Positions 1 to 64,000 of a stretch of 64,000 nucleotides of DNA are shown here, piece by piece. The DNA is from an uncultured Flavobacteriaceae bacterium (lineage in GTDB: Bacteria; Bacteroidota; Bacteroidia; Flavobacteriales; Flavobacteriaceae). Both the position numbers and the translations under genes were made by a program. Within the stretch, counting starts at the first letter, position 1. Every line of letters begins with the position of its first letter. A model generated the notes under the pieces. That model did no database searches. It saw only the letters and a program-made list of their open reading frames with translations, and was not told where the DNA came from. Where the stretch lies: contig CANNCA010000008.1 of the NCBI GenBank assembly GCA_947503005.1, positions 124,001 through 188,000 of the forward strand, in the 5' to 3' direction.

Positions 1-603
1 ATAATTAGCATCAACCATAAAAGTCACATCTGGACCGATAAATTCACGGACGGCTTTGATGCGTTCGATATCCTCGTTGAGGTTTTCGCGACCGATTTTG
101 ATTTTAACGGCATTGAATCCGGCAGCCAAATAGCCCTCCATGTTCTTCAACAGCTTTGGAATCGGGAATTGCAAATCGATTCCCCCACAATACGCTTTAC
201 AGGTATTTCCAACACCTCCTGCAATTTTCCAAAGGGGTTGTCCCGCCTTTTTACATTTGATATCCCAAAGGGCGATATCGATTGTGGAATTGGCGAAAGA
301 AACGATTCCGCCTCGGCCTACATAGTGCATGTGCCATTCCATAAAATCGTAGATTCCGTCAATATCGGAACCATCTTTGCCAATTAGAGCTGGTGCAATA
401 TCATAATCAATCATTGCTTTAATAGAATGTCCACCCTTGCCTCCTGTATAGGTGTAACCAGTTCCATAAGCGCCGTCATCCAAAGTAACGGTGGTCGTAA
501 CCAGTTCGAAATGCGTGTGGTCACCGTGTTTGGCGTCATTTAACACTTCAGGTAACGGTATTCTAAACAAGGTACAATCAATGGTCTTTATCTGTGTGCT
601 CAT
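1..603 (-). CDS. Enolase-superfamily cycloisomerase, probable 3,6-anhydro-L-galactonate cycloisomerase (C-terminus cut by window edge)
   Basis: The reverse strand encodes an open frame of 201 codons from an ATG at 603 that runs off the left edge, so the C-terminal half is missing. It shows the mandelate racemase/muconate lactonizing layout: an N-terminal capping domain, then the start of the barrel with the KxK motif (AVKIKIG, K167 and K169) and the first metal ligand Asp (MVDAN, D198). The N-terminus (LNDAKHGDHTHFEL) resembles, as I recall it, the cycloisomerase that opens 3,6-anhydro-L-galactonate to 2-keto-3-deoxy-L-galactonate in agar-degrading bacteria. The start codon directly abuts the TAG stop of the aldehyde dehydrogenase upstream, so the two are very likely translated together. 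It differs clearly from the second enolase-family gene at 29171-30310. Family assignment is firm; the substrate is inferred from similarity and context. Confidence 0.8.
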   Translation of the reverse strand, partial: MSTQIKTIDCTLFRIPLPEVLNDAKHGDHTHFELVTTTVTLDDGAYGTGYTYTGGKGGHSIKAMIDYDIAPALIGKDGSDIDGIYDFMEWHMHYVGRGGIVSFANSTIDIALWDIKCKKAGQPLWKIAGGVGNTCKAYCGGIDLQFPIPKLLKNMEGYLAAGFNAVKIKIGRENLNEDIERIKAVREFIGPDVTFMVDANY

Positions 604-2058
604 CTAGGCTTTGTGTCTGACGTAGAAGGTCTTCTTTTCTAAGTATTGTTCAAATCCGTATTTACCATCTTCACCACCGCTACCGGAAAGTTTATATCCA
701 TTGTGAAAGCCTTGATGCTGTTCTCCATGTCCTCGGTTTACATAGATTTCACCATATTCGAGTTCATCGTTGCATTTCATTATGGTATTCATATCGTTGG
801 TAAAAACCATGGCTGCTAAACCATATTCGCAATCGTTGGCATAGCCAATAACTTCATCAAAAGTCTTAAATTTTAATACTGGCAGAATGGGCCCGAATGA
901 TTCTTCATGAACAATGGTCATATCTTGGGTGACATTCGTTAATACAGTTGGTTCGAACCAATACCCCTTTTCAAATTGTGCTCCTTCTGGTCTTTTTCCA
1001 CCAGCAGCCAGTTTGGCGCCTTCTTTCAAACTTACTTCCACCAAATGCTCCATATGTTTTAATTCGGATGCGTTCACTTTAGGTCCCATATCGGTATCTT
1101 CCAACATGGGGTCACCTACTTTCAACGCCTTGGTTTTAGCTATGAATTTTTCCATGAACGTGTCATAAATGCCTTCATGTACATACATTCTTTCGTTGCA
1201 GGTACACACCTGCCCGCAATTATCGAAACGGGAATGCAATGCCGCGTCGACAGCATCTTCAATATCGGCATCTTCAAAGACAATGAAAGGTGCTTTTCCA
1301 CCTAATTCTAACTGTACGTGTGTCAGATTCTGTGCCGCATTTCGTGCAATCTGTTGCCCAACAGGTGTAGAACCCGTCATAGTCACCATTTTCGTAATCG
1401 GATTTTCTACAAGTGCATTACCCATAGCCCGACCAGGGCCGGTTAAAATATTTAACACTCCGTCGGGGAGTCCTACCTTTTTTGCTAGATTACCCAATTC
1501 CAAAGTGGCCAAAGGCGTTTCGGAAGTCGGTTTAATTACAACCGTATTTCCAGCCACCAAGGCAGGGCCCAATTTACGTCCGGCCAATGCCAATGGGAAA
1601 TTCCAAGCGGTAATAGCTACAACAACACCTCTTGGGATTTTCTGAATCCATATTTGTTCGTTGGGATTATCCGATGGAATGATATCGCCCTCGATTCGTC
1701 GCGCACCCTCACAGGCATACTCAATAAAGGAAGCCGTAACAGCTACCTCCATCTTCGCTACTTTCAAAAGTTTACCTTGTTCCTTTACTAAAAGTTCGGC
1801 CAACTCATCGGAGTTGCCCTTAATTTCATCGGCAAGTTTATATAGGATTTCCGCACGCTGACGTGCCGGTAATTTTTTCCATGATTTTTGAGCGATTTCA
1901 GCTGCTTCCAAAGCCATCTGGGCCTCTTCAACCGTTCCATTCTGGACTCTAGCTACAATTTCTTCAGTTGACGGATTTACAACGTCGATGGTTTCCCCAG
2001 AAGTAGAGGTTATCCATTTTCCATCGATAAATAGTTGGTATTCTTTAATATCTGCCAT
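604..2058 (-). CDS. NAD(P)-dependent aldehyde dehydrogenase, probable 3,6-anhydro-L-galactose dehydrogenase
   Basis: A 484-residue cytoplasmic enzyme of usual aldehyde dehydrogenase length. It has the cofactor and active-site elements AWNFPLAL (about 151-158), the general base Glu in LELGGKAP (E251) and the catalytic Cys in GQVCTC (C285). The best match to AldA/lactaldehyde-dehydrogenase-like enzymes is a general impression. Its position between a cycloisomerase (abutting, zero spacing) and an SDR/Zn-dehydrogenase pair, downstream of GH117 and GH2, suggests it oxidises 3,6-anhydro-L-galactose released by GH117 to the aldonate. A second, clearly different aldehyde dehydrogenase at 27720-29156 sits in the other anhydrogalactose module. 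A 109-base gap separates it from the SDR upstream. Alternative substrates such as lactaldehyde cannot be excluded from sequence. Confidence 0.8.
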   Translation of the reverse strand: MADIKEYQLFIDGKWITSTSGETIDVVNPSTEEIVARVQNGTVEEAQMALEAAEIAQKSWKKLPARQRAEILYKLADEIKGNSDELAELLVKEQGKLLKVAKMEVAVTASFIEYACEGARRIEGDIIPSDNPNEQIWIQKIPRGVVVAITAWNFPLALAGRKLGPALVAGNTVVIKPTSETPLATLELGNLAKKVGLPDGVLNILTGPGRAMGNALVENPITKMVTMTGSTPVGQQIARNAAQNLTHVQLELGGKAPFIVFEDADIEDAVDAALHSRFDNCGQVCTCNERMYVHEGIYDTFMEKFIAKTKALKVGDPMLEDTDMGPKVNASELKHMEHLVEVSLKEGAKLAAGGKRPEGAQFEKGYWFEPTVLTNVTQDMTIVHEESFGPILPVLKFKTFDEVIGYANDCEYGLAAMVFTNDMNTIMKCNDELEYGEIYVNRGHGEQHQGFHNGYKLSGSGGEDGKYGFEQYLEKKTFYVRHKA

Positions 2059-2167
2059 AAGCTTAGTTATTACAATTTGACGTTCTTGTTTACATCTCCC
2101 TTAATCGCTCCTTCCCTTCGACTGTACTTAACGTGACACTCTTAGGGTAACATTTATGAGGATAGTT

Positions 2168-2938
2168 CTAACGGCCCATCCAGCCGCCATCGACCAACAT
2201 AGTTCCTCCATGCATATAATTAGATGCATCCGAACACAGAAATACTATAGGTCCCTTGAAGTCTTCAGGTTGACCCCATCTACCAGCAGGGATACGAGCT
2301 AAAATGGAATCATTCCGATCAGGATTATTTCTTAAAGCTTCCGTATTATCGGTACTGATGTACCCCGGTGCAATAGCGTTTACGTTTACGCCTTTACCGG
2401 CCCATTCATTCGCAAAGGCCATAGTCAATTGACCAATAGCTCCTTTACTTGCTGCATATCCAGGAACTGTAATTCCGCCTTGAAAGGTTAGGAGGGAGGC
2501 GGTAAAGACAATTTTACCTTCGCCTCTTTTGACCATTTCTTTGCCTATTTCCCTAGTCAAAACGAATTGTGCCGTTTGATTGACTTCGATGACCTTGTCC
2601 CAATATTCGTCTGAATGCTCCACAGCCGGTGCACGTAAAATGGTTCCGGCGTTATTGACAAGAATATCTATTTTGGGATAATCGTCTTTTACCTGATTGA
2701 TGAATTCATAAAGCGACTCGCGATTGCCAAAATCACAGGTATAGCCTTTGAACTTTCTACCGAGACCTTCGACTTCTTGTTCAACCATACTACCATAGGG
2801 CTCCAAAGAAGCGCTAACACCAATTATATCAGCACCTGCTTCTGCTAGACCGATGGCCATTGCTTTGCCTATTCCTCTTTTACAGCCTGTTACTAGTGCT
2901 GTTTTTCCTTTTAAACTAAATTCATTTAGTATGCTCAT
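2168..2938 (-). CDS. SDR-family oxidoreductase, KduD-like (probable 2,5-diketo-3-deoxygalactonate reductase)
   Basis: A 256-residue classical short-chain dehydrogenase. It has the nucleotide-binding TGCKRGIG motif near residue 18, NNAG near 95, the catalytic Ser region (TASLL), and the YAASK catalytic Tyr/Lys motif. The closest named family by inspection is 2-deoxy-D-gluconate/2-keto-3-deoxygluconate 3-dehydrogenase (KduD). In the L-AHG route known from agarolytic Vibrio, an SDR reduces L-2,5-diketo-3-deoxygalactonate to 2-keto-3-deoxygluconate, and this gene is well placed to do that after the Zn-dehydrogenase directly upstream (18-base gap). The family is certain; the substrate is inferred. 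Confidence 0.78.
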   Translation of the reverse strand: MSILNEFSLKGKTALVTGCKRGIGKAMAIGLAEAGADIIGVSASLEPYGSMVEQEVEGLGRKFKGYTCDFGNRESLYEFINQVKDDYPKIDILVNNAGTILRAPAVEHSDEYWDKVIEVNQTAQFVLTREIGKEMVKRGEGKIVFTASLLTFQGGITVPGYAASKGAIGQLTMAFANEWAGKGVNVNAIAPGYISTDNTEALRNNPDRNDSILARIPAGRWGQPEDFKGPIVFLCSDASNYMHGGTMLVDGGWMGR

Positions 2939-2956
2939 TGTATTTTGTGTTTGGGT

Positions 2957-3973
2957 TTAAGCTTGACAATCCATCAGGACTTTCATGCCATCAGGGTTAT
3001 TGTCGATATTTTCAAAAACCTGTTGAATACTACTCAGTGGTTGCACATCGGTTATCATTGCCTCAAATGGAAGTTCATTTGCCGTTATCAATTCGATAGC
3101 ACGTTCGTAGTCCTCTTTCTCATAAACTCGGGCACCAATCAATTTGAGCTCTTTCCAGAAGAATTTGAACAAATCCACTTCTTTTTTCTGTCCATGTATG
3201 GCGACCATAAGGATTCTTCCTCTAATGCCTGCGACTTCTGTCATAATATCCAAGGCCGGTTGGACTCCTGCGACTTCAAAAACCACATCGGCCCTGCGAC
3301 CCTCGGTTTGCTCCTTGACATAGTCCACTAAATCGATTTTAGTTGGATTCACAGCGTTCAATCCTAATTCTTTGGCCTTTGCAATTCTATTCTCGTTTAC
3401 TTCTGATACAATAACATCGGCTCCAGTTTCCTTGGCGACCATAGCGACTAAAAGCCCTATAGGTCCTCCTCCTAAAACAACTGCGGTTTCCCCAGCTTGC
3501 AGTTCACTTAATCGCACATCGTGAACCGCAACGGATAAGGGCTCGATAAGCGCTGCTAGTTTTAAATCGGTTTCATCCCTTAATTTATGAAGCGTAAATG
3601 CAGGAACATTCCAATATTGTTGCATTGAACCTGGGCTATCGATGCCTATAAATTTCAAGTCCTCACAAATATGATTGAAACCTTTGTCGGAAGGTTTTAC
3701 GCCTCTATCATCCAACGGTCTGACGACTACTTTTTCTCCAATTGAAAAACCAGAAACACCTTCGCCAATCGCGTCGATAGTGCCCGACATTTCATGGCCG
3801 ATGGTTACGGGAATACTCACACGCTTATCCATCATACCGTGATAAATATGAACATCAGTACCACATACTCCAGAATAGGCCACCTCAATTCTGACCTCGC
3901 CTTCGGCCGGATTTTCAATTTCCTTTTCTATGACCGAAAAGGTCTTATTGCCTTCGTAAACTGTTGCTTTCAT
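2957..3973 (-). CDS. Zinc-type medium-chain dehydrogenase, probable 2-keto-3-deoxy-L-galactonate 5-dehydrogenase
   Basis: A 338-residue medium-chain dehydrogenase/reductase of the threonine/sorbitol dehydrogenase type. Catalytic zinc ligands are visible (C37 in GVCGTD, H60 and E61 in GHEMSG), followed by a Rossmann GGGPIG loop near 168. The structural-zinc lobe that normally carries four cysteines is degenerate: only one Cys (near HICED) remains. In the pathway for L-AHG, a dehydrogenase of this superfamily oxidises 2-keto-3-deoxy-L-galactonate at C5 before the SDR reduces the product. Adjacency to the SDR (18 bases) and to GH117 (27 bases upstream) supports this. A polyol or galactose dehydrogenase remains possible. 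Confidence 0.75.
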   Translation of the reverse strand: MKATVYEGNKTFSVIEKEIENPAEGEVRIEVAYSGVCGTDVHIYHGMMDKRVSIPVTIGHEMSGTIDAIGEGVSGFSIGEKVVVRPLDDRGVKPSDKGFNHICEDLKFIGIDSPGSMQQYWNVPAFTLHKLRDETDLKLAALIEPLSVAVHDVRLSELQAGETAVVLGGGPIGLLVAMVAKETGADVIVSEVNENRIAKAKELGLNAVNPTKIDLVDYVKEQTEGRRADVVFEVAGVQPALDIMTEVAGIRGRILMVAIHGQKKEVDLFKFFWKELKLIGARVYEKEDYERAIELITANELPFEAMITDVQPLSSIQQVFENIDNNPDGMKVLMDCQA

Positions 3974-4000
3974 AATCTCGTTGTGTTCTTTAAAAACTAT

Positions 4001-5227
4001 TTATTCTGATTTCACTCCTTTGGCGACATGTCTTGTTTTTCTTTCTGAAGAGAAACGCATGATACTTTGATAATCGCCATTATTATAAATATGGGTTAAG
4101 CCCCAGCGAAGAATTTCGGTTGGTTCTTTTTCAACATCGGCAGTTCGGTTCAATCCTATGGCATGTGCATTCACGCCCGGAATTACGGACATAATTTCAA
4201 AGTTGATTCCGTCTGGTGCCCATTGAATCGTATTTTTTTCCGGACCGTCGGTAGTAATCAATGAAGCGATTCCACCATTATAAGGCCAAACACAAATTTC
4301 ATGACCGCTATTACTGATTGGATTGTATGGCGATTTTACGTAAGGCCCTTCTGGCTTGTCGGCTATGGCCACACCATGACGAATCTGCCTTCCACCAAAA
4401 GTGATTTGCTCCCCCATTTGTTCCCCCTTATAATACAGATAGAATTTTCCTTTATACGGAAGAATGCAAGGGTCGTGTACCTTGTGGCTGTCAAAATCAC
4501 CTTTCTTTTCCACCATAAATCGATTCTGCTCTTCGCCCTTCCAAATACCATTGTCCGCGGGACGAAGAATAGGATCTTCGCTTTTCGTCCATGGTCCGTC
4601 AGGGGAATCTGCCCAAGCCAGACCTACGGTATTCTTTACGCGAACGACGTAAGGTGATTTCACTGCTTGATAGCAGAGATAGTATTTGTCTTCCCATTTC
4701 ATGATTTCTACAGTAAAAACCGAACGGTCATCATAAGCACCTTTTTCGCCTCGAGGAACTGCCAGCCCTTCCTCTTTCCAAGTCCAACCGTCCTCAGAAG
4801 TGGCGTACCAAATATCGCATCTATCCCAAGGGAACACCTTCTCTGTTTCAATATCACCGCCAAAACCCTGAGTTGGCCCTGTACTTTTAGTATACCAGAC
4901 GTAGTATTTTCCATTTTCCTTGATGATGGCGCTCGGGTCTCTACGTACAACCCCCTCTTCATAAGCCAAATCACCTTTTAAGGGTTGTAGCTGTCCAAAT
5001 TGTATAAACCATTCATTCCCCAAATCCATGGGCCATTTTAAGGCTCTTTTTGAGGCTGCACTTAAATATTGAGGATTGGTAATTCCCAAATGGTCGATTT
5101 GTTCTTCGGATATTTTCATTTCATCTTCATTAATGGATGTTTCTGCAATAGTCTCTTCTTTTTTTGAATTACAGGAAGCTAGGACTAGCAATCCGACGAC
5201 TAAAACTATTATTTTCGATTTTAACAT
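4001..5227 (-). CDS. ahgA: GH117 exo-acting 3,6-anhydro-alpha-L-galactosidase (neoagarooligosaccharide hydrolase), lipoprotein
   Basis: A 408-residue protein with a lipoprotein signal (LVLASC, lipid Cys19), then a five-bladed-propeller type glycosidase. It reads closely like Zobellia AhgA, including RRDPSAI, the [17 protein letters not shown] segment and SGHE. Using AhgA numbering recalled from the literature, the catalytic residues D97, D252 and E310 fall at exactly the same positions here, and the His before E310 (H309) matches the proposed acid of the family. The enzyme removes non-reducing-end 3,6-anhydro-L-galactose from neoagaro-oligosaccharides, probably in the periplasm. It is 6 bases downstream of GH2 and upstream of the anhydrogalactose catabolic genes, so this operon would release and consume the same sugar. 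It is the most AhgA-like of three GH117 genes in the window. Confidence 0.88.
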
Positions 5228-5233
5228 GATTGG

Positions 5234-7771
5234 TTATTTACTTTGAATTTCAATGGTTTCACTTTTTAAATTTTCAGCGGTAGCAGTAATACGTATTTTT
5301 CCTTTTATTGATGTCGATTGTACAATTAAAAGACATCTGCCACTTTCTGTTATAATCTCATTGGACTGATAGTCCTGTACATTTTGTGTTGACCCCGTAT
5401 CCACTCCCAGAATTCTAACATCACCGTCAGTGTTGAAAGTTATTTTCTTGTTTTCAGTTTTTACTGGATATCCATTTGAATCGACCAACTGTGCCATGAT
5501 GTGAGCCACATCATAACCATCCGTATGTAACTTCGATTTGTCTACGGAAAGGGCAATGCCATATGGATCTAGCGTAGTTGTCAATTTGGTCTCTACTAAA
5601 TTACCATTTTTAACACCCCTTGCCAATAAAACCCCAGAGGAATAGGGGACTGCCCACTTGTAAATACGGTCTTCAAAAGCGGATAGTTTTTTCTTACCTA
5701 AAGACTCTTCGTTCAAAAAGAGCTCGACTTCTTCACAATTGGAGTATACTTCGGCTATTATTGTATTGTTCTCATCATAATTCCAATGTTCATTTACGGT
5801 ATGCCACCCCCACAACGCTTTTTTCCAAGCGCCAGGTATTTTCTCCACTGGATTGCCGGAAGCATCTATTTTATAAATCGACTTTTCTTTGGTTTGAGTT
5901 GCAAGGTATATATGAGGTTCTTCGTTCCAAAGTGATTTGAACATGTGATAGGCAGGTTTTTCAAATCCAGCCAAATCCAGAAGTCCTGAACCTGTTCCTT
6001 TTTTAGGCCAACCGCCGTTGCTTTCTCCCAAATAATCTATGCCCGTCCATAAAAAAGTTCCAGAAATAAAGGGGCGTTCTAATACCGCTTTCCATTCGTG
6101 CCATTGCCCTAAATTCTCGGTTCCCATTATCGGTTTATCAGGATAGTTCTCGTGTCCATAATCATATAAAACCCGGCGATAGCTATAGCCGACCATATCT
6201 AAAGCGTCAGTATATCCTGATTCGTGGCTGGCTGAAGGTAAAATACAATTGGCTATGATATATCTTGTAGTATCAAGTTCTCGTGTCCAATTAGCCAATT
6301 TTTTCGCAGTTTCACCAATATCGTATTTTGCTTTGGGCAGGGATTCTAGCTGTTTCTTAATTTTTTCTGGTGGATTCGGGGGTGTAGACCAAAAATAGTT
6401 CCCGCTCCAGTGCATGTTATTAAAAAAACCTGTGGCATCCCCATTTCTTGGATAGGTCCATTCAATTTCATTGCCGATGCTCCATTGAATGATGGAAGGA
6501 TGGTTGCGATGTGACAATACTGTATTTTTCAAATCTTGTTCCGCCCAGTCTTGAAAGTGTTCGGTATAGCCACGGGTGATATAATCGACACTTTGTTCGT
6601 TCATATTTTTTCGTTTGTCTTTCGGTTTGTCCCATTCGTCGAAAAATTCATCTTGTACTAAAAATCCCATTTCATCACAGAGATCTAAAAATTCTTGAGA
6701 ACCTGGGTTGTGTGAAATACGAATTGCATTACAACCAGCATCTTTTAATTTTTCCAAACGCCTTTTCCAAACACCTTTAGGAACAGCAGCACCGACTAAC
6801 CCGCCGTCGTGATGCAGACAAACACCTTTGATTTTCCTATTTTTTCCGTTAAGAAAGAATCCTTCCTTGGAATCAAATCGGAAAGACCTTACTCCAAAAG
6901 GGGTTTCAATTTTATCAAGAATGTTCCCTTTTTGTTTGATGGACGTTATGGCTTTGTACAAGTGAGGATTTTCTACATCCCACAGGATGGGATTTTCTAT
7001 AATGAATTCTTGGGTGACCAGTGTTTCACTACTTCCATTAATGTTTGCAATACTTGATTTAAGACTCACCTGTTGATCCTTTGAATCAAAAATGTCAGTC
7101 ACCAACTCAAAATCTTTATCCTCTAAAAAATTGTTTTTGACATTGACTTCAACGACGACCTTTGCTATCTCGGTGTCAACTTTTGGTGTTGTCACGAAAA
7201 CACCCCAAACAGGAATATGTAGTTTGTTCTTAATTAATAATTTTACATTGCGGTAAATGCCTGACCCAGTATACCACCTACTATCAGCGTAGCGCGTTCT
7301 ATCTACCTTTACTTTCAATAGATTTGCCGTGTCATCAGTACGAAGTTGAGAGGAAATGTCAAAATAAAAAGGCGAATATCCGTATGGATGAAACCCAAGT
7401 TCTTGTTCATTCAAAGAGACGATAGCATTATTGTATACCCCATCAAAAAGTAAATAGGCAGTTTGATCAGTATCGAGTTTAAGGGGAAATTCTTTTTTGT
7501 ACAATCCAACCCCTCCAGGCAGGTAGCCTGTCGCTCCTTCCCCTTTGATTGAATCGAAAGATGATTCAACACTCCAATCATGTGGAAGCTTCACATCTCG
7601 CCATATACCATCCGTCGCAGAAGAATCGTTCAATTTAAATTTCCAATCGTTGTTGAAATCGAAGAGGGCTAGTTTGGCATTTGCATTGTCCTCTTTATTT
7701 TCACATGAGATTCCGAAAAGGGCGATTCCCAAAAAACAAATCCAAAACTGTTTAATAGATGAAGTCAACAT
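5234..7771 (-). CDS. GH2 glycoside hydrolase, probable exo-beta-galactosidase, lipoprotein
   Basis: An 845-residue protein with a lipoprotein signal peptide (ALFGISC, Cys23). The GH2 layout is complete: an N-terminal jelly-roll sugar-binding domain (about 35-185), an immunoglobulin-like domain (190-295), a TIM barrel (300-600) and C-terminal beta domains. The acid/base Glu is in SIGNEIEW (E435) and the nucleophile in MGTEN (E552). It heads the left operon. A direct repeat of the shared PUL type lies 91-107 bases upstream of its ATG, with a -7-like box between. With GH117 next to it, alternating removal of anhydrogalactose and galactose from oligosaccharides is the likely job. Beta-galactosidase specificity is inferred from context; GH2 also includes glucuronidases and mannosidases. 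Confidence 0.85.
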
Positions 7772-7821
7772 AATTTTATTTCTCAGTTTCTATGGCATTC
7801 AATTTCGAAAAGAAAACTTTT

Positions 7822-7829
7822 ACAAAGTA
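7822..7829 (-). promoter_or_regulatory. Candidate -7 box of the GH2 operon
   Basis: On the reverse strand TACTTTGT resembles the Bacteroidota -7 element TAnnTTTG. It starts 32 bases after the end of the direct repeat at 7862-7878, the same spacing (31-32) as in two other PUL promoters of this window. The implied 5' leader is about 45 bases. Confidence 0.45.
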
Positions 7830-7861
7830 GTTGATTGAGCCATAAAGCCAGGGTATTACGA

Positions 7862-7878
7862 CTAGAAAAATACTAGAC
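7862..7878 (-). promoter_or_regulatory. Direct repeat TTCTAG/GTCTAG with 11-base period upstream of GH2 (candidate activator site)
   Basis: On the plus strand CTAGAA (7862-7867) and CTAGAC (7873-7878) repeat with a period of 11 bases, one helical turn. Nearly the same arrangement occurs at 17907-17923 (before susC) and 52748-52764 (before the sulfatase that heads the right operon). All three point the same way relative to a downstream leftward operon. Likely a binding site for a PUL regulator; which one is not known. Confidence 0.6.
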
Positions 7879-7899
7879 AAAGAGGATTAAGGGTAGAAT

Positions 7900-9558
7900 T
7901 TATATGTTTGCTATGAAATCTTCAAGATTGACACTTCTATCAAGCCCCATTTTTTTTCTTAATCTATAGCGAGTTGTATGAACGGATTCAACAGATATAC
8001 CTAATAGCCTTGCCATTTCTTTGCTCGAAAAGTTCAGTTTGATGAGCGCACATATCTTTTGGTCAGACTGGCTGAGATTAGGATATTTTGTAGTCACTTT
8101 TCTGTAAAATGCTTCATTTACGGAAGTGAAACGGAGTTTGAACTCTTCCCAATTATTTTGGTTACTGTTCGATATTGATTTCAGTACTTTATGAATTTCT
8201 TCTGTTTTAATTCCACCATCGGTACCTCGCAGCTTATTTTTCAAGTCTTTCAGGAATTCATCTTTTTCTACAAGTTGAAGGGCCGAAGTTGCTAATTCTT
8301 TGTTCTTTAATTCTAATAATTCTTTTGCTTTCTGGATTTCAAGTTCTTTGTTTCGCCTAATCAACTCTTTCTCTATTTTGTGTTTTGCACGAATTTGCAT
8401 CACATACACTACGGCAATGACCAATGTAAAAATCAAAGCACCAAGTAGAATTACGCGCTGCAAAAAAGAAATCTTATCCTCCTGTTCCAACTGTTCAACT
8501 CGTTGTTTTTGTATCAGTTGTTCTTGACGTTCTTTTTCAAGTCGAAATTCATCCTTAATCTCTAATAGTGGCTGGTTGACGGTACTTCGGCTATCAAAGA
8601 ATTGAGCGTCAAGTTCCTTTGCTTTTTTTTGGCTGTAAAAGGCTTTCTCAAAATCACCTTTTTCAGTGTACAGATTGGCTAATCGTTCATGAATTAACAC
8701 TGAAAAATCTACATGACTGTTATACCTGTTCGAAGTTTCCAGTGCCTTTCGATAGTAGGTTTCACTTTGCGATAAATCTTCGAGATTACTATAAATATCA
8801 CCCCAATAGGTATATACTAAGACCAGATAAGAAGGTCTGTTTTTAATAAACCATGGTTCTATTTCTTTTAGTAGTGAAATTGCTTCATCAGGCTTTTGTT
8901 CTTGAGAAAGTATAAAAGACTTCTCGAATTGTAGATATGCCTTGTCTAATTTGTTTTTGACCGGATCAAAGTTGAGCAAACAACTATCCAAATAGATTTT
9001 GCCTAGTTCAGGTTTACCCAGTTCACGAAAGGTAGCACAAATCAAATAGTAGTTTTGAACCAACGCTGATGCATCCAATTCCTCTTTTTTCACTAAAGCT
9101 TTAGTTATGGCTAGTGAAGTATTCAAATATTCAAAAGCTTTTTCTTCCTTTTTGTAAAAACTATAGAGTCGTCCTAAGCGGTTGTAAATTGAAGCTTTAA
9201 GGGCTTCTGAATCATCATTCATTGCATCGGTTAAAAATAACGCCAACCACAATCCATCATAGGATTTAGCGTAATTGACTTTTTGACCATAATGGTATGG
9301 CATTTCAAGCAAAGCATTTATGGCAAGCAAAGTATCACCTTCTTTTAGAAAATCTTCATGAACTTTCTGAAGGAGGGATACCGCCTCATCTGGATTCTGA
9401 AATCGAATCTCTTTTGCTTTTTCAAAAAGCTGAACTGTAGTTAATCCATCTTGGGAAGTGTTTGTATTTTGAGCTTTTACAAGAAAAGGGCAAAGGAATA
9501 GCAGAATAATGGTCAAATACCAAAATGACGCTTTATTTCTGTTATCTTCCTTGTTCAT
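7900..9558 (-). CDS. Membrane-spanning TPR regulator with C-terminal LuxR-type HTH
   Basis: A 552-residue protein. A signal peptide or first membrane segment (WYLTIILLFLCPFLVKAQ, about 13-30) precedes a helical TPR-like region (about 35-335; pairs such as SETYYRKALETSNRY and FEKAFYSQKKAKEL). A glutamine/lysine-rich helix follows, then one transmembrane segment (about 368-385), a coiled coil (385-440) and a C-terminal helix-turn-helix (about 492-540; SSKEMARLLGISVESVHTTRYRLRKK split over the motif) of GerE/LuxR type. The topology puts the TPR part in the periplasm and the DNA-binding domain in the cytoplasm. Its ATG overlaps the stop of the FG-GAP gene upstream by one base (TAATG). Given its place between susCD and GH2, it is a good candidate for the local transcriptional regulator. 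The sensed ligand is unknown. Confidence 0.8.
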   Translation of the reverse strand: MNKEDNRNKASFWYLTIILLFLCPFLVKAQNTNTSQDGLTTVQLFEKAKEIRFQNPDEAVSLLQKVHEDFLKEGDTLLAINALLEMPYHYGQKVNYAKSYDGLWLALFLTDAMNDDSEALKASIYNRLGRLYSFYKKEEKAFEYLNTSLAITKALVKKEELDASALVQNYYLICATFRELGKPELGKIYLDSCLLNFDPVKNKLDKAYLQFEKSFILSQEQKPDEAISLLKEIEPWFIKNRPSYLVLVYTYWGDIYSNLEDLSQSETYYRKALETSNRYNSHVDFSVLIHERLANLYTEKGDFEKAFYSQKKAKELDAQFFDSRSTVNQPLLEIKDEFRLEKERQEQLIQKQRVEQLEQEDKISFLQRVILLGALIFTLVIAVVYVMQIRAKHKIEKELIRRNKELEIQKAKELLELKNKELATSALQLVEKDEFLKDLKNKLRGTDGGIKTEEIHKVLKSISNSNQNNWEEFKLRFTSVNEAFYRKVTTKYPNLSQSDQKICALIKLNFSSKEMARLLGISVESVHTTRYRLRKKMGLDRSVNLEDFIANI

Positions 9559-12500
9559 TATAATTTTGAATTTACCTTAAATAAATCATGTGTGTCATTG
9601 TTGTTGGCTATAAGGATATAGTTTTCATCGCCTGAACTAACCTGTAACATATTCCTGACATCCTTATCAGCGAAAAAGCCCGATTTCAAATGCGAAACAT
9701 ATTCGAATTTCCCATTACCATTTCCCTTTAAGAAGTTACCGATTCCCGCATCGGCCCTTGTTGTCTCCACTTCAGATTGATAGTTATTACCTGCTAATAA
9801 AAGGTCTTTATTACCATCATTATCAAAATCATCATATAAGATACTATTAATAGGTGATTGCTGAACTCTATTTTCGAACGCTTCAAATGAGAATCCCATC
9901 TTTCCATTATTTATAAAGACTCCCGATCGAAACTCAGTGGCTTTGTAATGTAACGCAGATTCTATGCCTTGACCCACAATACCTTTCAAGTCTTTACTGG
10001 CAAAATCATTATAGGTAGGTATGGTTTGTGCTAGATGTGGAAGTTGCTGCGTCATGCAGGTTTTTCCCCTAACTGGTACTTGTTTTCCTTGATACTCTTT
10101 GGCAAGAATGATATCCTCCGAACCGTTGAAATCAAAATCGGAAGTATAAATTTCGAAGGGCTTTTCTGGGGATGCATGAAACTTATAATTCAATCCTAAA
10201 TTACCGGCGACGATGTCTTTGTCGCCATCATTATCAATATCTTCAATGATTAATTCATTCCACCATCCAACGGCGTCACCCAAAACTTTATAATCATCAC
10301 TTCTGACAAGTTGGTTGTTTTCATTCAGGAAAACCTGTATACCCATCCATTCACCTGTAACGACCAAATCAATTTTGTTATCGTTGTTCAAATCAGACCA
10401 AACGGCATCGGTGACCAAGCCGAGACTATTCAGTTGTGGGGCCAATTCATCATTTTTAAAGGAAAACTTGCCTCCATCATTGACTAACAGCAAACTACTA
10501 GCCGGATGCGGATATCTTCCGGTAATTACTCTTCCACCAAGAAATAAATCAATATCACCGTCTTGATCATAATCCGATGGTACGATTACGGAGCCAGCAA
10601 TTCCAACTTCTGGAATGGCATTCATAGCTCTATTAAAATTTCCCTTGCCATCGTTTAAGTACAAACGATCAACCAATAAACGTGGATTATCCATAAACTC
10701 ATAACTTCCACTAACCACATAAAGGTCTTGATCCCCATCGTTATCCGCATCAAAAAAGGTAGCTCCTACATCTTCATACTGCTTGTCGTTCACTAAAGCT
10801 TGACTTTTAAAAGCACTTAATTGTCCTTTGGTTTTCCCCAAAAGTAATTGTCCACTTTGATTATGACCACCACCGATAAAAATATCTTCCAAACCATCCC
10901 CATTAATATCCGCTTTTGCCACTCCCGGACCAGTTTGAGATAACTTGTGGGGAAGTAATATCTGTACTGCATAGTCATTAAAGTAAGGGTCTTCATGTGA
11001 AATATTAGTTTTGACTTTTTGAAAAATTGTATTTTCCGTAATATTATTTTGCTCTTTTCTTTCTTCGGCAAATTGATGGTTCATGAACAACCATTGATTT
11101 GCCTTGACATCAGCTAATTCCTGAACTTTGCCATCAGGCCAAATAATTTCCATTTTCTTTGCCTTTAGATGTTTGCCCATTCCGAAGTGAAGGTTGTTTG
11201 AAACTGATGATAAAAATCCTTTGGTATTTACCAAGTTTCTTACTTGAACAGAATCGTTATCGAAATGTAATTTTACGGTAGTACCCACACCAAATTGATT
11301 TTGACGAGGACCATCTAGACTAACCCTAAGAAAGTAATTTCGCTCATATGAGTTCATTTTGTGATTTTCAAGTAAGGTGACCTTGTCATTGATGTTATTT
11401 ACTACAATATCTAAATCACCATCATTATCTAAGTCTGCATAGACCGTCCCGTTCGAAAATGTGGGATTATTTTCTGACCATTTATCGCTTACGTCTTCAA
11501 AGGTTCGGTCACCGTTGTTTTTAAAGAAATAATTCTTTAGTTTCTGTTGCGGTAACATTTTGGCAAATTGAAGAAAGTCTTCATCGGTTGGTCTGCGTTG
11601 ATTGGCTTCTAATATATCTAGCGTTTCTGCCAACTTATCGCGATCCATCACATCTCGATAGACACCATTTGTAATGAATATATCATTGAAACCATCTAAA
11701 TCAAAGTCGGCGGATAGAATGGACCAACTCCAATCGGTATCAGCCATGCCTGCCATTTTACTTATTTCGCTAAATGTGCCATTACCGTTGTTCATCTGCA
11801 GCATGTTGTGCATATATTGATGATGATACCCCTTTTCGACCATCAGTTCAAATTGGTCGATAGAGGTCATGGCCATGGTAGTCTTTGAGCGAATATAATC
11901 TGAAGGATTCATGTCTAAAGTCATCAAATCCAAAAGGCCATCATTATCAATATCCGCCATATCACTGCCCATGCTATTGAATGACATATGTTTGAAAAAG
12001 TCATCTCTCGATTCAGTAAAAGTTCCATCACGATTATTTATATAGGCCAAATCAGGTACATTAAAATCATTGCACACATATACGTCCGGCCAGCCGTCAT
12101 TATTAAGGTCGCCAACTTGAGGATTAAGACCAAACCCTATGTCGAACAAAAGACCAGCTTTTTCCGATACATCGGTGAAATGACCAGTACCATCGTTTTG
12201 ATATAGTCTATCGCTACCTTTAAACTCAAGGGTTTTTGGGTCTTTTTGAATTTTATCCAAATCTAGTACTTCTTCTCTACTGGTAATATCAAGGGTGTTT
12301 GATATGTATGCGTCCAAATCCCCATCTTTATCATAGTCAAAAAAAGATGTTTGAATCGTTCTATTTGCATCTGCTAGACCCATTTCTTCAGCTCTTTCGG
12401 TAAAAGTCATGTCACCGTTGTTCATATAAAGTAGGTTGGCAAACTTGTTGTTGTCATCTTTCCATCCGCCTCGAGACACGTAGATGTCCAATTTACCATC

Positions 12501-12920
12501 ATTGTTCACGTCAACCATGGTGACCCCAGTATTGAAACCGTCATTTATTGTGATGCCAGCATCCAAGGTTACGTCTACGAATTCTAAACCACCCCTATTC
12601 AAGTATAATTTGTCTTCTCCAGAATTGGAGGTAAAGTACAAGTCAACAAAACCATCTTCGTTAAGGTCTCCTGCGGCGACTCCTCCACCGATATAGGTAT
12701 ACATGTATTGATAATAATTTGACTCGACCGTTTCCTCCAAGGTATTTACAAAATCGATTCCGGAAAAGTCTGAGGAAACCTCGGTAAACATTTTTGTTTT
12801 TTGATTTACCGTTACTTTATTGTTCTCTTTCGATTTATTGCACGACTGAGAAATATAAAGAGTTATAAAGAGGCCAATGAAAAACGTTTTTGATTTAGTC
12901 ATCATACTTTTATTTAACAT
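9558..12920 (-). CDS. Large FG-GAP/VCBS repeat lipoprotein with ASPIC/UnbV domain (CRTAC1-like)
   Basis: A 1120-residue protein with a lipoprotein-like N-terminus (LYISQSC). About fourteen calcium-loop repeats of the DxDxDG type are visible (for example DLNEDGFVDL, DYDKDGDLDA, DIDNDGDKDI). They are arranged in two blocks flanking an ASPIC/UnbV-like segment near residues 515-600 (FGVGTTVKLHF, WPDGKVQEL). Such repeats build beta-propellers, like integrin heads. Family members often lie beside susCD pairs; a role in surface glycan binding or sensing is assumed, not shown. It is downstream of susD across a hairpin and is translationally coupled (one-base overlap) to the membrane regulator that follows, which suggests a sensor/effector pair. 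The start at 12920 has an in-frame alternative a few codons later (MMTKSK). Confidence 0.8.
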   Translation of the reverse strand: MLNKSMMTKSKTFFIGLFITLYISQSCNKSKENNKVTVNQKTKMFTEVSSDFSGIDFVNTLEETVESNYYQYMYTYIGGGVAAGDLNEDGFVDLYFTSNSGEDKLYLNRGGLEFVDVTLDAGITINDGFNTGVTMVDVNNDGKLDIYVSRGGWKDDNNKFANLLYMNNGDMTFTERAEEMGLADANRTIQTSFFDYDKDGDLDAYISNTLDITSREEVLDLDKIQKDPKTLEFKGSDRLYQNDGTGHFTDVSEKAGLLFDIGFGLNPQVGDLNNDGWPDVYVCNDFNVPDLAYINNRDGTFTESRDDFFKHMSFNSMGSDMADIDNDGLLDLMTLDMNPSDYIRSKTTMAMTSIDQFELMVEKGYHHQYMHNMLQMNNGNGTFSEISKMAGMADTDWSWSILSADFDLDGFNDIFITNGVYRDVMDRDKLAETLDILEANQRRPTDEDFLQFAKMLPQQKLKNYFFKNNGDRTFEDVSDKWSENNPTFSNGTVYADLDNDGDLDIVVNNINDKVTLLENHKMNSYERNYFLRVSLDGPRQNQFGVGTTVKLHFDNDSVQVRNLVNTKGFLSSVSNNLHFGMGKHLKAKKMEIIWPDGKVQELADVKANQWLFMNHQFAEERKEQNNITENTIFQKVKTNISHEDPYFNDYAVQILLPHKLSQTGPGVAKADINGDGLEDIFIGGGHNQSGQLLLGKTKGQLSAFKSQALVNDKQYEDVGATFFDADNDGDQDLYVVSGSYEFMDNPRLLVDRLYLNDGKGNFNRAMNAIPEVGIAGSVIVPSDYDQDGDIDLFLGGRVITGRYPHPASSLLLVNDGGKFSFKNDELAPQLNSLGLVTDAVWSDLNNDNKIDLVVTGEWMGIQVFLNENNQLVRSDDYKVLGDAVGWWNELIIEDIDNDGDKDIVAGNLGLNYKFHASPEKPFEIYTSDFDFNGSEDIILAKEYQGKQVPVRGKTCMTQQLPHLAQTIPTYNDFASKDLKGIVGQGIESALHYKATEFRSGVFINNGKMGFSFEAFENRVQQSPINSILYDDFDNDGNKDLLLAGNNYQSEVETTRADAGIGNFLKGNGNGKFEYVSHLKSGFFADKDVRNMLQVSSGDENYILIANNNDTHDLFKVNSKL

Positions 12921-13023
12921 CTAAAAGGTAACCGAGTCAGGTTAAATCTAAAATACGAATAATTAAAAACACGTGTTGGGATAAGTATACCCAATTACAA
13001 TGAGAGTTGGAGAGAAAAGCAAA

Positions 13024-13049
13024 GCGGCAAAGTGTTGTAACCTTACCGC
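13024..13049 (-). terminator. Hairpin after susD
   Basis: On the reverse strand GCGGTAAGG and CTTTGCCGC can pair (about nine base pairs, including G-U pairs) around an 8-base loop, followed by a T-rich stretch (TTTGCTTTTCTC). It lies between susD and the FG-GAP gene. A partial terminator that lowers expression of the downstream regulator genes relative to susCD would fit. Confidence 0.5.
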
Positions 13050-13086
13050 CTTAACTAAAACTAAAATAAACTAACTCAATTCATTT

Positions 13087-14694
13087 TTAATTACCCAAAT
13101 TTGGCAATCGCTCGACTTCTGATTGTGGAAGTGGTGCAAAATAGTTGCTAGTAGATAAACCTCCCAATATTGGGTTAGAGGGTTCGGTCAGAGGTGTAGG
13201 AGTGGGGTTGCCATCTCCATCAAAGACTGTTCCTATTGACACTCTTGGATCTCTAGCTGTGCCGCCCAAAGCAGCTTCTACCTGTTCTTTCCGAACCAAA
13301 TCATTCCATCGCAAATATTCTCCAGCCAGCTCCCATTTTCGTTCTTGATAAGCCAAGTCTTGAATTGTACCATCGGCCTCACTAACAGCTGGCAGTCCGG
13401 CTCTTGTACGAACAGCATTCAAGGCTGCCCATGCATCAGCACCAGCAGACCCGGCTTCTCCAGAAGCTTCGGCATATATTAAAAGTACCTCAGCATATCT
13501 CATGAAATAGTCATTTCGATCACTTTGGAAACCTTGCCATGTTCCTTCTTCAAAAGGACCAACGATTTTTCTGAATACGGGATTCTGCTGATCTTTGAAT
13601 TCGGTCCAGGGAAGGGAGTCCACCACCGGAGTAGAAGCGTCCGCTATAATACTACCATCTGCAGCAAGAGGCATGGCATCATGATAAGTCGCATCTTTTC
13701 GTGGTCCTTCCGGGAAATCTTCGTAAAAGCGGATTTCGGCAAAAGTTTCTTGCCAACCGTTGGTAGGGGCACCACTGGGAAGCCCTAATTTTCCATGCTT
13801 TCGGTTTGGAAGACCACATGATGCACAGTAGACAATACTAAATACAGATTCGGTATTAGTCCTTCCTGCTATGGTATATAGAGTAGACATGTCATCAACT
13901 AGCGCAAAACCATGACCACCGTCCATTACGGATTTGGCCATTGCAGCCGCTGCCGCATATTTGGAATTGTCTTTAACCGGAAAACCTGCCCAATCTAAAT
14001 ATAAACGCGCTAAAATAGATCTTGCAGACCCCTTGCTTGGTCTTGCAGCACCTACAGCAGTAGAATTTGGCAATAAAGATTCAGCTTGCAATAGATCGCG
14101 TTCGATTTGCTCATAAACATCTACTTGTGAAGCTAAACCGATTTCAGGATCAACTTCAATGGTCAAAGGCAAAGGAATTCTACCATGAACTCGGGCCATT
14201 TGATAGAACATAAGTCCTCTTAAAAAATAAGTTTCACCTGTAAGGACATCTTGAGCCGCTTTTTCAGTCAACTCAACACCTTCTAAATTGGTCAATACCG
14301 TATTCGCAGCTAAAACCATAGAGTAAACACCGCGCCAATTTACGGCAGTTCTACCATTCGATTGTACTACATTACGTTGGTCGTATTCTCTAAAGTCTGC
14401 CTTGTTACTGGCCCTGTGCGTAGTAATGTCATCTCCCGACCAGCCATTAACATAAAAAGTCGTCATCCAAGCCGCCTTGTTCAACTGCCCGTAAATACCG
14501 GTTACAGCTAGGTCTAATTCGGCAAGATTGGTATAGGGTACAACAGCTAACAACGATTGAGTAGGGTCTTCTTCCAAATCAAATTGTTCACAACTGCTTA
14601 TGGTCATGGAGAAAGCTAAAACAGCTGTCATCCAGAGTTTTACTTTTAGGGATTTATAAAATTTCATTGTTTTCATATTTCGTATTTTTTTCAT
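13087..14694 (-). CDS. SusD/RagB-family outer-membrane glycan-binding lipoprotein
   Basis: A 535-residue protein. The N-terminus has positive charge, a hydrophobic stretch and a lipid Cys (MTISSC, C35). The body is of SusD type, with helical TPR-like segments (GETYFLRGLMFYQMAR, ARLYLDWAG) and the usual C-terminal pattern near NDYFMRYAEVLLIYAEA and QERKWELAGEYLRWNDLVR. SusD proteins cap the SusC channel and bind oligosaccharides at the cell surface. It begins 7 bases after the susC stop, so the two are co-transcribed. Starts at codons 7 or 10 are possible. Ligand specificity (red-algal galactan) is inferred from the neighbourhood. Confidence 0.92.
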   Translation of the reverse strand: MKKIRNMKTMKFYKSLKVKLWMTAVLAFSMTISSCEQFDLEEDPTQSLLAVVPYTNLAELDLAVTGIYGQLNKAAWMTTFYVNGWSGDDITTHRASNKADFREYDQRNVVQSNGRTAVNWRGVYSMVLAANTVLTNLEGVELTEKAAQDVLTGETYFLRGLMFYQMARVHGRIPLPLTIEVDPEIGLASQVDVYEQIERDLLQAESLLPNSTAVGAARPSKGSARSILARLYLDWAGFPVKDNSKYAAAAAMAKSVMDGGHGFALVDDMSTLYTIAGRTNTESVFSIVYCASCGLPNRKHGKLGLPSGAPTNGWQETFAEIRFYEDFPEGPRKDATYHDAMPLAADGSIIADASTPVVDSLPWTEFKDQQNPVFRKIVGPFEEGTWQGFQSDRNDYFMRYAEVLLIYAEASGEAGSAGADAWAALNAVRTRAGLPAVSEADGTIQDLAYQERKWELAGEYLRWNDLVRKEQVEAALGGTARDPRVSIGTVFDGDGNPTPTPLTEPSNPILGGLSTSNYFAPLPQSEVERLPNLGN

Positions 14695-14701
14695 AGTTAA
14701 A

Positions 14702-17700
14702 TTAAAATCCCACTTTTACTCCAACGGATAGTGTTCTAGGGGTGGGATAAGCTCCAATATTAATACCAGCAGCTGCATCTGTATTACCTTGGTTGTTATC
14801 TCGTCTTGAGGAAGCCTCTGGATCAAAACCTGAATAATCAGTGATTAGCAGAAGATTTTGACCGCTGACATAGATTTTAAGAGATGTGTTTTCCAAGCCT
14901 GCAACATCTTGAATGGTATAACCTAGTGCCAAGTTACTCAATCTGATGAAATCACCTTTTTCAACATATCTTGATGATCCATATAAATGTGCAAATGCAG
15001 GAATGTCAGTTTCGTTCGAGGCAGTCCATGCATTAACTTGGTCGCTAGCTAAGAAACTTCTCGAATCTCCAGCTCCACCTGTAATACCACCTTGTTGAAT
15101 GTTGTATACATCAAATCCATGAACTCCTTGAAAAAATACGTTCAAATCCCAGTTTTTGTAGTTTACGGAGTTATTAAAGCCCCATGTCGTGGTTGGGGTA
15201 CCGTTACCAATAGCTCCAAAAACGATTTCATTATTCTCATCCAATAGGTATTTTGCTGCACCAGGTACGGCAACAGGATTACCTTCAGAGTTTAGTGGAA
15301 TGTTATCGGAACTTTTCCAAGTACCCAAGAAGGTAGCGCCGAAGAACTGGCCAATTGGTTGGCCAACTTCAATACCATTTAATATATTACCTTGTCCACC
15401 TGGAGCAGTAAACCTTCCTTCAATGCGCTCTAGTCCGTCATATAAGGAAGTCACCTCGTTCTTTACGTATGATAAGGTAAAATTCGAGTTCCAATTTAGA
15501 TTTTCAGTAGCAATGATATCATAACCTAAAGTTATATCAACACCAGTGTTGTCCATTTCACCAACATTACGTGCAACCGTAATTTGTGAGTTGTTACCAC
15601 CAAAAGTATCCGGTAGGGCAACTGGCAGTAGAATGTCAGTAGTGGTTTTTTTATAACCCTCCAAGGTTAGATTTCCACGACCATTGTTAAAGCCAAGATC
15701 CACACCTACATTGAATTGACTGGTAGTTTCCCATGTTAAATCTGGATTACCAACTGTATTCAAACGTGTACCACTTTGGGCAGAACTACCATCAAAAGCA
15801 TAACTGTTAAAGGCGGGAGTGGTATAGGTATCAAAAGGATCTACATTTTGGTTACCAACCTGGCCCCAACCTGCTCTTAATTTTAGACTGCTGATTGCTT
15901 CTGAATCTCCTAACATTTCGCTCAGACTATATGCAAGAGCTACTGAGGGGAAGAAACCCCAACGATTCTCTTTTCTGAACACAGAAGAAGCATCATATCT
16001 TCCTGTAGCAGTAAGAAACAAATTATTGTCCAATATGTACTCCGCACGGAGCATAAAAGAAGATAATTCCCTTGGTGCAAAAGCATTGTTCACAGTTTGT
16101 CCTGAATTAGGAGCTAATTCTGCGAAGTAAAAATTCTTTCCATCTAGACTTAAATCGTTCGCATTATAACCATTGAATATATTTTTAGAATTTGTATATT
16201 CTTGAACACCTGTCAGTTTGATGTCGTGTTTACCAAATACTTTTTGCCAATTCAAAATGTTGGTCAGTTGAAAAGAAGTAAACTTGTTATTGCTAAATGA
16301 AGTATGTGGCAATTGATCATCACCTACTTCAACTGCGTAACGTTGCACATTAAAATTGTTCAATTGAGAACCAAGCGTCATAGAGTAAGAAAAATTATCT
16401 GTGATATCCCACTTAACGTTTAGTGCACCATTTAGTCTTTCATTAATATCTCGTATGTCCGTTTCGTTTAATGTTCTTACCGGGTTGTCATTTAAAGATG
16501 CGATACCTTTTATTGAACGCAAGTTATAGTTGCCATCCGCATCAAAAACTGGGGTGGTAGGGTCCCAAGTCAGTGCTTTATACATAAAGCTACCTTGGCC
16601 GTTGCCTAATCTTTGTACATTATTTTTTGCTTCTCCTCTTATTGCAAAAATGTTTAGGCCAACTTTGAGACGATCAGAAACCTGAGCGTCAATATTTGAC
16701 CGAACGGAGAGTTGCTCTAATCCTGTATTTATTACAACACCTTCCTCATCTCGATAATTACCTGATAAGAAATAGCTTAGTTTTCCTTCTGATCCGCTCG
16801 CTGAAATTTGTAAGTTCTCGCTGATTCCGGTTCTTAAAAGTTCATCTTGGTAATTCGTGCCACCATTCGCCGCTAAACTGGATATTTCGGCATCAGAAAA
16901 GATTGGGCTTCCACCTGTTTGAGTTCTTCTAAGGTTTTCTATTATTGCAAATTGGTCTGGATTGTCCGCCAATGTTGGCAAAAAGTTTGGGACACTTGAA
17001 AACGTTGTGAAAAAGTCAACATTAATCCTACCCTTTCCAGAACCTCTTTTCGTAGTGATGATAATTACCCCATTTGAACCTCTTACACCGTAAATGGCTG
17101 TTGCAGATGCATCTTTTAGAATGTCCATCGTTGCGATGTCGTTCGGATTGATCGTTGTTAAGTCCGCACCTTGAATACCATCTATAACTACAAGTGGACT
17201 GTTATCGCCTTCTAACGAGTTTACACCCCGTATACGTACTTTGATAGCGCCGCCCGGTTGCCCGTTTGACCGTGCAACGGTAACACCTGCTGCTCTACCT
17301 TGCAAAGCTTCTTCTACCCTCGTTAAAGGTTGATCTTCGAACGCTTCAGTTGTTACCCGTGATACTGCTCCCGTAAGGTCACTTTTCTTGGCTGTACCAT
17401 AACCAATTACTATAACTTCGTCTAATTGGCTAGCATCTTCTGCTAATTGTACACTAATACTTGTTTGATTACCAATAGTTACGTTTTGCGTCGCATAACC
17501 TAAATAGGAAATTACAAGTACATCCCCTGATGAAACGTCAATAGTGAAATTACCATCGAAATCGGTTTGGGTGCCATTCGTAGTTCCTTGCACAACGATA
17601 TTTGCACCAGGGACCGGGGTGCCGGTCTCATCTGTTACTGTTCCGGTTACCGTTTGTTGTGCGATAGTACTTTGCATACCCAATAGCACAAAAAACAGCC

Positions 17701-17752
17701 CCAACAGAAAGCATTGTTTTAAAAGTTTGAAGAATTGTTTTTTCATAATCAT
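14702..17752 (-). CDS. SusC/RagA-family TonB-dependent outer-membrane transporter
   Basis: I chose the ATG at 17752 (or 17746), giving about 1016 residues, because a signal peptide begins there (MKKQFFKLL to STIAQ). The open frame extends upstream to 17809, but those 19 codons would put a polar stretch before the signal. After cleavage comes a carboxypeptidase-regulatory-like domain (TVTGTVTDETGTPVPGAN to YLGYATQ, roughly 35-110). A SusC-type TonB box/plug entry (LDEVIVIGYG), plug sequences (LQGRAAGVTV, IRIRGVNS-like, YGVRGSNGVIIITTKRG) and a C-terminal barrel ending in aromatic residues (VGVKVGF) follow. It imports oligosaccharides into the periplasm with SusD. The only susC in the window, so it probably serves all operons here. 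The shared direct repeat lies about 155-170 bases upstream. Confidence 0.93.
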   Translation of the reverse strand: MIMKKQFFKLLKQCFLLGLFFVLLGMQSTIAQQTVTGTVTDETGTPVPGANIVVQGTTNGTQTDFDGNFTIDVSSGDVLVISYLGYATQNVTIGNQTSISVQLAEDASQLDEVIVIGYGTAKKSDLTGAVSRVTTEAFEDQPLTRVEEALQGRAAGVTVARSNGQPGGAIKVRIRGVNSLEGDNSPLVVIDGIQGADLTTINPNDIATMDILKDASATAIYGVRGSNGVIIITTKRGSGKGRINVDFFTTFSSVPNFLPTLADNPDQFAIIENLRRTQTGGSPIFSDAEISSLAANGGTNYQDELLRTGISENLQISASGSEGKLSYFLSGNYRDEEGVVINTGLEQLSVRSNIDAQVSDRLKVGLNIFAIRGEAKNNVQRLGNGQGSFMYKALTWDPTTPVFDADGNYNLRSIKGIASLNDNPVRTLNETDIRDINERLNGALNVKWDITDNFSYSMTLGSQLNNFNVQRYAVEVGDDQLPHTSFSNNKFTSFQLTNILNWQKVFGKHDIKLTGVQEYTNSKNIFNGYNANDLSLDGKNFYFAELAPNSGQTVNNAFAPRELSSFMLRAEYILDNNLFLTATGRYDASSVFRKENRWGFFPSVALAYSLSEMLGDSEAISSLKLRAGWGQVGNQNVDPFDTYTTPAFNSYAFDGSSAQSGTRLNTVGNPDLTWETTSQFNVGVDLGFNNGRGNLTLEGYKKTTTDILLPVALPDTFGGNNSQITVARNVGEMDNTGVDITLGYDIIATENLNWNSNFTLSYVKNEVTSLYDGLERIEGRFTAPGGQGNILNGIEVGQPIGQFFGATFLGTWKSSDNIPLNSEGNPVAVPGAAKYLLDENNEIVFGAIGNGTPTTTWGFNNSVNYKNWDLNVFFQGVHGFDVYNIQQGGITGGAGDSRSFLASDQVNAWTASNETDIPAFAHLYGSSRYVEKGDFIRLSNLALGYTIQDVAGLENTSLKIYVSGQNLLLITDYSGFDPEASSRRDNNQGNTDAAAGINIGAYPTPRTLSVGVKVGF

Positions 17753-17867
17753 TGGTTTAAGTTGAAATAGTTCTGAGTTAAATTCTTTTTTGGTTAGTAA
17801 TTGATTCAAATTGAATTATTCTTAAAATTCTACTATTGTAAATGCAGGATGTGTATTTTGATTAGGT

Positions 17868-17875
17868 TAAAACTA
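17868..17875 (-). promoter_or_regulatory. Candidate -7 box of the susCD operon
   Basis: Reverse-strand TAGTTTTA resembles the Bacteroidota -7 element (TAnnTTTG) and begins 31 bases after the direct repeat, close to the spacing seen at the GH2 and sulfatase promoters. Confidence 0.4.
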
Positions 17876-17906
17876 ATAATTGTGCTCTACGGTCTTAAAA
17901 ATTACA

Positions 17907-17923
17907 CTAGACTAAAACTAGAC
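17907..17923 (-). promoter_or_regulatory. Perfect direct repeat GTCTAG-N5-GTCTAG upstream of susC
   Basis: Plus strand CTAGAC (17907-17912), five bases, CTAGAC (17918-17923): two identical hexamers with an 11-base period. It is the best copy of the motif found also before GH2 (7862-7878) and before the right operon (52748-52764). Candidate binding site of the PUL activator. Confidence 0.65.
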
Positions 17924-18332
17924 AACTAACATTGATACGTTATTTCGGCTAATTTTAACATTTTAGTACTCCCTAATTGTCATATAAAGGCATTAGTCAA
18001 ACAAAACTTTAACACTCTATCCCTTTCAACATTCAGCTTATATTCAATAATAACTGGACAAACACATAACGGCTTTCAACAAATTTGATGAACTTTTGAC
18101 TAGTACCAGATAACAAATGGTTTGGAGTGTATTACTAATGATCTTTATCAATGAATAATACATCTCGTTGTGAACAGACAACATACCTACAATAGAGTTG
18201 TGCGGCCTATGGTTAAAATTACCTAGTATCGTTTACTTCAAATAAACTATCATTAACCATTACTGGTACTATTTTAACATTGCAACTAAGAGATGTCTAA
18301 GGGGAAGGCAGGGAGGTGCAAGGGGAGTTAAA

Positions 18333-19625
18333 TTAAAGCAGAAAGTAAAGCAATAAAACCATAAGCCCACCTGAAATTGCAACTACCGCGGTTAACGTAC
18401 TAAAAGTCTTCAGAAGTTTTGTGGTGCCGATATCATGAACTTCTTTAAAGAGCCAAAAGAAACTACTATTTACATGAATTATTCCCAACGAACCTGCTCC
18501 AATGGATGCAGCGGTTAATCCCGCGGGAAGACTTCCGTTCGTAACAATGGGCGCAATTATAGAAGTGGTAGTTATTAGAGAAACTGTAATCGAACCCGTT
18601 ACCGTTGTAAACATAAAACTCAATAAAAATGGAAGTATGATTCCGAAGGCTGCTAGCCCACTCGCATCTGGCAACAGAGAATTTACAATTTCTGTGTCTT
18701 TAATGACCTGGCCAAAGGCACCGCCTGTTCCGGTAATCAAGATAACAGTCGCTGATTTCGCCCCCGCGGTTTGGAAAAAATCATTTAATTTCTTTGAAAA
18801 GTCCTTTTTATCTAAAAGTGGTAGCGCAAAGACAACTCCAAACAAAAGCGCCCAAACAGGGTTTTTAATAAATGCTATGATGGGATTTTCCCCTGAAAAC
18901 AAATTGCCCATTCCCATTAAAACCAACGGAATCAGTAAGGCCACAAATGGCAAAAGCCGCTTGAAACCTTGAATTTTGTTTTTAGTTTCTGGGCTGGCAA
19001 TCTCTTTTGGAAGAGGAATTGCCAAATTCTTTTTGTTGAATTTTATCCAAATCAATCCTCCTATAACAGCGAACAAACCTACTGTCACATTTATAGGAAT
19101 CATTCCTCCAATATCCGTTTCGAGAATGGCAGCCACTGCCAAAGGTCCTGGGGTAGGTGGAATCAATGCGTGGGCAACCGTTAAACTGCTAGCAAGGGAA
19201 AGCCCCAAGACTAAAACGGAATGACCCGATTTTCTCGACAAAGCAATTATGGTAGGAAGCAAGGTAAGATACGCCACATCTACAAAAACAGGAATGCCGA
19301 CCAGAAAACCGATAACAGCCATGGCCAAGGGTAAACGTTTGATTCCAAAAACCTTGATGACACTATCGGCAATCACATCGGCACCGCCTGTTACAGCTAA
19401 AATTTCACCGAGAAGTGTTCCAAAAAGAATAACAAGACCTATCCACTTTAAGGTGTTTCCAAAGCCACCCAGAAGGCTTTCCGTAACCGTTTCTACCGAA
19501 CTTCCAGAAGCTAGCCCAAGAATAAGTCCTGCAATCAAAAGTGCCGGAATCGGATGTACTTTTAGCACTGTTATCGCAACGATAAGCAATACAATACATC
19601 CAATTAAAACGGCAAAACCTGTCAT
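18333..19625 (-). CDS. GntP-family permease (gluconate-type sugar-acid:H+ symporter)
   Basis: A 430-residue polytopic inner-membrane protein with about 12-14 hydrophobic segments. It carries GntP-like features: LIAGLILGLASG near residue 30, LIPPTPGPLAVA near 155 and TGTGGAFGQVIKDT near 300. Length fits GntP/GntT. The family imports gluconate and related aldonates. It is last in the operon with sulfatases and anhydrogalactose enzymes, 5 bases after a sulfatase stop, so it may import a sugar acid or a ketodeoxy acid made in the periplasm or by other cells. The substrate is not readable from sequence. Confidence 0.85.
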   Translation of the reverse strand: MTGFAVLIGCIVLLIVAITVLKVHPIPALLIAGLILGLASGSSVETVTESLLGGFGNTLKWIGLVILFGTLLGEILAVTGGADVIADSVIKVFGIKRLPLAMAVIGFLVGIPVFVDVAYLTLLPTIIALSRKSGHSVLVLGLSLASSLTVAHALIPPTPGPLAVAAILETDIGGMIPINVTVGLFAVIGGLIWIKFNKKNLAIPLPKEIASPETKNKIQGFKRLLPFVALLIPLVLMGMGNLFSGENPIIAFIKNPVWALLFGVVFALPLLDKKDFSKKLNDFFQTAGAKSATVILITGTGGAFGQVIKDTEIVNSLLPDASGLAAFGIILPFLLSFMFTTVTGSITVSLITTTSIIAPIVTNGSLPAGLTAASIGAGSLGIIHVNSSFFWLFKEVHDIGTTKLLKTFSTLTAVVAISGGLMVLLLYFLL

Positions 19626-19630
19626 ATTGC

Positions 19631-21181
19631 CTATTTCAGTTCAAGTTGCTGAATTTCTGTATTTTCTTTTCCACGAATTGCTTCGTAAGCCGTAATCATT
19701 TCTTGAAGTTTCTCGGGATTACTTTTAGCCAAATTGATTTTTTGACCAATATCTTCCTTCAAATTATATAAAAGATATTCATCTGAATTCGCTAATTCAA
19801 TATTGACCTGTTTGTTCATCGCAGGACCTTCATAAGGAGGTATCATGGCCCAATCGCCTTTTCGAAATGCAGTTCTAGAAGTAGCCTCGATAATCATTTC
19901 AGCTCGGCCATCGTTGCTTTTTCCAAGAAATAGATCCAATAGTTCCATACTATCTTCAGTACTTTCGCTACTTTCAACCAAGGCCGCAAGTGAAGAAAAC
20001 AAATCCAATTGGGAGACCATGGCATCCGATACTCCGGGACTGATTTTTCCTTTCCAATAGGTAAAGAAAGGAACTCGAGTCCCTGCTTCGAACAGGCTAT
20101 ATTTCCCTCCTCTAAGGGCGCCTGCCGGTTTATGATTACCTAATTTTTCTTCGGAATCATCATAGTATCCATCATTTACAACAGGACCGTTATCACTCGA
20201 AAATACTATAAGCGTGTTTTCCAGCAATCCTTCAGCTTCCAAGGTTTTTATGAATTCGCCCACCATCCAATCGGCCTCAACGATTACATCACCTCTAGGG
20301 CCCATTCCTGAAGAACCGACAAAACGAGTATGCGGGGTTCTAGGTACGTGCGGTTGTTGCAACGCGTAATACAAGAAAAATGGTTCATCTTTATGTTTTT
20401 TGACATAGTCTTGGGCATCTGCCAAAAAGTAGTCCGCCATATCTTCATCGACCCATTTGGCCGCTTCACCACCCTTCATGAAACCGATACGGGGAATTCC
20501 GTTTACAATGCTGTTGTTATGCCCATGATGCCATTTCATTTTTAAAAGTTCAGGATTTTCCAATCCTGTTGGTTCACCTTCAAAATTTTCTTGATAATTC
20601 ACTTCAATTGGGTCGTTAGGGTCAAGATTGACCACATGACCATCTTCGATATAAACCGTGGGAACCCTATCTTGTGTGGCAGCCAAAATATGACTGTAGT
20701 CAAATCCAACTTCATTCGGACCCGGACTAATACGTTCGTTCCAGTTGACATTTCCAGTTCCTAAACCTAAATGCCATTTGCCAACGATTCCTGTATGATA
20801 CCCTTGCTTTTTCAACATTTTGGGAATCGTAGTTTGCGCTGTGGCGATTATCAAAGGTGCCGTTCCTGGAAGTATTTTCGCGCTCTTATTTCGCCATGGA
20901 TATACTCCGGTAAGGAGTGCATATCTACTAGGAGTGCAGGTTGCGGATGAAGCATAACCATTGGTAAATCGCATGCCACCATTGGCAAGTTTGTCAAGAT
21001 TGGGAGTTTTTAATTCCGTGGCACCATAAGCTCCGAGTTCTCCGTACCCCAGGTCATCCGCATAGATAATAACGATATTCGGTTTTGCTCTCTCTTCGGA
21101 TGTTTCAACCGTTTTTTGCTCTTCTTTACAGGAGGTAAATAAAAGAATGCAAGTGGTTAGGTAGTAATAAAATTTTCTCAT
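19631..21181 (-). CDS. Sulfatase (S1 family, formylglycine type), lipoprotein
   Basis: A 516-residue lipoprotein (LLFTSC). It has the metal-binding start (IIYADDLGYGELG, about 38-50) and the sulfatase signature TCTPSR with the Cys (C82) that is oxidised to formylglycine, followed by YALLTGVYPW. The later metal motif SSDNGP and WKLI-like basic region (FRKGDWAMIPP) are present. It removes sulfate esters from galactan oligosaccharides, most probably in the periplasm. It lies 11 bases after a second sulfatase and 5 bases before the permease. The S1 subfamily and the sulfate position cannot be fixed by eye. Confidence 0.88.
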   Translation of the reverse strand: MRKFYYYLTTCILLFTSCKEEQKTVETSEERAKPNIVIIYADDLGYGELGAYGATELKTPNLDKLANGGMRFTNGYASSATCTPSRYALLTGVYPWRNKSAKILPGTAPLIIATAQTTIPKMLKKQGYHTGIVGKWHLGLGTGNVNWNERISPGPNEVGFDYSHILAATQDRVPTVYIEDGHVVNLDPNDPIEVNYQENFEGEPTGLENPELLKMKWHHGHNNSIVNGIPRIGFMKGGEAAKWVDEDMADYFLADAQDYVKKHKDEPFFLYYALQQPHVPRTPHTRFVGSSGMGPRGDVIVEADWMVGEFIKTLEAEGLLENTLIVFSSDNGPVVNDGYYDDSEEKLGNHKPAGALRGGKYSLFEAGTRVPFFTYWKGKISPGVSDAMVSQLDLFSSLAALVESSESTEDSMELLDLFLGKSNDGRAEMIIEATSRTAFRKGDWAMIPPYEGPAMNKQVNIELANSDEYLLYNLKEDIGQKINLAKSNPEKLQEMITAYEAIRGKENTEIQQLELK

Positions 21182-21192
21182 AATTATCTAGT

Positions 21193-23088
21193 TTATATTT
21201 TGTTCTCGTTGATAAATTCGATGCGTCTTCGAACCAAGTCGCCTTCTTTTTCGAGCCATTCTGGCGGAAACATTGTTTTAGGAATATTGATTTTAAAATC
21301 AGGCCGAACCGTTTTGATTAAAGCAATACTGTTCAAAATTAAATTGGTCTGGGTTTCGGATTTGGCATTTTTTATTATTTCTAGAAACAGGTCATTTGGA
21401 ACGTTCTGCACATGGAGCATTAAAAATTCGGCAGCTCTTATTCGAACCAAATTGTTCTTATCATATTTGGAAAGCTGCACGCCCATCTTGAAAAATGGAT
21501 AGGATTCTTTTCCAAAAGAACTACACACGATCAAACCCCAATACCTTTTCCAAGGGTTGTCGGATTTCAAAGCGTTTTCGATGTCGGTTTTAGCTTCATC
21601 GAAGGGTTTTAGACTCAAATCCGCAATGTCAATCAATTCAGCAATCTCGATTTTGTTTTCTTGACCAAATGCAACGGGATTGGAAAGTCCCGCTTCAATG
21701 AAATAAGGCTCTGGGTAAAAACTTAAATCGGGCATTGATTTCACCTGATTCTGCAAATTTGAACGCAGTTCCAACAAAGTTGATTGATGAGAAGGTTCGG
21801 CCGCCAAATTATGAACCTCGTGTGGGTCATTTTCAATATCGTATAATGCTTCGGGAGATCGCGCCTTGAAAAACTGTTCTTGCGCTTCATTTAACTTTCC
21901 ATCAACAAAGAGTTGCTGCCACTCTTTGTACGCCAACATTTTATACCGATAAAAATTAAAAAGGCCATCAATAGTAAACGGCTGATAATTTCTGATGTAC
22001 TTGTAATTTCCTTTACGGATGGAACGCACCAGATCATATTTTTCATCAAAGCGGTCCGCATAGCTGAATGTTGTATTTCTCTCAGCAAGGTTTTCATTGC
22101 TTACGGTTTCCCCAAGGAAGGCCTTGCCATCAATTTGTTCTGGAACTTCTATTCCAGCAAGATTCAAGACAGTTGGCGCCAAATCAATAAATTGAACAAA
22201 AGCATCGGATCTACTTCCCATTTTTATCGGGGATAAATGTTTCCATTTTTCCGGGACATAAACTACCATGGGCACATTCAGACCACTCTCATAGATATAT
22301 CCTTTGCTTCTGGGTAGCACACCGCCATGATCCCCGTAATAGAAAACAATGGTATTTTCCATAAGACCCTCTTCTTTTAATTTATTGATAAACTCCCCAA
22401 TTTCAGCATCCACTTTTTGATGTAAATCGCGATAGTGGGCATTTGTATACCGAAAAGTCGGTGTGTCAGGATGATAGGGAAAAACCGGTACATTGTCAGT
22501 TGCGGATTTTGTACTAAGACTATCCATCTGCGCCTGAGTAAAGTGTAATTGGCCCTCGTGCGTGCTGTGGAAATTCTGCACATGGAAAAACGGCTGGTTT
22601 GGCTCTCTATTTCTGTAAGACGCCTTTTTTGAGGAATCGTCCCAGACACTGTCGGATTTTACAAAATTGTAATCTTCCTTTGTATTGTTCGAAGTATAAT
22701 AACCGGCATCTCGTAGATATTCCGGAAACATTTTTAGACCATCCGGCAATGGAGCGAACTCCATTCTTCGATGGTATTGCGTTCCAACTCGCGGTCCGTA
22801 GCAGCCTGAAATTATGGTGCTTCGCGCCACCGAACATACCGGTGCATTCGAAAATGCATTGTTAAAAACGATTCCCTTTTTGGCCAAGGCCTCGATATTT
22901 GGCATTAGTGCCCCACCTTCTTCATATAATTTCAGAAAGTGCTTTGAATTATCCTCGCTAACCAGCCATACGATATTCGGCCTTTTTTGTTCTTGTGGCG
23001 TATCCTTCGATTCTTCTTTACAGGCAATAAAAGTGCCTAATGAAAAAAGCAAAACATAGGTAAAGAATGGTATTTTGAGATTTTTCAT
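21193..23088 (-). CDS. Sulfatase-family lipoprotein with atypical signature CSVAR and helical C-terminal extension
   Basis: A 631-residue lipoprotein (GTFIAC). The core is an S1-type sulfatase: metal region WLVSEDNSKH (about 41-50; Glu-Asp-Asn where most have Asp-Asp) and the signature APVCSVARSTIISG, in which the modifiable Cys (C85) is kept but the usual C-x-P-S-R is C-S-V-A-R. The same variant occurs, from memory, in a recognised sulfatase subgroup common in Planctomycetes and Bacteroidota, so it need not be inactive. FYYGDHGG (metal) and YDIENDPHEVHNLA are typical. Residues from about 500 on look like HEAT-type helices and are unusual for a sulfatase. The gene is 104 bases downstream of the GH78-like gene. 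Confidence 0.85.
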   Translation of the reverse strand: MKNLKIPFFTYVLLFSLGTFIACKEESKDTPQEQKRPNIVWLVSEDNSKHFLKLYEEGGALMPNIEALAKKGIVFNNAFSNAPVCSVARSTIISGCYGPRVGTQYHRRMEFAPLPDGLKMFPEYLRDAGYYTSNNTKEDYNFVKSDSVWDDSSKKASYRNREPNQPFFHVQNFHSTHEGQLHFTQAQMDSLSTKSATDNVPVFPYHPDTPTFRYTNAHYRDLHQKVDAEIGEFINKLKEEGLMENTIVFYYGDHGGVLPRSKGYIYESGLNVPMVVYVPEKWKHLSPIKMGSRSDAFVQFIDLAPTVLNLAGIEVPEQIDGKAFLGETVSNENLAERNTTFSYADRFDEKYDLVRSIRKGNYKYIRNYQPFTIDGLFNFYRYKMLAYKEWQQLFVDGKLNEAQEQFFKARSPEALYDIENDPHEVHNLAAEPSHQSTLLELRSNLQNQVKSMPDLSFYPEPYFIEAGLSNPVAFGQENKIEIAELIDIADLSLKPFDEAKTDIENALKSDNPWKRYWGLIVCSSFGKESYPFFKMGVQLSKYDKNNLVRIRAAEFLMLHVQNVPNDLFLEIIKNAKSETQTNLILNSIALIKTVRPDFKINIPKTMFPPEWLEKEGDLVRRRIEFINENKI

Positions 23089-23192
23089 TTAGTTATTGGG
23101 TTGTTTTCAAATTTAGTTTCGCCTTTTTCAAATTACGTATTTGTGCGTTCATAATTTGTATGGAAAGGAATAAATCAACATAACTTAAGGGT

Positions 23193-25775
23193 TTAAAACA
23201 GAATCATATGTTTTCCTTTTTCAAGTGGTATGTATTGATTCATTTTGACATTTTGATTTAAATCTTGTCCATCAACTTTTATAGTACCCGCCTTGCCATT
23301 TTTGAGACTTTTCAAATCAAGTTTTACTTTCATTTCGCCAGGCACATTCAATTCAAGAATTTTTGCCCCATTCATAAGATCCCACTTAACGTATAAATTT
23401 CCCTCAGGAGAAGGTATAAGAGCTTCAATGTTTTCAATTGAAGAATTCGTTCTGATAATTTCAACTTCTTTCATTCCTGGTGCTATTGGTCTAACGCCCA
23501 ACAGGTATTCAGCAAACAAGGCAGGTGGAAAAGCACTTTCAGTTTGGGCATCGCTTCGTGTTCTACCTAGTTCTAATTTTCCGGACCGCCCGATACCGTC
23601 TAGACGCCATTCTTCCCAAAGTGTTCCATTAATGTTTGGGGCCAACATTTTATCAAATCGAGAACGAAACATTTCCAATGATTCATTAATATAACCGTAT
23701 TCAGCCAACCCCTTATGTAGATAATAAGACATTGCCGGAGTGACCATTATCAAACCTGATTCACGTCTTACATAGTCATGATTGTCTTTTTCAAGCAATT
23801 GTTTGGCGATTTCATCAGCTTGTTCTTTAGTGGCAATATTCAAGGCCAGAGCAGCTGCTTGGGCGTGTTCACTGAACATTTCAGATTGCTTTCCATCAAT
23901 AATGGCATCAGCGAAAAGTTGTTTTTCGTCATTCCATAAATGCTGTTGTAGTGATTGACGAAGCTGTTTTGCCCTTGCCTCATACGTTTTACTATCAGGC
24001 ATGTTTAACCATTCTAGAAGTATTGCAAAATCTTCCAAAGCGCCCAAAAAGTGTCCATTCAAATTGAGGTTGGCTCCTCGTCTGTCCATAAGTACATGAT
24101 CCAGCCAATACGGATACGGCGGATTGTCTATCATCCCCAAATCGTTGGTGAAACTATCCAAGAGCTGCATCAATTTTATGGCGGTTGGCAAAAATTCCTG
24201 CGTTGTTTTATAATCTCCCGAATACAACAAATAATTGTGCAAACTTCGAATCCATAAACAATTGGAATCCAAAATAACCATATAATCGTCACTCGCTGCT
24301 GGAGCGTAGGCGGGGACAATTCCATTGGCCTGTTGTTCTTGAGCAGTCTGTACCAAATATCTACGCTGGAGTGCCGTATCGCCGAAGATATAGTAGTTAC
24401 CAAGCGCCGCATAGTAGCCCGTTTGCGCATATTGTCTGCGCTCACGATAGTTATCGGTATAGGCATCCGTGGTGCATACATCGATGGTCTTTGCCGAAGC
24501 TTCCATATATTCCTTTACCCATGGTGCTTCTTTGGACTTTATGAAACCTTTCTTTTCAAAGGGGTATTTCATTTGACGGGTGCCGAAAGAAAAAAGTTTT
24601 ATTGGGGCTTGTTCATTATGGACAATAATTCCAAGGTATCGATAGGGTTTAAAATACGTAGCTTCCCAAACATCTTTTTCTCCTGATAGAATTATTTCAT
24701 CTTGATAATTAGAATCCACAATGTTATAGGTGAATTTTTCATTTACCATAAAAGGAGCGCCAACAACTTCTATTTTCGTTCCCGAGGGTCCCTGAATTTC
24801 TAACATCGGACTGCCATTTACCACTTCCCCCAAATCAAACAAGAGAAACCAGGCTTTGCCATTTTCCGCCTTGGTTATCTCTAAAAACCCTTTTTTAGTT
24901 CCGTATTTTTTTAAGCTTTTTAAAATTGACTTGTTTATTTTTTTGGATAAGTCAATGGTCTCTGGAGTTTCATTACTAATTTCGATCTGGGTTGCCTGAA
25001 TAAGATTTTCAGCTCTTATTTGATTCTCAATCAGATATGGCACTTCCCGAGGCACTAAAGATGTCCAAGGGGTAGCCAATTCAAACGGACTGTCATTTTT
25101 TTGAACCGAGGGCCAACCTTCTGTTCTAAAAAGGGGAGTGGCATTTGACCAACCGGAATCATTGAAATCGACTTTCTCCCAACCATACAAATGTTTTCGC
25201 ATATCTACTTTGTCGCTCACAATTTGTTGAAAACGACTTATTAAAGGTGCTTTGTTATCCCATGAAAGTTGACGTGAGACTTTCCAATCGGAATTCGTAA
25301 CAACCGATTCTATTTTCCCGTTGGAATTCATTTCCAATTGTGCCAACAATCCACCACGCTGTTCAAGATTATAGGAATACTTTTTATTTTGTTTATGGAC
25401 TCTAACGGCCATAACGTTTTTCCCTTCTTTGAGCAGATTTGTAATATTCAAAATATCGAAAGATTGATGGTGCGGAGCACTACGACTAGGACCTCGGCGG
25501 AGATATTCCCCATTAATAAAAAGTTGGTATTGCGAAGTAGCCGTGATTCTTAATGTGGCTGTTTCAGGGATTGATGAAAGATTAAAAGTCTTTCGAGCCA
25601 ATAGTACATCCGAAGTAATGAAATCATTCAACCATACCCATTGCGCTTGCCATTTAAAGTTTGGTTTCTCATCATTTGGGTCGTACCAAATATCCTTTGC
25701 GCTTTGTAATTGAGCAAAACAAAATGCTTGCACACCTAATACAATCAAAAGGATGCAAGCATTTAAATTTCTCAT
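23193..25775 (-). CDS. Divergent GH78-like (alpha-L-rhamnosidase fold) secreted glycosidase
   Basis: An 860-residue protein with a cleavable signal (GVQAFCFAQ). The layout is that of GH78: N-terminal beta domains (about 35-380, with LFINGEYLRRGPSR typical of the lectin-like domain), an (alpha/alpha)6 barrel (about 410-770) and a C-terminal beta domain. The segment TDNYRERRQYAQTG stands where GH78 has its catalytic acid region, and TLWEEW (E721/E722) matches the base region, but the usual S-x-x-H motif afterwards is replaced by SDAQTESAFP. No rhamnose is expected in red-algal galactan and no rhamnose genes are nearby, so another sugar is probable. It lies 9 bases from the kinase gene. Fold confident, function open. 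Confidence 0.75.
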   Translation of the reverse strand: MRNLNACILLIVLGVQAFCFAQLQSAKDIWYDPNDEKPNFKWQAQWVWLNDFITSDVLLARKTFNLSSIPETATLRITATSQYQLFINGEYLRRGPSRSAPHHQSFDILNITNLLKEGKNVMAVRVHKQNKKYSYNLEQRGGLLAQLEMNSNGKIESVVTNSDWKVSRQLSWDNKAPLISRFQQIVSDKVDMRKHLYGWEKVDFNDSGWSNATPLFRTEGWPSVQKNDSPFELATPWTSLVPREVPYLIENQIRAENLIQATQIEISNETPETIDLSKKINKSILKSLKKYGTKKGFLEITKAENGKAWFLLFDLGEVVNGSPMLEIQGPSGTKIEVVGAPFMVNEKFTYNIVDSNYQDEIILSGEKDVWEATYFKPYRYLGIIVHNEQAPIKLFSFGTRQMKYPFEKKGFIKSKEAPWVKEYMEASAKTIDVCTTDAYTDNYRERRQYAQTGYYAALGNYYIFGDTALQRRYLVQTAQEQQANGIVPAYAPAASDDYMVILDSNCLWIRSLHNYLLYSGDYKTTQEFLPTAIKLMQLLDSFTNDLGMIDNPPYPYWLDHVLMDRRGANLNLNGHFLGALEDFAILLEWLNMPDSKTYEARAKQLRQSLQQHLWNDEKQLFADAIIDGKQSEMFSEHAQAAALALNIATKEQADEIAKQLLEKDNHDYVRRESGLIMVTPAMSYYLHKGLAEYGYINESLEMFRSRFDKMLAPNINGTLWEEWRLDGIGRSGKLELGRTRSDAQTESAFPPALFAEYLLGVRPIAPGMKEVEIIRTNSSIENIEALIPSPEGNLYVKWDLMNGAKILELNVPGEMKVKLDLKSLKNGKAGTIKVDGQDLNQNVKMNQYIPLEKGKHMILF

Positions 25776-25784
25776 AATAAGTGT

Positions 25785-26876
25785 TTATCTCACTACACGT
25801 CCCGAAGCATTCCCGCCCATTAATCTTTCTACTTCCGCACGTGTGGAATAATTGAAATCTCCTTTGATAGAATGCTTTAAACAAGATGCCGCAACTGCAT
25901 AATTCACAGCAGTTTGAGTGTCACTACTTAATTCAGGCGTGGTCAGTGCAAAAATCAATCCGCCGGCAAAGGAATCCCCACCGCCAACACGGTCGACGAT
26001 GTTCTTTATTTGATACGGATTGTAGTTTCCATCTTCATCTAAAGGTGCAAAAGACGGTGAATCCTTAGCTGCATCAAAAAGCATCGCTCCCCAATTGTTA
26101 TGACTTGCGGAAAGACTTTCTCTAAGGGTAATCGCCACTTTGCTTACATTCGGAAATTGTTTAATTACCTGTCTCGCTACATCTGGGTATCGAGATGTGT
26201 CCAGTGCACCCGAATGCACGTCGGTATCTCCCGCTTGAATGCCCAATACATCGTGACAATCTTCTTCATTACCCACCACTACATCAATGAATGGTAAAAT
26301 ACCCCGCATAGTTTTTTGCGCCAATTCTTTAGCGGAATAGTTCGAATCCCAATTCCAAAGCTTTCCCCTAAAATTTAAATCTATGGAAACCGAAGCGCCA
26401 GCTTCCTTTGCTTTTTGAGCGGCAACCAAAGTAGCTTCAGCCGCGGTTTTAGATAGCGCAGGAGTAATTCCACTGAGATGCAACCATTGTGCTTCTTTAA
26501 AAATACTGTCCCAGTCATAGGCGCTTGCGGGAGTAATTGACACCGCCGAATCTGCGCGGTCATAAATCACATTACTTGGGCGTTGATTGGCACCTGTTTC
26601 CAAGAAATAAAGTCCTAATCGGCCTTTATCGGTTCGCAAAACAAAATCGGTATCGATACCCACCGCGCGAACTGAGTCCATTGTTGCTTCGGCTAAAGCG
26701 TGTTTTGGTAGCGCTGTGACATATCTGGCTTTACCGCCAAAATTACAGATAGAAGCTGCCACACTAGCTTCGGCACCAGCATAGGTAACTTCAAATTCTC
26801 GCGATTGTCGTAAGCGTAAGTTAGCAGGTGAGGCTAAGCGCCCCATTATTTCTCCAAAGGTTACTACTTTCTTCAT
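25785..26876 (-). CDS. PfkB-family sugar kinase, probable 2-keto-3-deoxygalactonate/gluconate kinase (DauC/KdgK type)
   Basis: A 363-residue cytoplasmic PfkB kinase. It has the N-terminal GEIMGRL start, the FEVTYAGAEASVA substrate region (about 28-40) and the C-terminal anion-hole/base motif VDRVGGGDSFAGG (G-x-G-D with catalytic Asp). It phosphorylates the ketodeoxy acid produced by the cycloisomerase, feeding the aldolase encoded 65 bases upstream. Since it could serve both the L and D routes of the window, exact stereochemistry is open. A 7-base-pair hairpin lies in the gap to the aldolase gene. Confidence 0.85.
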   Translation of the reverse strand: MKKVVTFGEIMGRLASPANLRLRQSREFEVTYAGAEASVAASICNFGGKARYVTALPKHALAEATMDSVRAVGIDTDFVLRTDKGRLGLYFLETGANQRPSNVIYDRADSAVSITPASAYDWDSIFKEAQWLHLSGITPALSKTAAEATLVAAQKAKEAGASVSIDLNFRGKLWNWDSNYSAKELAQKTMRGILPFIDVVVGNEEDCHDVLGIQAGDTDVHSGALDTSRYPDVARQVIKQFPNVSKVAITLRESLSASHNNWGAMLFDAAKDSPSFAPLDEDGNYNPYQIKNIVDRVGGGDSFAGGLIFALTTPELSSDTQTAVNYAVAASCLKHSIKGDFNYSTRAEVERLMGGNASGRVVR

Positions 26877-26895
26877 TTATAATATATTTATTGAC

Positions 26896-26915
26896 ATTCC
26901 CGCATAGACGGGAAT
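26896..26915. repeat. Small inverted repeat ATTCCCG-N6-CGGGAAT
   Basis: Seven perfect base pairs around CATAGA, in the 65-base gap between the aldolase and kinase genes. It has no T-run on the transcribed strand. Similar ATTCCCG/CGGGAAT elements occur dispersed in flavobacterial genomes as far as I recall. It may be an interspersed repeat or an RNA-processing site; a full terminator is unlikely. Confidence 0.5.
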
Positions 26916-26941
26916 CTCAGTTTTGCTATTCTCGTATTACT

Positions 26942-27613
26942 TTATGACCGAATTTCTGTAATCAAGTCTCTAATTTCTTTTGCATTGTTCGTGATGGTAC
27001 TCCAGTCCTCGGCTTGAATCAGGTTTCTTTTGGCGACCCAGGTACCGCCGATAGCGGTGATTAAATCGGATTGTAAATAACCGGGTGCATTTTCCATATT
27101 GCACCCTCCCAAGGGAATAAATTTCAATCCTAAATAATTATAAGGGGCCGACATGCTTTCTAAATGTTTCATGCCACCGGAGGTCGCCGCAGGAAAAAAT
27201 TTCAGAATACGACACCCCTCTTGAACCGCTATTTCTATATCTGAAGGCGTCATGATACCAGGTGCAAATGAAAGTCCTTGTTTATGGGCCTCTGCAATTA
27301 TTTTCGGATTACAACCCGGGGAAACGGCAAAGTCAGCTCCCACGTCAATGACCGCCTTTACTTGGTCTACGGTCAAAACGGTTCCAAAACCCAAGGTTAT
27401 TTCAGGGACTTCTTTTTTGATTGCCTTCGCAGCATCTAAAGCCGCAGGTGTGCGAAGCGTCAATTCGATAGCATCTATACCTCCTTTGAGAAGGGCGTTT
27501 GCCAATGGCACGGCATGCTTTACCTCGTCAACTATTAGGACGGCAATGATGCCCGCATCATCAATTTTTTGGATTAATTCTGGCGACATCGCCTTCTGAG
27601 CTATTGGTTGCAT
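26942..27613 (-). CDS. KDPG/KDPGal aldolase (DauD/Eda type)
   Basis: A 223-residue cytoplasmic class I aldolase of the Eda family and of normal length. Active-site Glu lies in IELTLRT (about residue 50), the phosphate-loop context in GFGTVLT, and the Schiff-base Lys in ILKFFPA (about 140). It splits 2-keto-3-deoxy-6-phospho-galactonate or -gluconate to pyruvate and glyceraldehyde 3-phosphate, the end of the anhydrogalactose route. It lies between the kinase (downstream) and the aldehyde dehydrogenase (106 bases upstream). Confidence 0.88.
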   Translation of the reverse strand: MQPIAQKAMSPELIQKIDDAGIIAVLIVDEVKHAVPLANALLKGGIDAIELTLRTPAALDAAKAIKKEVPEITLGFGTVLTVDQVKAVIDVGADFAVSPGCNPKIIAEAHKQGLSFAPGIMTPSDIEIAVQEGCRILKFFPAATSGGMKHLESMSAPYNYLGLKFIPLGGCNMENAPGYLQSDLITAIGGTWVAKRNLIQAEDWSTITNNAKEIRDLITEIRS

Positions 27614-27719
27614 ACTAGACTTTTAGTTTTCGGTAACAAATTTATTATGAAGACTGTGATTAAATAGGATGTTGTACTCGACAAAAACTGAATCTTACCC
27701 ACATTTGACTTGAAAATAC

Positions 27720-29156
27720 TCAAATAGCCATAGAAATTCTTTTCTTGACCAGATAATCGTCTAAAGCCAAATGTGAACAATCATGACCGATCCCACTATT
27801 TTTAATTCCTCCATGAGGCAAGTAAATAGAATATTTGACCCCATTGATTTGTATTTCTCCGAATTGTAAATCCCTTGAAAAACGTTCAATACGTTTGTGA
27901 TTGTTAGTGAAAATATAGGAAGCCAGCCCGTATTCGGTATCGTTCGCCAAAGCCAACACCTCATCATCTGTTTCAAATGGCATTAAAGCTCCTAATGCAC
28001 CAAAAGTCTCTTTCCTGAACACATCCATTTCGGGAGTCATTCCGGAAAGTACAGTTGGTTCAATCCAGTTGCCCTTTTTCATTCCTTCGGGAATTTTTCC
28101 TCCGTATTCCAATTTTGCACCTTTACTGACTGCATCTTCGATTAAATCGAACATTCGGTCTCGGTCTCTTTTGGAAACCATTGGCCCCATATCGGCATCT
28201 GAATCCACGCCATGGCCCAATTTTAATTCTGAAGCTCTTTTGACGTATGCTTTTAAAAATTTGTCATAAATACTCTTATGTACGAATATTCGATTTGCCG
28301 CAACACAAACTTGACCTGAGTTTCCAAATTTCAAGGCTATGGCCAAATCGAGGGCTTTATCGAAATCAGCATCTTCAAAGACGATGAATGGAGCATTTCC
28401 ACCGAGTTCCATTCCTAATTTTTTAATCGAAGTAGTGCTATCCGCTATTACTTTTTGTCCCGTTTGTGTAGAACCGATCATCGTCAGAACAGCCGGAATA
28501 GTACTAGTGGTCATCGTATGTGCGACTTCGCTGCTCGGCCCGCAGAGAATATTGACCACTCCCGCAGGGAAATCAATGTCATGTAAAATCTTACCGATCA
28601 AATAGGCAGATAGCGGTGATGCAGCCGAAGGTTTGATAATCAAAGAACAGCCACTTGCCAATGCTGGACCCATTTTAAAACCTACATTCAACAAAGGGAA
28701 ATTCCATGCCAAATACGCCACGGCTACACCAGCAGGTTGATGTACCATTTTATGGGTATGTGTATTTTCGTAATCAGGAATCTGCTCGTCACGCATGTTC
28801 TTCATCGCAGCGGGGTACCATTCCAAACCATTGATAACTCCCTCAATATCTTCCCAAGCTCCAGCGTAGGTTTTACCCATTTCATAGACCATTGCGGCTC
28901 GCAATTCGTGCTCATTTTCCAAAACCGCGGTTCTAAGTTTGGTCATCCACACGGTGCGTTCTGCAAGAGATAATTTGGACCAATAATCGAATCCTTTTTG
29001 AGCGGCCTGTAATGCCAATTCTGCATCTTCCTTGCCTGCCCATGCAATTTCCGCTACTTGTTCATCGTCAGCGGGACAAATAACAGATTGCTTCCTTCCA
29101 GATACGGCATCTACTAACTTACCTCCAATATATAATTTTTGGTATCCAAAATTCAT
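27720..29156 (-). CDS. Aldehyde dehydrogenase, probable 3,6-anhydro-D-galactose dehydrogenase (DauA type)
   Basis: A 478-residue aldehyde dehydrogenase of the succinate-semialdehyde type. It has AWNFPLLN (about 150-157), the base Glu in MELGGNAP (E250) and the catalytic Cys in SGQVCVAAN (C284). It is only distantly similar to the aldehyde dehydrogenase at 604-2058. It lies 14 bases downstream of an enolase-family gene and upstream of the aldolase and kinase. This set of four matches the Dau pathway described for carrageenan use in Zobellia. The expected reaction is oxidation of 3,6-anhydro-D-galactose to the aldonate. Substrate stereochemistry is inferred from gene set only. Confidence 0.78.
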   Translation of the reverse strand: MNFGYQKLYIGGKLVDAVSGRKQSVICPADDEQVAEIAWAGKEDAELALQAAQKGFDYWSKLSLAERTVWMTKLRTAVLENEHELRAAMVYEMGKTYAGAWEDIEGVINGLEWYPAAMKNMRDEQIPDYENTHTHKMVHQPAGVAVAYLAWNFPLLNVGFKMGPALASGCSLIIKPSAASPLSAYLIGKILHDIDFPAGVVNILCGPSSEVAHTMTTSTIPAVLTMIGSTQTGQKVIADSTTSIKKLGMELGGNAPFIVFEDADFDKALDLAIALKFGNSGQVCVAANRIFVHKSIYDKFLKAYVKRASELKLGHGVDSDADMGPMVSKRDRDRMFDLIEDAVSKGAKLEYGGKIPEGMKKGNWIEPTVLSGMTPEMDVFRKETFGALGALMPFETDDEVLALANDTEYGLASYIFTNNHKRIERFSRDLQFGEIQINGVKYSIYLPHGGIKNSGIGHDCSHLALDDYLVKKRISMAI

Positions 29157-29170
29157 AGTGTTCTTTGTTT

Positions 29171-30310
29171 TTAAATAAGAATTTCTGCGGAAAAGTTTCG
29201 TATTACTTCTTCATCAACCTCAATGCCTAAACCAGGGGTATGTGGAACATCAATATATCCATTTTTCATTTCTATCGAAGGAGAAGTAAGCGATTCTCGT
29301 ATATCATTTTCCGTACGGTCATATTCAATATACATATCAGGCGGATGCAATCGACCCGGAATTGGTTCAAGATTCGCAATGAAGTGGAGGGCCGCATGAA
29401 AGGCTATCCCTGTTCCCCAAACATGTGGAACTATTTCGACTCCTCGAGTATTAGCCAAAGTAGAAATACGTTTAGCTTCGCTGAGTCCGCCTGCACCACA
29501 AATATCAACTTGTAGAATATCAACACAATCATTTTCTAAAAGGGTTTGAAATCCGTAGCGCAAATATTCACATTCTCCACCAGCGATTGGAATTGTCGTT
29601 TTTGTTCGCAATGCTGAATAGTGATGATAATATTCAGGAGAAACTGGTTCTTCAAACCAACCGATATTGTATTGCTCTACAGCTCGGGCTAATTCTGTGG
29701 CTTCGCGTAAGGAGTACGCATGATTGGAATCAATCATTAGATTTATATCATTGCCAATAGCTTCTCGTACGGCTTTTACCATTCCAATATCCTTCGAAAC
29801 GGAAAGACCTACTTTCATTTTAATAGCTTTAAAACCTTGTTTGACGTAGGTTTTTGCTTCTGCAACTAACTTTGACCTAAGGTCGTCACTCTCCGAAAAG
29901 TATAGCCCTGTTGCATATGGAACTACTCTTTTTCGATGTTGTCCTCCCATTAGTACGCTTACGGGTTGGTTCAGCGTTTTTCCTTTTATATCCCATAAAG
30001 CGACATCAATCGCACTTATTGAAGCTGCCAAAACTCCACGGCGCGCAAAGTCCAATGTTTTACGATACATTTTAAACCAAAGCGTCTCATTCTCCAATGG
30101 ATTCTCTCCAATTAAAAGTGGAGTTACCATATTGACTCCTGCCTTAATCATATCGGCGGGGCCATAACCTTCACCCCAACCAACAACACCTTCATCAGTT
30201 GTGATTTTCACGATAAAAATACGTCGCTCGCTGTAAGCCCATTGTGAAAAGAAAAAGGTTTCTTTCAGTTGGTTTGACAAGACAAAAGTCTCCACTTTCG
30301 TAATTTTCAT
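29171..30310 (-). CDS. Enolase-superfamily cycloisomerase, probable 3,6-anhydro-D-galactonate cycloisomerase (DauB type)
   Basis: A 379-residue mandelate racemase/muconate lactonizing family enzyme. The catalytic KxK is at AIKMKVG (K164, K166). Metal ligands are D194 (MIDSNH), E220 (WFEEP) and E246 (GGECEY), and the His of the Asp-His pair is at VPHVWG (H296). It would open the anhydro ring of the aldonate to a 2-keto-3-deoxy acid for the kinase and aldolase in the same operon. It heads this operon: 139 bases separate it from the AraC gene upstream. A galactonate or related dehydratase is the alternative. Confidence 0.8.
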   Translation of the reverse strand: MKITKVETFVLSNQLKETFFFSQWAYSERRIFIVKITTDEGVVGWGEGYGPADMIKAGVNMVTPLLIGENPLENETLWFKMYRKTLDFARRGVLAASISAIDVALWDIKGKTLNQPVSVLMGGQHRKRVVPYATGLYFSESDDLRSKLVAEAKTYVKQGFKAIKMKVGLSVSKDIGMVKAVREAIGNDINLMIDSNHAYSLREATELARAVEQYNIGWFEEPVSPEYYHHYSALRTKTTIPIAGGECEYLRYGFQTLLENDCVDILQVDICGAGGLSEAKRISTLANTRGVEIVPHVWGTGIAFHAALHFIANLEPIPGRLHPPDMYIEYDRTENDIRESLTSPSIEMKNGYIDVPHTPGLGIEVDEEVIRNFSAEILI

Positions 30311-30449
30311 TGCTAAATAATTAAAGGTTGGCGTCTAACAAGATAAAAATAAGAAAGGTAGCCCGAATGGATTGGATGGTAATTATCTAGGACTAACCTT
30401 ATTTTAACCCTATGTTTTGCAATGATATAGAATATAGGCCATTAGCTTG

Positions 30450-31355
30450 TCAATTAGAAACAGGAACCTCAGAAACTTTCTTTAGATTATGCTGCCTGAA
30501 GTTGCTATAACTATCACGATAGCTACTAGGAGAGCTCCCTTTGAAACTTTTGAATGTACGATTGAAGTTTGTCAATGATGAGAACCCAACATCATAGCAA
30601 ATCTGCTTGATTGGGGCCTCTCCATTAATCAACAACTGACAGGCCTTGCTAATTCGAACTTCGTTTAAGAATAATGAAAAGGTTTTGTTGGTTCGTGTCT
30701 TGAAAAACCTGCAAAACGCAGGAGGTGTCATCACCGCAATTTTCGAGATATCGTCCAAACCAATATTTTGCGAATAATTCGCTGAGATATAATTGATGAC
30801 CTTATGCAAACGATTTTCTCCGGCCACTTCTTTCGGGATCGCAAAATTAGGACCAGATAGCGTTTGGTAATCTTTACTTCTCACAAGCGTTCGAAGTATA
30901 CGGAGCAGCAATATCAATTTTTCGGAGGATTCCGCGGTAGTTAGCTTCAGGAGGTCATCATGAACTAATTTCCGCGTCTTTTTAGAAAATAGCAGCCCTT
31001 GATTCGCTTCTTTTAATAAGGCCTTAATATGCAAAAGTTCGGGCATGGAAAATAAATCTATATCACCGAACATTCTCGTGAATTTTATTACAATAAAGTC
31101 TGTCGCGACGCCTTGAAGAATATCGGCGTCATTTCGCCAAAGATGCGGTAACCATTGGCCTACCAGTACCAATTCCCCTTTTTGAAAATTGGAAATGTGG
31201 TCGCCGACAATTCGCATTCCTTGGCCTTTTAAAAAATAGATAAGTTCAAATTCTTTATGAAAATGCCAATCTCCGCCCACATGTGGGCGATAGACCCTTT
31301 TGGCATAAATTGAACTCAGAGCGTCCTGTTCTGGAGACTTAAATTGCAGTTTCAT
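30450..31355 (-). CDS. AraC-family transcriptional regulator with cupin-type sensor domain
   Basis: A 301-residue protein. The N-terminal half is a cupin-like ligand domain (HVGGDWHFHKEFELIYFLKGQG, shown by its His-rich metal-like pattern), and the C-terminal 100 residues hold two helix-turn-helix motifs (IGLDDISKIAVMTPPAFCRFF; ICYDVGFSSLTNFNRTFKSF in pieces). It lies between the P450/esterase genes and the cycloisomerase operon, both leftward, and probably controls one or both. It is a paralog of the AraC gene at 36295-37134, with the same layout. Confidence 0.88.
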   Translation of the reverse strand: MKLQFKSPEQDALSSIYAKRVYRPHVGGDWHFHKEFELIYFLKGQGMRIVGDHISNFQKGELVLVGQWLPHLWRNDADILQGVATDFIVIKFTRMFGDIDLFSMPELLHIKALLKEANQGLLFSKKTRKLVHDDLLKLTTAESSEKLILLLRILRTLVRSKDYQTLSGPNFAIPKEVAGENRLHKVINYISANYSQNIGLDDISKIAVMTPPAFCRFFKTRTNKTFSLFLNEVRISKACQLLINGEAPIKQICYDVGFSSLTNFNRTFKSFKGSSPSSYRDSYSNFRQHNLKKVSEVPVSN

Positions 31356-31486
31356 CTGTTGATTTCTATTTTCTAATCGGTCAGATGTAATTTACCATCT
31401 AACATTATCGCCTAGAATATAAAATTGTAAGGCTCATTTCATGTGGCTTCAAGCTAGTGAAAAAAATGCAGTTCCCCAAAAGAGTA

Positions 31487-32287
31487 TTATTTGGAAGAGG
31501 AAAAGAAAAGCAAGGATTTTTTGACATGTTTTCCCCAATACGACCACTCATGAGCTCCAGAAAATTCATCATAAACATGGTTGACTTCCTTCTTTTCTAA
31601 AGCGGCGTGCAATTCACGGTTATAAGAAATCAAATCATCCTGGGTGCCACAATCGAAACGAAGTTTTGGAATCGCACCTCCATACTTCTCGAGTACACCT
31701 AAAACGGAATTTTCACGTTCATCTTCTTGCTCATAATTTTTTGTGGACTCTTCCACGAATAGGGGCATTTGAGCGATATCAGTAATCGAGGAATGCGCCG
31801 AAATTCCTTTGAACTTTTTTGCATACTTAATTCCTAAGCGAAGTGCTCCAAATCCTCCCATGGAAAGTCCGGAAATGAATAATTCAGATGTTGTACTTAC
31901 GGATGGAATATTTTGGATTACCGCATTAGGCACATCTTCTACAATCCATTTTTCAAAATCTTTTTGATTGTGTGCTAGATAGCCAGAGCCATCGCCCCAC
32001 AGTCCGTCGGAAGGCATAGCAATAACAATTGGAGGAATTTCCTTGTTTTGAATCATTTCCCAAGCTGTTCGATGGACCCCCGCTTTATGTGACCAGACCC
32101 AGGCACTTCCGTATACGCCGTGTAGCAAAATAACCAAGGGAAGGTTTTCAGCATTTTTAACAGGAGGAACAAAAACACAAATATCGCCTCGACCTTTTAA
32201 ATTCTTGGCCTTGACTGTTATGAATCGAAGGTTGTTGGTTTCAAATTGCGGGTCGGATATTTCGGTAGTTCTAAAGTGTTCTTCCAT
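31487..32287 (-). CDS. Cytoplasmic alpha/beta-hydrolase esterase, S-formylthiol hydrolase/esterase D-like
   Basis: A 266-residue protein without signal peptide. It shows LLHGVYGS (oxyanion region near 55-61), the nucleophile elbow GLSMGG (S142), an Asp near FDCGTQDD and a His near GAHEWSYW, in esterase D order. Its ATG overlaps the stop of the alcohol dehydrogenase by one base (TGATG). In that company a role in formaldehyde removal, hydrolysing an S-formyl thiol to formate, is plausible. Bacteroidota usually lack glutathione, so another thiol such as bacillithiol would be needed. The alternative is a carbohydrate deacetylase/esterase of the CE1 type acting on an imported substrate. Confidence 0.75.
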   Translation of the reverse strand: MEEHFRTTEISDPQFETNNLRFITVKAKNLKGRGDICVFVPPVKNAENLPLVILLHGVYGSAWVWSHKAGVHRTAWEMIQNKEIPPIVIAMPSDGLWGDGSGYLAHNQKDFEKWIVEDVPNAVIQNIPSVSTTSELFISGLSMGGFGALRLGIKYAKKFKGISAHSSITDIAQMPLFVEESTKNYEQEDERENSVLGVLEKYGGAIPKLRFDCGTQDDLISYNRELHAALEKKEVNHVYDEFSGAHEWSYWGKHVKKSLLFFSSSK

Positions 32288-33405
32288 CAGTCAAATACGA
32301 TTACGCCTTTGGCATTTTTTCCCGAGAGCATATCTTCAAAAGCTTGCTTCAATTGGTCTAAAGAATAGGTTCGGGTTATCATTTCTTCCAACTTTAATTC
32401 TCCAGATCGGTAGTGTTCCACAATTTTCGGGAAATCTTTCTCTGGATTACAGCCTCCGTATAGCGGATTGATATATACCTTATCCCATTCAAACAAGTTC
32501 ATATCGATGACGATTTCCTGCTCAATACCACTTACTTGAACTGCGGTGCCCGCATTACGAACCATTGCCAACGGTGCGGCCCCAAGTTCTGGAACGGCGG
32601 TACATTCAAATGCATAATCCGCTCCGCGATTATTGGTCATTTTTTTCACTTGCTCCGCCGCTTGCAATAAACCTTTATCATTTCTATCTGCTAAAATCGA
32701 ATGTGTCGCACCGAACGTTTTTGCCAATTCCAAACGATTTGAATTGATATCTATCGCGATGATTTTTCCAGCCTTACTAACTTTTGCTCCTTGAATAACA
32801 CTTAGGCCAACTCCACCGGTACCTAGAACTACCACAGAACTTCCTTCAGTAACCTTTGCTGAGTTAACAACAGAACCATAACCAGTCATCACTCCGCAAC
32901 TAATGATACTGGCAGCAGGAAAAGGCATCTCAGCATCTGGATTTTTTACTACGGCCGAAGCCTTGACCAAGGCATATTCTGAAAGTGTGCCCAGATTGAA
33001 CGAGCGCTCAATAGGCTTACCATTATACTTTGTTCCTTCCAAATGGGCATGACCATCTGTATATCCATTTGCACCTGCCACTACGGGAGAATTATTTTCA
33101 CAAATATGTTCGTTTCCCAAATTGCATTGAAAACAATTTCTGCAGGGAGTGGCCCAATTCAAGATAACGGCATCGCCAATTGCAATATTTTGGACCTCAG
33201 CACCAATCGCTTCCACGATACCTGAACCTTCGTGACCCATTACGATTGGTTTCCCCCAATTGAGGGAATCATGGTCGGTATGACAGAGTCCCGCAGCTTT
33301 TATTTTTACCAAAACCTCATCGGCTTTGGGTTCGGCCAAGGACACATTGTCGATAATGAAAGTACCATCACCTTTGGCAATGGCACTTTTTGATTGAACA
33401 CCCAT
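32287..33405 (-). CDS. Zinc-dependent alcohol dehydrogenase, class III-like, of the P450 demethylase module
   Basis: A 372-residue medium-chain dehydrogenase. Catalytic zinc ligands are C41 (GLCHTD), H58 and E59 (GHEGSG). All four structural zinc cysteines are present (C88, C91, C94, C102), and the Rossmann motif is GTGGVGLS. It resembles S-(hydroxymethyl)thiol/formaldehyde dehydrogenases. It follows the ferredoxin reductase with no gap and overlaps the esterase by one base. Such dehydrogenases are known to accompany the P450 6-O-methyl-galactose demethylases of marine Bacteroidota. Formaldehyde oxidation is the obvious idea, but I recall that tested relatives preferred other alcohols, so the substrate is uncertain. 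Confidence 0.85.
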   Translation of the reverse strand: MGVQSKSAIAKGDGTFIIDNVSLAEPKADEVLVKIKAAGLCHTDHDSLNWGKPIVMGHEGSGIVEAIGAEVQNIAIGDAVILNWATPCRNCFQCNLGNEHICENNSPVVAGANGYTDGHAHLEGTKYNGKPIERSFNLGTLSEYALVKASAVVKNPDAEMPFPAASIISCGVMTGYGSVVNSAKVTEGSSVVVLGTGGVGLSVIQGAKVSKAGKIIAIDINSNRLELAKTFGATHSILADRNDKGLLQAAEQVKKMTNNRGADYAFECTAVPELGAAPLAMVRNAGTAVQVSGIEQEIVIDMNLFEWDKVYINPLYGGCNPEKDFPKIVEHYRSGELKLEEMITRTYSLDQLKQAFEDMLSGKNAKGVIVFD

Positions 33406-34665
33406 TTAATCGTTGTTTGATTTGAATATTAGATTGTTCGGTTTAAACTCAACCGCGTTATCCGCAAGCTTTACTTTATCTATTGATTGATTTGTTTTAA
33501 TAAACTTCGTTCCAACGACGTAGGCCTTAGCATTGTTTATGGCGTCGACTGATAAAAGCTCATCTCCACTAAAATACCAAATTGAAAAACAAGGTTGGTC
33601 TTTTTTTTCCTTACGGATGACGATATTATCATAGCTCTCAGAAAGTCCTACAATCTGTAGTTTCACATCATATTGGTCTGACCAAAACCAAGGAATGGCA
33701 TCATAGATCACTTGTTTTCCACAGATGGTAGCTGCGGCCACCTTTGCTTGGTCCACGGCATTTTGAACGGATTCCAGCCGGACATATCTATCATAATGCG
33801 GATTGTGATGGAAGGTGCAATCTCCAATGGCATAGATATCTTTATCACTTGTGCGGGCTGTTGCATCAACTTTAATTCCGTTTTCAATTGTGAGTCCTGC
33901 TTGTTCGGCTAGTTCTGTATTTATATGAATACCCACACCTATTATAATGATATCCGCAGGATAAGTTGAACCATCTGAACAAACCACATTGTTCTTGGCG
34001 TTTTCCGTTGCTACCGAAGTCACATTTTTCCCAGTTAACACTTCCACGTCATTTTCGACATGGAGTTGATGGAAGAAATCGGACATTTCAGGTGCTGTCA
34101 CCCGAGCCAAAATCCGTTCTTCTCGTTCTAAAACTGTAACCTTCGAACCTAACTTATTTAAGGAAGCCGCAATCTCCAGACCTATGTAACCACCGCCTAT
34201 GACAACTACACTTTTATTAGGATTATCTCCTAAAGCGTTTCGGATTCCTTCTACATCTGCTACAGTTCTTAGTGGAAAAACATTTTTTACATTAGCTAAA
34301 CCCGGAATAGGAGGAACAATAGGACGCGCACCAGTAGCTAAAACCAATTTGTCGTAAGCTTGAACGGAACTATCTTCTAAAACAATCTCTTTTTCCTCGG
34401 CATTTACCAAAGCTACTTTTACGCCTAATTTCAGCAGGATGTTATCCCTTTCGTAGCTCTCTAAAGATTTCAAAGGTGTAGCCGACATACCTTCTTCATT
34501 GGTCAAGTAGGTTTTTGACAATGGAGGCCTATGATAAGGCAATTCAGGGTCGGCGTCATATAGGATGATTTGACCTTCCCATCCTTCCTTCCGTAAAGCG
34601 AAAGCGAGATTTACGCCTGCATGACTTGCACCAATAACTACACATTTTTGTTGGCTGTCTGACAT
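33406..34665 (-). CDS. NAD(P)H-dependent ferredoxin reductase (putidaredoxin-reductase type)
   Basis: A 419-residue FAD protein. The FAD-binding start is VIGASHAGVNLA, the NAD-binding motif VVIGGGYIGLEIA is near residues 145-158, and the C-terminal FAD contact is ATGARP/YAIGDC. It passes electrons from NAD(P)H to the [2Fe-2S] ferredoxin encoded 8 bases upstream, and so to the P450. The module order P450-ferredoxin-reductase is a complete class I P450 system. Confidence 0.92.
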   Translation of the reverse strand: MSDSQQKCVVIGASHAGVNLAFALRKEGWEGQIILYDADPELPYHRPPLSKTYLTNEEGMSATPLKSLESYERDNILLKLGVKVALVNAEEKEIVLEDSSVQAYDKLVLATGARPIVPPIPGLANVKNVFPLRTVADVEGIRNALGDNPNKSVVVIGGGYIGLEIAASLNKLGSKVTVLEREERILARVTAPEMSDFFHQLHVENDVEVLTGKNVTSVATENAKNNVVCSDGSTYPADIIIIGVGIHINTELAEQAGLTIENGIKVDATARTSDKDIYAIGDCTFHHNPHYDRYVRLESVQNAVDQAKVAAATICGKQVIYDAIPWFWSDQYDVKLQIVGLSESYDNIVIRKEKKDQPCFSIWYFSGDELLSVDAINNAKAYVVGTKFIKTNQSIDKVKLADNAVEFKPNNLIFKSNND

Positions 34666-34673
34666 CCTAAAAT

Positions 34674-34982
34674 TTATTTGGCGACTGTCAATTCCACGCC
34701 GTCAATAGCATCGCTAATTTCAATTTGACAGCATAAACGACTGTATTCATCTGCATTATCGTCGAGCTCCAGCATATCGGTTTCGATTTCGCTCGCGGGT
34801 CCTGTTTTTGTCATGTCTTCAGGTTTTACATGTACGTGACATGTAGCGCAAGAACAAACACCACCACAATCGCCATCGATTCCTTTTACATTATGTTCTA
34901 CTGCCAGTTCCATTACGGAACCTGAAGTCCCCTCAACTACAATAGTTTCATCATCACTTGTAATAAATGTAATTTTTGCCAT
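34674..34982 (-). CDS. [2Fe-2S] ferredoxin, putidaredoxin/adrenodoxin type
   Basis: A 102-residue protein with cluster ligands C39, C45, C48 (CGGVCSCATC) and the last Cys in SRLCC (C84 or C85), matching the C-x5-C-x2-C-x36-C pattern. It is the electron carrier between the reductase and the P450. It begins 4 bases after the P450 stop. Confidence 0.93.
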   Translation of the reverse strand: MAKITFITSDDETIVVEGTSGSVMELAVEHNVKGIDGDCGGVCSCATCHVHVKPEDMTKTGPASEIETDMLELDDNADEYSRLCCQIEISDAIDGVELTVAK

Positions 34983-34986
34983 GCTT

Positions 34987-36150
34987 CTAATTTGTTAATC
35001 GGTTGAATTTTACGTTAATATAATCGTAACCTACTTTACGTTTGAATTCATCAAGGTCCTCGATATTCTCTTTATAATCAAAGACTTCAATACTTTTAAT
35101 TTTGTCAGCCAATGTTTGTAATAATACTTTCATGATTTGTCTCGCATGAGTAGCCCCCAGACAATTGTGATGACTAAAACCAAACCCCACATGTGGATTG
35201 ATTTTACGGTCGAGGACTATTTCATTGGGATTTTCGAATACTGCATCATCTCTGTTAGCAGAAGCCCAACAAAGCGATACGCGAGTATCCGCTTTTACGG
35301 CATGTTCACAAACATGGGTGTCTTCGGTAACAACACGCCCCATTTGGGTCAATGGCGAAAAATAGCGAATCATTTCTTCCACAGCTTTCCCAATAATTTC
35401 AGGCTCTTTTCGAAAACGTTCCAAAGATTCTTGATGTTCTGATAAATAGGCAATAGCATTCGTAACCGCATTGATAATCGTATCCCGACCTCCGGCAAAG
35501 GTTAATACCATTACGCCTTTTACCTCCTCTCTGGTCAATTTTTTTCCTTCTACCTCCGATGCCAATAGCATTGAATACAAATCGGCTCCAGGATTTTCAA
35601 TCGCTTTATCGATTTCCTTATCAATGTAGTCATAAAGAATATTTGCCTTGTCTGCGTCTAATGCGGTATCCTCACTCCGGAATACGTGGGTACCCCAAGA
35701 AATCCAAGTTTCTGCTTCTTCGTATGGAATGTTCAAAAGCAAAGTCAATGCCCGAGATTGTAGAACAAGGGCAAATTCACCGATTACTTCAACCTTGTCT
35801 TTTTTTAGTGTTTCTTCGACCAATTCAGAAATTTGGTCAGTCAGCTTTTCGGTGTAGTCCACTTGTAAGGGTCTTTTGAACCAAGGTTCGACAATGGCGC
35901 GATAAAGTCCATGAATTGGAGGGTCTAATTCAAATGGAATCTGCCGGGTTTTACGAATATTGACTTCGGAGGGTACTACAATACGACCCGGTATCGCCCC
36001 AGACTGAAATGTTTTATAATTGTGCGCTGTTTTGCGGACATCTTTGTGTCGCAAAATCATTTTTACAGGGTCGTTTTGGTCTTTCATTTCGCCAATCCCT
36101 TTTTCTAAACGTGCTTTTTCAAATGGGTCTGGCAGTTCACTTTTTTGCAT
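34987..36150 (-). CDS. Cytochrome P450, probable 6-O-methyl-D-galactose demethylase (CYP236-like)
   Basis: A 387-residue soluble P450. The I-helix oxygen-activation motif is AGGRDT (219-224), the K-helix ExxR is EMIR (E259, R262) and the heme-thiolate loop is FGFSHHNCLG (C330); the usual second Gly of that loop is Ser here. With its ferredoxin and reductase it forms the three-gene system shown in marine Bacteroidota to oxidatively demethylate 6-O-methyl-D-galactose from porphyran, giving galactose and formaldehyde. It heads the leftward module and is divergent from an AraC gene (144 bases apart). Activity is inferred from the P450 system plus galactan PUL context. Confidence 0.85.
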   Translation of the reverse strand: MQKSELPDPFEKARLEKGIGEMKDQNDPVKMILRHKDVRKTAHNYKTFQSGAIPGRIVVPSEVNIRKTRQIPFELDPPIHGLYRAIVEPWFKRPLQVDYTEKLTDQISELVEETLKKDKVEVIGEFALVLQSRALTLLLNIPYEEAETWISWGTHVFRSEDTALDADKANILYDYIDKEIDKAIENPGADLYSMLLASEVEGKKLTREEVKGVMVLTFAGGRDTIINAVTNAIAYLSEHQESLERFRKEPEIIGKAVEEMIRYFSPLTQMGRVVTEDTHVCEHAVKADTRVSLCWASANRDDAVFENPNEIVLDRKINPHVGFGFSHHNCLGATHARQIMKVLLQTLADKIKSIEVFDYKENIEDLDEFKRKVGYDYINVKFNRLTN

Positions 36151-36294
36151 TGTAAGATAGTTTATTGGTGGTCTGAATTTCTCTCTAGCAAAAATTACAA
36201 AAATTCACCCTTAAGAAGTATTCTATATCATCAAATAAGTAAACTATTGTGTTGTAAATTTGGATAAATTTAAAAATTAGGTATAAAATAGCAT
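36151..36294. promoter_or_regulatory. Divergent promoter region between P450 and AraC gene
   Basis: AT-rich 144 bases. On the plus strand TAAATTTG at 36257-36264 matches the Bacteroidota -7 element TAnnTTTG and lies about 30 bases before the AraC start. I see no equally clear -7 box for the P450 direction and no copy of the GTCTAG direct repeat. Confidence 0.5.
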
Positions 36295-37134
36295 ATGAAT
36301 CCGATATTAGAAGCTATTCCATTAGGAAAAGAAAAATCCATTCTTGGATTTCGATATGAGGCATCGAATTTTGAAACACCATGGCATTTTCATCCACAGC
36401 ATGAATTGACGTATATCGAAGAAAGCGTTGGCACTAAATTCATTGGTGACTTTGTTGGTCCTTATGAGCCGGGTGAATTGGTTTTGGTTCGGTCTAACCT
36501 TCCGCATTGCTGGAAAAATGTCAATACAAGTGAGAATCGATCAAAGTCCATTGTAGTACAATGGAACAAGGGAATTTTCCCAGAAGTACCGGAACTAGAA
36601 GTTGTTTTTGACCTACTACGAAAGGCTTCAAAGGGAATTTTGTTTGATAAAATGGATTCAGTAAGACTTTTGCCATTAATTCAAAACCTGCCGAATCTTG
36701 ATGGCTCTGAATTGTATATTCAACTATTGCAGCTTTTAACTCAACTTTCAGCCTGTTCTTACAATACTATTTCAGCGTCAAGTTTCATGATTGACCTTCC
36801 TACCGAGTATGGAAGTCGCATGTCAAAAACACATGATTTTGTCTCCAATAATTTCCAAAGAAAAATCTATCTTAAAGAATTAGCCGATTTGGTCAATATG
36901 TCTGAACAATCATTCTCTCGTTTCTTTAGCAAAATGATGGGACGGTCTTTTTTTACTTTTTTAAACGAATATCGTATCAATATGTCAGTACGAATGTTAT
37001 TGGATACCGATTACTCCGTTTCACAAATTGGTTATACATGCGGATACGAGTCGTTGCCCTTTTTTCACAAACAGTTTAATAAGTATAAGGGATGTACGCC
37101 TTTGGTGTACCAAAAAAAATATAGGACTCGCTGA
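36295..37134 (+). CDS. AraC-family transcriptional regulator with cupin-type sensor domain
   Basis: A 279-residue protein and the only plus-strand gene of the PUL. A cupin-like N-terminal domain (FETPWHFHPQHELTYIEE) is followed by two C-terminal helix-turn-helix motifs (LADLVNMSEQSFSRFFSKM; IGYTCGYESLPFFHKQF). It is divergent from the P450 operon and convergent with the sulfatase gene at 37142, 7 bases between stops. It is probably the switch for the demethylation module. It shares layout and partial sequence (GELVLV, PHLWRN-like PHCWKN) with the AraC at 30450-31355, suggesting an old duplication. Confidence 0.88.
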   Translation: MNPILEAIPLGKEKSILGFRYEASNFETPWHFHPQHELTYIEESVGTKFIGDFVGPYEPGELVLVRSNLPHCWKNVNTSENRSKSIVVQWNKGIFPEVPELEVVFDLLRKASKGILFDKMDSVRLLPLIQNLPNLDGSELYIQLLQLLTQLSACSYNTISASSFMIDLPTEYGSRMSKTHDFVSNNFQRKIYLKELADLVNMSEQSFSRFFSKMMGRSFFTFLNEYRINMSVRMLLDTDYSVSQIGYTCGYESLPFFHKQFNKYKGCTPLVYQKKYRTR

Positions 37135-37141
37135 GCTCTTT

Positions 37142-38791
37142 TTAGTGGGTTATTGCCCTATTCCCTTTCCAACCTTCTTGTAGTTGAGTGGTTAATTGCT
37201 CCACTAGGTCTTCATTTTCTTCAGCTACATTTTTGGTTTCAGCGGGGTCGGTTTGATGGTCATAAAGCTCCACGTGAAGAGGTTTCACTGAAGGATTTTT
37301 ACTATCCTTCCATGCTACAAATCGATAGCGTTCCGTACGCATGGAATAACCCATCAAATCATTTTCAAAAAAGTCACGATTCCATTTTTCACCTTGCTGT
37401 TTTATAATTCTTTCTTCAACATCTTGAATCAGCGGACCAAAATAAGTCTCCCTCATTTCTGCGGTTAAAGGATTTGCCGCCCATTCCCGAAGTGCCGGAC
37501 TAGGAAATTGACTGAAGGCCGCTTTCTTCCATACTTGATCTGGGTTTTGTAATAAGGGTACAAAACTCTGTCCCTCTAAATGATTTGGTTTTTCAAGTTC
37601 TGCTAAATCGACCAAAGTAGGGTACATATCAACTAATTCTACCAAGGCATCTGTTGTTTTGCCGCGGCTACCGTTAGGCATATCGGGTGTCCAAATAAGC
37701 AAAGGAACTCTTGTTGCAATTTCATAATTAGTGGCTTTTCCCCAAACACCCATATCCCCTAAATGCCAGCCATGGTCTCCCCACATAATTATTATGGTAT
37801 TTTCTCGAACCCCCGCCTCTTCCAAAGCATTAATCATTTTGCCGATTTGTGCATCCACATAACTTACAGAAGCCAAATATGCATGCTTTAAAGTTCGTGC
37901 CAATTCTCCTTCAATCGGGCCGCTTTTTGGAATGCCGTGTCGAACGCGAAGTTCAAAAGAAGCATGCAATCCCATTGCCGCACCATCTTCGGGAGCCTCC
38001 GTTTGTTTAGACATGGGTATTTTATGCCTGTCATATAAATCCCAATACTTTTTTGGCGCATTCCAATCTAAGTGGGGGAGACGAAACCCTAATCCTAAAA
38101 AGAAAGGTATGTCGTTCTTCTCTACCATATCTTTCAAAGTGGCAATGGCCAATTCTGTGTGGTAACCATCAATATATTCATGGTCTTGGACATCGGCCAT
38201 TTCGTATGCAGGCCCACGACCTAAGGCATAGTGACTTACACTGTTATACTTTGCTCGAATATCAGCCTGATTTTTTTTGTAGATTTCTTGATTTTCTTTG
38301 GTAGCGTAGGCTCCGGGATAATTTGGCTTCTTATATTTAACCTTATCGATTGCAGGTTGTCGACTCCATGATAGTGCGGAATCCGTAAATTTTCCATGGT
38401 ATATTTTCCCGGCATAAACCGTCTCATACCCATTGTTTTTAAAATGCTGAGGTAACGTAATGATATCTGGATTCTCATCACGGAAATAGGTGTAGTTTTC
38501 AATAACCCCAATCGTTTCGGGTCTGGCACCCGTCATTAAACTTGCTCTTGAAGGGCTACAAATGGCTTGCTGGCAATAGGCATTTTCAAAGAGGAGTCCG
38601 TCGCCTGCTAGGGCATCAATATTTGGTGTAATGGCAATTTCAGAACCGTAAGCTCCCAGTTCTGGCCGAAGGTCGTCTACAGCGATGAAAAGGATATTTG
38701 GTCTTTTCTCATTCGTTTCTGCAACTGTCGTTTCTTCTTTACACCCTGATAAAGACAACAATAAAGCGAGTAAAATCAATTGAAACTTCAT
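37142..38791 (-). CDS. Sulfatase (S1, iduronate-2-sulfatase-like), lipoprotein
   Basis: A 549-residue lipoprotein (LSLSGC). Metal motif IAVDDLRPELG (37-47), signature AICSPSRASLMTG with modifiable Cys C78, then ARPETIGV as in iduronate-2-sulfatase-like members (which I believe fall in S1_7). Later metal motif MWGDHGWHLG. It is last in the right-hand leftward operon, 7 bases after the GH16 stop. Iduronate is not expected in red algae, so a sulfated galactose or anhydrogalactose is the likely substrate; position unknown. Confidence 0.88.
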   Translation of the reverse strand: MKFQLILLALLLSLSGCKEETTVAETNEKRPNILFIAVDDLRPELGAYGSEIAITPNIDALAGDGLLFENAYCQQAICSPSRASLMTGARPETIGVIENYTYFRDENPDIITLPQHFKNNGYETVYAGKIYHGKFTDSALSWSRQPAIDKVKYKKPNYPGAYATKENQEIYKKNQADIRAKYNSVSHYALGRGPAYEMADVQDHEYIDGYHTELAIATLKDMVEKNDIPFFLGLGFRLPHLDWNAPKKYWDLYDRHKIPMSKQTEAPEDGAAMGLHASFELRVRHGIPKSGPIEGELARTLKHAYLASVSYVDAQIGKMINALEEAGVRENTIIIMWGDHGWHLGDMGVWGKATNYEIATRVPLLIWTPDMPNGSRGKTTDALVELVDMYPTLVDLAELEKPNHLEGQSFVPLLQNPDQVWKKAAFSQFPSPALREWAANPLTAEMRETYFGPLIQDVEERIIKQQGEKWNRDFFENDLMGYSMRTERYRFVAWKDSKNPSVKPLHVELYDHQTDPAETKNVAEENEDLVEQLTTQLQEGWKGNRAITH

Positions 38792-38798
38792 TTGCTTA

Positions 38799-40232
38799 TT
38801 ATTTTTTAATAGGAATTATAGCAATGTCATCCAAATAGAATTTTGAAGCTTTTTGCTCAGGAATGTCTTCTTTTCGGACTTCAATCCTAAATTGGTCATT
38901 AGCATTGGAAGCCTCTGTTTTCGTAAACGTTTTTTCGATGGTTATCCATTTACGACGTTCTAATCCGGTTAGGTCGATAGGAATTTCCATCTTCGGATGT
39001 TCAAGGGATAGATATAATTTTTGAGCTGCTCTACCTTGTTCTAAATATATTTTTAGGGATAAATTATATTCTCCTTCGGGTATGTTTACTGCACCTTCGG
39101 GAGAAAGCGCAACCACATTTTCTGTTTCCAACTTTTCATTTTTTCCAAAGCCAGAAAATTCAAGACTATTCACTCCGGAATAATAATCGCCTTCGTTGAT
39201 TTTAAAATATTTCGAGGATAGACTGTCGATTTCCCAAAACTTTTGATAATCATTCGGTACCGAACTTTCAGGAACCATTTTTAATGGCCTCGGATTATCC
39301 TCGAATAAAATCGGTCCTTCAAAGCCGAAAAATTGCCGTGCCAAAAGGTTGTCGTTCGGTTTTTGCCAAACCCTGAGATATTCTATTTCAAAATCTACGG
39401 GAAGTTCTTCTTTATGCGGCATTCCCAACCAAAAGAAAATCTCGGAATCGAGCCAAATTTCCATGGGGTTGTTCAATACCCAGTCTAAACCCACATCATC
39501 TTGGGTAAAGTGATGAACCAATTTTCCATCGATATAGATACTCAAATAATCCTCGCCCCAATCTGCTCCATAGATATGGAAATCATCTGCAGTTCGAAAG
39601 GGCAAATGTTCCACATGTTGGAAAACGTTTGTTGGTCTTTGTGCTGGGGGACTCCAATCATGTGCTGTGGCCAAAGAACTGGTGGCGGTAATTTTCTCAC
39701 CTTTCTTAGGGTTGCCCATCTGCTCGAATACATCCAATTCTTGCTCGTAGCCAATTCCCCAAAAAGCTGCTGTAATTGCCGCATTGCCCGATTTGGATTT
39801 GACCTCCATGTAACCATTTAGAAAACGCTTTTTGGTAATGACCGCAGCAGTGGTTACAGGCATGGGTTTGTCTTTGTACTCCCCATATTTTGCCGTACCC
39901 ATGGCGCCATCGGTGTACGATTCTTGAATGAATTCGTACTCGGGTTCCCAAGCGGTTCGGAGTTTAAGTTTTCCATCTTCAACGCGAACGTTGTGCGGAA
40001 CGAATTGTGAGGGAGCCCGACCTTTCCAGATATAATACTCACCATTCTCACCTTCAATGAACCATTTATTAAGATCTAACTCTTTGCCTTCGAATTCGTC
40101 GCTAAGTTCTTCATTTAAAACCCATCCACCTTCATTATTTGGGTCTGAAGCCGGAAATATTCTTTTCGATTGTTGTGCTACGCAAACTGAAATCGAAAAG
40201 ATTAAAACTAGTAGTATGGTTAAAATTTTCAT
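38799..40232 (-). CDS. GH16 endo-galactanase (agarase/porphyranase/carrageenase-type) with C-terminal beta-sandwich domain
   Basis: I chose the ATG at 40232 (477 residues) because a cleavable signal peptide starts there (MKILTILLVLIFSISVCVAQ); the open frame reaches 40388 but would overlap the porter gene and add a polar stretch. The GH16 jelly roll spans about 38-300. The catalytic set is in EQELDVFEQ: nucleophile E165, D167, acid/base E170. The region after about 305 (FEGPILFEDNPRP onward) looks like a carbohydrate-binding beta-sandwich. It would cut the galactan chain to oligosaccharides. It starts 2 bases after the porter stop. It is the only endo-enzyme in the window; specificity within GH16 cannot be read by eye. 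Confidence 0.85.
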   Translation of the reverse strand: MKILTILLVLIFSISVCVAQQSKRIFPASDPNNEGGWVLNEELSDEFEGKELDLNKWFIEGENGEYYIWKGRAPSQFVPHNVRVEDGKLKLRTAWEPEYEFIQESYTDGAMGTAKYGEYKDKPMPVTTAAVITKKRFLNGYMEVKSKSGNAAITAAFWGIGYEQELDVFEQMGNPKKGEKITATSSLATAHDWSPPAQRPTNVFQHVEHLPFRTADDFHIYGADWGEDYLSIYIDGKLVHHFTQDDVGLDWVLNNPMEIWLDSEIFFWLGMPHKEELPVDFEIEYLRVWQKPNDNLLARQFFGFEGPILFEDNPRPLKMVPESSVPNDYQKFWEIDSLSSKYFKINEGDYYSGVNSLEFSGFGKNEKLETENVVALSPEGAVNIPEGEYNLSLKIYLEQGRAAQKLYLSLEHPKMEIPIDLTGLERRKWITIEKTFTKTEASNANDQFRIEVRKEDIPEQKASKFYLDDIAIIPIKK

Positions 40233-40234
40233 TA

Positions 40235-41806
40235 TTATTTCTTTTTGGGAGCAAGGGCCAATTGTACTTCTTCGATGGTCATGTTCTTGGTTTCTTTTAA
40301 ATAAATAAACAATATTACGAGTCCGATTGCTACTGTGCTCGTATAAAATAGGAGCGTAGAACTGATACCTAAATTCTCCAATTGCCACGGAAAAAAGGTC
40401 TGAACAAAAGAACTAGTAATACTCGTAATAAATACAAAAAAGGGAATCGCCATACCCCGATTTGAAATGGGAAATATCTCGGAAAACAAAACCCACATTA
40501 CCGGCCCGATGGTTGATTGAAAAGCGGCTATAAAGCTTAAAATTCCAATTAAGATTAAGATACCGTCAATATTCGCAGCTTTTTGTATCAATATGCTTGA
40601 ATGGGCCTTTGCGTCTTTCTCTCCTAAAGTTTCTATCAAGGCATTTTTAAAGTCGATGTCACTTTCATATGATTTACCGACAAGTATATTTAATCGCTCA
40701 GAATTTTGAATTTCGGTCAGTTCGGTCACATGTTCTTTGCTTATGGAATAATCGGCCGATTTAAAACCATAGAAACAGATAGCCAGGCTTATGATAATCC
40801 AAAGCATGCCACCAAGTATCATCGGGCGACGGCCGATTTTGTCCACGGCCATGAGTCCCAAAATTGTAAAAACCACACTTATCAGCCCGATCCAAACGGA
40901 TTGTGCGAAAGCAGCGTCCGTACCGATTCCCAATTGCTCGAAAACCGTTGGGGCGTAAAAAAGAATGGCATTTATTCCAGTTGACTGTTGCGCTATGGCC
41001 AAAGTCATTGCAATGATAAACGTAATGCGCATGGGACGGCCAAAAACTTCCTTTAATTGCGCCCAATCGGAATGGTCAGAACCCTGTGCCTTTAAAGATT
41101 CCTGCATTTCAACGATTTGGGAATTCACCTCATTTTCGGGTATCACCTTTAGCAAAGTATTCTTTGCGTCTTCGATTTTTCCCTTTAAGACCAGCCATAC
41201 CGGGCTTCTGGGAATCGTGAACAGGAGTATAAACCAAAGGAGGGCAAATATAATTTCCGAGCCCAACATCCAGCGCCAAGTGTTCGTATCGATGCCCAAG
41301 GCACCGACCCATTCCGCTCCGGAATTTGCCCAGTTCTGAATCACATAGTTTATAAAATAGGCCGCCGACAAGCCCACGACAATATTGATTTGAATCATGG
41401 AAACCAGCTTTCCGCGCCATTTGGGCGGGGCAATCTCACCAATGTACATCGAGGCCATCGAAATTGAACTAAAGGCCAATCCGCCCAAAAACCGCGCGGA
41501 CACAAAAGTCCAATAATTAGGTGCAAAGGCAGAGCCCAAAGCAGAAATCAGGTACACCGCAGCGGAAATTTGCAGTGCCCTTTTTCGTCCTATTCTGTTG
41601 ACCGCATAGCCCACAAAAACCAAGGCCAATAACACTCCCCAGGCCGGTGCCCCGACCGCCACACCCAATTGCAACTCATTCAAGGTGAATTCCTCGGTAA
41701 GGTAATTCGTCGTTCCTGAAATGAGTGCGGCGTCGATTCCGAATACAAAACCGCCCATGGCGACAATGGTTGCGTATGTAAATGCGTTTTTTTTAAGTGA
41801 AGGCAT
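40235..41806 (-). CDS. Major-facilitator sugar porter (sugar:H+ symporter) with long hydrophilic loop
   Basis: A 523-residue inner-membrane protein with 12 predicted segments. Sugar-porter signatures are present: NRIGRKRA after segment 2, PRSPVWLVLKGK in place of PESPRWL, and VDKIGRRP after segment 8. It probably imports galactose, methyl-galactose or anhydrogalactose from the periplasm. Between about residues 350 and 415 there is a hydrophilic insertion (from KSADYSISKEH to LIQKAAN) not typical for bacterial sugar porters. It lies 28 bases after GH127 and 2 bases before GH16. Confidence 0.88.
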   Translation of the reverse strand: MPSLKKNAFTYATIVAMGGFVFGIDAALISGTTNYLTEEFTLNELQLGVAVGAPAWGVLLALVFVGYAVNRIGRKRALQISAAVYLISALGSAFAPNYWTFVSARFLGGLAFSSISMASMYIGEIAPPKWRGKLVSMIQINIVVGLSAAYFINYVIQNWANSGAEWVGALGIDTNTWRWMLGSEIIFALLWFILLFTIPRSPVWLVLKGKIEDAKNTLLKVIPENEVNSQIVEMQESLKAQGSDHSDWAQLKEVFGRPMRITFIIAMTLAIAQQSTGINAILFYAPTVFEQLGIGTDAAFAQSVWIGLISVVFTILGLMAVDKIGRRPMILGGMLWIIISLAICFYGFKSADYSISKEHVTELTEIQNSERLNILVGKSYESDIDFKNALIETLGEKDAKAHSSILIQKAANIDGILILIGILSFIAAFQSTIGPVMWVLFSEIFPISNRGMAIPFFVFITSITSSFVQTFFPWQLENLGISSTLLFYTSTVAIGLVILFIYLKETKNMTIEEVQLALAPKKK

Positions 41807-41834
41807 TAGCTATTTTGTTTGGTCAGTTATTTAA

Positions 41835-43922
41835 TTAATCCCAAATAATGGGCATAAAAACGGTCATTTCACTTTGTCCCCGGTTACTCCATGTATAATA
41901 GGGAATGAGCTGTGTTAAATGGCTCTCGAACTTTGGTTTTGCAACCTCATTGTACATACTTTTTAGCTCATCCTTACGAATCAACAAATTGGTTTCAATG
42001 GTTGTGACTCCACCCAAAACATCGGTTTTATGAATTGCTTTTAGGTCTTTGCTACTTGAAATATAAGCGTCAGTAATATCTGTTCCTTTGGGAAGGTCGG
42101 GAGACTCCAAAGCATAAACAACCGGACCTCTTTTGACTGCCACCTGATTACGAACTTCCTCAATTCTTGGATGCCCTTCAATGAATTTAGCCTCCATCGG
42201 CATGTTCAAGGAAATGATATCACCGGCAGACCATTGTCGTTCAATTTTTGCGAAACTTCCTGGAGCAACATTCTCAACAGATTTTCCATTTACTTTTAGG
42301 GTGCTTCCTTTTGCCCAAGCCGGAATTCTCAATAACATCTCAAAAGGTTCTGTTTTGCTCTCGTCAATTGTGATTTCCACGGCACCGTCCCATGGATAAT
42401 TGCTTTTTTGGGACAATTTAATAGAAGAACCGTCAATTAAAGTGGTTTCCAATTTGTTTCCTCCATAGAGGTTGACCGCAATACCATTCCCCGTTTTGCT
42501 ATAGGCCCATGCAGGGGATTTCGCTATGGTACGCACCAAATTCGGGGGACAACAAAAACATTTCAAATACGGTTGCCGCTCAGGGAATTCAACATTCATG
42601 TTTTCATAATCCAAAGCACCTTCGATTTTCCGCAAGGGATTTGAGTAGTAATAATCTTTTCCACCAAGCCCAATACCTGAAAGTCCGCTATTATGCAAAA
42701 CCAGTTCCATAATATCACCGTGTTTGGAATCGCCAGTCAACGTCAACATGCGATAATTGAACATCGAATTACAAATATTCGCACATGTTTCGTTGTAAGC
42801 CGTCATATTCGGCATCATGTATTCGTCGATAAAACCTTCCTCGATTTTATCCAATCTTGAAGACCTTCCATAATGTGTTTGCCCAACAGCACCGGTCACG
42901 TACATTTTTTTATTGGTCACATTGTCCCAAAGACGGTCCAAGGCATCGATTAACGCCTTTTCCCCTGTTTCGGCATATACATCGGCAGCTCCTGCATAAT
43001 AGTATAAAGCTAGAACTGCATGGCCAACGGCTTCTGTTTCCTCTCGCAATGGTACTCGCTCTTGTACCATATCACCAATAGGATATCCCTTGGTAGCAGT
43101 GGTGTCGTTGATTTCATAAGTACCACGAAGGTTGATAAATTGCTCCGCTAGTTCTAAATATCTTTTGTCATTTACGGTACGGTACAATTCAACCAAGCCC
43201 ATGATTTGTGTCTGGTTAAAACCGAAGCGTTCCAGTTCAGGGGTAATCGGCACAAAAAGGTCATAGAGATAATCAGCATGTTTGATAGCAATATCCAAGA
43301 AATTGGTCTTTCCTGTAACCCGATGATGAATGCACGCACTAGTCAATAAATGACCGCTGTTATATAATTCGTGATATCTTCTGTTCGAGAATGGCTTTAT
43401 ATTTTCATCAATGATACTTGGTGTGGATAAATAGCCATTTTCGCGTTGGGCCTTCCCTATGATCTCGATAATCTCGTCCATTTCTTGAACGATTTTTTCG
43501 TTCTTGTTTACCGCATAAATGTACATACTGGCCTCCATCCATTTATAGAAATCGCCGTCATGCCACCACCAACCTTTGTGTTCCCCTTCTTTGAGTCCGG
43601 CGGCGATTTTGAAATTATTCAATCCATGACCTATATCACCTTTCAACAAGCTTCCCATGTACGGCACCATGGTTTGTTCTGCCTGTTTCCATTTTTCGGC
43701 CCAAAAACCTTCAGTCCATTGGCAATCTCCGATATCAATACTTTTCAGTTTCACATTAGGGCTGTTGGTATTGTTAATAATGCCCCTGGCGTTGTCTTTA
43801 ATCATGGTGATAGTTCTGGGTTTTGAAACTTTTTTCTCATTTTTTTTGGATTCGCTGCAAGATGAAGATGCAATTACAAAACAGGAAACCAATAATAATC
43901 TTATTAGTTGTTGGAATACCAT
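41835..43922 (-). CDS. GH127-family glycosidase (DUF1680), lipoprotein; possible 3,6-anhydro-D-galactosidase
   Basis: A 695-residue lipoprotein (ASSSC). An (alpha/alpha)6 barrel with GWWWHDGDFYKW, NSGHLLTSACIHH and the GH127 metal/cysteine site: E378 in YNETCAN and the trio C455, C457, C458 in KCFCCPPNL, which match the Glu/Cys3 zinc site of bifidobacterial GH127 arabinofuranosidase. C-terminal beta-sandwich domains follow. In Zobellia, a GH127 member removes 3,6-anhydro-D-galactose from carrageenan oligosaccharides. With a DauA-D-like module in the same window that role is attractive, but beta-L-arabinofuranosidase activity is the family's first known one. It starts 7 bases before the sulfatase stop upstream. 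Confidence 0.82.
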   Translation of the reverse strand: MVFQQLIRLLLVSCFVIASSSCSESKKNEKKVSKPRTITMIKDNARGIINNTNSPNVKLKSIDIGDCQWTEGFWAEKWKQAEQTMVPYMGSLLKGDIGHGLNNFKIAAGLKEGEHKGWWWHDGDFYKWMEASMYIYAVNKNEKIVQEMDEIIEIIGKAQRENGYLSTPSIIDENIKPFSNRRYHELYNSGHLLTSACIHHRVTGKTNFLDIAIKHADYLYDLFVPITPELERFGFNQTQIMGLVELYRTVNDKRYLELAEQFINLRGTYEINDTTATKGYPIGDMVQERVPLREETEAVGHAVLALYYYAGAADVYAETGEKALIDALDRLWDNVTNKKMYVTGAVGQTHYGRSSRLDKIEEGFIDEYMMPNMTAYNETCANICNSMFNYRMLTLTGDSKHGDIMELVLHNSGLSGIGLGGKDYYYSNPLRKIEGALDYENMNVEFPERQPYLKCFCCPPNLVRTIAKSPAWAYSKTGNGIAVNLYGGNKLETTLIDGSSIKLSQKSNYPWDGAVEITIDESKTEPFEMLLRIPAWAKGSTLKVNGKSVENVAPGSFAKIERQWSAGDIISLNMPMEAKFIEGHPRIEEVRNQVAVKRGPVVYALESPDLPKGTDITDAYISSSKDLKAIHKTDVLGGVTTIETNLLIRKDELKSMYNEVAKPKFESHLTQLIPYYTWSNRGQSEMTVFMPIIWD

Positions 43923-43929
43923 AGTTAAT

Positions 43930-45348
43930 TTATTGAGAATCTTTTACAGGCCAATGCTTATCCATTCTCTCGACATCACGTCTTTCGTATTCCTTTTTAA
44001 GTAACCAACGTGGGCGTTCAAGAGTGGTCTCCCAAGCAAATAATTCTTTATACATTTCTAAGTAGCGCTCTGGTTCAGAAGCCGCCAAATTGTTTAGTTC
44101 TGCTTCATCATCCGGGAGGTAAAAGAGTTCCGCCGGTCGGTCAGGAAAACGAATCAACTTCCAATCGCCTTTGCGCATTGCTGCTCTTGCATCACGTTTC
44201 CAGAAAAGGGTTTCATGTGGTCTTTCTGTTTTTATTCCATTTATATGTGGAAGCAAATCGACTCCATCAATATCCTTCAAATCAATGGTATTGCCACCAG
44301 CTGCCTTGTAAAAAGTAGGCAACAAATCAAATGTACTGATGGGTAAATCATAGGTTGTATTCGGTTCTAACTTTCCTGGATACTTCATCAGAAATGGTAC
44401 CCGTAGGCCTCCCTCTAGATGTGTTGCTTTGATACCACTTAAAGGCAGATTACTCGAAGCATTGGCATCCGTAGGGCCACCATTGTCATTCGTAAAAACC
44501 ACTATCGTGTTATCATCTATACCCAACTCCTTAAGTTTGTCCAGAACTTTACCCACTGCTCTGTCCAAGGCTAAGCCCATTGCAGCAACAATTTTGCGCT
44601 TACCTGTTAACTGCGGAAACTTCGCCAAATCCTCCGGAACGGCATCCATCGGAGTATGAACTGCATTAAAAGAAAGAAAAGCAAAGAATGGTTTATTCGC
44701 TTTATTGTTCCGTTCGATAAAATCTAAGGATTTATCTGCAATAGCATCCGTAAGATATTCTTTGGATTCCTCAAAGTTTCCAAATCCTCTTTCCATAAGA
44801 TTCATGGGGTCTTTTGGTGCTTCAGTGTATTCAAAATAACTTCGAGCGCCACCACGAAATCCATAAAACTCATCAAACCCTCTTTTTGTTGGATGAAATC
44901 TATCCGCACCGCCCAAATGCCATTTGCCATAAACGGCAGTCACATATCCGAGTTCCTGTAAATATTCGCCCATCGTTTTTTCCTCGACGGGAAGCCCCAT
45001 TTCAGCCCCATCGGCAGCAGAAACTGCGCTCATATAGGTGGGAACGTTGTTTTCTTCATACCCAAATCGGTATTGTGATTTTCCCGTAATCAGTCCTGCC
45101 CTTGAGGGGCCGCATGTTGGATGCGTTACATAGGCTTGTGTAAATCGAACCCCTTGTGAAGCGAGTTTATCTAAGTTTGGGGTTATCATTTCTTTGCTCC
45201 CTTGGAAACCGAAATCGGCATAACCTGCGTCGTCCGCAAAGAGTAAAATGATGTTGGGTCGCTTATCGGATTCAGTTGTCGTTGGTTGCTGGGCGGAACA
45301 TCCCAAAGGGATATAAAATGCCAACATTATAATCAGTAGCTTTTTCAT
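43930..45348 (-). CDS. Sulfatase (S1, formylglycine type), lipoprotein
   Basis: A 472-residue lipoprotein (FYIPLGC). Metal motif [12 protein letters not shown] (about 37-48), signature [13 protein letters not shown] with modifiable Cys C79, then QYRFGYEEN as in galactan-PUL sulfatases of the S1_16/S1_19 kind. FTNDNGGP and [13 protein letters not shown] complete the active site. Its position directly upstream of GH127 suggests desulfation before anhydrogalactose removal. A 135-base gap upstream may hold its own promoter. Confidence 0.88.
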
Positions 45349-45483
45349 TTCTTAGTCTCTATCGATTCAAAAATACCTTTAATCTCTATGGACTGATTTG
45401 CATCTTTTATCTTTTGATAGCTTTATTTTAACCCAAAATGCATTCCCCTAGATATTTAAGGTTAATATTCGGATTCTTTTTGT
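45349..45483. promoter_or_regulatory. 135-base gap inside the right operon, possible internal promoter
   Basis: The only sizeable gap in the 37-52.7 kb gene run. It contains one half-site CTAGAT at 45448-45453, about 100 bases before the sulfatase start. The second hexamer 11 bases away is absent, so it does not count as a copy of the direct repeat. A secondary promoter is possible but not demonstrated. Confidence 0.3.
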
Positions 45484-46764
45484 TTATTCTGAACTTTTCT
45501 TGATTCGAGCTTCTTTTTGTTTTTCACTCAACCCTTGCCTATAATAGACATCGGGCGCATGATTCACACGATGTTGTTTCATTTCAGGATCATGAATATC
45601 CAGACTCAGGTCACAGTCAAAACGAACCAATTTAGAACTGAACCTGTCCCAATCGCCGGTTACATTTATGAAATGGGCCAATCCCCAAGTAATTCCGCGA
45701 CCCTCTTTGGTATTGGTAAAAGCATCGGGTACATAGGGTGCAGCCGCATAGGGCATTAATTCGGTTATGGAGGCAATTTCAAAATTCACCCAATCTTCAG
45801 CATACTGCACTGTATTGTGTTCCGGCCCATCTTTATACACAAGAGCCGCAACCCCTTTTTTAAAAGGAAAAAGTGATGTTTCGTGCCCTGAAGTAATCAC
45901 AGGATTCAAAGGGTGTTTGGTAAAGGGGCCTAAAGGATTGTCCGCAATGGCCAATCCTTGCATGCGCACTAAATCCGGTCTTTCCCCAAAATCAGATTTG
46001 TAATAAATGTATATTTTTCCATCATGGACAAGCGGATAAGGGTCGTGAATGGAATTCACGTCCCATTCACCTTCAGCGCCATTAGGAATAACAATTTGGT
46101 TAGTAGCAGTCCACGGACCATCAGGGGAATCGGCATAGGAAACGGCAACCGGACAATCATCGCCCCCATTCTTTCCTGATGCTACCGAGAAGGCCTGATA
46201 GTACAAATAGTATTTCCCTTCCCATTCTAAAATATCAGTTGTAGTAACCGATCGATGGCCAACATTCGGAGCGGGTGGTCTTGGAATGGCAACTCCCTGT
46301 TCTTCCCAAGTAAAACCATCTTCCGAAGTGGCGTAATAAATATCCGCCAAATCCCAATCTGATGACGGAATAGTATCATTTGATTTTGAGGCGTTAGGAA
46401 TTCCAACTGGTGGAACAGGAGTTTCACGATGGGTGTACCAGACATAATATCTTCCATTATAGAAAATGGTCTTCGAAGGATCCCGCCTTGATATGGTACC
46501 GTCATGGTCGTTATAATCAAAACCCTCGAGTTCGGTGTATTTAAACTGACTGAACAATTCGTTTTTCTCAGGTCTTGGTGAGGCATAATCGGTGTAGATT
46601 CGTTCCATCGCCGCACTCATAGCTCTATTTGGCTTTTCCTCTGGAAGATGAAAGGGGAATCCGTTTTGTTTCTTAACGACTTCTTGTGCCGAAGTATTTT
46701 TCTCTTGCATACAGGAAAAAAGAACTGCTGAGAATAAAAAAAGTAATGCAATTGAATCTCTCAT
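45484..46764 (-). CDS. GH117-family glycosidase paralog (clade other than AhgA), lipoprotein
   Basis: A 426-residue lipoprotein (AVLFSC). It has the GH117 framework with catalytic residues conserved: D95 in SRRDPSK, D241 in IHDPYPL and H294/E295 in TSGHETS. It differs from AhgA in the loops (RETPVPPVGIPNAS, GHRSVTTTDILEWEG). It is a clear paralog of the next gene (46786-48063) and only a distant one of the GH117 at 4001. Non-AhgA GH117 clades in Zobellia have no settled substrate, so it may act on sulfated, methylated or D-configured terminal residues. Confidence 0.85.
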   Translation of the reverse strand: MRDSIALLFLFSAVLFSCMQEKNTSAQEVVKKQNGFPFHLPEEKPNRAMSAAMERIYTDYASPRPEKNELFSQFKYTELEGFDYNDHDGTISRRDPSKTIFYNGRYYVWYTHRETPVPPVGIPNASKSNDTIPSSDWDLADIYYATSEDGFTWEEQGVAIPRPPAPNVGHRSVTTTDILEWEGKYYLYYQAFSVASGKNGGDDCPVAVSYADSPDGPWTATNQIVIPNGAEGEWDVNSIHDPYPLVHDGKIYIYYKSDFGERPDLVRMQGLAIADNPLGPFTKHPLNPVITSGHETSLFPFKKGVAALVYKDGPEHNTVQYAEDWVNFEIASITELMPYAAAPYVPDAFTNTKEGRGITWGLAHFINVTGDWDRFSSKLVRFDCDLSLDIHDPEMKQHRVNHAPDVYYRQGLSEKQKEARIKKSSE

Positions 46765-46785
46765 GTGGTGGTTTTCATTGATTGC

Positions 46786-48063
46786 CTATTTTTCAGTACT
46801 ATTTTTCTTTTGACTAAATCCCTGCTGAAAATAAACCTCGGGTTTGTGCCAAACGGTACTTTTTTTAAACACTCGCGGATTATCGTAATCCAAGCTCAAA
46901 TCACAATCAAAGCGCGCAATAATCGAATGCTGTTTGCCCGCTGCACCGGCATTGATGAAATGGCAGAGACCCCAAGTGAATCCTTTGCCATAATCGGTAT
47001 TCGTAAATGCATCCGTCAAATAGGGCGCTGCAGCGATTGGGGTGAATGAAAGGCTTGACGCAATTTCAAAATTTACACCATCTTCTGAATATTGCATGGT
47101 CTCCCGCTCATTTCCATCTCGTATCGTCAAAGCTGCTACGCCCTCCTTAAAGGGAAAATACGTGGTTTCATGACCAGAGGTCATTACCGGATTTAAGGGA
47201 TGTTTTTCAAATGGACCTAAGGGATCGTCAGCTATGACCAACCCATGGCCAACGGCATATTGGTCTCGAATGTCGGGCCATTTATTAAAGGCCGCTTTAT
47301 AGTACATATAAATTTTATCCTTAAATACAATCGGATGCGGGTCGTGTGTGGCATCTTGATCCCATTCCCCTTTATTACCAAAGGGAATGATTTCGGATGC
47401 GCCATGTATCCATGGACCATCGGGAGAATCTGCATAGGAAACGGATACTGGGCACCAATCGCCGCGAAGCCCGCTTGGTTCACTAAAGGCTTGATAATAG
47501 AGATAATATTTTCCTTCCCAAATCAAAATATCAGGAGTCGCCACGGACCGCCATCCTGAGGTGGGTTTTTCCGGTCGGGCAACGGCTATGCCTTGCTCTT
47601 TCCAAGTAATTCCGTCTTCACTGGTAGCATACCAAATATCACATAAATCCCAATCGGTTGAGGGAATTTCATCTGTAGCCTCGCTAGCATTCCCTGCCCC
47701 AACTGGTGGAACTCTAGTCTGCCTTTTCGTGTAATAGATATAGTATTTTCCATCGACCTTGATAGGTCTTGAAGGGTCACGTCTTGAAACGGTTCCATCA
47801 CCATCATTATAATCAAAACCTTTTAGTCGGGTATATTTGAATTGGGAAAAAAGCTCATTGTCGTGTATGCCTTTGCCCGGATAACCGAACATTCGTTCCG
47901 TGGCAGCACTCATTGGAATATCAGGTTTCTCGTCCGGCATTTTATGTGGGAAAACTGCAACTGTTTTTTCCACTGAAACTGGTTCAGATTTCGTTTCCGG
48001 TTCCCCACAGGAAAATAGTAGAAAGACGATGGGGCTATGCAATACGAATCTAAAAATTTTCAT
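46786..48063 (-). CDS. GH117-family glycosidase paralog, lipoprotein
   Basis: I chose the ATG at 48063 (425 residues), where a lipoprotein signal starts (MKIFRFVL to LLFSC). The longer frame from 48123 would overlap the upstream gene by 41 bases and add twenty polar residues. Catalytic residues are kept: D96 in SRRDPSR, the Asp in THDPHPI, and His-Glu in TSGHETT. Shared segments with the gene downstream (MSAA, ELFSQFKYT, GFDYND, DAFTNT) show a tandem duplication. Loop differences suggest distinct substrates. Gaps are 21 and 19 bases on either side. Confidence 0.86.
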   Translation of the reverse strand: MKIFRFVLHSPIVFLLFSCGEPETKSEPVSVEKTVAVFPHKMPDEKPDIPMSAATERMFGYPGKGIHDNELFSQFKYTRLKGFDYNDGDGTVSRRDPSRPIKVDGKYYIYYTKRQTRVPPVGAGNASEATDEIPSTDWDLCDIWYATSEDGITWKEQGIAVARPEKPTSGWRSVATPDILIWEGKYYLYYQAFSEPSGLRGDWCPVSVSYADSPDGPWIHGASEIIPFGNKGEWDQDATHDPHPIVFKDKIYMYYKAAFNKWPDIRDQYAVGHGLVIADDPLGPFEKHPLNPVMTSGHETTYFPFKEGVAALTIRDGNERETMQYSEDGVNFEIASSLSFTPIAAAPYLTDAFTNTDYGKGFTWGLCHFINAGAAGKQHSIIARFDCDLSLDYDNPRVFKKSTVWHKPEVYFQQGFSQKKNSTEK

Positions 48064-48082
48064 GTTGGGTCGGTTAAAGTTC

Positions 48083-49168
48083 TCACTTAAAATCCTCAAG
48101 AAATACCTGGGCCAGAAATGCATACGTTTGATTTTCAGACTTTGAAAATTCTAGAATATTGTTATGAGTTTCGGCATTTAATCCTTCACTATTTGACAAG
48201 TGGGTCAAAAAGCCCTTAAGTTGATTCTTACTCATAACACCCAATTTATCGGAAAGCACTTCAGGTACGTAATCAGGTGCCTCATCCAAATACTTCATCA
48301 TCAAACTTCGGCTACTTGTATCTATCAGGTCGAATGCATTCCAAAACGGTTCTTGTAAAACAGGAGCATCCTTGTATTTGGTGGTAAGACGTTTTGCAAT
48401 AATGCTACGTACAAGTGGGGTGCTTGTTCTGAAGACTTTGGCAAGCTGCTCGTAGTGTTTCTTATAGTCGGAAGCATCCATATTTTCCATGGCAAAAATC
48501 TGATACCCCGGATTGATGCTATACAGCATATCCAAGGTCATTTGCTTATCCAAAATCGATAAGGAATGTGCTTTCAATTGTTCTTGAATGTCGCCGTGTA
48601 CCAAGTGCCATGCCGTATAACATGAATAAAGTGCCCCTGAGACTACTGATTCCTTTACCCTTGCAATAGTGGCCCCAGAAACCGCGTCTACCCCGTTTAC
48701 CGTTCTCATTTTGGGCTTTTCAACCAGTTGGTCTATGCTCCTTCGCCCCATTAGATTTTTGTCGTCTGCCAACAACTTATGTAACTTTTGATAGTCCGCT
48801 TCCCCGAACTCATCGTGGTCATGTTTGGTCAAAGGCATCATTGGGTACCGGTCAAATCCGGCATATTCCCCTAACAGGGTCCAATAGAATTTGATGTTCA
48901 TCAATTTACATTCACCATCCGCGCAAACGGGGGTAGCAATTTCAGCGGTATATAACACCGGGACTTTCCTTTCGTTCACCAAAGCGAGAACATCTTGTTT
49001 GCCCATGGAATCCACTTCGATAAAAAAATCGGTGCGCTCGGGAGTCAATTGCGTGCCTTCCTTCCACTCCAAAACAAAATATTCTGGAGGATGATCCATA
49101 GGTTTTTCCGTTGGTTTATTTCCCAGTAAAAGGAAGCCCATTATTGCTATTGAAAATACGATTCTCAT
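48083..49168 (-). CDS. Secreted protein with FMN_bind-type flavinylation motif (DAVSGAT) and helical C-terminal domain
   Basis: A 361-residue protein with a short signal peptide (MRIVFSIAIMGFLLLG). Residues 80-160 carry two cysteines (CADGEC) and a conserved-looking block (NIKFYWTLLGEYAGFDRYP). Residues 161-167 read D-A-V-S-G-A-T, the pattern in which ApbE attaches FMN to the Thr in RnfG, NqrC and NosR. The rest (about 200-361) is helical, HEAT-like and of no recognised family. Its ATG overlaps the stop of the FAD oxidoreductase upstream by 4 bases, so the two are coupled. A periplasmic electron carrier for that enzyme is my inference. Confidence 0.7.
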   Translation of the reverse strand: MRIVFSIAIMGFLLLGNKPTEKPMDHPPEYFVLEWKEGTQLTPERTDFFIEVDSMGKQDVLALVNERKVPVLYTAEIATPVCADGECKLMNIKFYWTLLGEYAGFDRYPMMPLTKHDHDEFGEADYQKLHKLLADDKNLMGRRSIDQLVEKPKMRTVNGVDAVSGATIARVKESVVSGALYSCYTAWHLVHGDIQEQLKAHSLSILDKQMTLDMLYSINPGYQIFAMENMDASDYKKHYEQLAKVFRTSTPLVRSIIAKRLTTKYKDAPVLQEPFWNAFDLIDTSSRSLMMKYLDEAPDYVPEVLSDKLGVMSKNQLKGFLTHLSNSEGLNAETHNNILEFSKSENQTYAFLAQVFLEDFK

Positions 49169-50961
49169 TTTTTCGATTCTGGAATATTCTCGAACTTTTG
49201 TTTTTCGATCAAGTCCAAATATTCATCTAAATAACCTGTATAGATTTCCCTGGGGTTTACATCGTATTTTTTACACAGTGCCGCAGCGAAACCCACGGCA
49301 GCGCCCATTTGGCCCGTAGTTCGCATTACTCTTGGACCGCCCAGACCAGCGTGGGAGCAACTGAAATTTCGACCGGCCATAAATAGATTGGAAATATTCT
49401 TGGAATATAAGCTGCGATAGGGAATGTAGTACTCCGGGGTCTTATAAAACAATGCCTCAGAAATGAAATCTGGATTCTTCTCGTCTTCCAAAACGGTTTG
49501 ATAATGAATATCTACATCACGAATCTCAATGACTACGCCGTCAGGAAATTTTCGTCCTTCTTTCGCATCGTTGAAGGTAAAAATATGGTCCCCAACCAAT
49601 CTTCTCGATTCTCTTTTTCCGACTAAAGAAGAAACCCATTCCAACTTTCGATTGGCGTTTGTCGAATCTTTTTTAGCATTGGCGAACGAACCGTAAATGG
49701 CACGTAACATATGATCTCGAATATCCTCCGCATCATCGATTTGATTATGGTCAGGACTACTGAACTCCCATTGCCATTCCCCGGCAACCCTGGCATATTC
49801 TTTCGCTACGGGCATGGCCCAAGGTACTTCCGGGAAAGTATGTTCGGTATCCGTTTCTTTCGAACCCCATAAAACGGAAGATCCCATTACCGCATCATCG
49901 GGCTCGGTGGGTGTCCACAATTCGCCATGTTCTTCCCAAACTTCCCCGTAGGTTTCAGCACTTTCTCTTCCGTAATTGAATTCCGCCCCTGCCCAGTAGC
50001 CAATCCAACCGTCACCGGTAGAGTCTACAAATCTTGGTGCCATAAACCGAATGCGCTGCCCGGTCGAAGTATGTCTCGCATCGACATATTGAATCGAACT
50101 GTCTTCGGCCTTGGCATCATAAGCCCTGTGATTTAAAAACAAATCGATGTTTTCATAGCTTTTGACATTATCATCGCGCTTTTTTTGGTCGAGCTTGGCT
50201 TCCGCGCTGCCATTGGGGTAATGCTCTGTGTCTATTTTTTTTAGAATCCGCTCGAAATTTCCGTAGATACCCAAGGTGTGTACACGTATTTCTTCACTGG
50301 CATTTCCTCCTAGAACGGGGCGGTCATGGATCAAGGCTACTTTGAGTCCCTGTTCAGCGGCTGCGATGGATGCGGCGCATCCTGCTAGTCCACCTCCAAC
50401 AACAACCAAGTCATACGATTTCGTCACAGGAGGGGCATTGGGTTCAGACTTTACTCTTTTGCGCCATTCGGTCAACTTTTTCGATGATGAGGGAGGTTCC
50501 TCATTTTTAGTAGAAAAGTAAATGGCGTCGCACCTTCCGTCGAAACCCGTTACATCGACTAGCGCTACATCGATTTGATGATCGGTGACGGAAATCTTAT
50601 CGACGTATTCCCAACCCCAGCCCGATCGTAGGCCCAGCATTTTATCTAAGGTATTTCCATCAACTTTGAGTTGAAATCTCCCCGGAGCTTCCCAATTTCC
50701 AGGCACCCAGTTTTTGGTACGTACCCAAACATGATATTCTCCGTTGGATTCAAACTTGACTTTGGTTGTAGCATTTTTGACGGGTTCTCCTATTCCGTGT
50801 GCTAATAAATATGGAGACCCCATCTGTTGTTCGAATTGAGGATCTACGGTCCAACCCCCTGGATTGTCAAAACTTTCTGCTTCGATTAATACATCTTGGC
50901 CATGCAATGAACTGGTTAAGACAAAAACAAAAGTGGCAACGAATATTTTTGAGAGTTTCAT
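49165..50961 (-). CDS. Secreted FAD-dependent oxidoreductase (FAD_oxidored type) with N-terminal beta-sandwich domain
   Basis: A 598-residue protein with signal peptide (to LHGQ, about residue 22). Residues 23-155 resemble a carbohydrate-binding beta-sandwich (IEAESF, GEYHVWVRTKNW, FQLKVDG). From about 183 a flavin Rossmann fold starts (DLVVVGGGLAGCAASIAAAEQG in two parts; G189-G194), followed by GGNASEEIRVHTLG and a C-terminal FAD contact (FMAGRNFSCSH, TGQMGAAVG). No cytochrome or membrane anchor is seen. A glycan-binding module on a flavoenzyme among GH117, GH127 and sulfatase genes suggests oxidation of a sugar or oligosaccharide outside the cytoplasm. The substrate is unknown. Confidence 0.82.
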   Translation of the reverse strand: MKLSKIFVATFVFVLTSSLHGQDVLIEAESFDNPGGWTVDPQFEQQMGSPYLLAHGIGEPVKNATTKVKFESNGEYHVWVRTKNWVPGNWEAPGRFQLKVDGNTLDKMLGLRSGWGWEYVDKISVTDHQIDVALVDVTGFDGRCDAIYFSTKNEEPPSSSKKLTEWRKRVKSEPNAPPVTKSYDLVVVGGGLAGCAASIAAAEQGLKVALIHDRPVLGGNASEEIRVHTLGIYGNFERILKKIDTEHYPNGSAEAKLDQKKRDDNVKSYENIDLFLNHRAYDAKAEDSSIQYVDARHTSTGQRIRFMAPRFVDSTGDGWIGYWAGAEFNYGRESAETYGEVWEEHGELWTPTEPDDAVMGSSVLWGSKETDTEHTFPEVPWAMPVAKEYARVAGEWQWEFSSPDHNQIDDAEDIRDHMLRAIYGSFANAKKDSTNANRKLEWVSSLVGKRESRRLVGDHIFTFNDAKEGRKFPDGVVIEIRDVDIHYQTVLEDEKNPDFISEALFYKTPEYYIPYRSLYSKNISNLFMAGRNFSCSHAGLGGPRVMRTTGQMGAAVGFAAALCKKYDVNPREIYTGYLDEYLDLIEKQKFENIPESKK

Positions 50962-50972
50962 TTTATTCCATT

Positions 50973-52661
50973 TTATTCATTCCAGTGTGCATCGATTACT
51001 TTTTGAATGTGCGGATAATTGGCATCCGTTTCATTTAAATCTTCGCGCATATGAACCAATTGCTTTTTTAGTTCTGCAATTGTTTCTTTATATGCCGGGT
51101 CCTTGTAGGCATTTTTCATTTCTTTAGGGTCTTTTGTCAAATCATAAAACTCCCAGGCAGGTGGTGTATGATTGGCGAAGTCATTGCCCCAACTTTCTTT
51201 ATTCCATTCGGCTTCAGGGTCATCTGTATCCACCCAATACTTTCCGTAGTAGAAAATCAGTTTATGATCCTTGGTACGGATGCCGAAATGTGCCGGATTT
51301 TGATGGCGGTGCGCCAAGTGCATCCAATATCGGTAATACGTAGCTTTTTGCCAAGTTGCAGGTTCGTTTCCCGTTTCCAAAATGGTTTTAAAGCTTTTGC
51401 CTTGCATGTAGTCGGGAGTGGTACCGCCTGCCAATTCAATCATGGTCGGCGCAAAATCAGTGTTGTTGATTATCGCATCCGTACGGCTTCCGGCCTTTAT
51501 TTGTTCAGGATAGCGAACAAAAAACGGCATGCGCATCGATTCGTCGTACATCCAGCGCTTATCGATATAATCATGCTCACCCAGCATAAAGCCCTGGTCC
51601 CCCGTATACACGATAATTGTGTTTTCCAGCAATCCTTCCTCCTTCAAATAATCGATTAGGCGCTTGATATTATCATCTACCCCTTTGACGCAGCGCAGGT
51701 ACTTCTTCAAATAATCTTGATATACTTTACTGGTATATTCTTTTTCCTTAGCATCCATTTCCCATTTCACATATTCTTCTGGTTTTATGTCCCGCGCATT
51801 TCTATATTGTTTGTAAATGGTACTATCGTTCCAGTAAATATTCATGGCTTGGTTTCGAATGACATTTCTATGCGATACAGAAGAACCGATAATTCTCGTC
51901 AAGGAATCCCTTTCACCACGAATGGCCTCCGAACCATGATTACCAATGTCGTACAAACTTTCCGGTTCAGGAATGAAGGTATCTTCCAAATAATCTTCAT
52001 AGCGTGGGGCATATTCGAAATCATCATGTGGTGCCTTAAAATGGTGCATTAGGAAAAATGGCTGATTCTTATCTCTTTTGTTTTTCAGGTAATCTAAGGT
52101 GGCATCCATGATCATATCGGAGGAATGTCCTTTGGTTTGTATCGTATTTTCGGGCCAAGGGTTTTCGCCTTGTACCCTGAACTCAGGGTCGTAATATTTT
52201 CCTTGTCCCGGCAATACCTGATAGAAATCAAAAGACGCGGGTTCATGATGCAAATGCCACTTTCCGACGATGGCCGTTTGATACCCCAATTTTTTCATTT
52301 CCTTCGGTAGAAATTGCTTTTCGGGAGCAATTGCCCCTTCCAAATCAATTACTCCATTAGTCTGTGCCCGTTGTCCAGTTATGATGGCGGCCCTACTTGG
52401 AACACAGATTGCATTATTTACAAAGGCATTGTCGAAAATCATTCCTTCCTTTGCCAAAGCATCCAGGTTAGGTGTTGGGTTTAGCCCTGCTAACCTACTT
52501 CCATAAATACCAAATGCTTGAGTGGTATGATCATCTGACATAATGTAAATGATGTTGGGTTTAGTTAAGCTCTCTTCTTCTTTCTCCTTGCAGGAAAAAA
52601 GTACAAGAACACATAAAATGGGTAGGAGGTAGGACTTTAAATTATAGAAATTGAATTTCAT
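50973..52661 (-). CDS. Sulfatase (S1, formylglycine type), lipoprotein; first gene of the right operon
   Basis: A 562-residue lipoprotein (VLFSC). Metal motif IMSDDHTTQAFG (about 40-51), signature AICVPSRAAIITG with modifiable Cys C86, then QRAQTNGV. TGDQGFMLGEHDY supplies later metal and sulfate contacts. Its style (S1_11-like or related) differs from the other four sulfatases in the window. It heads the leftward operon running to 37142; the direct repeat at 52748-52764 and a -7-like box at 52708-52715 lie upstream. Eleven bases separate it from the FAD oxidoreductase. Confidence 0.88.
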   Translation of the reverse strand: MKFNFYNLKSYLLPILCVLVLFSCKEKEEESLTKPNIIYIMSDDHTTQAFGIYGSRLAGLNPTPNLDALAKEGMIFDNAFVNNAICVPSRAAIITGQRAQTNGVIDLEGAIAPEKQFLPKEMKKLGYQTAIVGKWHLHHEPASFDFYQVLPGQGKYYDPEFRVQGENPWPENTIQTKGHSSDMIMDATLDYLKNKRDKNQPFFLMHHFKAPHDDFEYAPRYEDYLEDTFIPEPESLYDIGNHGSEAIRGERDSLTRIIGSSVSHRNVIRNQAMNIYWNDSTIYKQYRNARDIKPEEYVKWEMDAKEKEYTSKVYQDYLKKYLRCVKGVDDNIKRLIDYLKEEGLLENTIIVYTGDQGFMLGEHDYIDKRWMYDESMRMPFFVRYPEQIKAGSRTDAIINNTDFAPTMIELAGGTTPDYMQGKSFKTILETGNEPATWQKATYYRYWMHLAHRHQNPAHFGIRTKDHKLIFYYGKYWVDTDDPEAEWNKESWGNDFANHTPPAWEFYDLTKDPKEMKNAYKDPAYKETIAELKKQLVHMREDLNETDANYPHIQKVIDAHWNE

Positions 52662-52707
52662 GTTGGTTATTGTTAATCCTTGATTTTTATTTTATACATC
52701 AGGATTT

Positions 52708-52715
52708 TAAATATA
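52708..52715 (-). promoter_or_regulatory. Candidate -7 box of the right PUL operon
   Basis: Reverse-strand TATATTTA begins 32 bases after the direct repeat, the same spacing as before GH2. A second candidate, TACTTTCA (52717-52724), lies nine bases closer to the repeat. Implied leader about 40 bases. Confidence 0.4.
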
Positions 52716-52747
52716 ATGAAAGTATTGTGCGACAAGAAAAAATCAGA

Positions 52748-52764
52748 CTAGACAAAGGCTAAAC
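52748..52764 (-). promoter_or_regulatory. Direct repeat GTTTAG-N5-GTCTAG upstream of the right operon
   Basis: Plus strand CTAGAC (52748-52753), five bases, CTAAAC (52759-52764), period 11. It is the third copy of the motif shared with the susC and GH2 promoters and lies 87-103 bases before the sulfatase start, almost the same distance as before GH2 (91-107). Confidence 0.6.
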
Positions 52765-52831
52765 AATGGTTAAAAATCTGCAACATATGACCATTGGGGA
52801 AGAATTAGCTGTATTTCCGATTCGGCCAAAC

Positions 52832-52845
52832 ATGACTTTAGTCAT
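52832..52845 (+). promoter_or_regulatory. Fnr/Crp-like palindrome ATGAC-N4-GTCAT before hemN
   Basis: A perfect inverted repeat of five bases around TTTA, 52 bases upstream of the hemN ATG. The core TGAC-N4-GTCA has the spacing of Fnr-type sites. A similar sequence, TGACATATATCA, lies in front of ccoS (63624-63635). Oxygen control of hemN by an Fnr-like protein is common, which supports the reading. Confidence 0.55.
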
Positions 52846-52896
52846 ATTTTAACTACAAGTTGTAGACTAGTTTTGTTTAAACTTTTATTACAACCT

Positions 52897-54258
52897 ATGT
52901 GCAGTTTAGTTCAGAAGTATAATATTCCGGGACCTCGTTATACCAGTTACCCGACGGTGCCATATTGGGATTTAAATTCCTTTTCAGGAAAAAATTGGGA
53001 AGAATCCGTTCAACAGAGTTTCAAAGCTACCAATTCAAAAGAAGGCATCAGTTTATACATTCACTTGCCTTTTTGCGAGAGCATGTGTACCTTCTGCGGA
53101 TGTCATAAAAGAATCACCAAGCGACATGATGTTGAGCTTCCCTACATAAAAGCAATACTTAGGGAATGGAAATTGTATCGTAACCTTTTTTCTGAAAAAG
53201 CTATTATTAAGGAATTACATCTCGGTGGAGGCACCCCAACGTTTTTCTCCCCTGAGAACCTAAAATTACTGATTGAAGGCATTTTTAGATTTGCCGATAG
53301 GGCAGAGGGTGCTGAACTGAGTTTTGAAGGACACCCCAATAATACTACCTTTGAACATTTGCAGGCCCTATATGATGTAGGGTTCAGGAGAGTTAGTTAT
53401 GGAGTTCAAGATTACAACGAAACCGTTCAACGCGCGATTCATCGTGTACAACCATTTGAGAACGTAAAAAAAGTAACGGATTGGGCAAGGGCCATCGGGT
53501 ATTCTTCTGTTGGCCATGATATTATTTTTGGTCTTCCACACCAGACCATGGAACATGTAGAAGAAACTATCTTAAAGACAAAGGAACTTCAACCAGACCG
53601 TCTAGCCTTTTACAGTTATGCCCACGTACCTTGGATGAAAGGCAATGGCCAACGGGGGTATAAAGATTCAGATTTGCCTTCCGCCGAGGAGAAGAGACAG
53701 CAATACGAGAAAGGAAAAGCGTTGCTTTTGGAAGTAGGGTATCACGAAATAGGTATGGATCATTTTGCCCTAAAAAGTGATAGTTTGTACAACTCGATGA
53801 AGACCGGAAGGTTGCATCGAAATTTCATGGGGTATACTGCTTCAAAAACATCATTAATGGTAGGTTTGGGCGCATCGAGTATTAGTGATAGTTGGTACGG
53901 TTTCGCACAAAACGTTAAGAGTTTAGAAGAGTACCAACATTTAGTGAAAAATGATATTATTCCTATTTTTAGAGGGCATATTTTAACAGAGGAGGACCAA
54001 ATTGTCAGAAGACACGTTTTGAATTTGATGTGCAATTTTGAGACCTCTTGGGACAAAAACAGGCTTTATCTAGATGAATTCGATGCCATTTTAAACAGAT
54101 TGAAAGAAATGGAGGCTGACGAATTGGTAAAGATTACTGAGCATTGTATTAAGATAACCGGAAAAGGGAGACCTTTCGTAAGAAATATTTGTATGGCTTT
54201 TGATTTACATCTGCAGCGAAAGGCACCAGAAACCAAATTGTTCTCAATGACCATTTAA
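52897..54258 (+). CDS. hemN: Oxygen-independent coproporphyrinogen III oxidase
   Basis: A 453-residue radical SAM enzyme from the ATG at 52897; the longer frame begins with a TTG at 52873 and lacks support. The [4Fe-4S] motif is CESMCTFCGC (C60, C64, C67, C69), preceded by NIPGPRYTSYPT, the standard HemN opening. LHLGGGTPTFFS and the HemN C-terminal domain (RRHVLNLMCNF) are present. It turns coproporphyrinogen III into protoporphyrinogen IX without oxygen, supporting heme supply for the cbb3 oxidase encoded nearby. A Fnr-like palindrome lies 52 bases upstream. Confidence 0.94.
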   Translation: MCSLVQKYNIPGPRYTSYPTVPYWDLNSFSGKNWEESVQQSFKATNSKEGISLYIHLPFCESMCTFCGCHKRITKRHDVELPYIKAILREWKLYRNLFSEKAIIKELHLGGGTPTFFSPENLKLLIEGIFRFADRAEGAELSFEGHPNNTTFEHLQALYDVGFRRVSYGVQDYNETVQRAIHRVQPFENVKKVTDWARAIGYSSVGHDIIFGLPHQTMEHVEETILKTKELQPDRLAFYSYAHVPWMKGNGQRGYKDSDLPSAEEKRQQYEKGKALLLEVGYHEIGMDHFALKSDSLYNSMKTGRLHRNFMGYTASKTSLMVGLGASSISDSWYGFAQNVKSLEEYQHLVKNDIIPIFRGHILTEEDQIVRRHVLNLMCNFETSWDKNRLYLDEFDAILNRLKEMEADELVKITEHCIKITGKGRPFVRNICMAFDLHLQRKAPETKLFSMTI

Positions 54259-54337
54259 TTCAACCTATTAAAACCGTGAGCAATTTCAGAAGTCTTTTGG
54301 CGTTGAATTTATAAGGCTAACATTTAAAACTGTCACC

Positions 54338-55159
54338 ATGAAAAAAATTATTGTACCCGTCGATTTTTCAGAACAATCGAAATTCGCAATTAAGGTTGCC
54401 TCCTCTTTGGCAAAGAAACATGACGCTGAGATTTTGGCGTTACACATGCTTGAATTAAACCAGGCGATGATTACCTCTTCTGAAGGTTTTCATCCTGAAC
54501 AAACCGTTTTTCTTATAAAACTTGCAGAAAAAAGATTTCGGGAGTTCTTAGATATGCCTTGTTTGGAGGGGATTAAGGTGACACCTATAATCAAACACTT
54601 CAAGGTATTTAGCGAGGTAAATGAAGTGGCAGCAGAAAATGAGGTAGATTTAATCGTGATGGGTTCTCATGGTACCGATGGTTTAAAAGAGATATTCGTA
54701 GGTTCTAACGCAGAGAAAGTTGTACGGAATGCTGACATACCCGTTTTAGTCATTAAGAAGGAACATGAAAACTTTAAGGTCGAGCGTTTTGCTTTTGCCT
54801 GTGATTTCAAGGAGGAAAGTTTAAATGCATTTCATAAAGCATCGAAGTTCGCGGACATGTTAAAGGCTAAACTTGATTTGGTCTATATCAATACTCCTGG
54901 CGACGATTTTCTAAGCCACAAAGATGCTTACGAGAGAATCAACCAGTTTTTGAGTAAGGCGAACGCTGGTGAGAAAGTTGAGATTTACAATGATTACAGC
55001 GTAGATGCGGGCGTTCTGAATTTTAGCGAAACGATTAACGCTGATCTCATTGGAATTCCAACACATGGTCGTAAAGGTCTTTCCCATTTCTTCATGGGCA
55101 GTATTGGGGAGGATGTAACCAACCATGCTGAAGTTCCTGTAGTAACTTTTAAGATTTAG
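54338..55159 (+). CDS. Universal stress protein with two UspA domains
   Basis: A 273-residue cytoplasmic protein made of two Usp folds (about 1-142 and 148-273). The first starts KKIIVPVDFSE and ends with the nucleotide motif MGSHGTDGLKEIFVGSNAEKVV (G-2x-G-9x-G-S). The second, GIPTHGRKGLSHFFMGS, keeps a similar pattern. It lies 79 bases after hemN and ends at a strong bidirectional terminator. Tandem Usp proteins beside hemN and cbb3 genes are frequent in Bacteroidota and suggest a low-oxygen response. Confidence 0.9.
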   Translation: MKKIIVPVDFSEQSKFAIKVASSLAKKHDAEILALHMLELNQAMITSSEGFHPEQTVFLIKLAEKRFREFLDMPCLEGIKVTPIIKHFKVFSEVNEVAAENEVDLIVMGSHGTDGLKEIFVGSNAEKVVRNADIPVLVIKKEHENFKVERFAFACDFKEESLNAFHKASKFADMLKAKLDLVYINTPGDDFLSHKDAYERINQFLSKANAGEKVEIYNDYSVDAGVLNFSETINADLIGIPTHGRKGLSHFFMGSIGEDVTNHAEVPVVTFKI

Positions 55160-55190
55160 AAATACGGACTACCTATTTAAGGTAAACAAT

Positions 55191-55233
55191 AAAAAAGCAC
55201 TTTGGAAAAACCTTTTCCAAAGTGCTTTTTTTT
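55191..55233. terminator. Strong bidirectional Rho-independent terminator
   Basis: AAAAAAGCACTTTGGAAAA (55191-55209) pairs with its complement at 55213-55231 across a 3-base loop, with A/T runs on both sides. It ends the plus-strand stress-protein transcript and the minus-strand haloperoxidase-like transcript, which converge here. Confidence 0.92.
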
Positions 55234-55248
55234 CAACTTTATGCCAAG

Positions 55249-56730
55249 TTACTTTTCCAAAGATGGATTGGATTTGCCTAAATGTTTGTTATAAAATTTC
55301 CAAGTTTCCTTAGCAACATTCCTGCCTAATTCCAGGCCGGCAACATTGTCGGCTTGAATGTGATATCCGCCCATTACACGAGACATTCCGGCCATATCAG
55401 CGGTTTCCGTGAAAGTCGGGAATTTGATTGTTACCGGATTACCAAAGTTCTTCGGGTCGGTTTCGGTCAGCGAACCGGGTATCAATTCAACTTCCTCTCC
55501 AAAATAGTCCGCTCCCGTAAAAAGACGTAATGCTTCACCGCAAGCACCACTAATGGTGCTATGGCCTGAGGTATAGCTTGGGAAAGGAGGGCATAAAAAA
55601 ATGTCGGGCGAATACGGTCGCCATTCCTCTCCCTTCATTTTCGTGATTCCTTGACCAGGGCCTCCCCAAGCCTTAATCACCTGATCTTGGTAATAATCGT
55701 GTACCAGTGCATATGGTCTTGCGTAATCGTAGAACATTTTTGAATCCCATGAAGCGATAAAAGCATCCATTGCCGTTACTTCGGTTAAGAAATACATCTT
55801 AACATCTTGATCTAGTGTGTGTTTGTCCCTTCTTGAAACATCTTGCGCAAATTTCAGCCAGTGCCCGGCTTGCTGTACGGACTGCGGTCCATCACGCATA
55901 AATTCAACCAGAGCCTTATCTTCATCTGTCAAATTGGCCTGAAGGTCAATGACTTCTTGAACTTCCTTTTTCAACTGCTCTGAACCTACCATCGGTGGAG
56001 GGCCTGGCCTAAATTGATCCGCCGATTTCAAGGCAATGGGTTTTACATGTTGCCAATAAGGTGTAAGACAGCTCGGCGCATACCTGCCGCCATTCCCGTC
56101 CGAAAAGTATTTAGGTTGCCAGCGATTAATATCCGTATTTTCATCCGCAGAGTTTACAGGACTGTAATTGGTATAATCAAAATATGGTTCTCCGTTGGAA
56201 CCTTCGATTTCCCCATACTGATTGCTACCATCATTCTTTCTTGCCGCAATTATGGCCTTAGCCGCAAGGTTTCCGATACCTTCAGGCGAGCTTGGGTCCA
56301 AAGATGTATTCTTAGGGTCGAAACCTAAATCGAGCATAAATGCTTCAAACATTGCCGTATCTGAATAGTAATATTCTTTCATTGCACCAAATGCAGCATA
56401 GCTGATAGCAATCTCTTTGTTTTTTAATGAATGCTCCTCAACAGGTCTTCTTTCGACATCGTTTAAATAGACTGGAATCGCATTTTCATCATACCGTGAC
56501 CACGCGTCGAATATTGAAACGAAAATCAAGCCCAAATATCTCGAGGTAATTGTAGGTCTTGGTTTAAATTTTTCGGTATCCGAGGCGGTAGCAGCCAAGG
56601 CCATATTACCCCATTTGTATGCTATGTTTTCGGGGGCTACCGGCTCTTCTATTTTACTTTTTTGTGCGCTAAGACTGTAGGTTACAGTGATTAAGAATGT
56701 AATTATATAGACTTTCAAATAACTTTTCAT
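55249..56730 (-). CDS. Vanadium-dependent haloperoxidase-like PAP2-superfamily protein, secreted
   Basis: A 493-residue protein with signal peptide (TYSLSAQ). The full vanadate/phosphate-binding pattern is visible: K331-x6-R338-P339 (KMFYDYARP), then PSYTSGHST (S388, G389, H390) and S450-R451-x5-H457-x3-D461 (SRVMGGYHIQAD). This fits the motif KX6RP...PSGH...SRX5HX3D of vanadium haloperoxidases and related acid phosphatases; the PSGH block has an extra Y-T insertion. Marine flavobacteria such as Zobellia have vanadium iodoperoxidases, and algal halides would be available. Phosphatase activity is the alternative. It stands alone, converging with the stress-protein gene. Confidence 0.78.
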   Translation of the reverse strand: MKSYLKVYIITFLITVTYSLSAQKSKIEEPVAPENIAYKWGNMALAATASDTEKFKPRPTITSRYLGLIFVSIFDAWSRYDENAIPVYLNDVERRPVEEHSLKNKEIAISYAAFGAMKEYYYSDTAMFEAFMLDLGFDPKNTSLDPSSPEGIGNLAAKAIIAARKNDGSNQYGEIEGSNGEPYFDYTNYSPVNSADENTDINRWQPKYFSDGNGGRYAPSCLTPYWQHVKPIALKSADQFRPGPPPMVGSEQLKKEVQEVIDLQANLTDEDKALVEFMRDGPQSVQQAGHWLKFAQDVSRRDKHTLDQDVKMYFLTEVTAMDAFIASWDSKMFYDYARPYALVHDYYQDQVIKAWGGPGQGITKMKGEEWRPYSPDIFLCPPFPSYTSGHSTISGACGEALRLFTGADYFGEEVELIPGSLTETDPKNFGNPVTIKFPTFTETADMAGMSRVMGGYHIQADNVAGLELGRNVAKETWKFYNKHLGKSNPSLEK

Positions 56731-56794
56731 GATTGTACTGGTAATGGATTATTTAGCTGTTAAATATAAAATTGCGTCTAATTGTTTTAAAATT

Positions 56795-57283
56795 TTAGGT
56801 AAGGACATTCATCATGAATCGATATAATTCTTGCATTTGCGGTTTTCCCTTATGTTTTCCGGATCTACCAAAGATGTAAAGTACAATCCATAGAACTACC
56901 ATAAAAGCCATCAAAACCAATTGAAGGGTATAGGGTTTTTTCAAAGATGAGCTTGAATAGCCCCAAACGGCTAAAATAAGGAAGGCAGTAGCTACCCCAA
57001 AATGAAGGAACATAAAGAAGGTCCAAAGGGTAGGGTTGGGGCCAAAAATACCATAAAGTTTGCTGTTTTTTGGATCAACCTCTTCAATTTCCAAATGCAA
57101 TTGGGGAGACCAAAAATGGTTGTTCTCTTTGTTGAACTTGATGAAAATATGCTCATCAATTCGTTTTACTAGGAAAGGAGGAATTTCCGATTTTGCAAAA
57201 TCTTCAAGTAGTTTTTCCTTAGTTTCCGATAGCTCCAACTGAAATCGGGGTCTTAAAACGATGTCATTGGGTAGCGGTTTCAT
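56795..57283 (-). CDS. Membrane protein of unknown function
   Basis: A 162-residue protein. About 85 soluble residues with charged, beta-like character (VLRPRFQLELSE, FWSPQLHLEIEEVDP) are followed by two hydrophobic segments (about 85-108 and 118-138) and a basic tail (GRSGKHKGKPQ). I recognise no family with certainty. It is 12 bases downstream of the TauE/SafE-like gene and probably last in the cco-linked operon, so an accessory role in oxidase or metal handling is possible. Confidence 0.65.
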   Translation of the reverse strand: MKPLPNDIVLRPRFQLELSETKEKLLEDFAKSEIPPFLVKRIDEHIFIKFNKENNHFWSPQLHLEIEEVDPKNSKLYGIFGPNPTLWTFFMFLHFGVATAFLILAVWGYSSSSLKKPYTLQLVLMAFMVVLWIVLYIFGRSGKHKGKPQMQELYRFMMNVLT

Positions 57284-57295
57284 TTCACAATACGA

Positions 57296-58000
57296 TTAAT
57301 TATGGCATTCGATTTCAGCGTTGACCACCTCAATAATTGGTTCTGGCGAGAGATATGGAATACCTAGGCCCAGACCGCGAATAATAAATAGTGCTCCAAC
57401 GATAATAACGAAAACTGGAATAGCCTTCTGTACTTTTTGCCGGAGCCCTCCTTTGAGGATTCCGCTAAAATAAATGGCCGTCGTCATTAAGGGTACCGTT
57501 CCTAATCCAAAAAGTATCATATATAAAGAGCCTTCAAGGGCGTTGCCCATCGCGATGGCTCCGAACAAGGCCATATAAACCAGTCCGCATGGCAGAAATC
57601 CATTTAAAAAGCCGATTGTCAGAAAAGTATCCGGGGTTTTCTTTTTTAACTCCTGTCCCAATCGATTTTTGACCTTTGAAATTAGCTTGTAAACAGGTTT
57701 TGACAGGTTGTATTTGGAAAATGTCTTATAAGGAATCAGCACTACAAAAATCATCAATATACCGATGGCGATGCTGAGCTTTTGCTGCATCCCAAAAACA
57801 TAAAGACCTTTACCCAGTAGTCCAAAAACTAATCCTATGATGCCGTAAGCTAGTAATCTTCCGAAGTGATAGATAAAAATTTGAGAGAATTTTTTAAGGT
57901 TGTTTTCTCTATCGACCGGAAGCATAAAGGCGATTGGGCCGCACATACCAACGCAATGGAGACTTCCCATTAATCCAAGTATGATGGATGATAGCAGCAT
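57296..58000 (-). CDS. TauE/SafE-like (cytochrome c biogenesis transmembrane type) membrane protein
   Basis: A 234-residue protein with about six membrane segments. The N-terminal SLHCVGMCGPIAF motif is characteristic of the sulfite exporter TauE/SafE-like family found next to cbb3 genes; its Cys/His/Met residues suggest copper handling. FLNGFLPCGLVYMAL near residue 130 repeats the pattern. Members adjoining ccoGHS clusters are thought to help deliver copper during cbb3 assembly. It ends with Cys/His residues (EIECHN). The gene is 36 bases downstream of fixH. Confidence 0.82.
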   Translation of the reverse strand: MLLSSIILGLMGSLHCVGMCGPIAFMLPVDRENNLKKFSQIFIYHFGRLLAYGIIGLVFGLLGKGLYVFGMQQKLSIAIGILMIFVVLIPYKTFSKYNLSKPVYKLISKVKNRLGQELKKKTPDTFLTIGFLNGFLPCGLVYMALFGAIAMGNALEGSLYMILFGLGTVPLMTTAIYFSGILKGGLRQKVQKAIPVFVIIVGALFIIRGLGLGIPYLSPEPIIEVVNAEIECHN

Positions 58001-58036
58001 TGTTTTCTAATTTTTTAGTTTCTAATCAAGGGCTTT

Positions 58037-58480
58037 TCAATAGGTTATACTCTCCTTATGTAAGTAATCCTCTCCTTCATATTCCCAGAATACTTTAATG
58101 TCCCAGCGACCATCCAACAAACGTTTGTCAGGTATGAGCAAATGTGCTTGGGAAAGACTTATGGACAAGTCAAAATCCAAGTGTTTATTAGATGGTCTGT
58201 ATAGGGACACCGTTCCTTTTACCTTGTTCAAATCCAAATTTTCAGGAAATTTCAAGAGCAAACCTTCGGCTGTTTTTTCTACGGTAATTCTGGCGTTTTT
58301 ATTTGCGTTCGTTTCTGCGTCAATTTCTTTTTGGTAACCCAGTTCAGCTTCGTAATATTCTTCGGTTACCAAATCATGGTTCGCTCTATTGTCCGAACTC
58401 ATGCGGATTACAAAAAATAGAATAAAGCTTATAAAGGCGATAAATGCAATTACGATTCCTGTTCCCCAGTTTATTTTCAT
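58037..58480 (-). CDS. ccoH: FixH/CcoH-family cbb3 oxidase assembly protein
   Basis: A 147-residue protein with one N-terminal membrane anchor (about 7-27, GTGIVIAFIAFISFILFF) and a periplasmic beta domain (about 40-147; YYEAELGYQKEIDAETNA is the usual FixH opening). Length and position after ccoG fit FixH. It assists assembly or copper loading of the cbb3 oxidase. It starts 7 bases after the ccoG stop. Confidence 0.88.
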   Translation of the reverse strand: MKINWGTGIVIAFIAFISFILFFVIRMSSDNRANHDLVTEEYYEAELGYQKEIDAETNANKNARITVEKTAEGLLLKFPENLDLNKVKGTVSLYRPSNKHLDFDLSISLSQAHLLIPDKRLLDGRWDIKVFWEYEGEDYLHKESITY

Positions 58481-58487
58481 AATTTTT

Positions 58488-59906
58488 CTATTTATAACTT
58501 CTTGGAGCCAAAAAGGCAGTCATGGTAGTTTCAATCAATTTATCTCCGCTGTAAACCCCAATTTTCACCTTTTCCTTATCACTTTTAATGGCTGCATTGT
58601 TAATTTCAATAAAAAGGGTACCCTCGGCTAAATCCTGTGCGGGAACTCTAAAATCTTCGTGACGGACTAGTTCTACGGTACCCTTATGCGATAGAAGTTT
58701 GAAGTTTACGTCTTCTACATCTTTAGTAGTCTTATTGACCAATTTGTAGGTGTACACGTTGCTAATTATATTACCTTCTTTGTGCTCGTACAACTGCCCG
58801 GGAAGCCTTAGAATGTTAGCTTCAAGATCGTTTCTTAAGAACAGCATTCCTACTAAAACTCCAGTCAAAATGGTCAATACGGCCGTGTAACCTTTTAGCC
58901 TTGGGGTAAACCTGAACTTTTCCTTTTTGGTAATCTCATCTTCACTGGCATAACGTATGAGGCCTTTTGGTAGGTTTACTTTTTCCATTATGGTATCGCA
59001 CTCGTCAATACAAGCGGTGCAATTCACACATTCAAGTTGCGTTCCATTACGGATGTCAATCCCTGTTGGGCATACGTTGACGCATTGAAAACAATCGATG
59101 CAGTCTCCATGACCTAATGCTGCTCTATCTTCATTTTTACGGAATTTCTTTCTGCCATTTTGAGCCTCGCCACGTACGTGGTCATAGGCTACCACAATTG
59201 ACTTGTTGTCCAACAAAACTCCTTGCATCCTTCCATAGGGACAAGCAATGATGCATACTTGTTCTCGAAACCATGCGAACACCCAAAAGAAAACTGCCGT
59301 AAAAATCAAAAGTGAAACCATGGTGCTTACATGTTGTAATGGACCATCGGTGATGTATTGTATCAATCGGTCACTCCCAATCAAGTAGGCTAGGAAAACG
59401 TTGGCTATAATAAATGAAATAATGAAAAAGATAATCCACTTAGTGACTCGCTTCCTAATTTTTTCAGCATTCCACGGTTGACGATCTAATTTAATTTGAG
59501 CACCTCGGTCTCCGTCTATCCAATACTCTATGCGGCGGAAAACCATTTCCAAAAAAATGGTTTGAGGACACATCCATCCGCAGAAAATACGACCAAAGGC
59601 TACCGTAAACAGAGCGATAAAAATGACCCCAATTATCATTGAAATGACAAACAAGTGAAAATCTTGCGGCCAGAAAGGGAATCCAAAAATATTAAACCGA
59701 CGTTCAAGTACATTGAACATCAGAAATTGGTTGCCATTGATTTTTATAAAGGGTGATGCAATCAAAAATGCCAGCAGAAAATAGCTAACGTATTTACGAT
59801 ACTCGTAAAATTTGCCACTAGGTTTCTTTGGAAAAACCCATGCGCGTTTACCTTCTTCGTTGATCGTGGCTATACTATCCCTAAAATTTTCTTGGTCTTG
59901 CACCAT
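58488..59906 (-). CDS. ccoG: Cytochrome c oxidase accessory protein CcoG (FixG/RdxA)
   Basis: A 472-residue polytopic protein. Four to five membrane segments precede two ferredoxin-type cluster motifs (CIDCFQCVNVCP and CVNCTACIDECD, about 275-310). GRIFCGWMCPQTIF and IACPYGRMQG are CcoG/FixG signatures. A C-terminal immunoglobulin-like periplasmic domain follows the last membrane segment. CcoG is a cupric reductase needed for cbb3 biogenesis. It is separated from ccoP by 104 bases that contain an 11-base-pair hairpin. Confidence 0.94.
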   Translation of the reverse strand: MVQDQENFRDSIATINEEGKRAWVFPKKPSGKFYEYRKYVSYFLLAFLIASPFIKINGNQFLMFNVLERRFNIFGFPFWPQDFHLFVISMIIGVIFIALFTVAFGRIFCGWMCPQTIFLEMVFRRIEYWIDGDRGAQIKLDRQPWNAEKIRKRVTKWIIFFIISFIIANVFLAYLIGSDRLIQYITDGPLQHVSTMVSLLIFTAVFFWVFAWFREQVCIIACPYGRMQGVLLDNKSIVVAYDHVRGEAQNGRKKFRKNEDRAALGHGDCIDCFQCVNVCPTGIDIRNGTQLECVNCTACIDECDTIMEKVNLPKGLIRYASEDEITKKEKFRFTPRLKGYTAVLTILTGVLVGMLFLRNDLEANILRLPGQLYEHKEGNIISNVYTYKLVNKTTKDVEDVNFKLLSHKGTVELVRHEDFRVPAQDLAEGTLFIEINNAAIKSDKEKVKIGVYSGDKLIETTMTAFLAPRSYK

Positions 59907-59966
59907 TAGCTTTTAAAATCTTTTATTGGGATGGATGGATGGTTAGTTGGGCTCTTTTTTGAAAAC

Positions 59967-59992
59967 CTCCTTCCCATATAAATGGGAAGGAG
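59967..59992 (-). terminator. Hairpin between ccoP and ccoG
   Basis: CTCCTTCCCAT (59967-59977) and ATGGGAAGGAG (59982-59992) pair perfectly over 11 bases around ATAA. On the reverse strand it is followed by GTTTTC and then A-rich sequence, so the U-tract is short. It probably weakens read-through from the oxidase structural genes to the assembly genes, or stabilises the 3' end of the upstream message. Confidence 0.6.
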
Positions 59993-60010
59993 ATAATGCT
60001 ATTTGACAGT

Positions 60011-60967
60011 TTAGTTTAGTGCTACCGAAGTTGAATCCGTAACTACAGCGGTGGAATCTTTTTCTGCCTTTGGCATTTCAGTTTCCGATTTGTCTGGGTC
60101 TACCCAAACATCACCTTCTGCGGCTTTAGGATTGGCAGGAGTAGTTCCTTGAAAACTTAGTACATAACTTGCGACCTGGGCCATTTCGGCAGGTTTTAAG
60201 CTTTGTTTCCAAGCTACCATACCCTTACCATCACGACCTCCTTCAGAAATAGTGTTGAATACATTTTTAATACCCCCTCCTAAAATCCAGTTTGCATCTG
60301 CGAGGTTTGGCCCGATTCCGCCTCCACCATCTGCCATGTGACAGGCAACACAGCTAGTTTCAAAAATGGCTTTACCTGCATTAAGATCTGATGCATCAGT
60401 TAAAAGCACAACCGTATTCACATCTACCAAATCTTTAGCGGTTCTTTTATATTCTTCAATTTCCAACTGTGCAGCGGCCACTTCTTGCTCATATTCCAAG
60501 TCTTGGTCATAATCGTTCATAATATGAAAACGTACCAGATATGCCACTCCGAAAATGATAGTTGCATAGAACATATAGACCCACCATGGCGGAAGTTTAT
60601 TGTCCAGTTCACGAATACCGTCATAGTTGTGGTCTAGAATGATTTCGCCTTCAGCCTCAACGGGTTTAGAGCCCAAAAGGCTTTGGTATACCCGATTGCC
60701 CCATTTCCATTCCCATCCTTTTGATTTTGCTGATAAATATCGCTCTTGAGCCTCTTTGCTCATTGATAAAAAAGTGATGTTCTCAACAGATTGTAATATC
60801 AAAGCAACGGCAATGAGCAGCAATAAAATTACGAACAAGAAGAACTGTGTAATCGGGTACTCGATGATAGCGGGCTTATCGCCTGAATCGATGAAATATT
60901 CCATCAGTCCGAAGACAACAAAAAATGTGATTAAGATGTATAGCCACCAAGGTCTTGTATTTTTCAT
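60011..60967 (-). CDS. ccoP: Cytochrome cbb3 oxidase subunit CcoP (FixP), single c-type heme
   Basis: A 318-residue membrane-anchored cytochrome c. Two N-terminal hydrophobic segments (about 9-24 and 41-60), a third (about 128-146, PPWWVYMFYATIIFG, typical of CcoP) and one c-heme site (CVACH, C206/C209/H210) with distal Met probably in GKGMVAW. Proteobacterial CcoP has two hemes; only one CxxCH is here, as usual for Bacteroidota. It carries electrons to the catalytic subunit. Its ATG overlaps the ccoQ-like stop by 4 bases. Confidence 0.93.
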   Translation of the reverse strand: MKNTRPWWLYILITFFVVFGLMEYFIDSGDKPAIIEYPITQFFLFVILLLLIAVALILQSVENITFLSMSKEAQERYLSAKSKGWEWKWGNRVYQSLLGSKPVEAEGEIILDHNYDGIRELDNKLPPWWVYMFYATIIFGVAYLVRFHIMNDYDQDLEYEQEVAAAQLEIEEYKRTAKDLVDVNTVVLLTDASDLNAGKAIFETSCVACHMADGGGGIGPNLADANWILGGGIKNVFNTISEGGRDGKGMVAWKQSLKPAEMAQVASYVLSFQGTTPANPKAAEGDVWVDPDKSETEMPKAEKDSTAVVTDSTSVALN

Positions 60968-61155
60968 ATTTCTAAGTTTTGTTGGTTGTCTTTATCTAGG
61001 GGTAATTCACTTACTTCTTCGATATAGGACTTTGAGGCCGTAAGAACCCACCATCCTAAAATCATAAAGAAGGCGAAAAATATTATCAATGATATCATAG
61101 GATAGATTGCAACTCCATCTATGCTTTCCATATAACCTTTTACAAATTTGAACAT
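60964..61155 (-). CDS. ccoQ: CcoQ-like small membrane subunit
   Basis: A 63-residue protein with one hydrophobic segment (about 17-40, YPMISLIIFFAFFMILGWWV) and an acidic tail. Its place between ccoNO and ccoP with a 4-base overlap to ccoP, plus size, identify it as the FixQ/CcoQ equivalent. It stabilises the complex. Confidence 0.85.
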   Translation of the reverse strand: MFKFVKGYMESIDGVAIYPMISLIIFFAFFMILGWWVLTASKSYIEEVSELPLDKDNQQNLEI

Positions 61156-61158
61156 GGC

Positions 61159-63360
61159 TTATTTATTTTCTGATATTAGTTCGTCGGTTTCCTTGATTTT
61201 AATGTCGGTGCCTAATCGCTGTAAGTAAGCGATCATTGCAACGATTTCGCGATCTTTCATCTCTACAAAATCTTGCCCGTTCTCCGCCGCGTACTTTTTA
61301 TCGGCTTCGTATGAATTGGCAAAATCGGGGTCAGCGTACAGGTTTTTTTCGATTTGTGTTGCTTGCTCGTCCATTGCAGCTTGTGCATTTGCAATATCTT
61401 CCTCGGTATAAGGAACCCCTAAAGAAACCATTGCCTGCATTTTATCAGCTGTGCCACTTCTATCGTGTTCATTGCGAACGAGCCAAGAATAGGAAGGCAT
61501 GATTGAACCCGAAGAAGTACTTTGCGGATCGTACATATGGTTTAGATGCCAGTTGTCGGAGTATTTTCCGCCAACACGTAGCAAATCTGGACCGGTACGT
61601 TTACTTCCCCAAAGGAAAGGGTGATCGTATACGAATTCACCTGCTTTGGCATATTCGCCATAACGTTCGACCTCACTTCTGAACGGACGTACCATTTGAG
61701 AGTGACATCCCACACAACCTTCACGAATATATAAGTCACGACCTTCTAATTCTAAAGGAGTATATGGCGTAACACTTGTTATCGTAGGAATATTCGATTT
61801 AACTAAAATGGTAGGTACAATTTGTATGATTCCTCCAATTAAAATAGCAACCGTAGCAAGAATAGTCAACTGTATCGGTTTTCGCTCTAACCAAGTATGG
61901 AAGGTTTCGCCAACAGTTCTTTTTGCAGATACACGCGTCAAAGCAGCAGCTTCGGCCAGTTCATCTTCTACTTTACTACCGGCCTTTATGGTTACGATCA
62001 CATTGTATACCATTACGATAGCACCAATAATGTACATGCTACCTCCGATGGCACGCATCCAGTACATGGGCATAATTTCGTTTACGGTTTCTAAGAAGTT
62101 ACCATATACCAATGTTCCATCCGGATTAAAATCTTTCCACATCAAAGCCTGTGTAAATCCAGCGACATACATTGGCAGGGCATATAGGATAATTCCTAAA
62201 GTGCCGATCCAGAAGTGGAAATTCGCCAACCCTACGGATGCTAATCTTGTCTTGAACATTTTCGGTACCAACCAGTAAATCATCCCAAAGGTCAAGAAAC
62301 CGTTCCAAGCCAAAGCACCAACATGTACATGAGCAATGATCCAATCACTAAAGTGTGCGATAGCGTTTACGTTCTTCAAGGATAACATTGGACCTTCAAA
62401 AGTCGCCATACCGTAACCGGTAATAGCAACGACCATAAATTTAAGGGTGGGATCAGTACGGACCTTGTCCCATGCCCCACGCAGGGTCAAGAGTCCATTA
62501 ATCATACCACCCCAGGATGGTGCAATTAGCATTACAGAAAAAGCAACACCTAAATTTTGAGCCCAATCTGGCAAAGCTGAATACAATAAGTGATGTGGAC
62601 CCGCCCAGATATAGATAAAAATCAACGACCAAAAGTGAACGATTGAAAGTTTATAGGAATAAACAGGTCGGTTCGCCGCCTTGGGTACAAAGTAGTACAT
62701 TAAGCCAAGGAACGGAGTGGTCAAAAAGAACGCTACCGCATTGTGACCGTACCACCATTGAACAAGGGCATCTTGCACACCCGCATAAACGGAATAACTT
62801 TTTAAAGCACTTACAGGAAGCTCCAGACTATTGAAAATATGCAGTACCGCTACGGTAACAAATGTCGCTACGTAAAACCAAATCGCTACATATAAGTGTC
62901 TTTGACGACGTTTTATCATGGTACCGATGAGGTTGACGCCAAAAGCTACCCAAACCAGCGCGATAGCGATGTCGATGGGCCATTCTAGTTCTGCATATTC
63001 TTTTGACGTAGTATAGCCTAGAGGAAGGGTAATCGCAGCTGCAACGATAATTAATTGCCACCCCCAAAAGTTAAATTTGCTCAGAAAATCGCTGAACATT
63101 CGTGCCTTAAGTAGGCGTTGAGTGGAGTAGTAGACTCCCGCAAAAATGGCATTACCCACAAAGGCAAAAATAACCGCGTTGGTGTGTAAAGGTCTCAAAC
63201 GGCCAAAACTCAACCACGAAATACCGTCGGTCAAGTTCGGAAACATGAACATAAAGGCCAACAGTAGGCCTATGGACATTCCCACGATACCCCAAAGCAT
63301 AGTTGCATAGAGGAAATTTTTTACGATTTTATTATCGTAGTAGAACTGCTGTACTTCCAT
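61159..63360 (-). CDS. ccoNO: Fused cytochrome cbb3 oxidase subunits I and II (CcoN-CcoO)
   Basis: A 733-residue protein. Residues 1-480 are CcoN with 12 membrane segments and heme/copper ligands ([30 protein letters not shown]), and residues about 500-733 are CcoO with a membrane anchor and one c-heme motif ([15 protein letters not shown]). The fusion is the normal arrangement in Bacteroidota. The enzyme reduces oxygen at low concentration while pumping protons. It is 3 bases before the ccoQ-like start and 3 bases after the ccoS stop. Confidence 0.95.
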
Positions 63361-63363
63361 AAT

Positions 63364-63573
63364 TTATAATTGTTTATTTAGTTGGATTTTATCTTCAATA
63401 CTGTCTTTCTTCTTTGTAGCCTTTTTTTGGACCAATTCATCTTCAAATAGCATACGCACTGATGGTGTATATGAATCATCATACTGACCACTCTTGACCG
63501 AAACAATAAACGCTATGAAAAAGAAGACCGCAACAACAATGCTGATGGCCAATAACACATATATAACACTCAT
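63364..63573 (-). CDS. ccoS: Cbb3-type oxidase assembly protein CcoS
   Basis: A 69-residue protein with an N-terminal membrane segment (MSVIYVLLAISIVVAVFFF) and the short motif SGQYDD after it, typical of CcoS. It is needed for cofactor insertion into cbb3. It is first after the ccoI stop, across 88 bases that carry a Fnr-like site. Confidence 0.9.
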   Translation of the reverse strand: MSVIYVLLAISIVVAVFFFIAFIVSVKSGQYDDSYTPSVRMLFEDELVQKKATKKKDSIEDKIQLNKQL

Positions 63574-63623
63574 ACCTACCTGAATTCTGGTGTAAAAATA
63601 CCCTGCTGATTATCGAATTAATA

Positions 63624-63635
63624 TGACATATATCA
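63624..63635 (-). promoter_or_regulatory. Fnr-like site before ccoS
   Basis: TGACATATATCA has half-sites TGA and TCA spaced as in the hemN palindrome (52832-52845). It lies in the 88-base gap between the ccoI stop and the ccoS ATG, about 50 bases before the start. It may drive the structural oxidase genes at low oxygen. Confidence 0.45.
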
Positions 63636-63661
63636 GGTTTACACTTTTTTCTACTATTTTT

Positions 63662-64000
63662 TTATCTATCTATTTTTTTTCCTAAAATATTCGTCATTAT
63701 GGTCGTAAATGCAACTACACTAATTGAGCTTAAGGGCATTAATATTGCGGCGATCACAGGTTCTAATCGACCTGTTACGGCAAAATAGAGACCGATAATA
63801 TTGTATAATAGGGACAGTACAAAACTCACTTTGATAATTTTAATTGCTTTTTTTGATGCCAAGATATATCGATACAGCTGTTTAAATTTGGTGGCATCTA
63901 AAATGCCGTCACAAGCCGGGGAAAAAACATTTATATTTTCTGAAATCGCTATGCCAACGTTGGCCTGTGCCAATGCCCCAGCATCATTTAGTCCATCACC
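63662..64000 (-). CDS. ccoI: Copper-transporting P-type ATPase CcoI (FixI), C-terminal end only
   Basis: The frame is open to the right edge; the visible 112 residues are the end of the protein. They begin with the hinge motif GDGLNDAGALAQANVGIA (in P-ATPases this follows the phosphorylation domain), then the last two membrane segments (about 47-66 and 73-95 of this fragment). Position before ccoS identifies it as the copper exporter that supplies cbb3 oxidase. The apparent start at 63973 is only an internal Met. Confidence 0.9.
   Translation of the reverse strand, partial: GDGLNDAGALAQANVGIAISENINVFSPACDGILDATKFKQLYRYILASKKAIKIIKVSFVLSLLYNIIGLYFAVTGRLEPVIAAILMPLSSISVVAFTTIMTNILGKKIDR

Follow-up and report, generated by a model that had tools for sequence, protein, structure and literature searches.

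A secreted FAD oxidoreductase and a putative flavinylated partner encoded in an algal-galactan utilization locus of a Flavobacteriaceae bacterium

The gene pair and its genomic setting

The window analysed here, a 64,000-nucleotide stretch of DNA from an uncultured Flavobacteriaceae bacterium, contains a polysaccharide utilization locus (PUL) in which the gene for an FAD oxidoreductase overlaps that for a second, putatively flavinylated protein, referred to below as the carrier. Both genes are present where a preliminary description of this DNA had placed them; that description left the strand unstated, and it is the minus strand. The pair sits, as had also been described, between the sulfatase gene that heads the operon and a downstream pair of genes for GH117-type enzymes:

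50973–52661, minus strand: S1-type sulfatase, a relative of exo-L-galactose-6-sulfatase, heading the operon (7lha match)
49165–50961, minus strand: PF12831 FAD oxidoreductase gene, 598 aa; signal ~1–21, β-rich N-terminal domain ~22–160, PF12831 at 184–576
49165–49168, minus strand: ATGA overlap of the FAD-enzyme stop and the carrier ATG
48083–49168, minus strand: gene for the predicted electron carrier (361 aa), a putative ApbE substrate; its N terminus holds a signal or anchor, followed by a mixed α/β domain with the motif and a HEAT-like C-terminal half
48908–48925, minus strand: CADGEC, invariant C-x4-C pair at a β-hairpin turn, carrier residues 82–87
48668–48688, minus strand: DAVSGAT, predicted flavinylation motif with acceptor Thr167, carrier residues 161–167
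48086–48589, minus strand: HEAT-repeat-like helical half of the carrier (model helices, fold matches)
46786–48063, minus strand: GH117-type enzyme, first of the pair (4u6b, 3p2n and 4ak5 matches)
45484–46764, minus strand: second GH117-like enzyme (GH43-clan Pfam match; GH117 by resemblance to its neighbour)

The sulfatase gene is the first of a minus-strand run, with the next ORF (52873) on the plus strand. The stop codon of the FAD enzyme shares letters with the carrier ATG at 49168–49165, an overlap noted earlier that suggests the two genes may be translationally coupled; the same gap of −4 is found for 20 of the 51 fetched carriers. The longest ORF of the first GH117-type gene runs into the carrier gene, so its start is likely to be at 48063.

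The locus has the make-up of a red-algal galactan PUL, with SusC/SusD genes (13087–17809, named from sequence), GH117, a sulfatase and a galactanase-type GH16. The sulfatase matches 7lha at E = 4e-183 (613 bits), and an orthologue (85–89% identity) immediately precedes the FAD enzyme gene in L002, L029 and L060, as well as in L030, where the locus ends and the match spans 130 residues. The first GH117-type enzyme matches 4u6b (735 bits, E = 3.9e-220) and, at 186–211 bits (E ~1e-60), the solved 3,6-anhydro-galactosidases 3p2n and 4ak5, which we take to belong to family GH117. For the GH16 enzyme the first matches lack a substrate name and are followed by porphyranases slightly above carrageenases, and a P450/reductase/ADH/esterase set resembles a 6-O-methyl-galactose cassette. 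Agar or porphyran fits better as the target polysaccharide because of the exo-L-galactose-6-sulfatase-like sulfatase, this GH16 ranking and the cassette-like set. A carrageenan-specific role, hinted at by GH127, MFS-type and anhydrogalactose-pathway-like genes, was set aside since these same three indicators point elsewhere.

The FAD enzyme and its partner protein

The FAD enzyme matches PF12831 in Pfam over residues 184–576 (217.7 bits against a cut-off of 27, E = 4.4e-64, profile positions 1–410 of 416), and its Rossmann glycines are residues 189–191 and 194. Its N terminus reads as hydrophobic and signal-like. Export signals throughout were judged by sequence pattern and reading rather than with a signal predictor, and the hydrophobicity score overcalls, having marked five signal-less enzymes as Sec-like owing to their Rossmann strand. 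Together, these features bear out the earlier assignment as a secreted FAD oxidoreductase. The carbohydrate-binding-like β-sandwich proposed for its N-terminal domain is doubtful: the model has β-strands across residues 64–150, Golvesin_C matches below its cut-off (E = 0.0029) and there is no PDB match, and we did not retain a carbohydrate-binding module. PF00890 (FAD_binding_2) exceeds its cut-off at 32.7 bits, with a best stretch confined to profile positions 1–37 of 414, for which reason membership of this fumarate-reductase-like family was rejected. An AA3 (GMC) sugar oxidoreductase was likewise rejected: the Pfam listing for the enzyme, 10 families with E no higher than 1, contains no GMC domain. 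The Foldseek neighbours are headed by chains of fumarate reductase and flavocytochrome c3, with urocanate reductase near the top; the former two kinds of enzyme swap electrons with a second redox domain, according to the excerpt of PMC8238504 used here.

The carrier has a hydrophobic N terminus (by reading) and, as previously described, CADGEC at residues 82–87 and DAVSGAT at residues 161–167. Cys82 and Cys87 are kept in all 52 aligned carriers, and Asp161 and Thr167 in 51 of 52 each; with a mean column identity of 31% in this 52-row alignment, such conservation of the motif and the cysteines is, on the sequence evidence, greater than chance. Carriers L160 and L161 (288–292 aa), L176, L177 and L181 lie outside the alignment, and L028, whose contig has the same length, was left out as a duplicate of L001. 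The ApbE-substrate motif given in the excerpt of PMC12052999, D-x-x-[ST]-G-A-[ST], occurs in strict form in 38 rows and as DxxAGA[ST] in 10, the four odd forms being DAVSEPT, DALSGST, HAVSGAS and DAITSAT.

In an AlphaFold2 model of the carrier (mean pLDDT 89.0), strands 70–83 and 86–96 meet at the C-x4-C pair, DAVSGAT falls in a loop modelled with low confidence (pLDDT blocks 51 and 54), and helices run from residue 194 onward. Of 400 Foldseek matches, the 50 listed are mostly α-solenoid chains (best E 0.025, none at E ≤ 0.001), which in our reading probably stem from the C-terminal half of the model; HEAT_2 matches weakly in 6 of the 52 members. With regard to the earlier concern that DAVSGAT might lie outside an FMN_bind fold, neither such a fold nor any match to the N-terminal domain is among those 50.

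Sequence comparison likewise places the carrier below the FMN_bind (PF04205) cut-off of 22 bits, at 12.3 bits for the window protein and 14.3 bits in the search of its own genome. Of the 52 members, 7 match FMN_bind with E of 1 or below, the best of them at 0.017, and hhalign against FMN_bind proteins gives 54% probability over 15 motif columns only, with a template of five proteins drawn from 5 of 12 loci, the ORF rule having yielded none for the other seven. The carrier profile finds an FMN-domain chain among PDB sequences, 8p2b, only at E = 0.11. An FMN_bind protein in the same genome bears DALAGAT. On the failed cut-off, we do not class the carrier as a plain FMN_bind member, keeping instead the notion that it works like one, and regard it as a diverged or new ApbE-substrate domain. 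ApbE substrates other than FMN_bind are known, namely DUF2271 and DUF3570 (PMC8238504, excerpt), and the carrier would resemble them as a motif-bearing putative ApbE target outside PF04205; DUF3570, unlike the carrier, holds two motifs (PMC8238504, excerpt). Pfam finds neither domain in the window carrier, nor do they appear among the 25 families listed of the 46 matched by the 52 members. From the DAVSGAT motif, the export-like N terminus (by reading) and the presence of apbE in the genome we infer, with good support, that the carrier is a putative ApbE-flavinylated protein with FMN on Thr167.

Recurrence of the pair and of apbE

An exported FAD oxidoreductase adjoins 51 of the 52 aligned carriers; counting those outside the alignment, three carriers have no neighbouring FAD enzyme, L026, L160 (on a 5-kb contig) and L161. 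PUL markers lie near 47 of the 51 fetched carriers. In clade 1, carrier and enzyme distances correlate at r = 0.93; the corresponding values with SusC, for 17 loci, are 0.54 and 0.37. A carrier lies no more than 1 kb away from 42 of the 52 enzymes that measure 680 aa or less, but from none of the 25 enzymes of at least 750 aa. Among these long enzymes, 10 N termini were read and none shows an export signal ahead of the Rossmann fold, and the six that were fetched each follow a gene 38–79% identical to an SSF symporter. One of the ten shorter enzymes without an adjoining carrier is a broken frame, and two of the 42 with one are signal-less second copies. In the family sample, a carrier is encoded within 1 kb of each of the 22 enzyme relatives that are 65–100% identical, and both Sec-type and Tat-type enzymes are accompanied by one. 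Adjacency, size contrast, distance correlation and PUL markers together refute the random association with PULs that had been raised as a concern. The carrier occurs in 40 of 397 family genomes sampled, about a tenth.

Other PULs with the pair contain different hydrolases and CstA-, SSF- or MFS-type transporters. A GH109-type gene follows the pair in L084–L086 (Pfam on L084 only), and in L066, L071 and L072 the second gene upstream of the enzyme is of a DUF7133–cytochrome c type (Pfam on L066 only). In L063, an identity was sought for two neighbours, of 872 and 486 aa, and none was found. No conserved membrane redox partner was seen among the neighbour clusters listed.

The source genome holds two apbE copies, and the gene is present in 50 of 50 carrier genomes, compared with 80 of 149 genomes of the class sample, so the earlier caveat that the genome might lack ApbE falls away. 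ApbE is common in the family anyway (4 of 4 family members seen in the class sample); outside the family the figures are 6 of 6 carrier genomes versus 76 of 145 (P = 0.03, if no family member is among the 49 unlisted misses). In L023 and L181 apbE lies within the carrier cluster (chance P ~0.008), in L181 directly before the carrier, which supports the carrier reading beyond what a single window could show.

A proposed redox route and its alternatives

We favour, with a probability of about 0.6, a dedicated periplasmic redox pair in which the FAD enzyme oxidises a galactose-type sugar and the electrons exit through a covalent-FMN carrier. The route would start from a PF12831 enzyme whose export signal and FAD-type Rossmann fold are both recognisable in its sequence. 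ApbE would place FMN on Thr167 of the exported partner, a well-supported step yielding a covalent flavin carrier, in which the invariant C-x4-C pair may brace or assist the flavin domain and the HEAT-like half may serve docking. The FAD enzyme would then remove two electrons from the sugar and pass them from FADH2 to FMN, the likeliest substrate being a non-reducing end or free sugar bared once the upstream exo-sulfatase strips its sulfate. The carrier would hand the electrons to the respiratory chain, and the oxidised product would go to the GH117/GH127 enzymes or be imported. The earlier interpretation, periplasmic oxidation of a sugar end with electrons leaving through a covalent FMN protein, is supported in part, by the pairing with PULs and the presence of ApbE; the oxidation direction and the sugar-end substrate are what we infer.

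Electrons might instead flow in reverse, from the respiratory chain through the flavinylated protein to an FAD enzyme that reduces a keto-sugar, enone or unsaturated sugar, in the manner of extracytosolic fumarate and urocanate reductases. Such enzymes are the top fold matches, and where fumarate-reductase-like enzymes are fused to FMN-binding domains or share a cluster with them, the characterised ones are respiratory reductases (PMC8238504, excerpt). However, the enzyme belongs to PF12831 and resembles PF00890 over 37 positions only, the window PUL genes scanned encode hydrolases, sulfatases and dehydrogenases, no polysaccharide lyase is among the 20 neighbour proteins scanned (two of them without a family match), and an oxygen-using P450 lies within the PUL, leaving this direction unlikely but not negligible. 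The strict pairing would also suit a maturation factor, and the carrier, with its sub-threshold FMN_bind score, a HEAT-like half typical of scaffolds and odd motifs in 4 of 52 members, could be a non-flavinylated protein that serves the exported enzyme as chaperone, scaffold or FAD-insertion factor, with DAVSGAT as a structural loop. We consider this improbable given the near-invariant Asp and Thr of the ApbE motif, the apbE genes inside two clusters and the presence of the carrier with Sec-type and Tat-type enzymes alike, Tat cargo normally being folded with its cofactor ahead of export. Highly improbable, in our view, is a redox-neutral FAD enzyme that oxidises its sugar transiently for cleavage or epimerisation while the carrier merely primes or rescues the flavin; the GH109-type genes beside some pairs would suit it, GH109 presumably being a family of NAD-dependent oxidation-assisted hydrolases, whereas a dedicated carrier beside all 22 close relatives suggests net electron flow.

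The favoured redox pair can be set beside known systems. In the excerpt of PMC8238504, Listeria FrdA and Shewanella UrdA are extracytosolic fumarate-reductase-like flavoenzymes tied to ApbE-flavinylated FMN-binding domains, and in 189 clusters a fumarate-reductase-like enzyme has an FMN-binding domain at most two genes away. The window pair shares with the FrdA and UrdA systems, as far as that excerpt describes them, the link between an exported FAD enzyme and a (here predicted) covalent-FMN protein, as well as the high fold ranking of fumarate and urocanate reductases; it differs in its PF12831 enzyme, its separate carrier with a C-x4-C pair and HEAT-like half below the FMN_bind cut-off, its PUL setting and its presumed oxidation direction. 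AA3 (GMC family) and PQQ/cytochrome c dehydrogenases are secreted sugar oxidoreductases that carry out extracytosolic oxidation with an external electron acceptor, as is proposed here; the window enzyme lacks a GMC domain among the 10 families listed, and a putative FMN carrier replaces haem. No description of the enzyme–carrier pair was found in the literature searched, and the pair is not discussed in the excerpt of Ficko-Blean et al. 2017 (PMC5698469) on carrageenan PULs.

Because related PULs reuse the module with other hydrolases and transporters, we view the pair as a portable redox cassette. A more specific version, possible but doubtful, is that a new class of ApbE substrate, combining a C-x4-C domain with a HEAT-like docking half and giving no FMN_bind match, acts as the private electron exit of an exported FAD dehydrogenase, which would oxidise the sugar end left bare by the exo-sulfatase. 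Desulfation and oxidation would then prime the glycosidic bond for cleavage, and respiratory electrons would be drawn from the algal sugar before its import. Accounts of PULs list genes for binding, transport, hydrolases, lyases and sulfatases, and the recurrence of the pair in many sugar-degrading clusters of related bacteria suggests that a redox step beyond the inner membrane has been overlooked. If this is true, ApbE targets would gain a protein family missed by the PF04205 search at its cut-off, and the turnover of algal polysaccharides would routinely include extracytosolic redox chemistry.

The gene pair and its galactan locus

All genes of interest in the window lie on the minus strand, where an operon runs from a sulfatase through the FAD enzyme and a second protein, here called the carrier, to two GH117-type enzymes.

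Genes at the head of the operon
50973-52661, minus strand, sulfatase heading the run, first gene of the operon
49165-50961, minus strand, FAD enzyme (PF12831, 217.7 bits)
48083-49168, minus strand, carrier, directly after the FAD enzyme
46786-48063, minus strand, GH117-type enzyme, first of the pair, after the carrier
45484-46764, minus strand, GH117-type enzyme, second of the pair, after the first

The stop codon of the FAD enzyme and the start codon of the carrier overlap in ATGA. Beyond the GH117 pair the run continues with genes for a sulfatase, a GH127 enzyme, a transporter assigned to the MFS type by sequence, a GH16 enzyme and another sulfatase. The second window sulfatase beside GH16 (37142-38791, minus strand) has no adjoining FAD enzyme.

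The solved structure nearest to the heading sulfatase is the exo-L-galactose-6-sulfatase 7lha (613 bits). The first GH117-type enzyme matches 4u6b (735 bits) and anhydro-galactosidases (186-211 bits). For the GH16 enzyme the top match is 9ijc (202 bits); other GH16 chains come next, and after them porphyranase A (65 bits) and carrageenases (about 40 bits). The genes at 31487-36150, for a P450, a ferredoxin-reductase-like protein, a zinc alcohol dehydrogenase and an esterase, resemble the set for 6-O-methyl-D-galactose of porphyran described in PMC10033563. On the basis of these sulfatase, GH117, GH16 and P450-set matches the locus is a red-algal galactan polysaccharide utilization locus (PUL), which we judge to be of agar/porphyran rather than carrageenan type. 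A GntP-family permease, a candidate sugar-acid importer, is encoded within the PUL (18333-19625, minus strand), and a vanadium-haloperoxidase-like DUF6851/VCPO-domain protein near it (55249-56730, minus strand).

In a Foldseek search with the model of the FAD enzyme (pLDDT 80.2), chains of fumarate reductase, flavocytochrome c3 and urocanate reductase rank among the top matches (best E 4.5e-10), interspersed with others such as a geranylgeranyl reductase-like protein; TM-scores normalised by query length are about 0.2-0.3. In the carrier model (pLDDT 89.0), strands lie between residues 41 and 107, one helix spans 123-134, further helices follow from 180 on, and the putative flavinylation motif lies in a low-confidence loop. 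Most of the Foldseek matches listed for the carrier (50 of 400) are alpha-solenoid chains, and none of them has E<=0.001. A Pfam scan places the carrier in no family above cut-off. The preliminary description had proposed an FMN carrier, and the protein is indeed probably an electron carrier, but a plain FMN_bind domain is unsupported, the match falling below cut-off (E=0.27) and covering residues 151-168 only.

A recurrent carrier–enzyme pair

Carriers occur in 4/14 genomes of the genus sample, 40/397 of the family sample (47 copies), 9/395 of the class sample and, by profile search, 8/345 of the phylum sample; the window's own genome is counted in all four, the samples overlap, and the number of distinct carrier genomes is 50. 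Two plasmid records, from Flammeovirga kamogawensis and Persicobacter sp. JZB09, also encode it. The alignment comprises 52 carriers: that of the window and 51 others, taken from 48 fetched loci. C82, C87, W96, G100 and F121 are invariant, D161 and T167 are present in 51/52, and G165 and A166 in 50/52. Of the 52 motifs, 38 fit the strict form, 10 read DxxAGA[ST] and 4 are odd. The DxxAGA[ST] variant is not alien, having a counterpart in the window's own genome, where an FMN_bind protein whose surroundings mark it as NqrC-like has DALAGAT.

A PF12831-type enzyme adjoins the carrier on the same strand in the window and at 50 of the 51 fetched carriers, L026 being the sole exception. In the family sample a carrier lies within 1 kb of 22/22 enzymes that are 65-100% identical, of 20/30 remoter enzymes of up to 680 amino acids, and of none of the 25 enzymes of at least 750 amino acids. 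Conversely, 40 of the 47 family-sample carriers have their enzyme in the enzyme list; five of the other seven adjoin a remoter enzyme, and those of genomes G785 and G410 have none beside them. Of the carriers that lack an adjoining FAD enzyme, those of L160 and L161 are short (288-292 amino acids) and may miss part of the helical, HEAT-like C-terminal half. In Persicobacter JZB09 one gene separates carrier and enzyme; in Flammeovirga the enzyme is annotated 'FAD-dependent oxidoreductase' and the carrier 'hypothetical protein', and sulfatase genes flank the pair.

The correlation between carrier and enzyme distance matrices is 0.88 for 51 pairs and 0.93 for the 29 pairs of clade 1, the latter value being reached in 0/2000 permutations. 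Relatedness inflates such correlations, and the informative part is the contrast at 17 loci with SusC, where the pair gives 0.92 against 0.54 and 0.37 with SusC. The pair is thus not randomly associated, and its first description was right and understated the case. A protein search found a single carrier in the window's genome, which also encodes a further full-length PF12831 protein of 623 amino acids with a hydrophobic N-terminus (L101, G000:C3:276767-278107).

At 47/51 fetched carriers, PUL markers are present no more than seven genes away. At 14 fetched carriers the gene directly before the enzyme encodes a sulfatase. Four of these sulfatases are orthologous to the one heading the window's operon, with 85-89% identity (in one case over only 130 residues), and six, upstream of Tat-type enzymes (L088-L092 and L181), are 63-67% identical to the window sulfatase at 37142-38791. 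At 13/51 the gene directly after the carrier belongs to a cluster of CstA-family transporters (for example L066, 7922-9364), an assignment from a Pfam run on one cluster member. Other copies have GH2, GH16, GH29, GH31, GH97 and GH109 types nearby, and galactose-type sugars appear to be the common thread. At L066, L071 and L072 the second gene upstream of the FAD enzyme codes for a protein of DUF7133-cytochrome c type, which may be a further extracytosolic oxidoreductase of that PUL.

ApbE in carrier genomes

As the flavinylation proposal requires, the window's genome encodes apbE, in two copies, one of them at a distance of 3.4 kb from the gene for the NqrC-like FMN_bind protein. ApbE is encoded in all 50 carrier genomes, compared with 80/149 in the class sample. 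The fair contrast is that outside the family (6/6 carrier genomes against 76/145; P=0.03, assuming no family member among 49 unlisted misses), because the family members seen in the class sample all have apbE. Position within the cluster is better evidence than genome-wide presence. At L023 (G242) the carrier is followed by the FAD enzyme and then by apbE; at L181 (G909) a sulfatase comes first, and apbE lies between the Tat-type FAD enzyme that follows it and the carrier. By chance, apbE within 3 kb of a carrier is expected in about 0.13 genomes; with a single carrier counted for each genome, the probability of at least two is about 0.008. With the own-genome ApbE as query, no relatives were found among the neighbours at the remaining compared loci.

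A full-text literature search, mostly without subscription papers, found no paper linking flavinylation or an FMN carrier to PULs by title or abstract, and none combining flavinylation, ApbE and 'polysaccharide utilization loci'. The survey PMC8238504 starts from PF02424, PF04205, DUF2271 and DUF3570, and would therefore catch the carrier family only where one of these, such as apbE, is near. Among the genes of carrageenan PULs, a figure legend of PMC5698469 mentions 'FR/SR' and 'UNK'.

Export of the enzyme and a probable electron exit

Beside the 51 fetched carriers, 29 enzymes belong to the window's Sec-type clade and 21 have an RR motif of Tat type, with those of L082 and L027 assigned by reading; at L091 and L093 there is in addition a second enzyme copy without a signal. 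The N-termini of 10 of the 25 enzymes of at least 750 amino acids were read, and these start with the Rossmann fold and have no export signal. Signal-less PF12831 enzymes of about 760 amino acids, with an adjoining SSF symporter and no carrier, were seen at L162-L167, L179 (Persicobacter psychrovividus) and L180 (Catenovulum adriaticum). At the first six the gene preceding the enzyme is 38-79% identical to the SSF symporter of L065, and the two named records annotate a sodium:solute symporter beside it. These enzymes sit in sugar-degradation clusters.

Seven RR-type enzymes, fetched precisely for lacking a carrier, have none within two genes and speak against a strict rule. On the whole the carrier accompanies export, which is what an electron exit would call for, and related chemistry may take place inside the cell through the signal-less enzymes.
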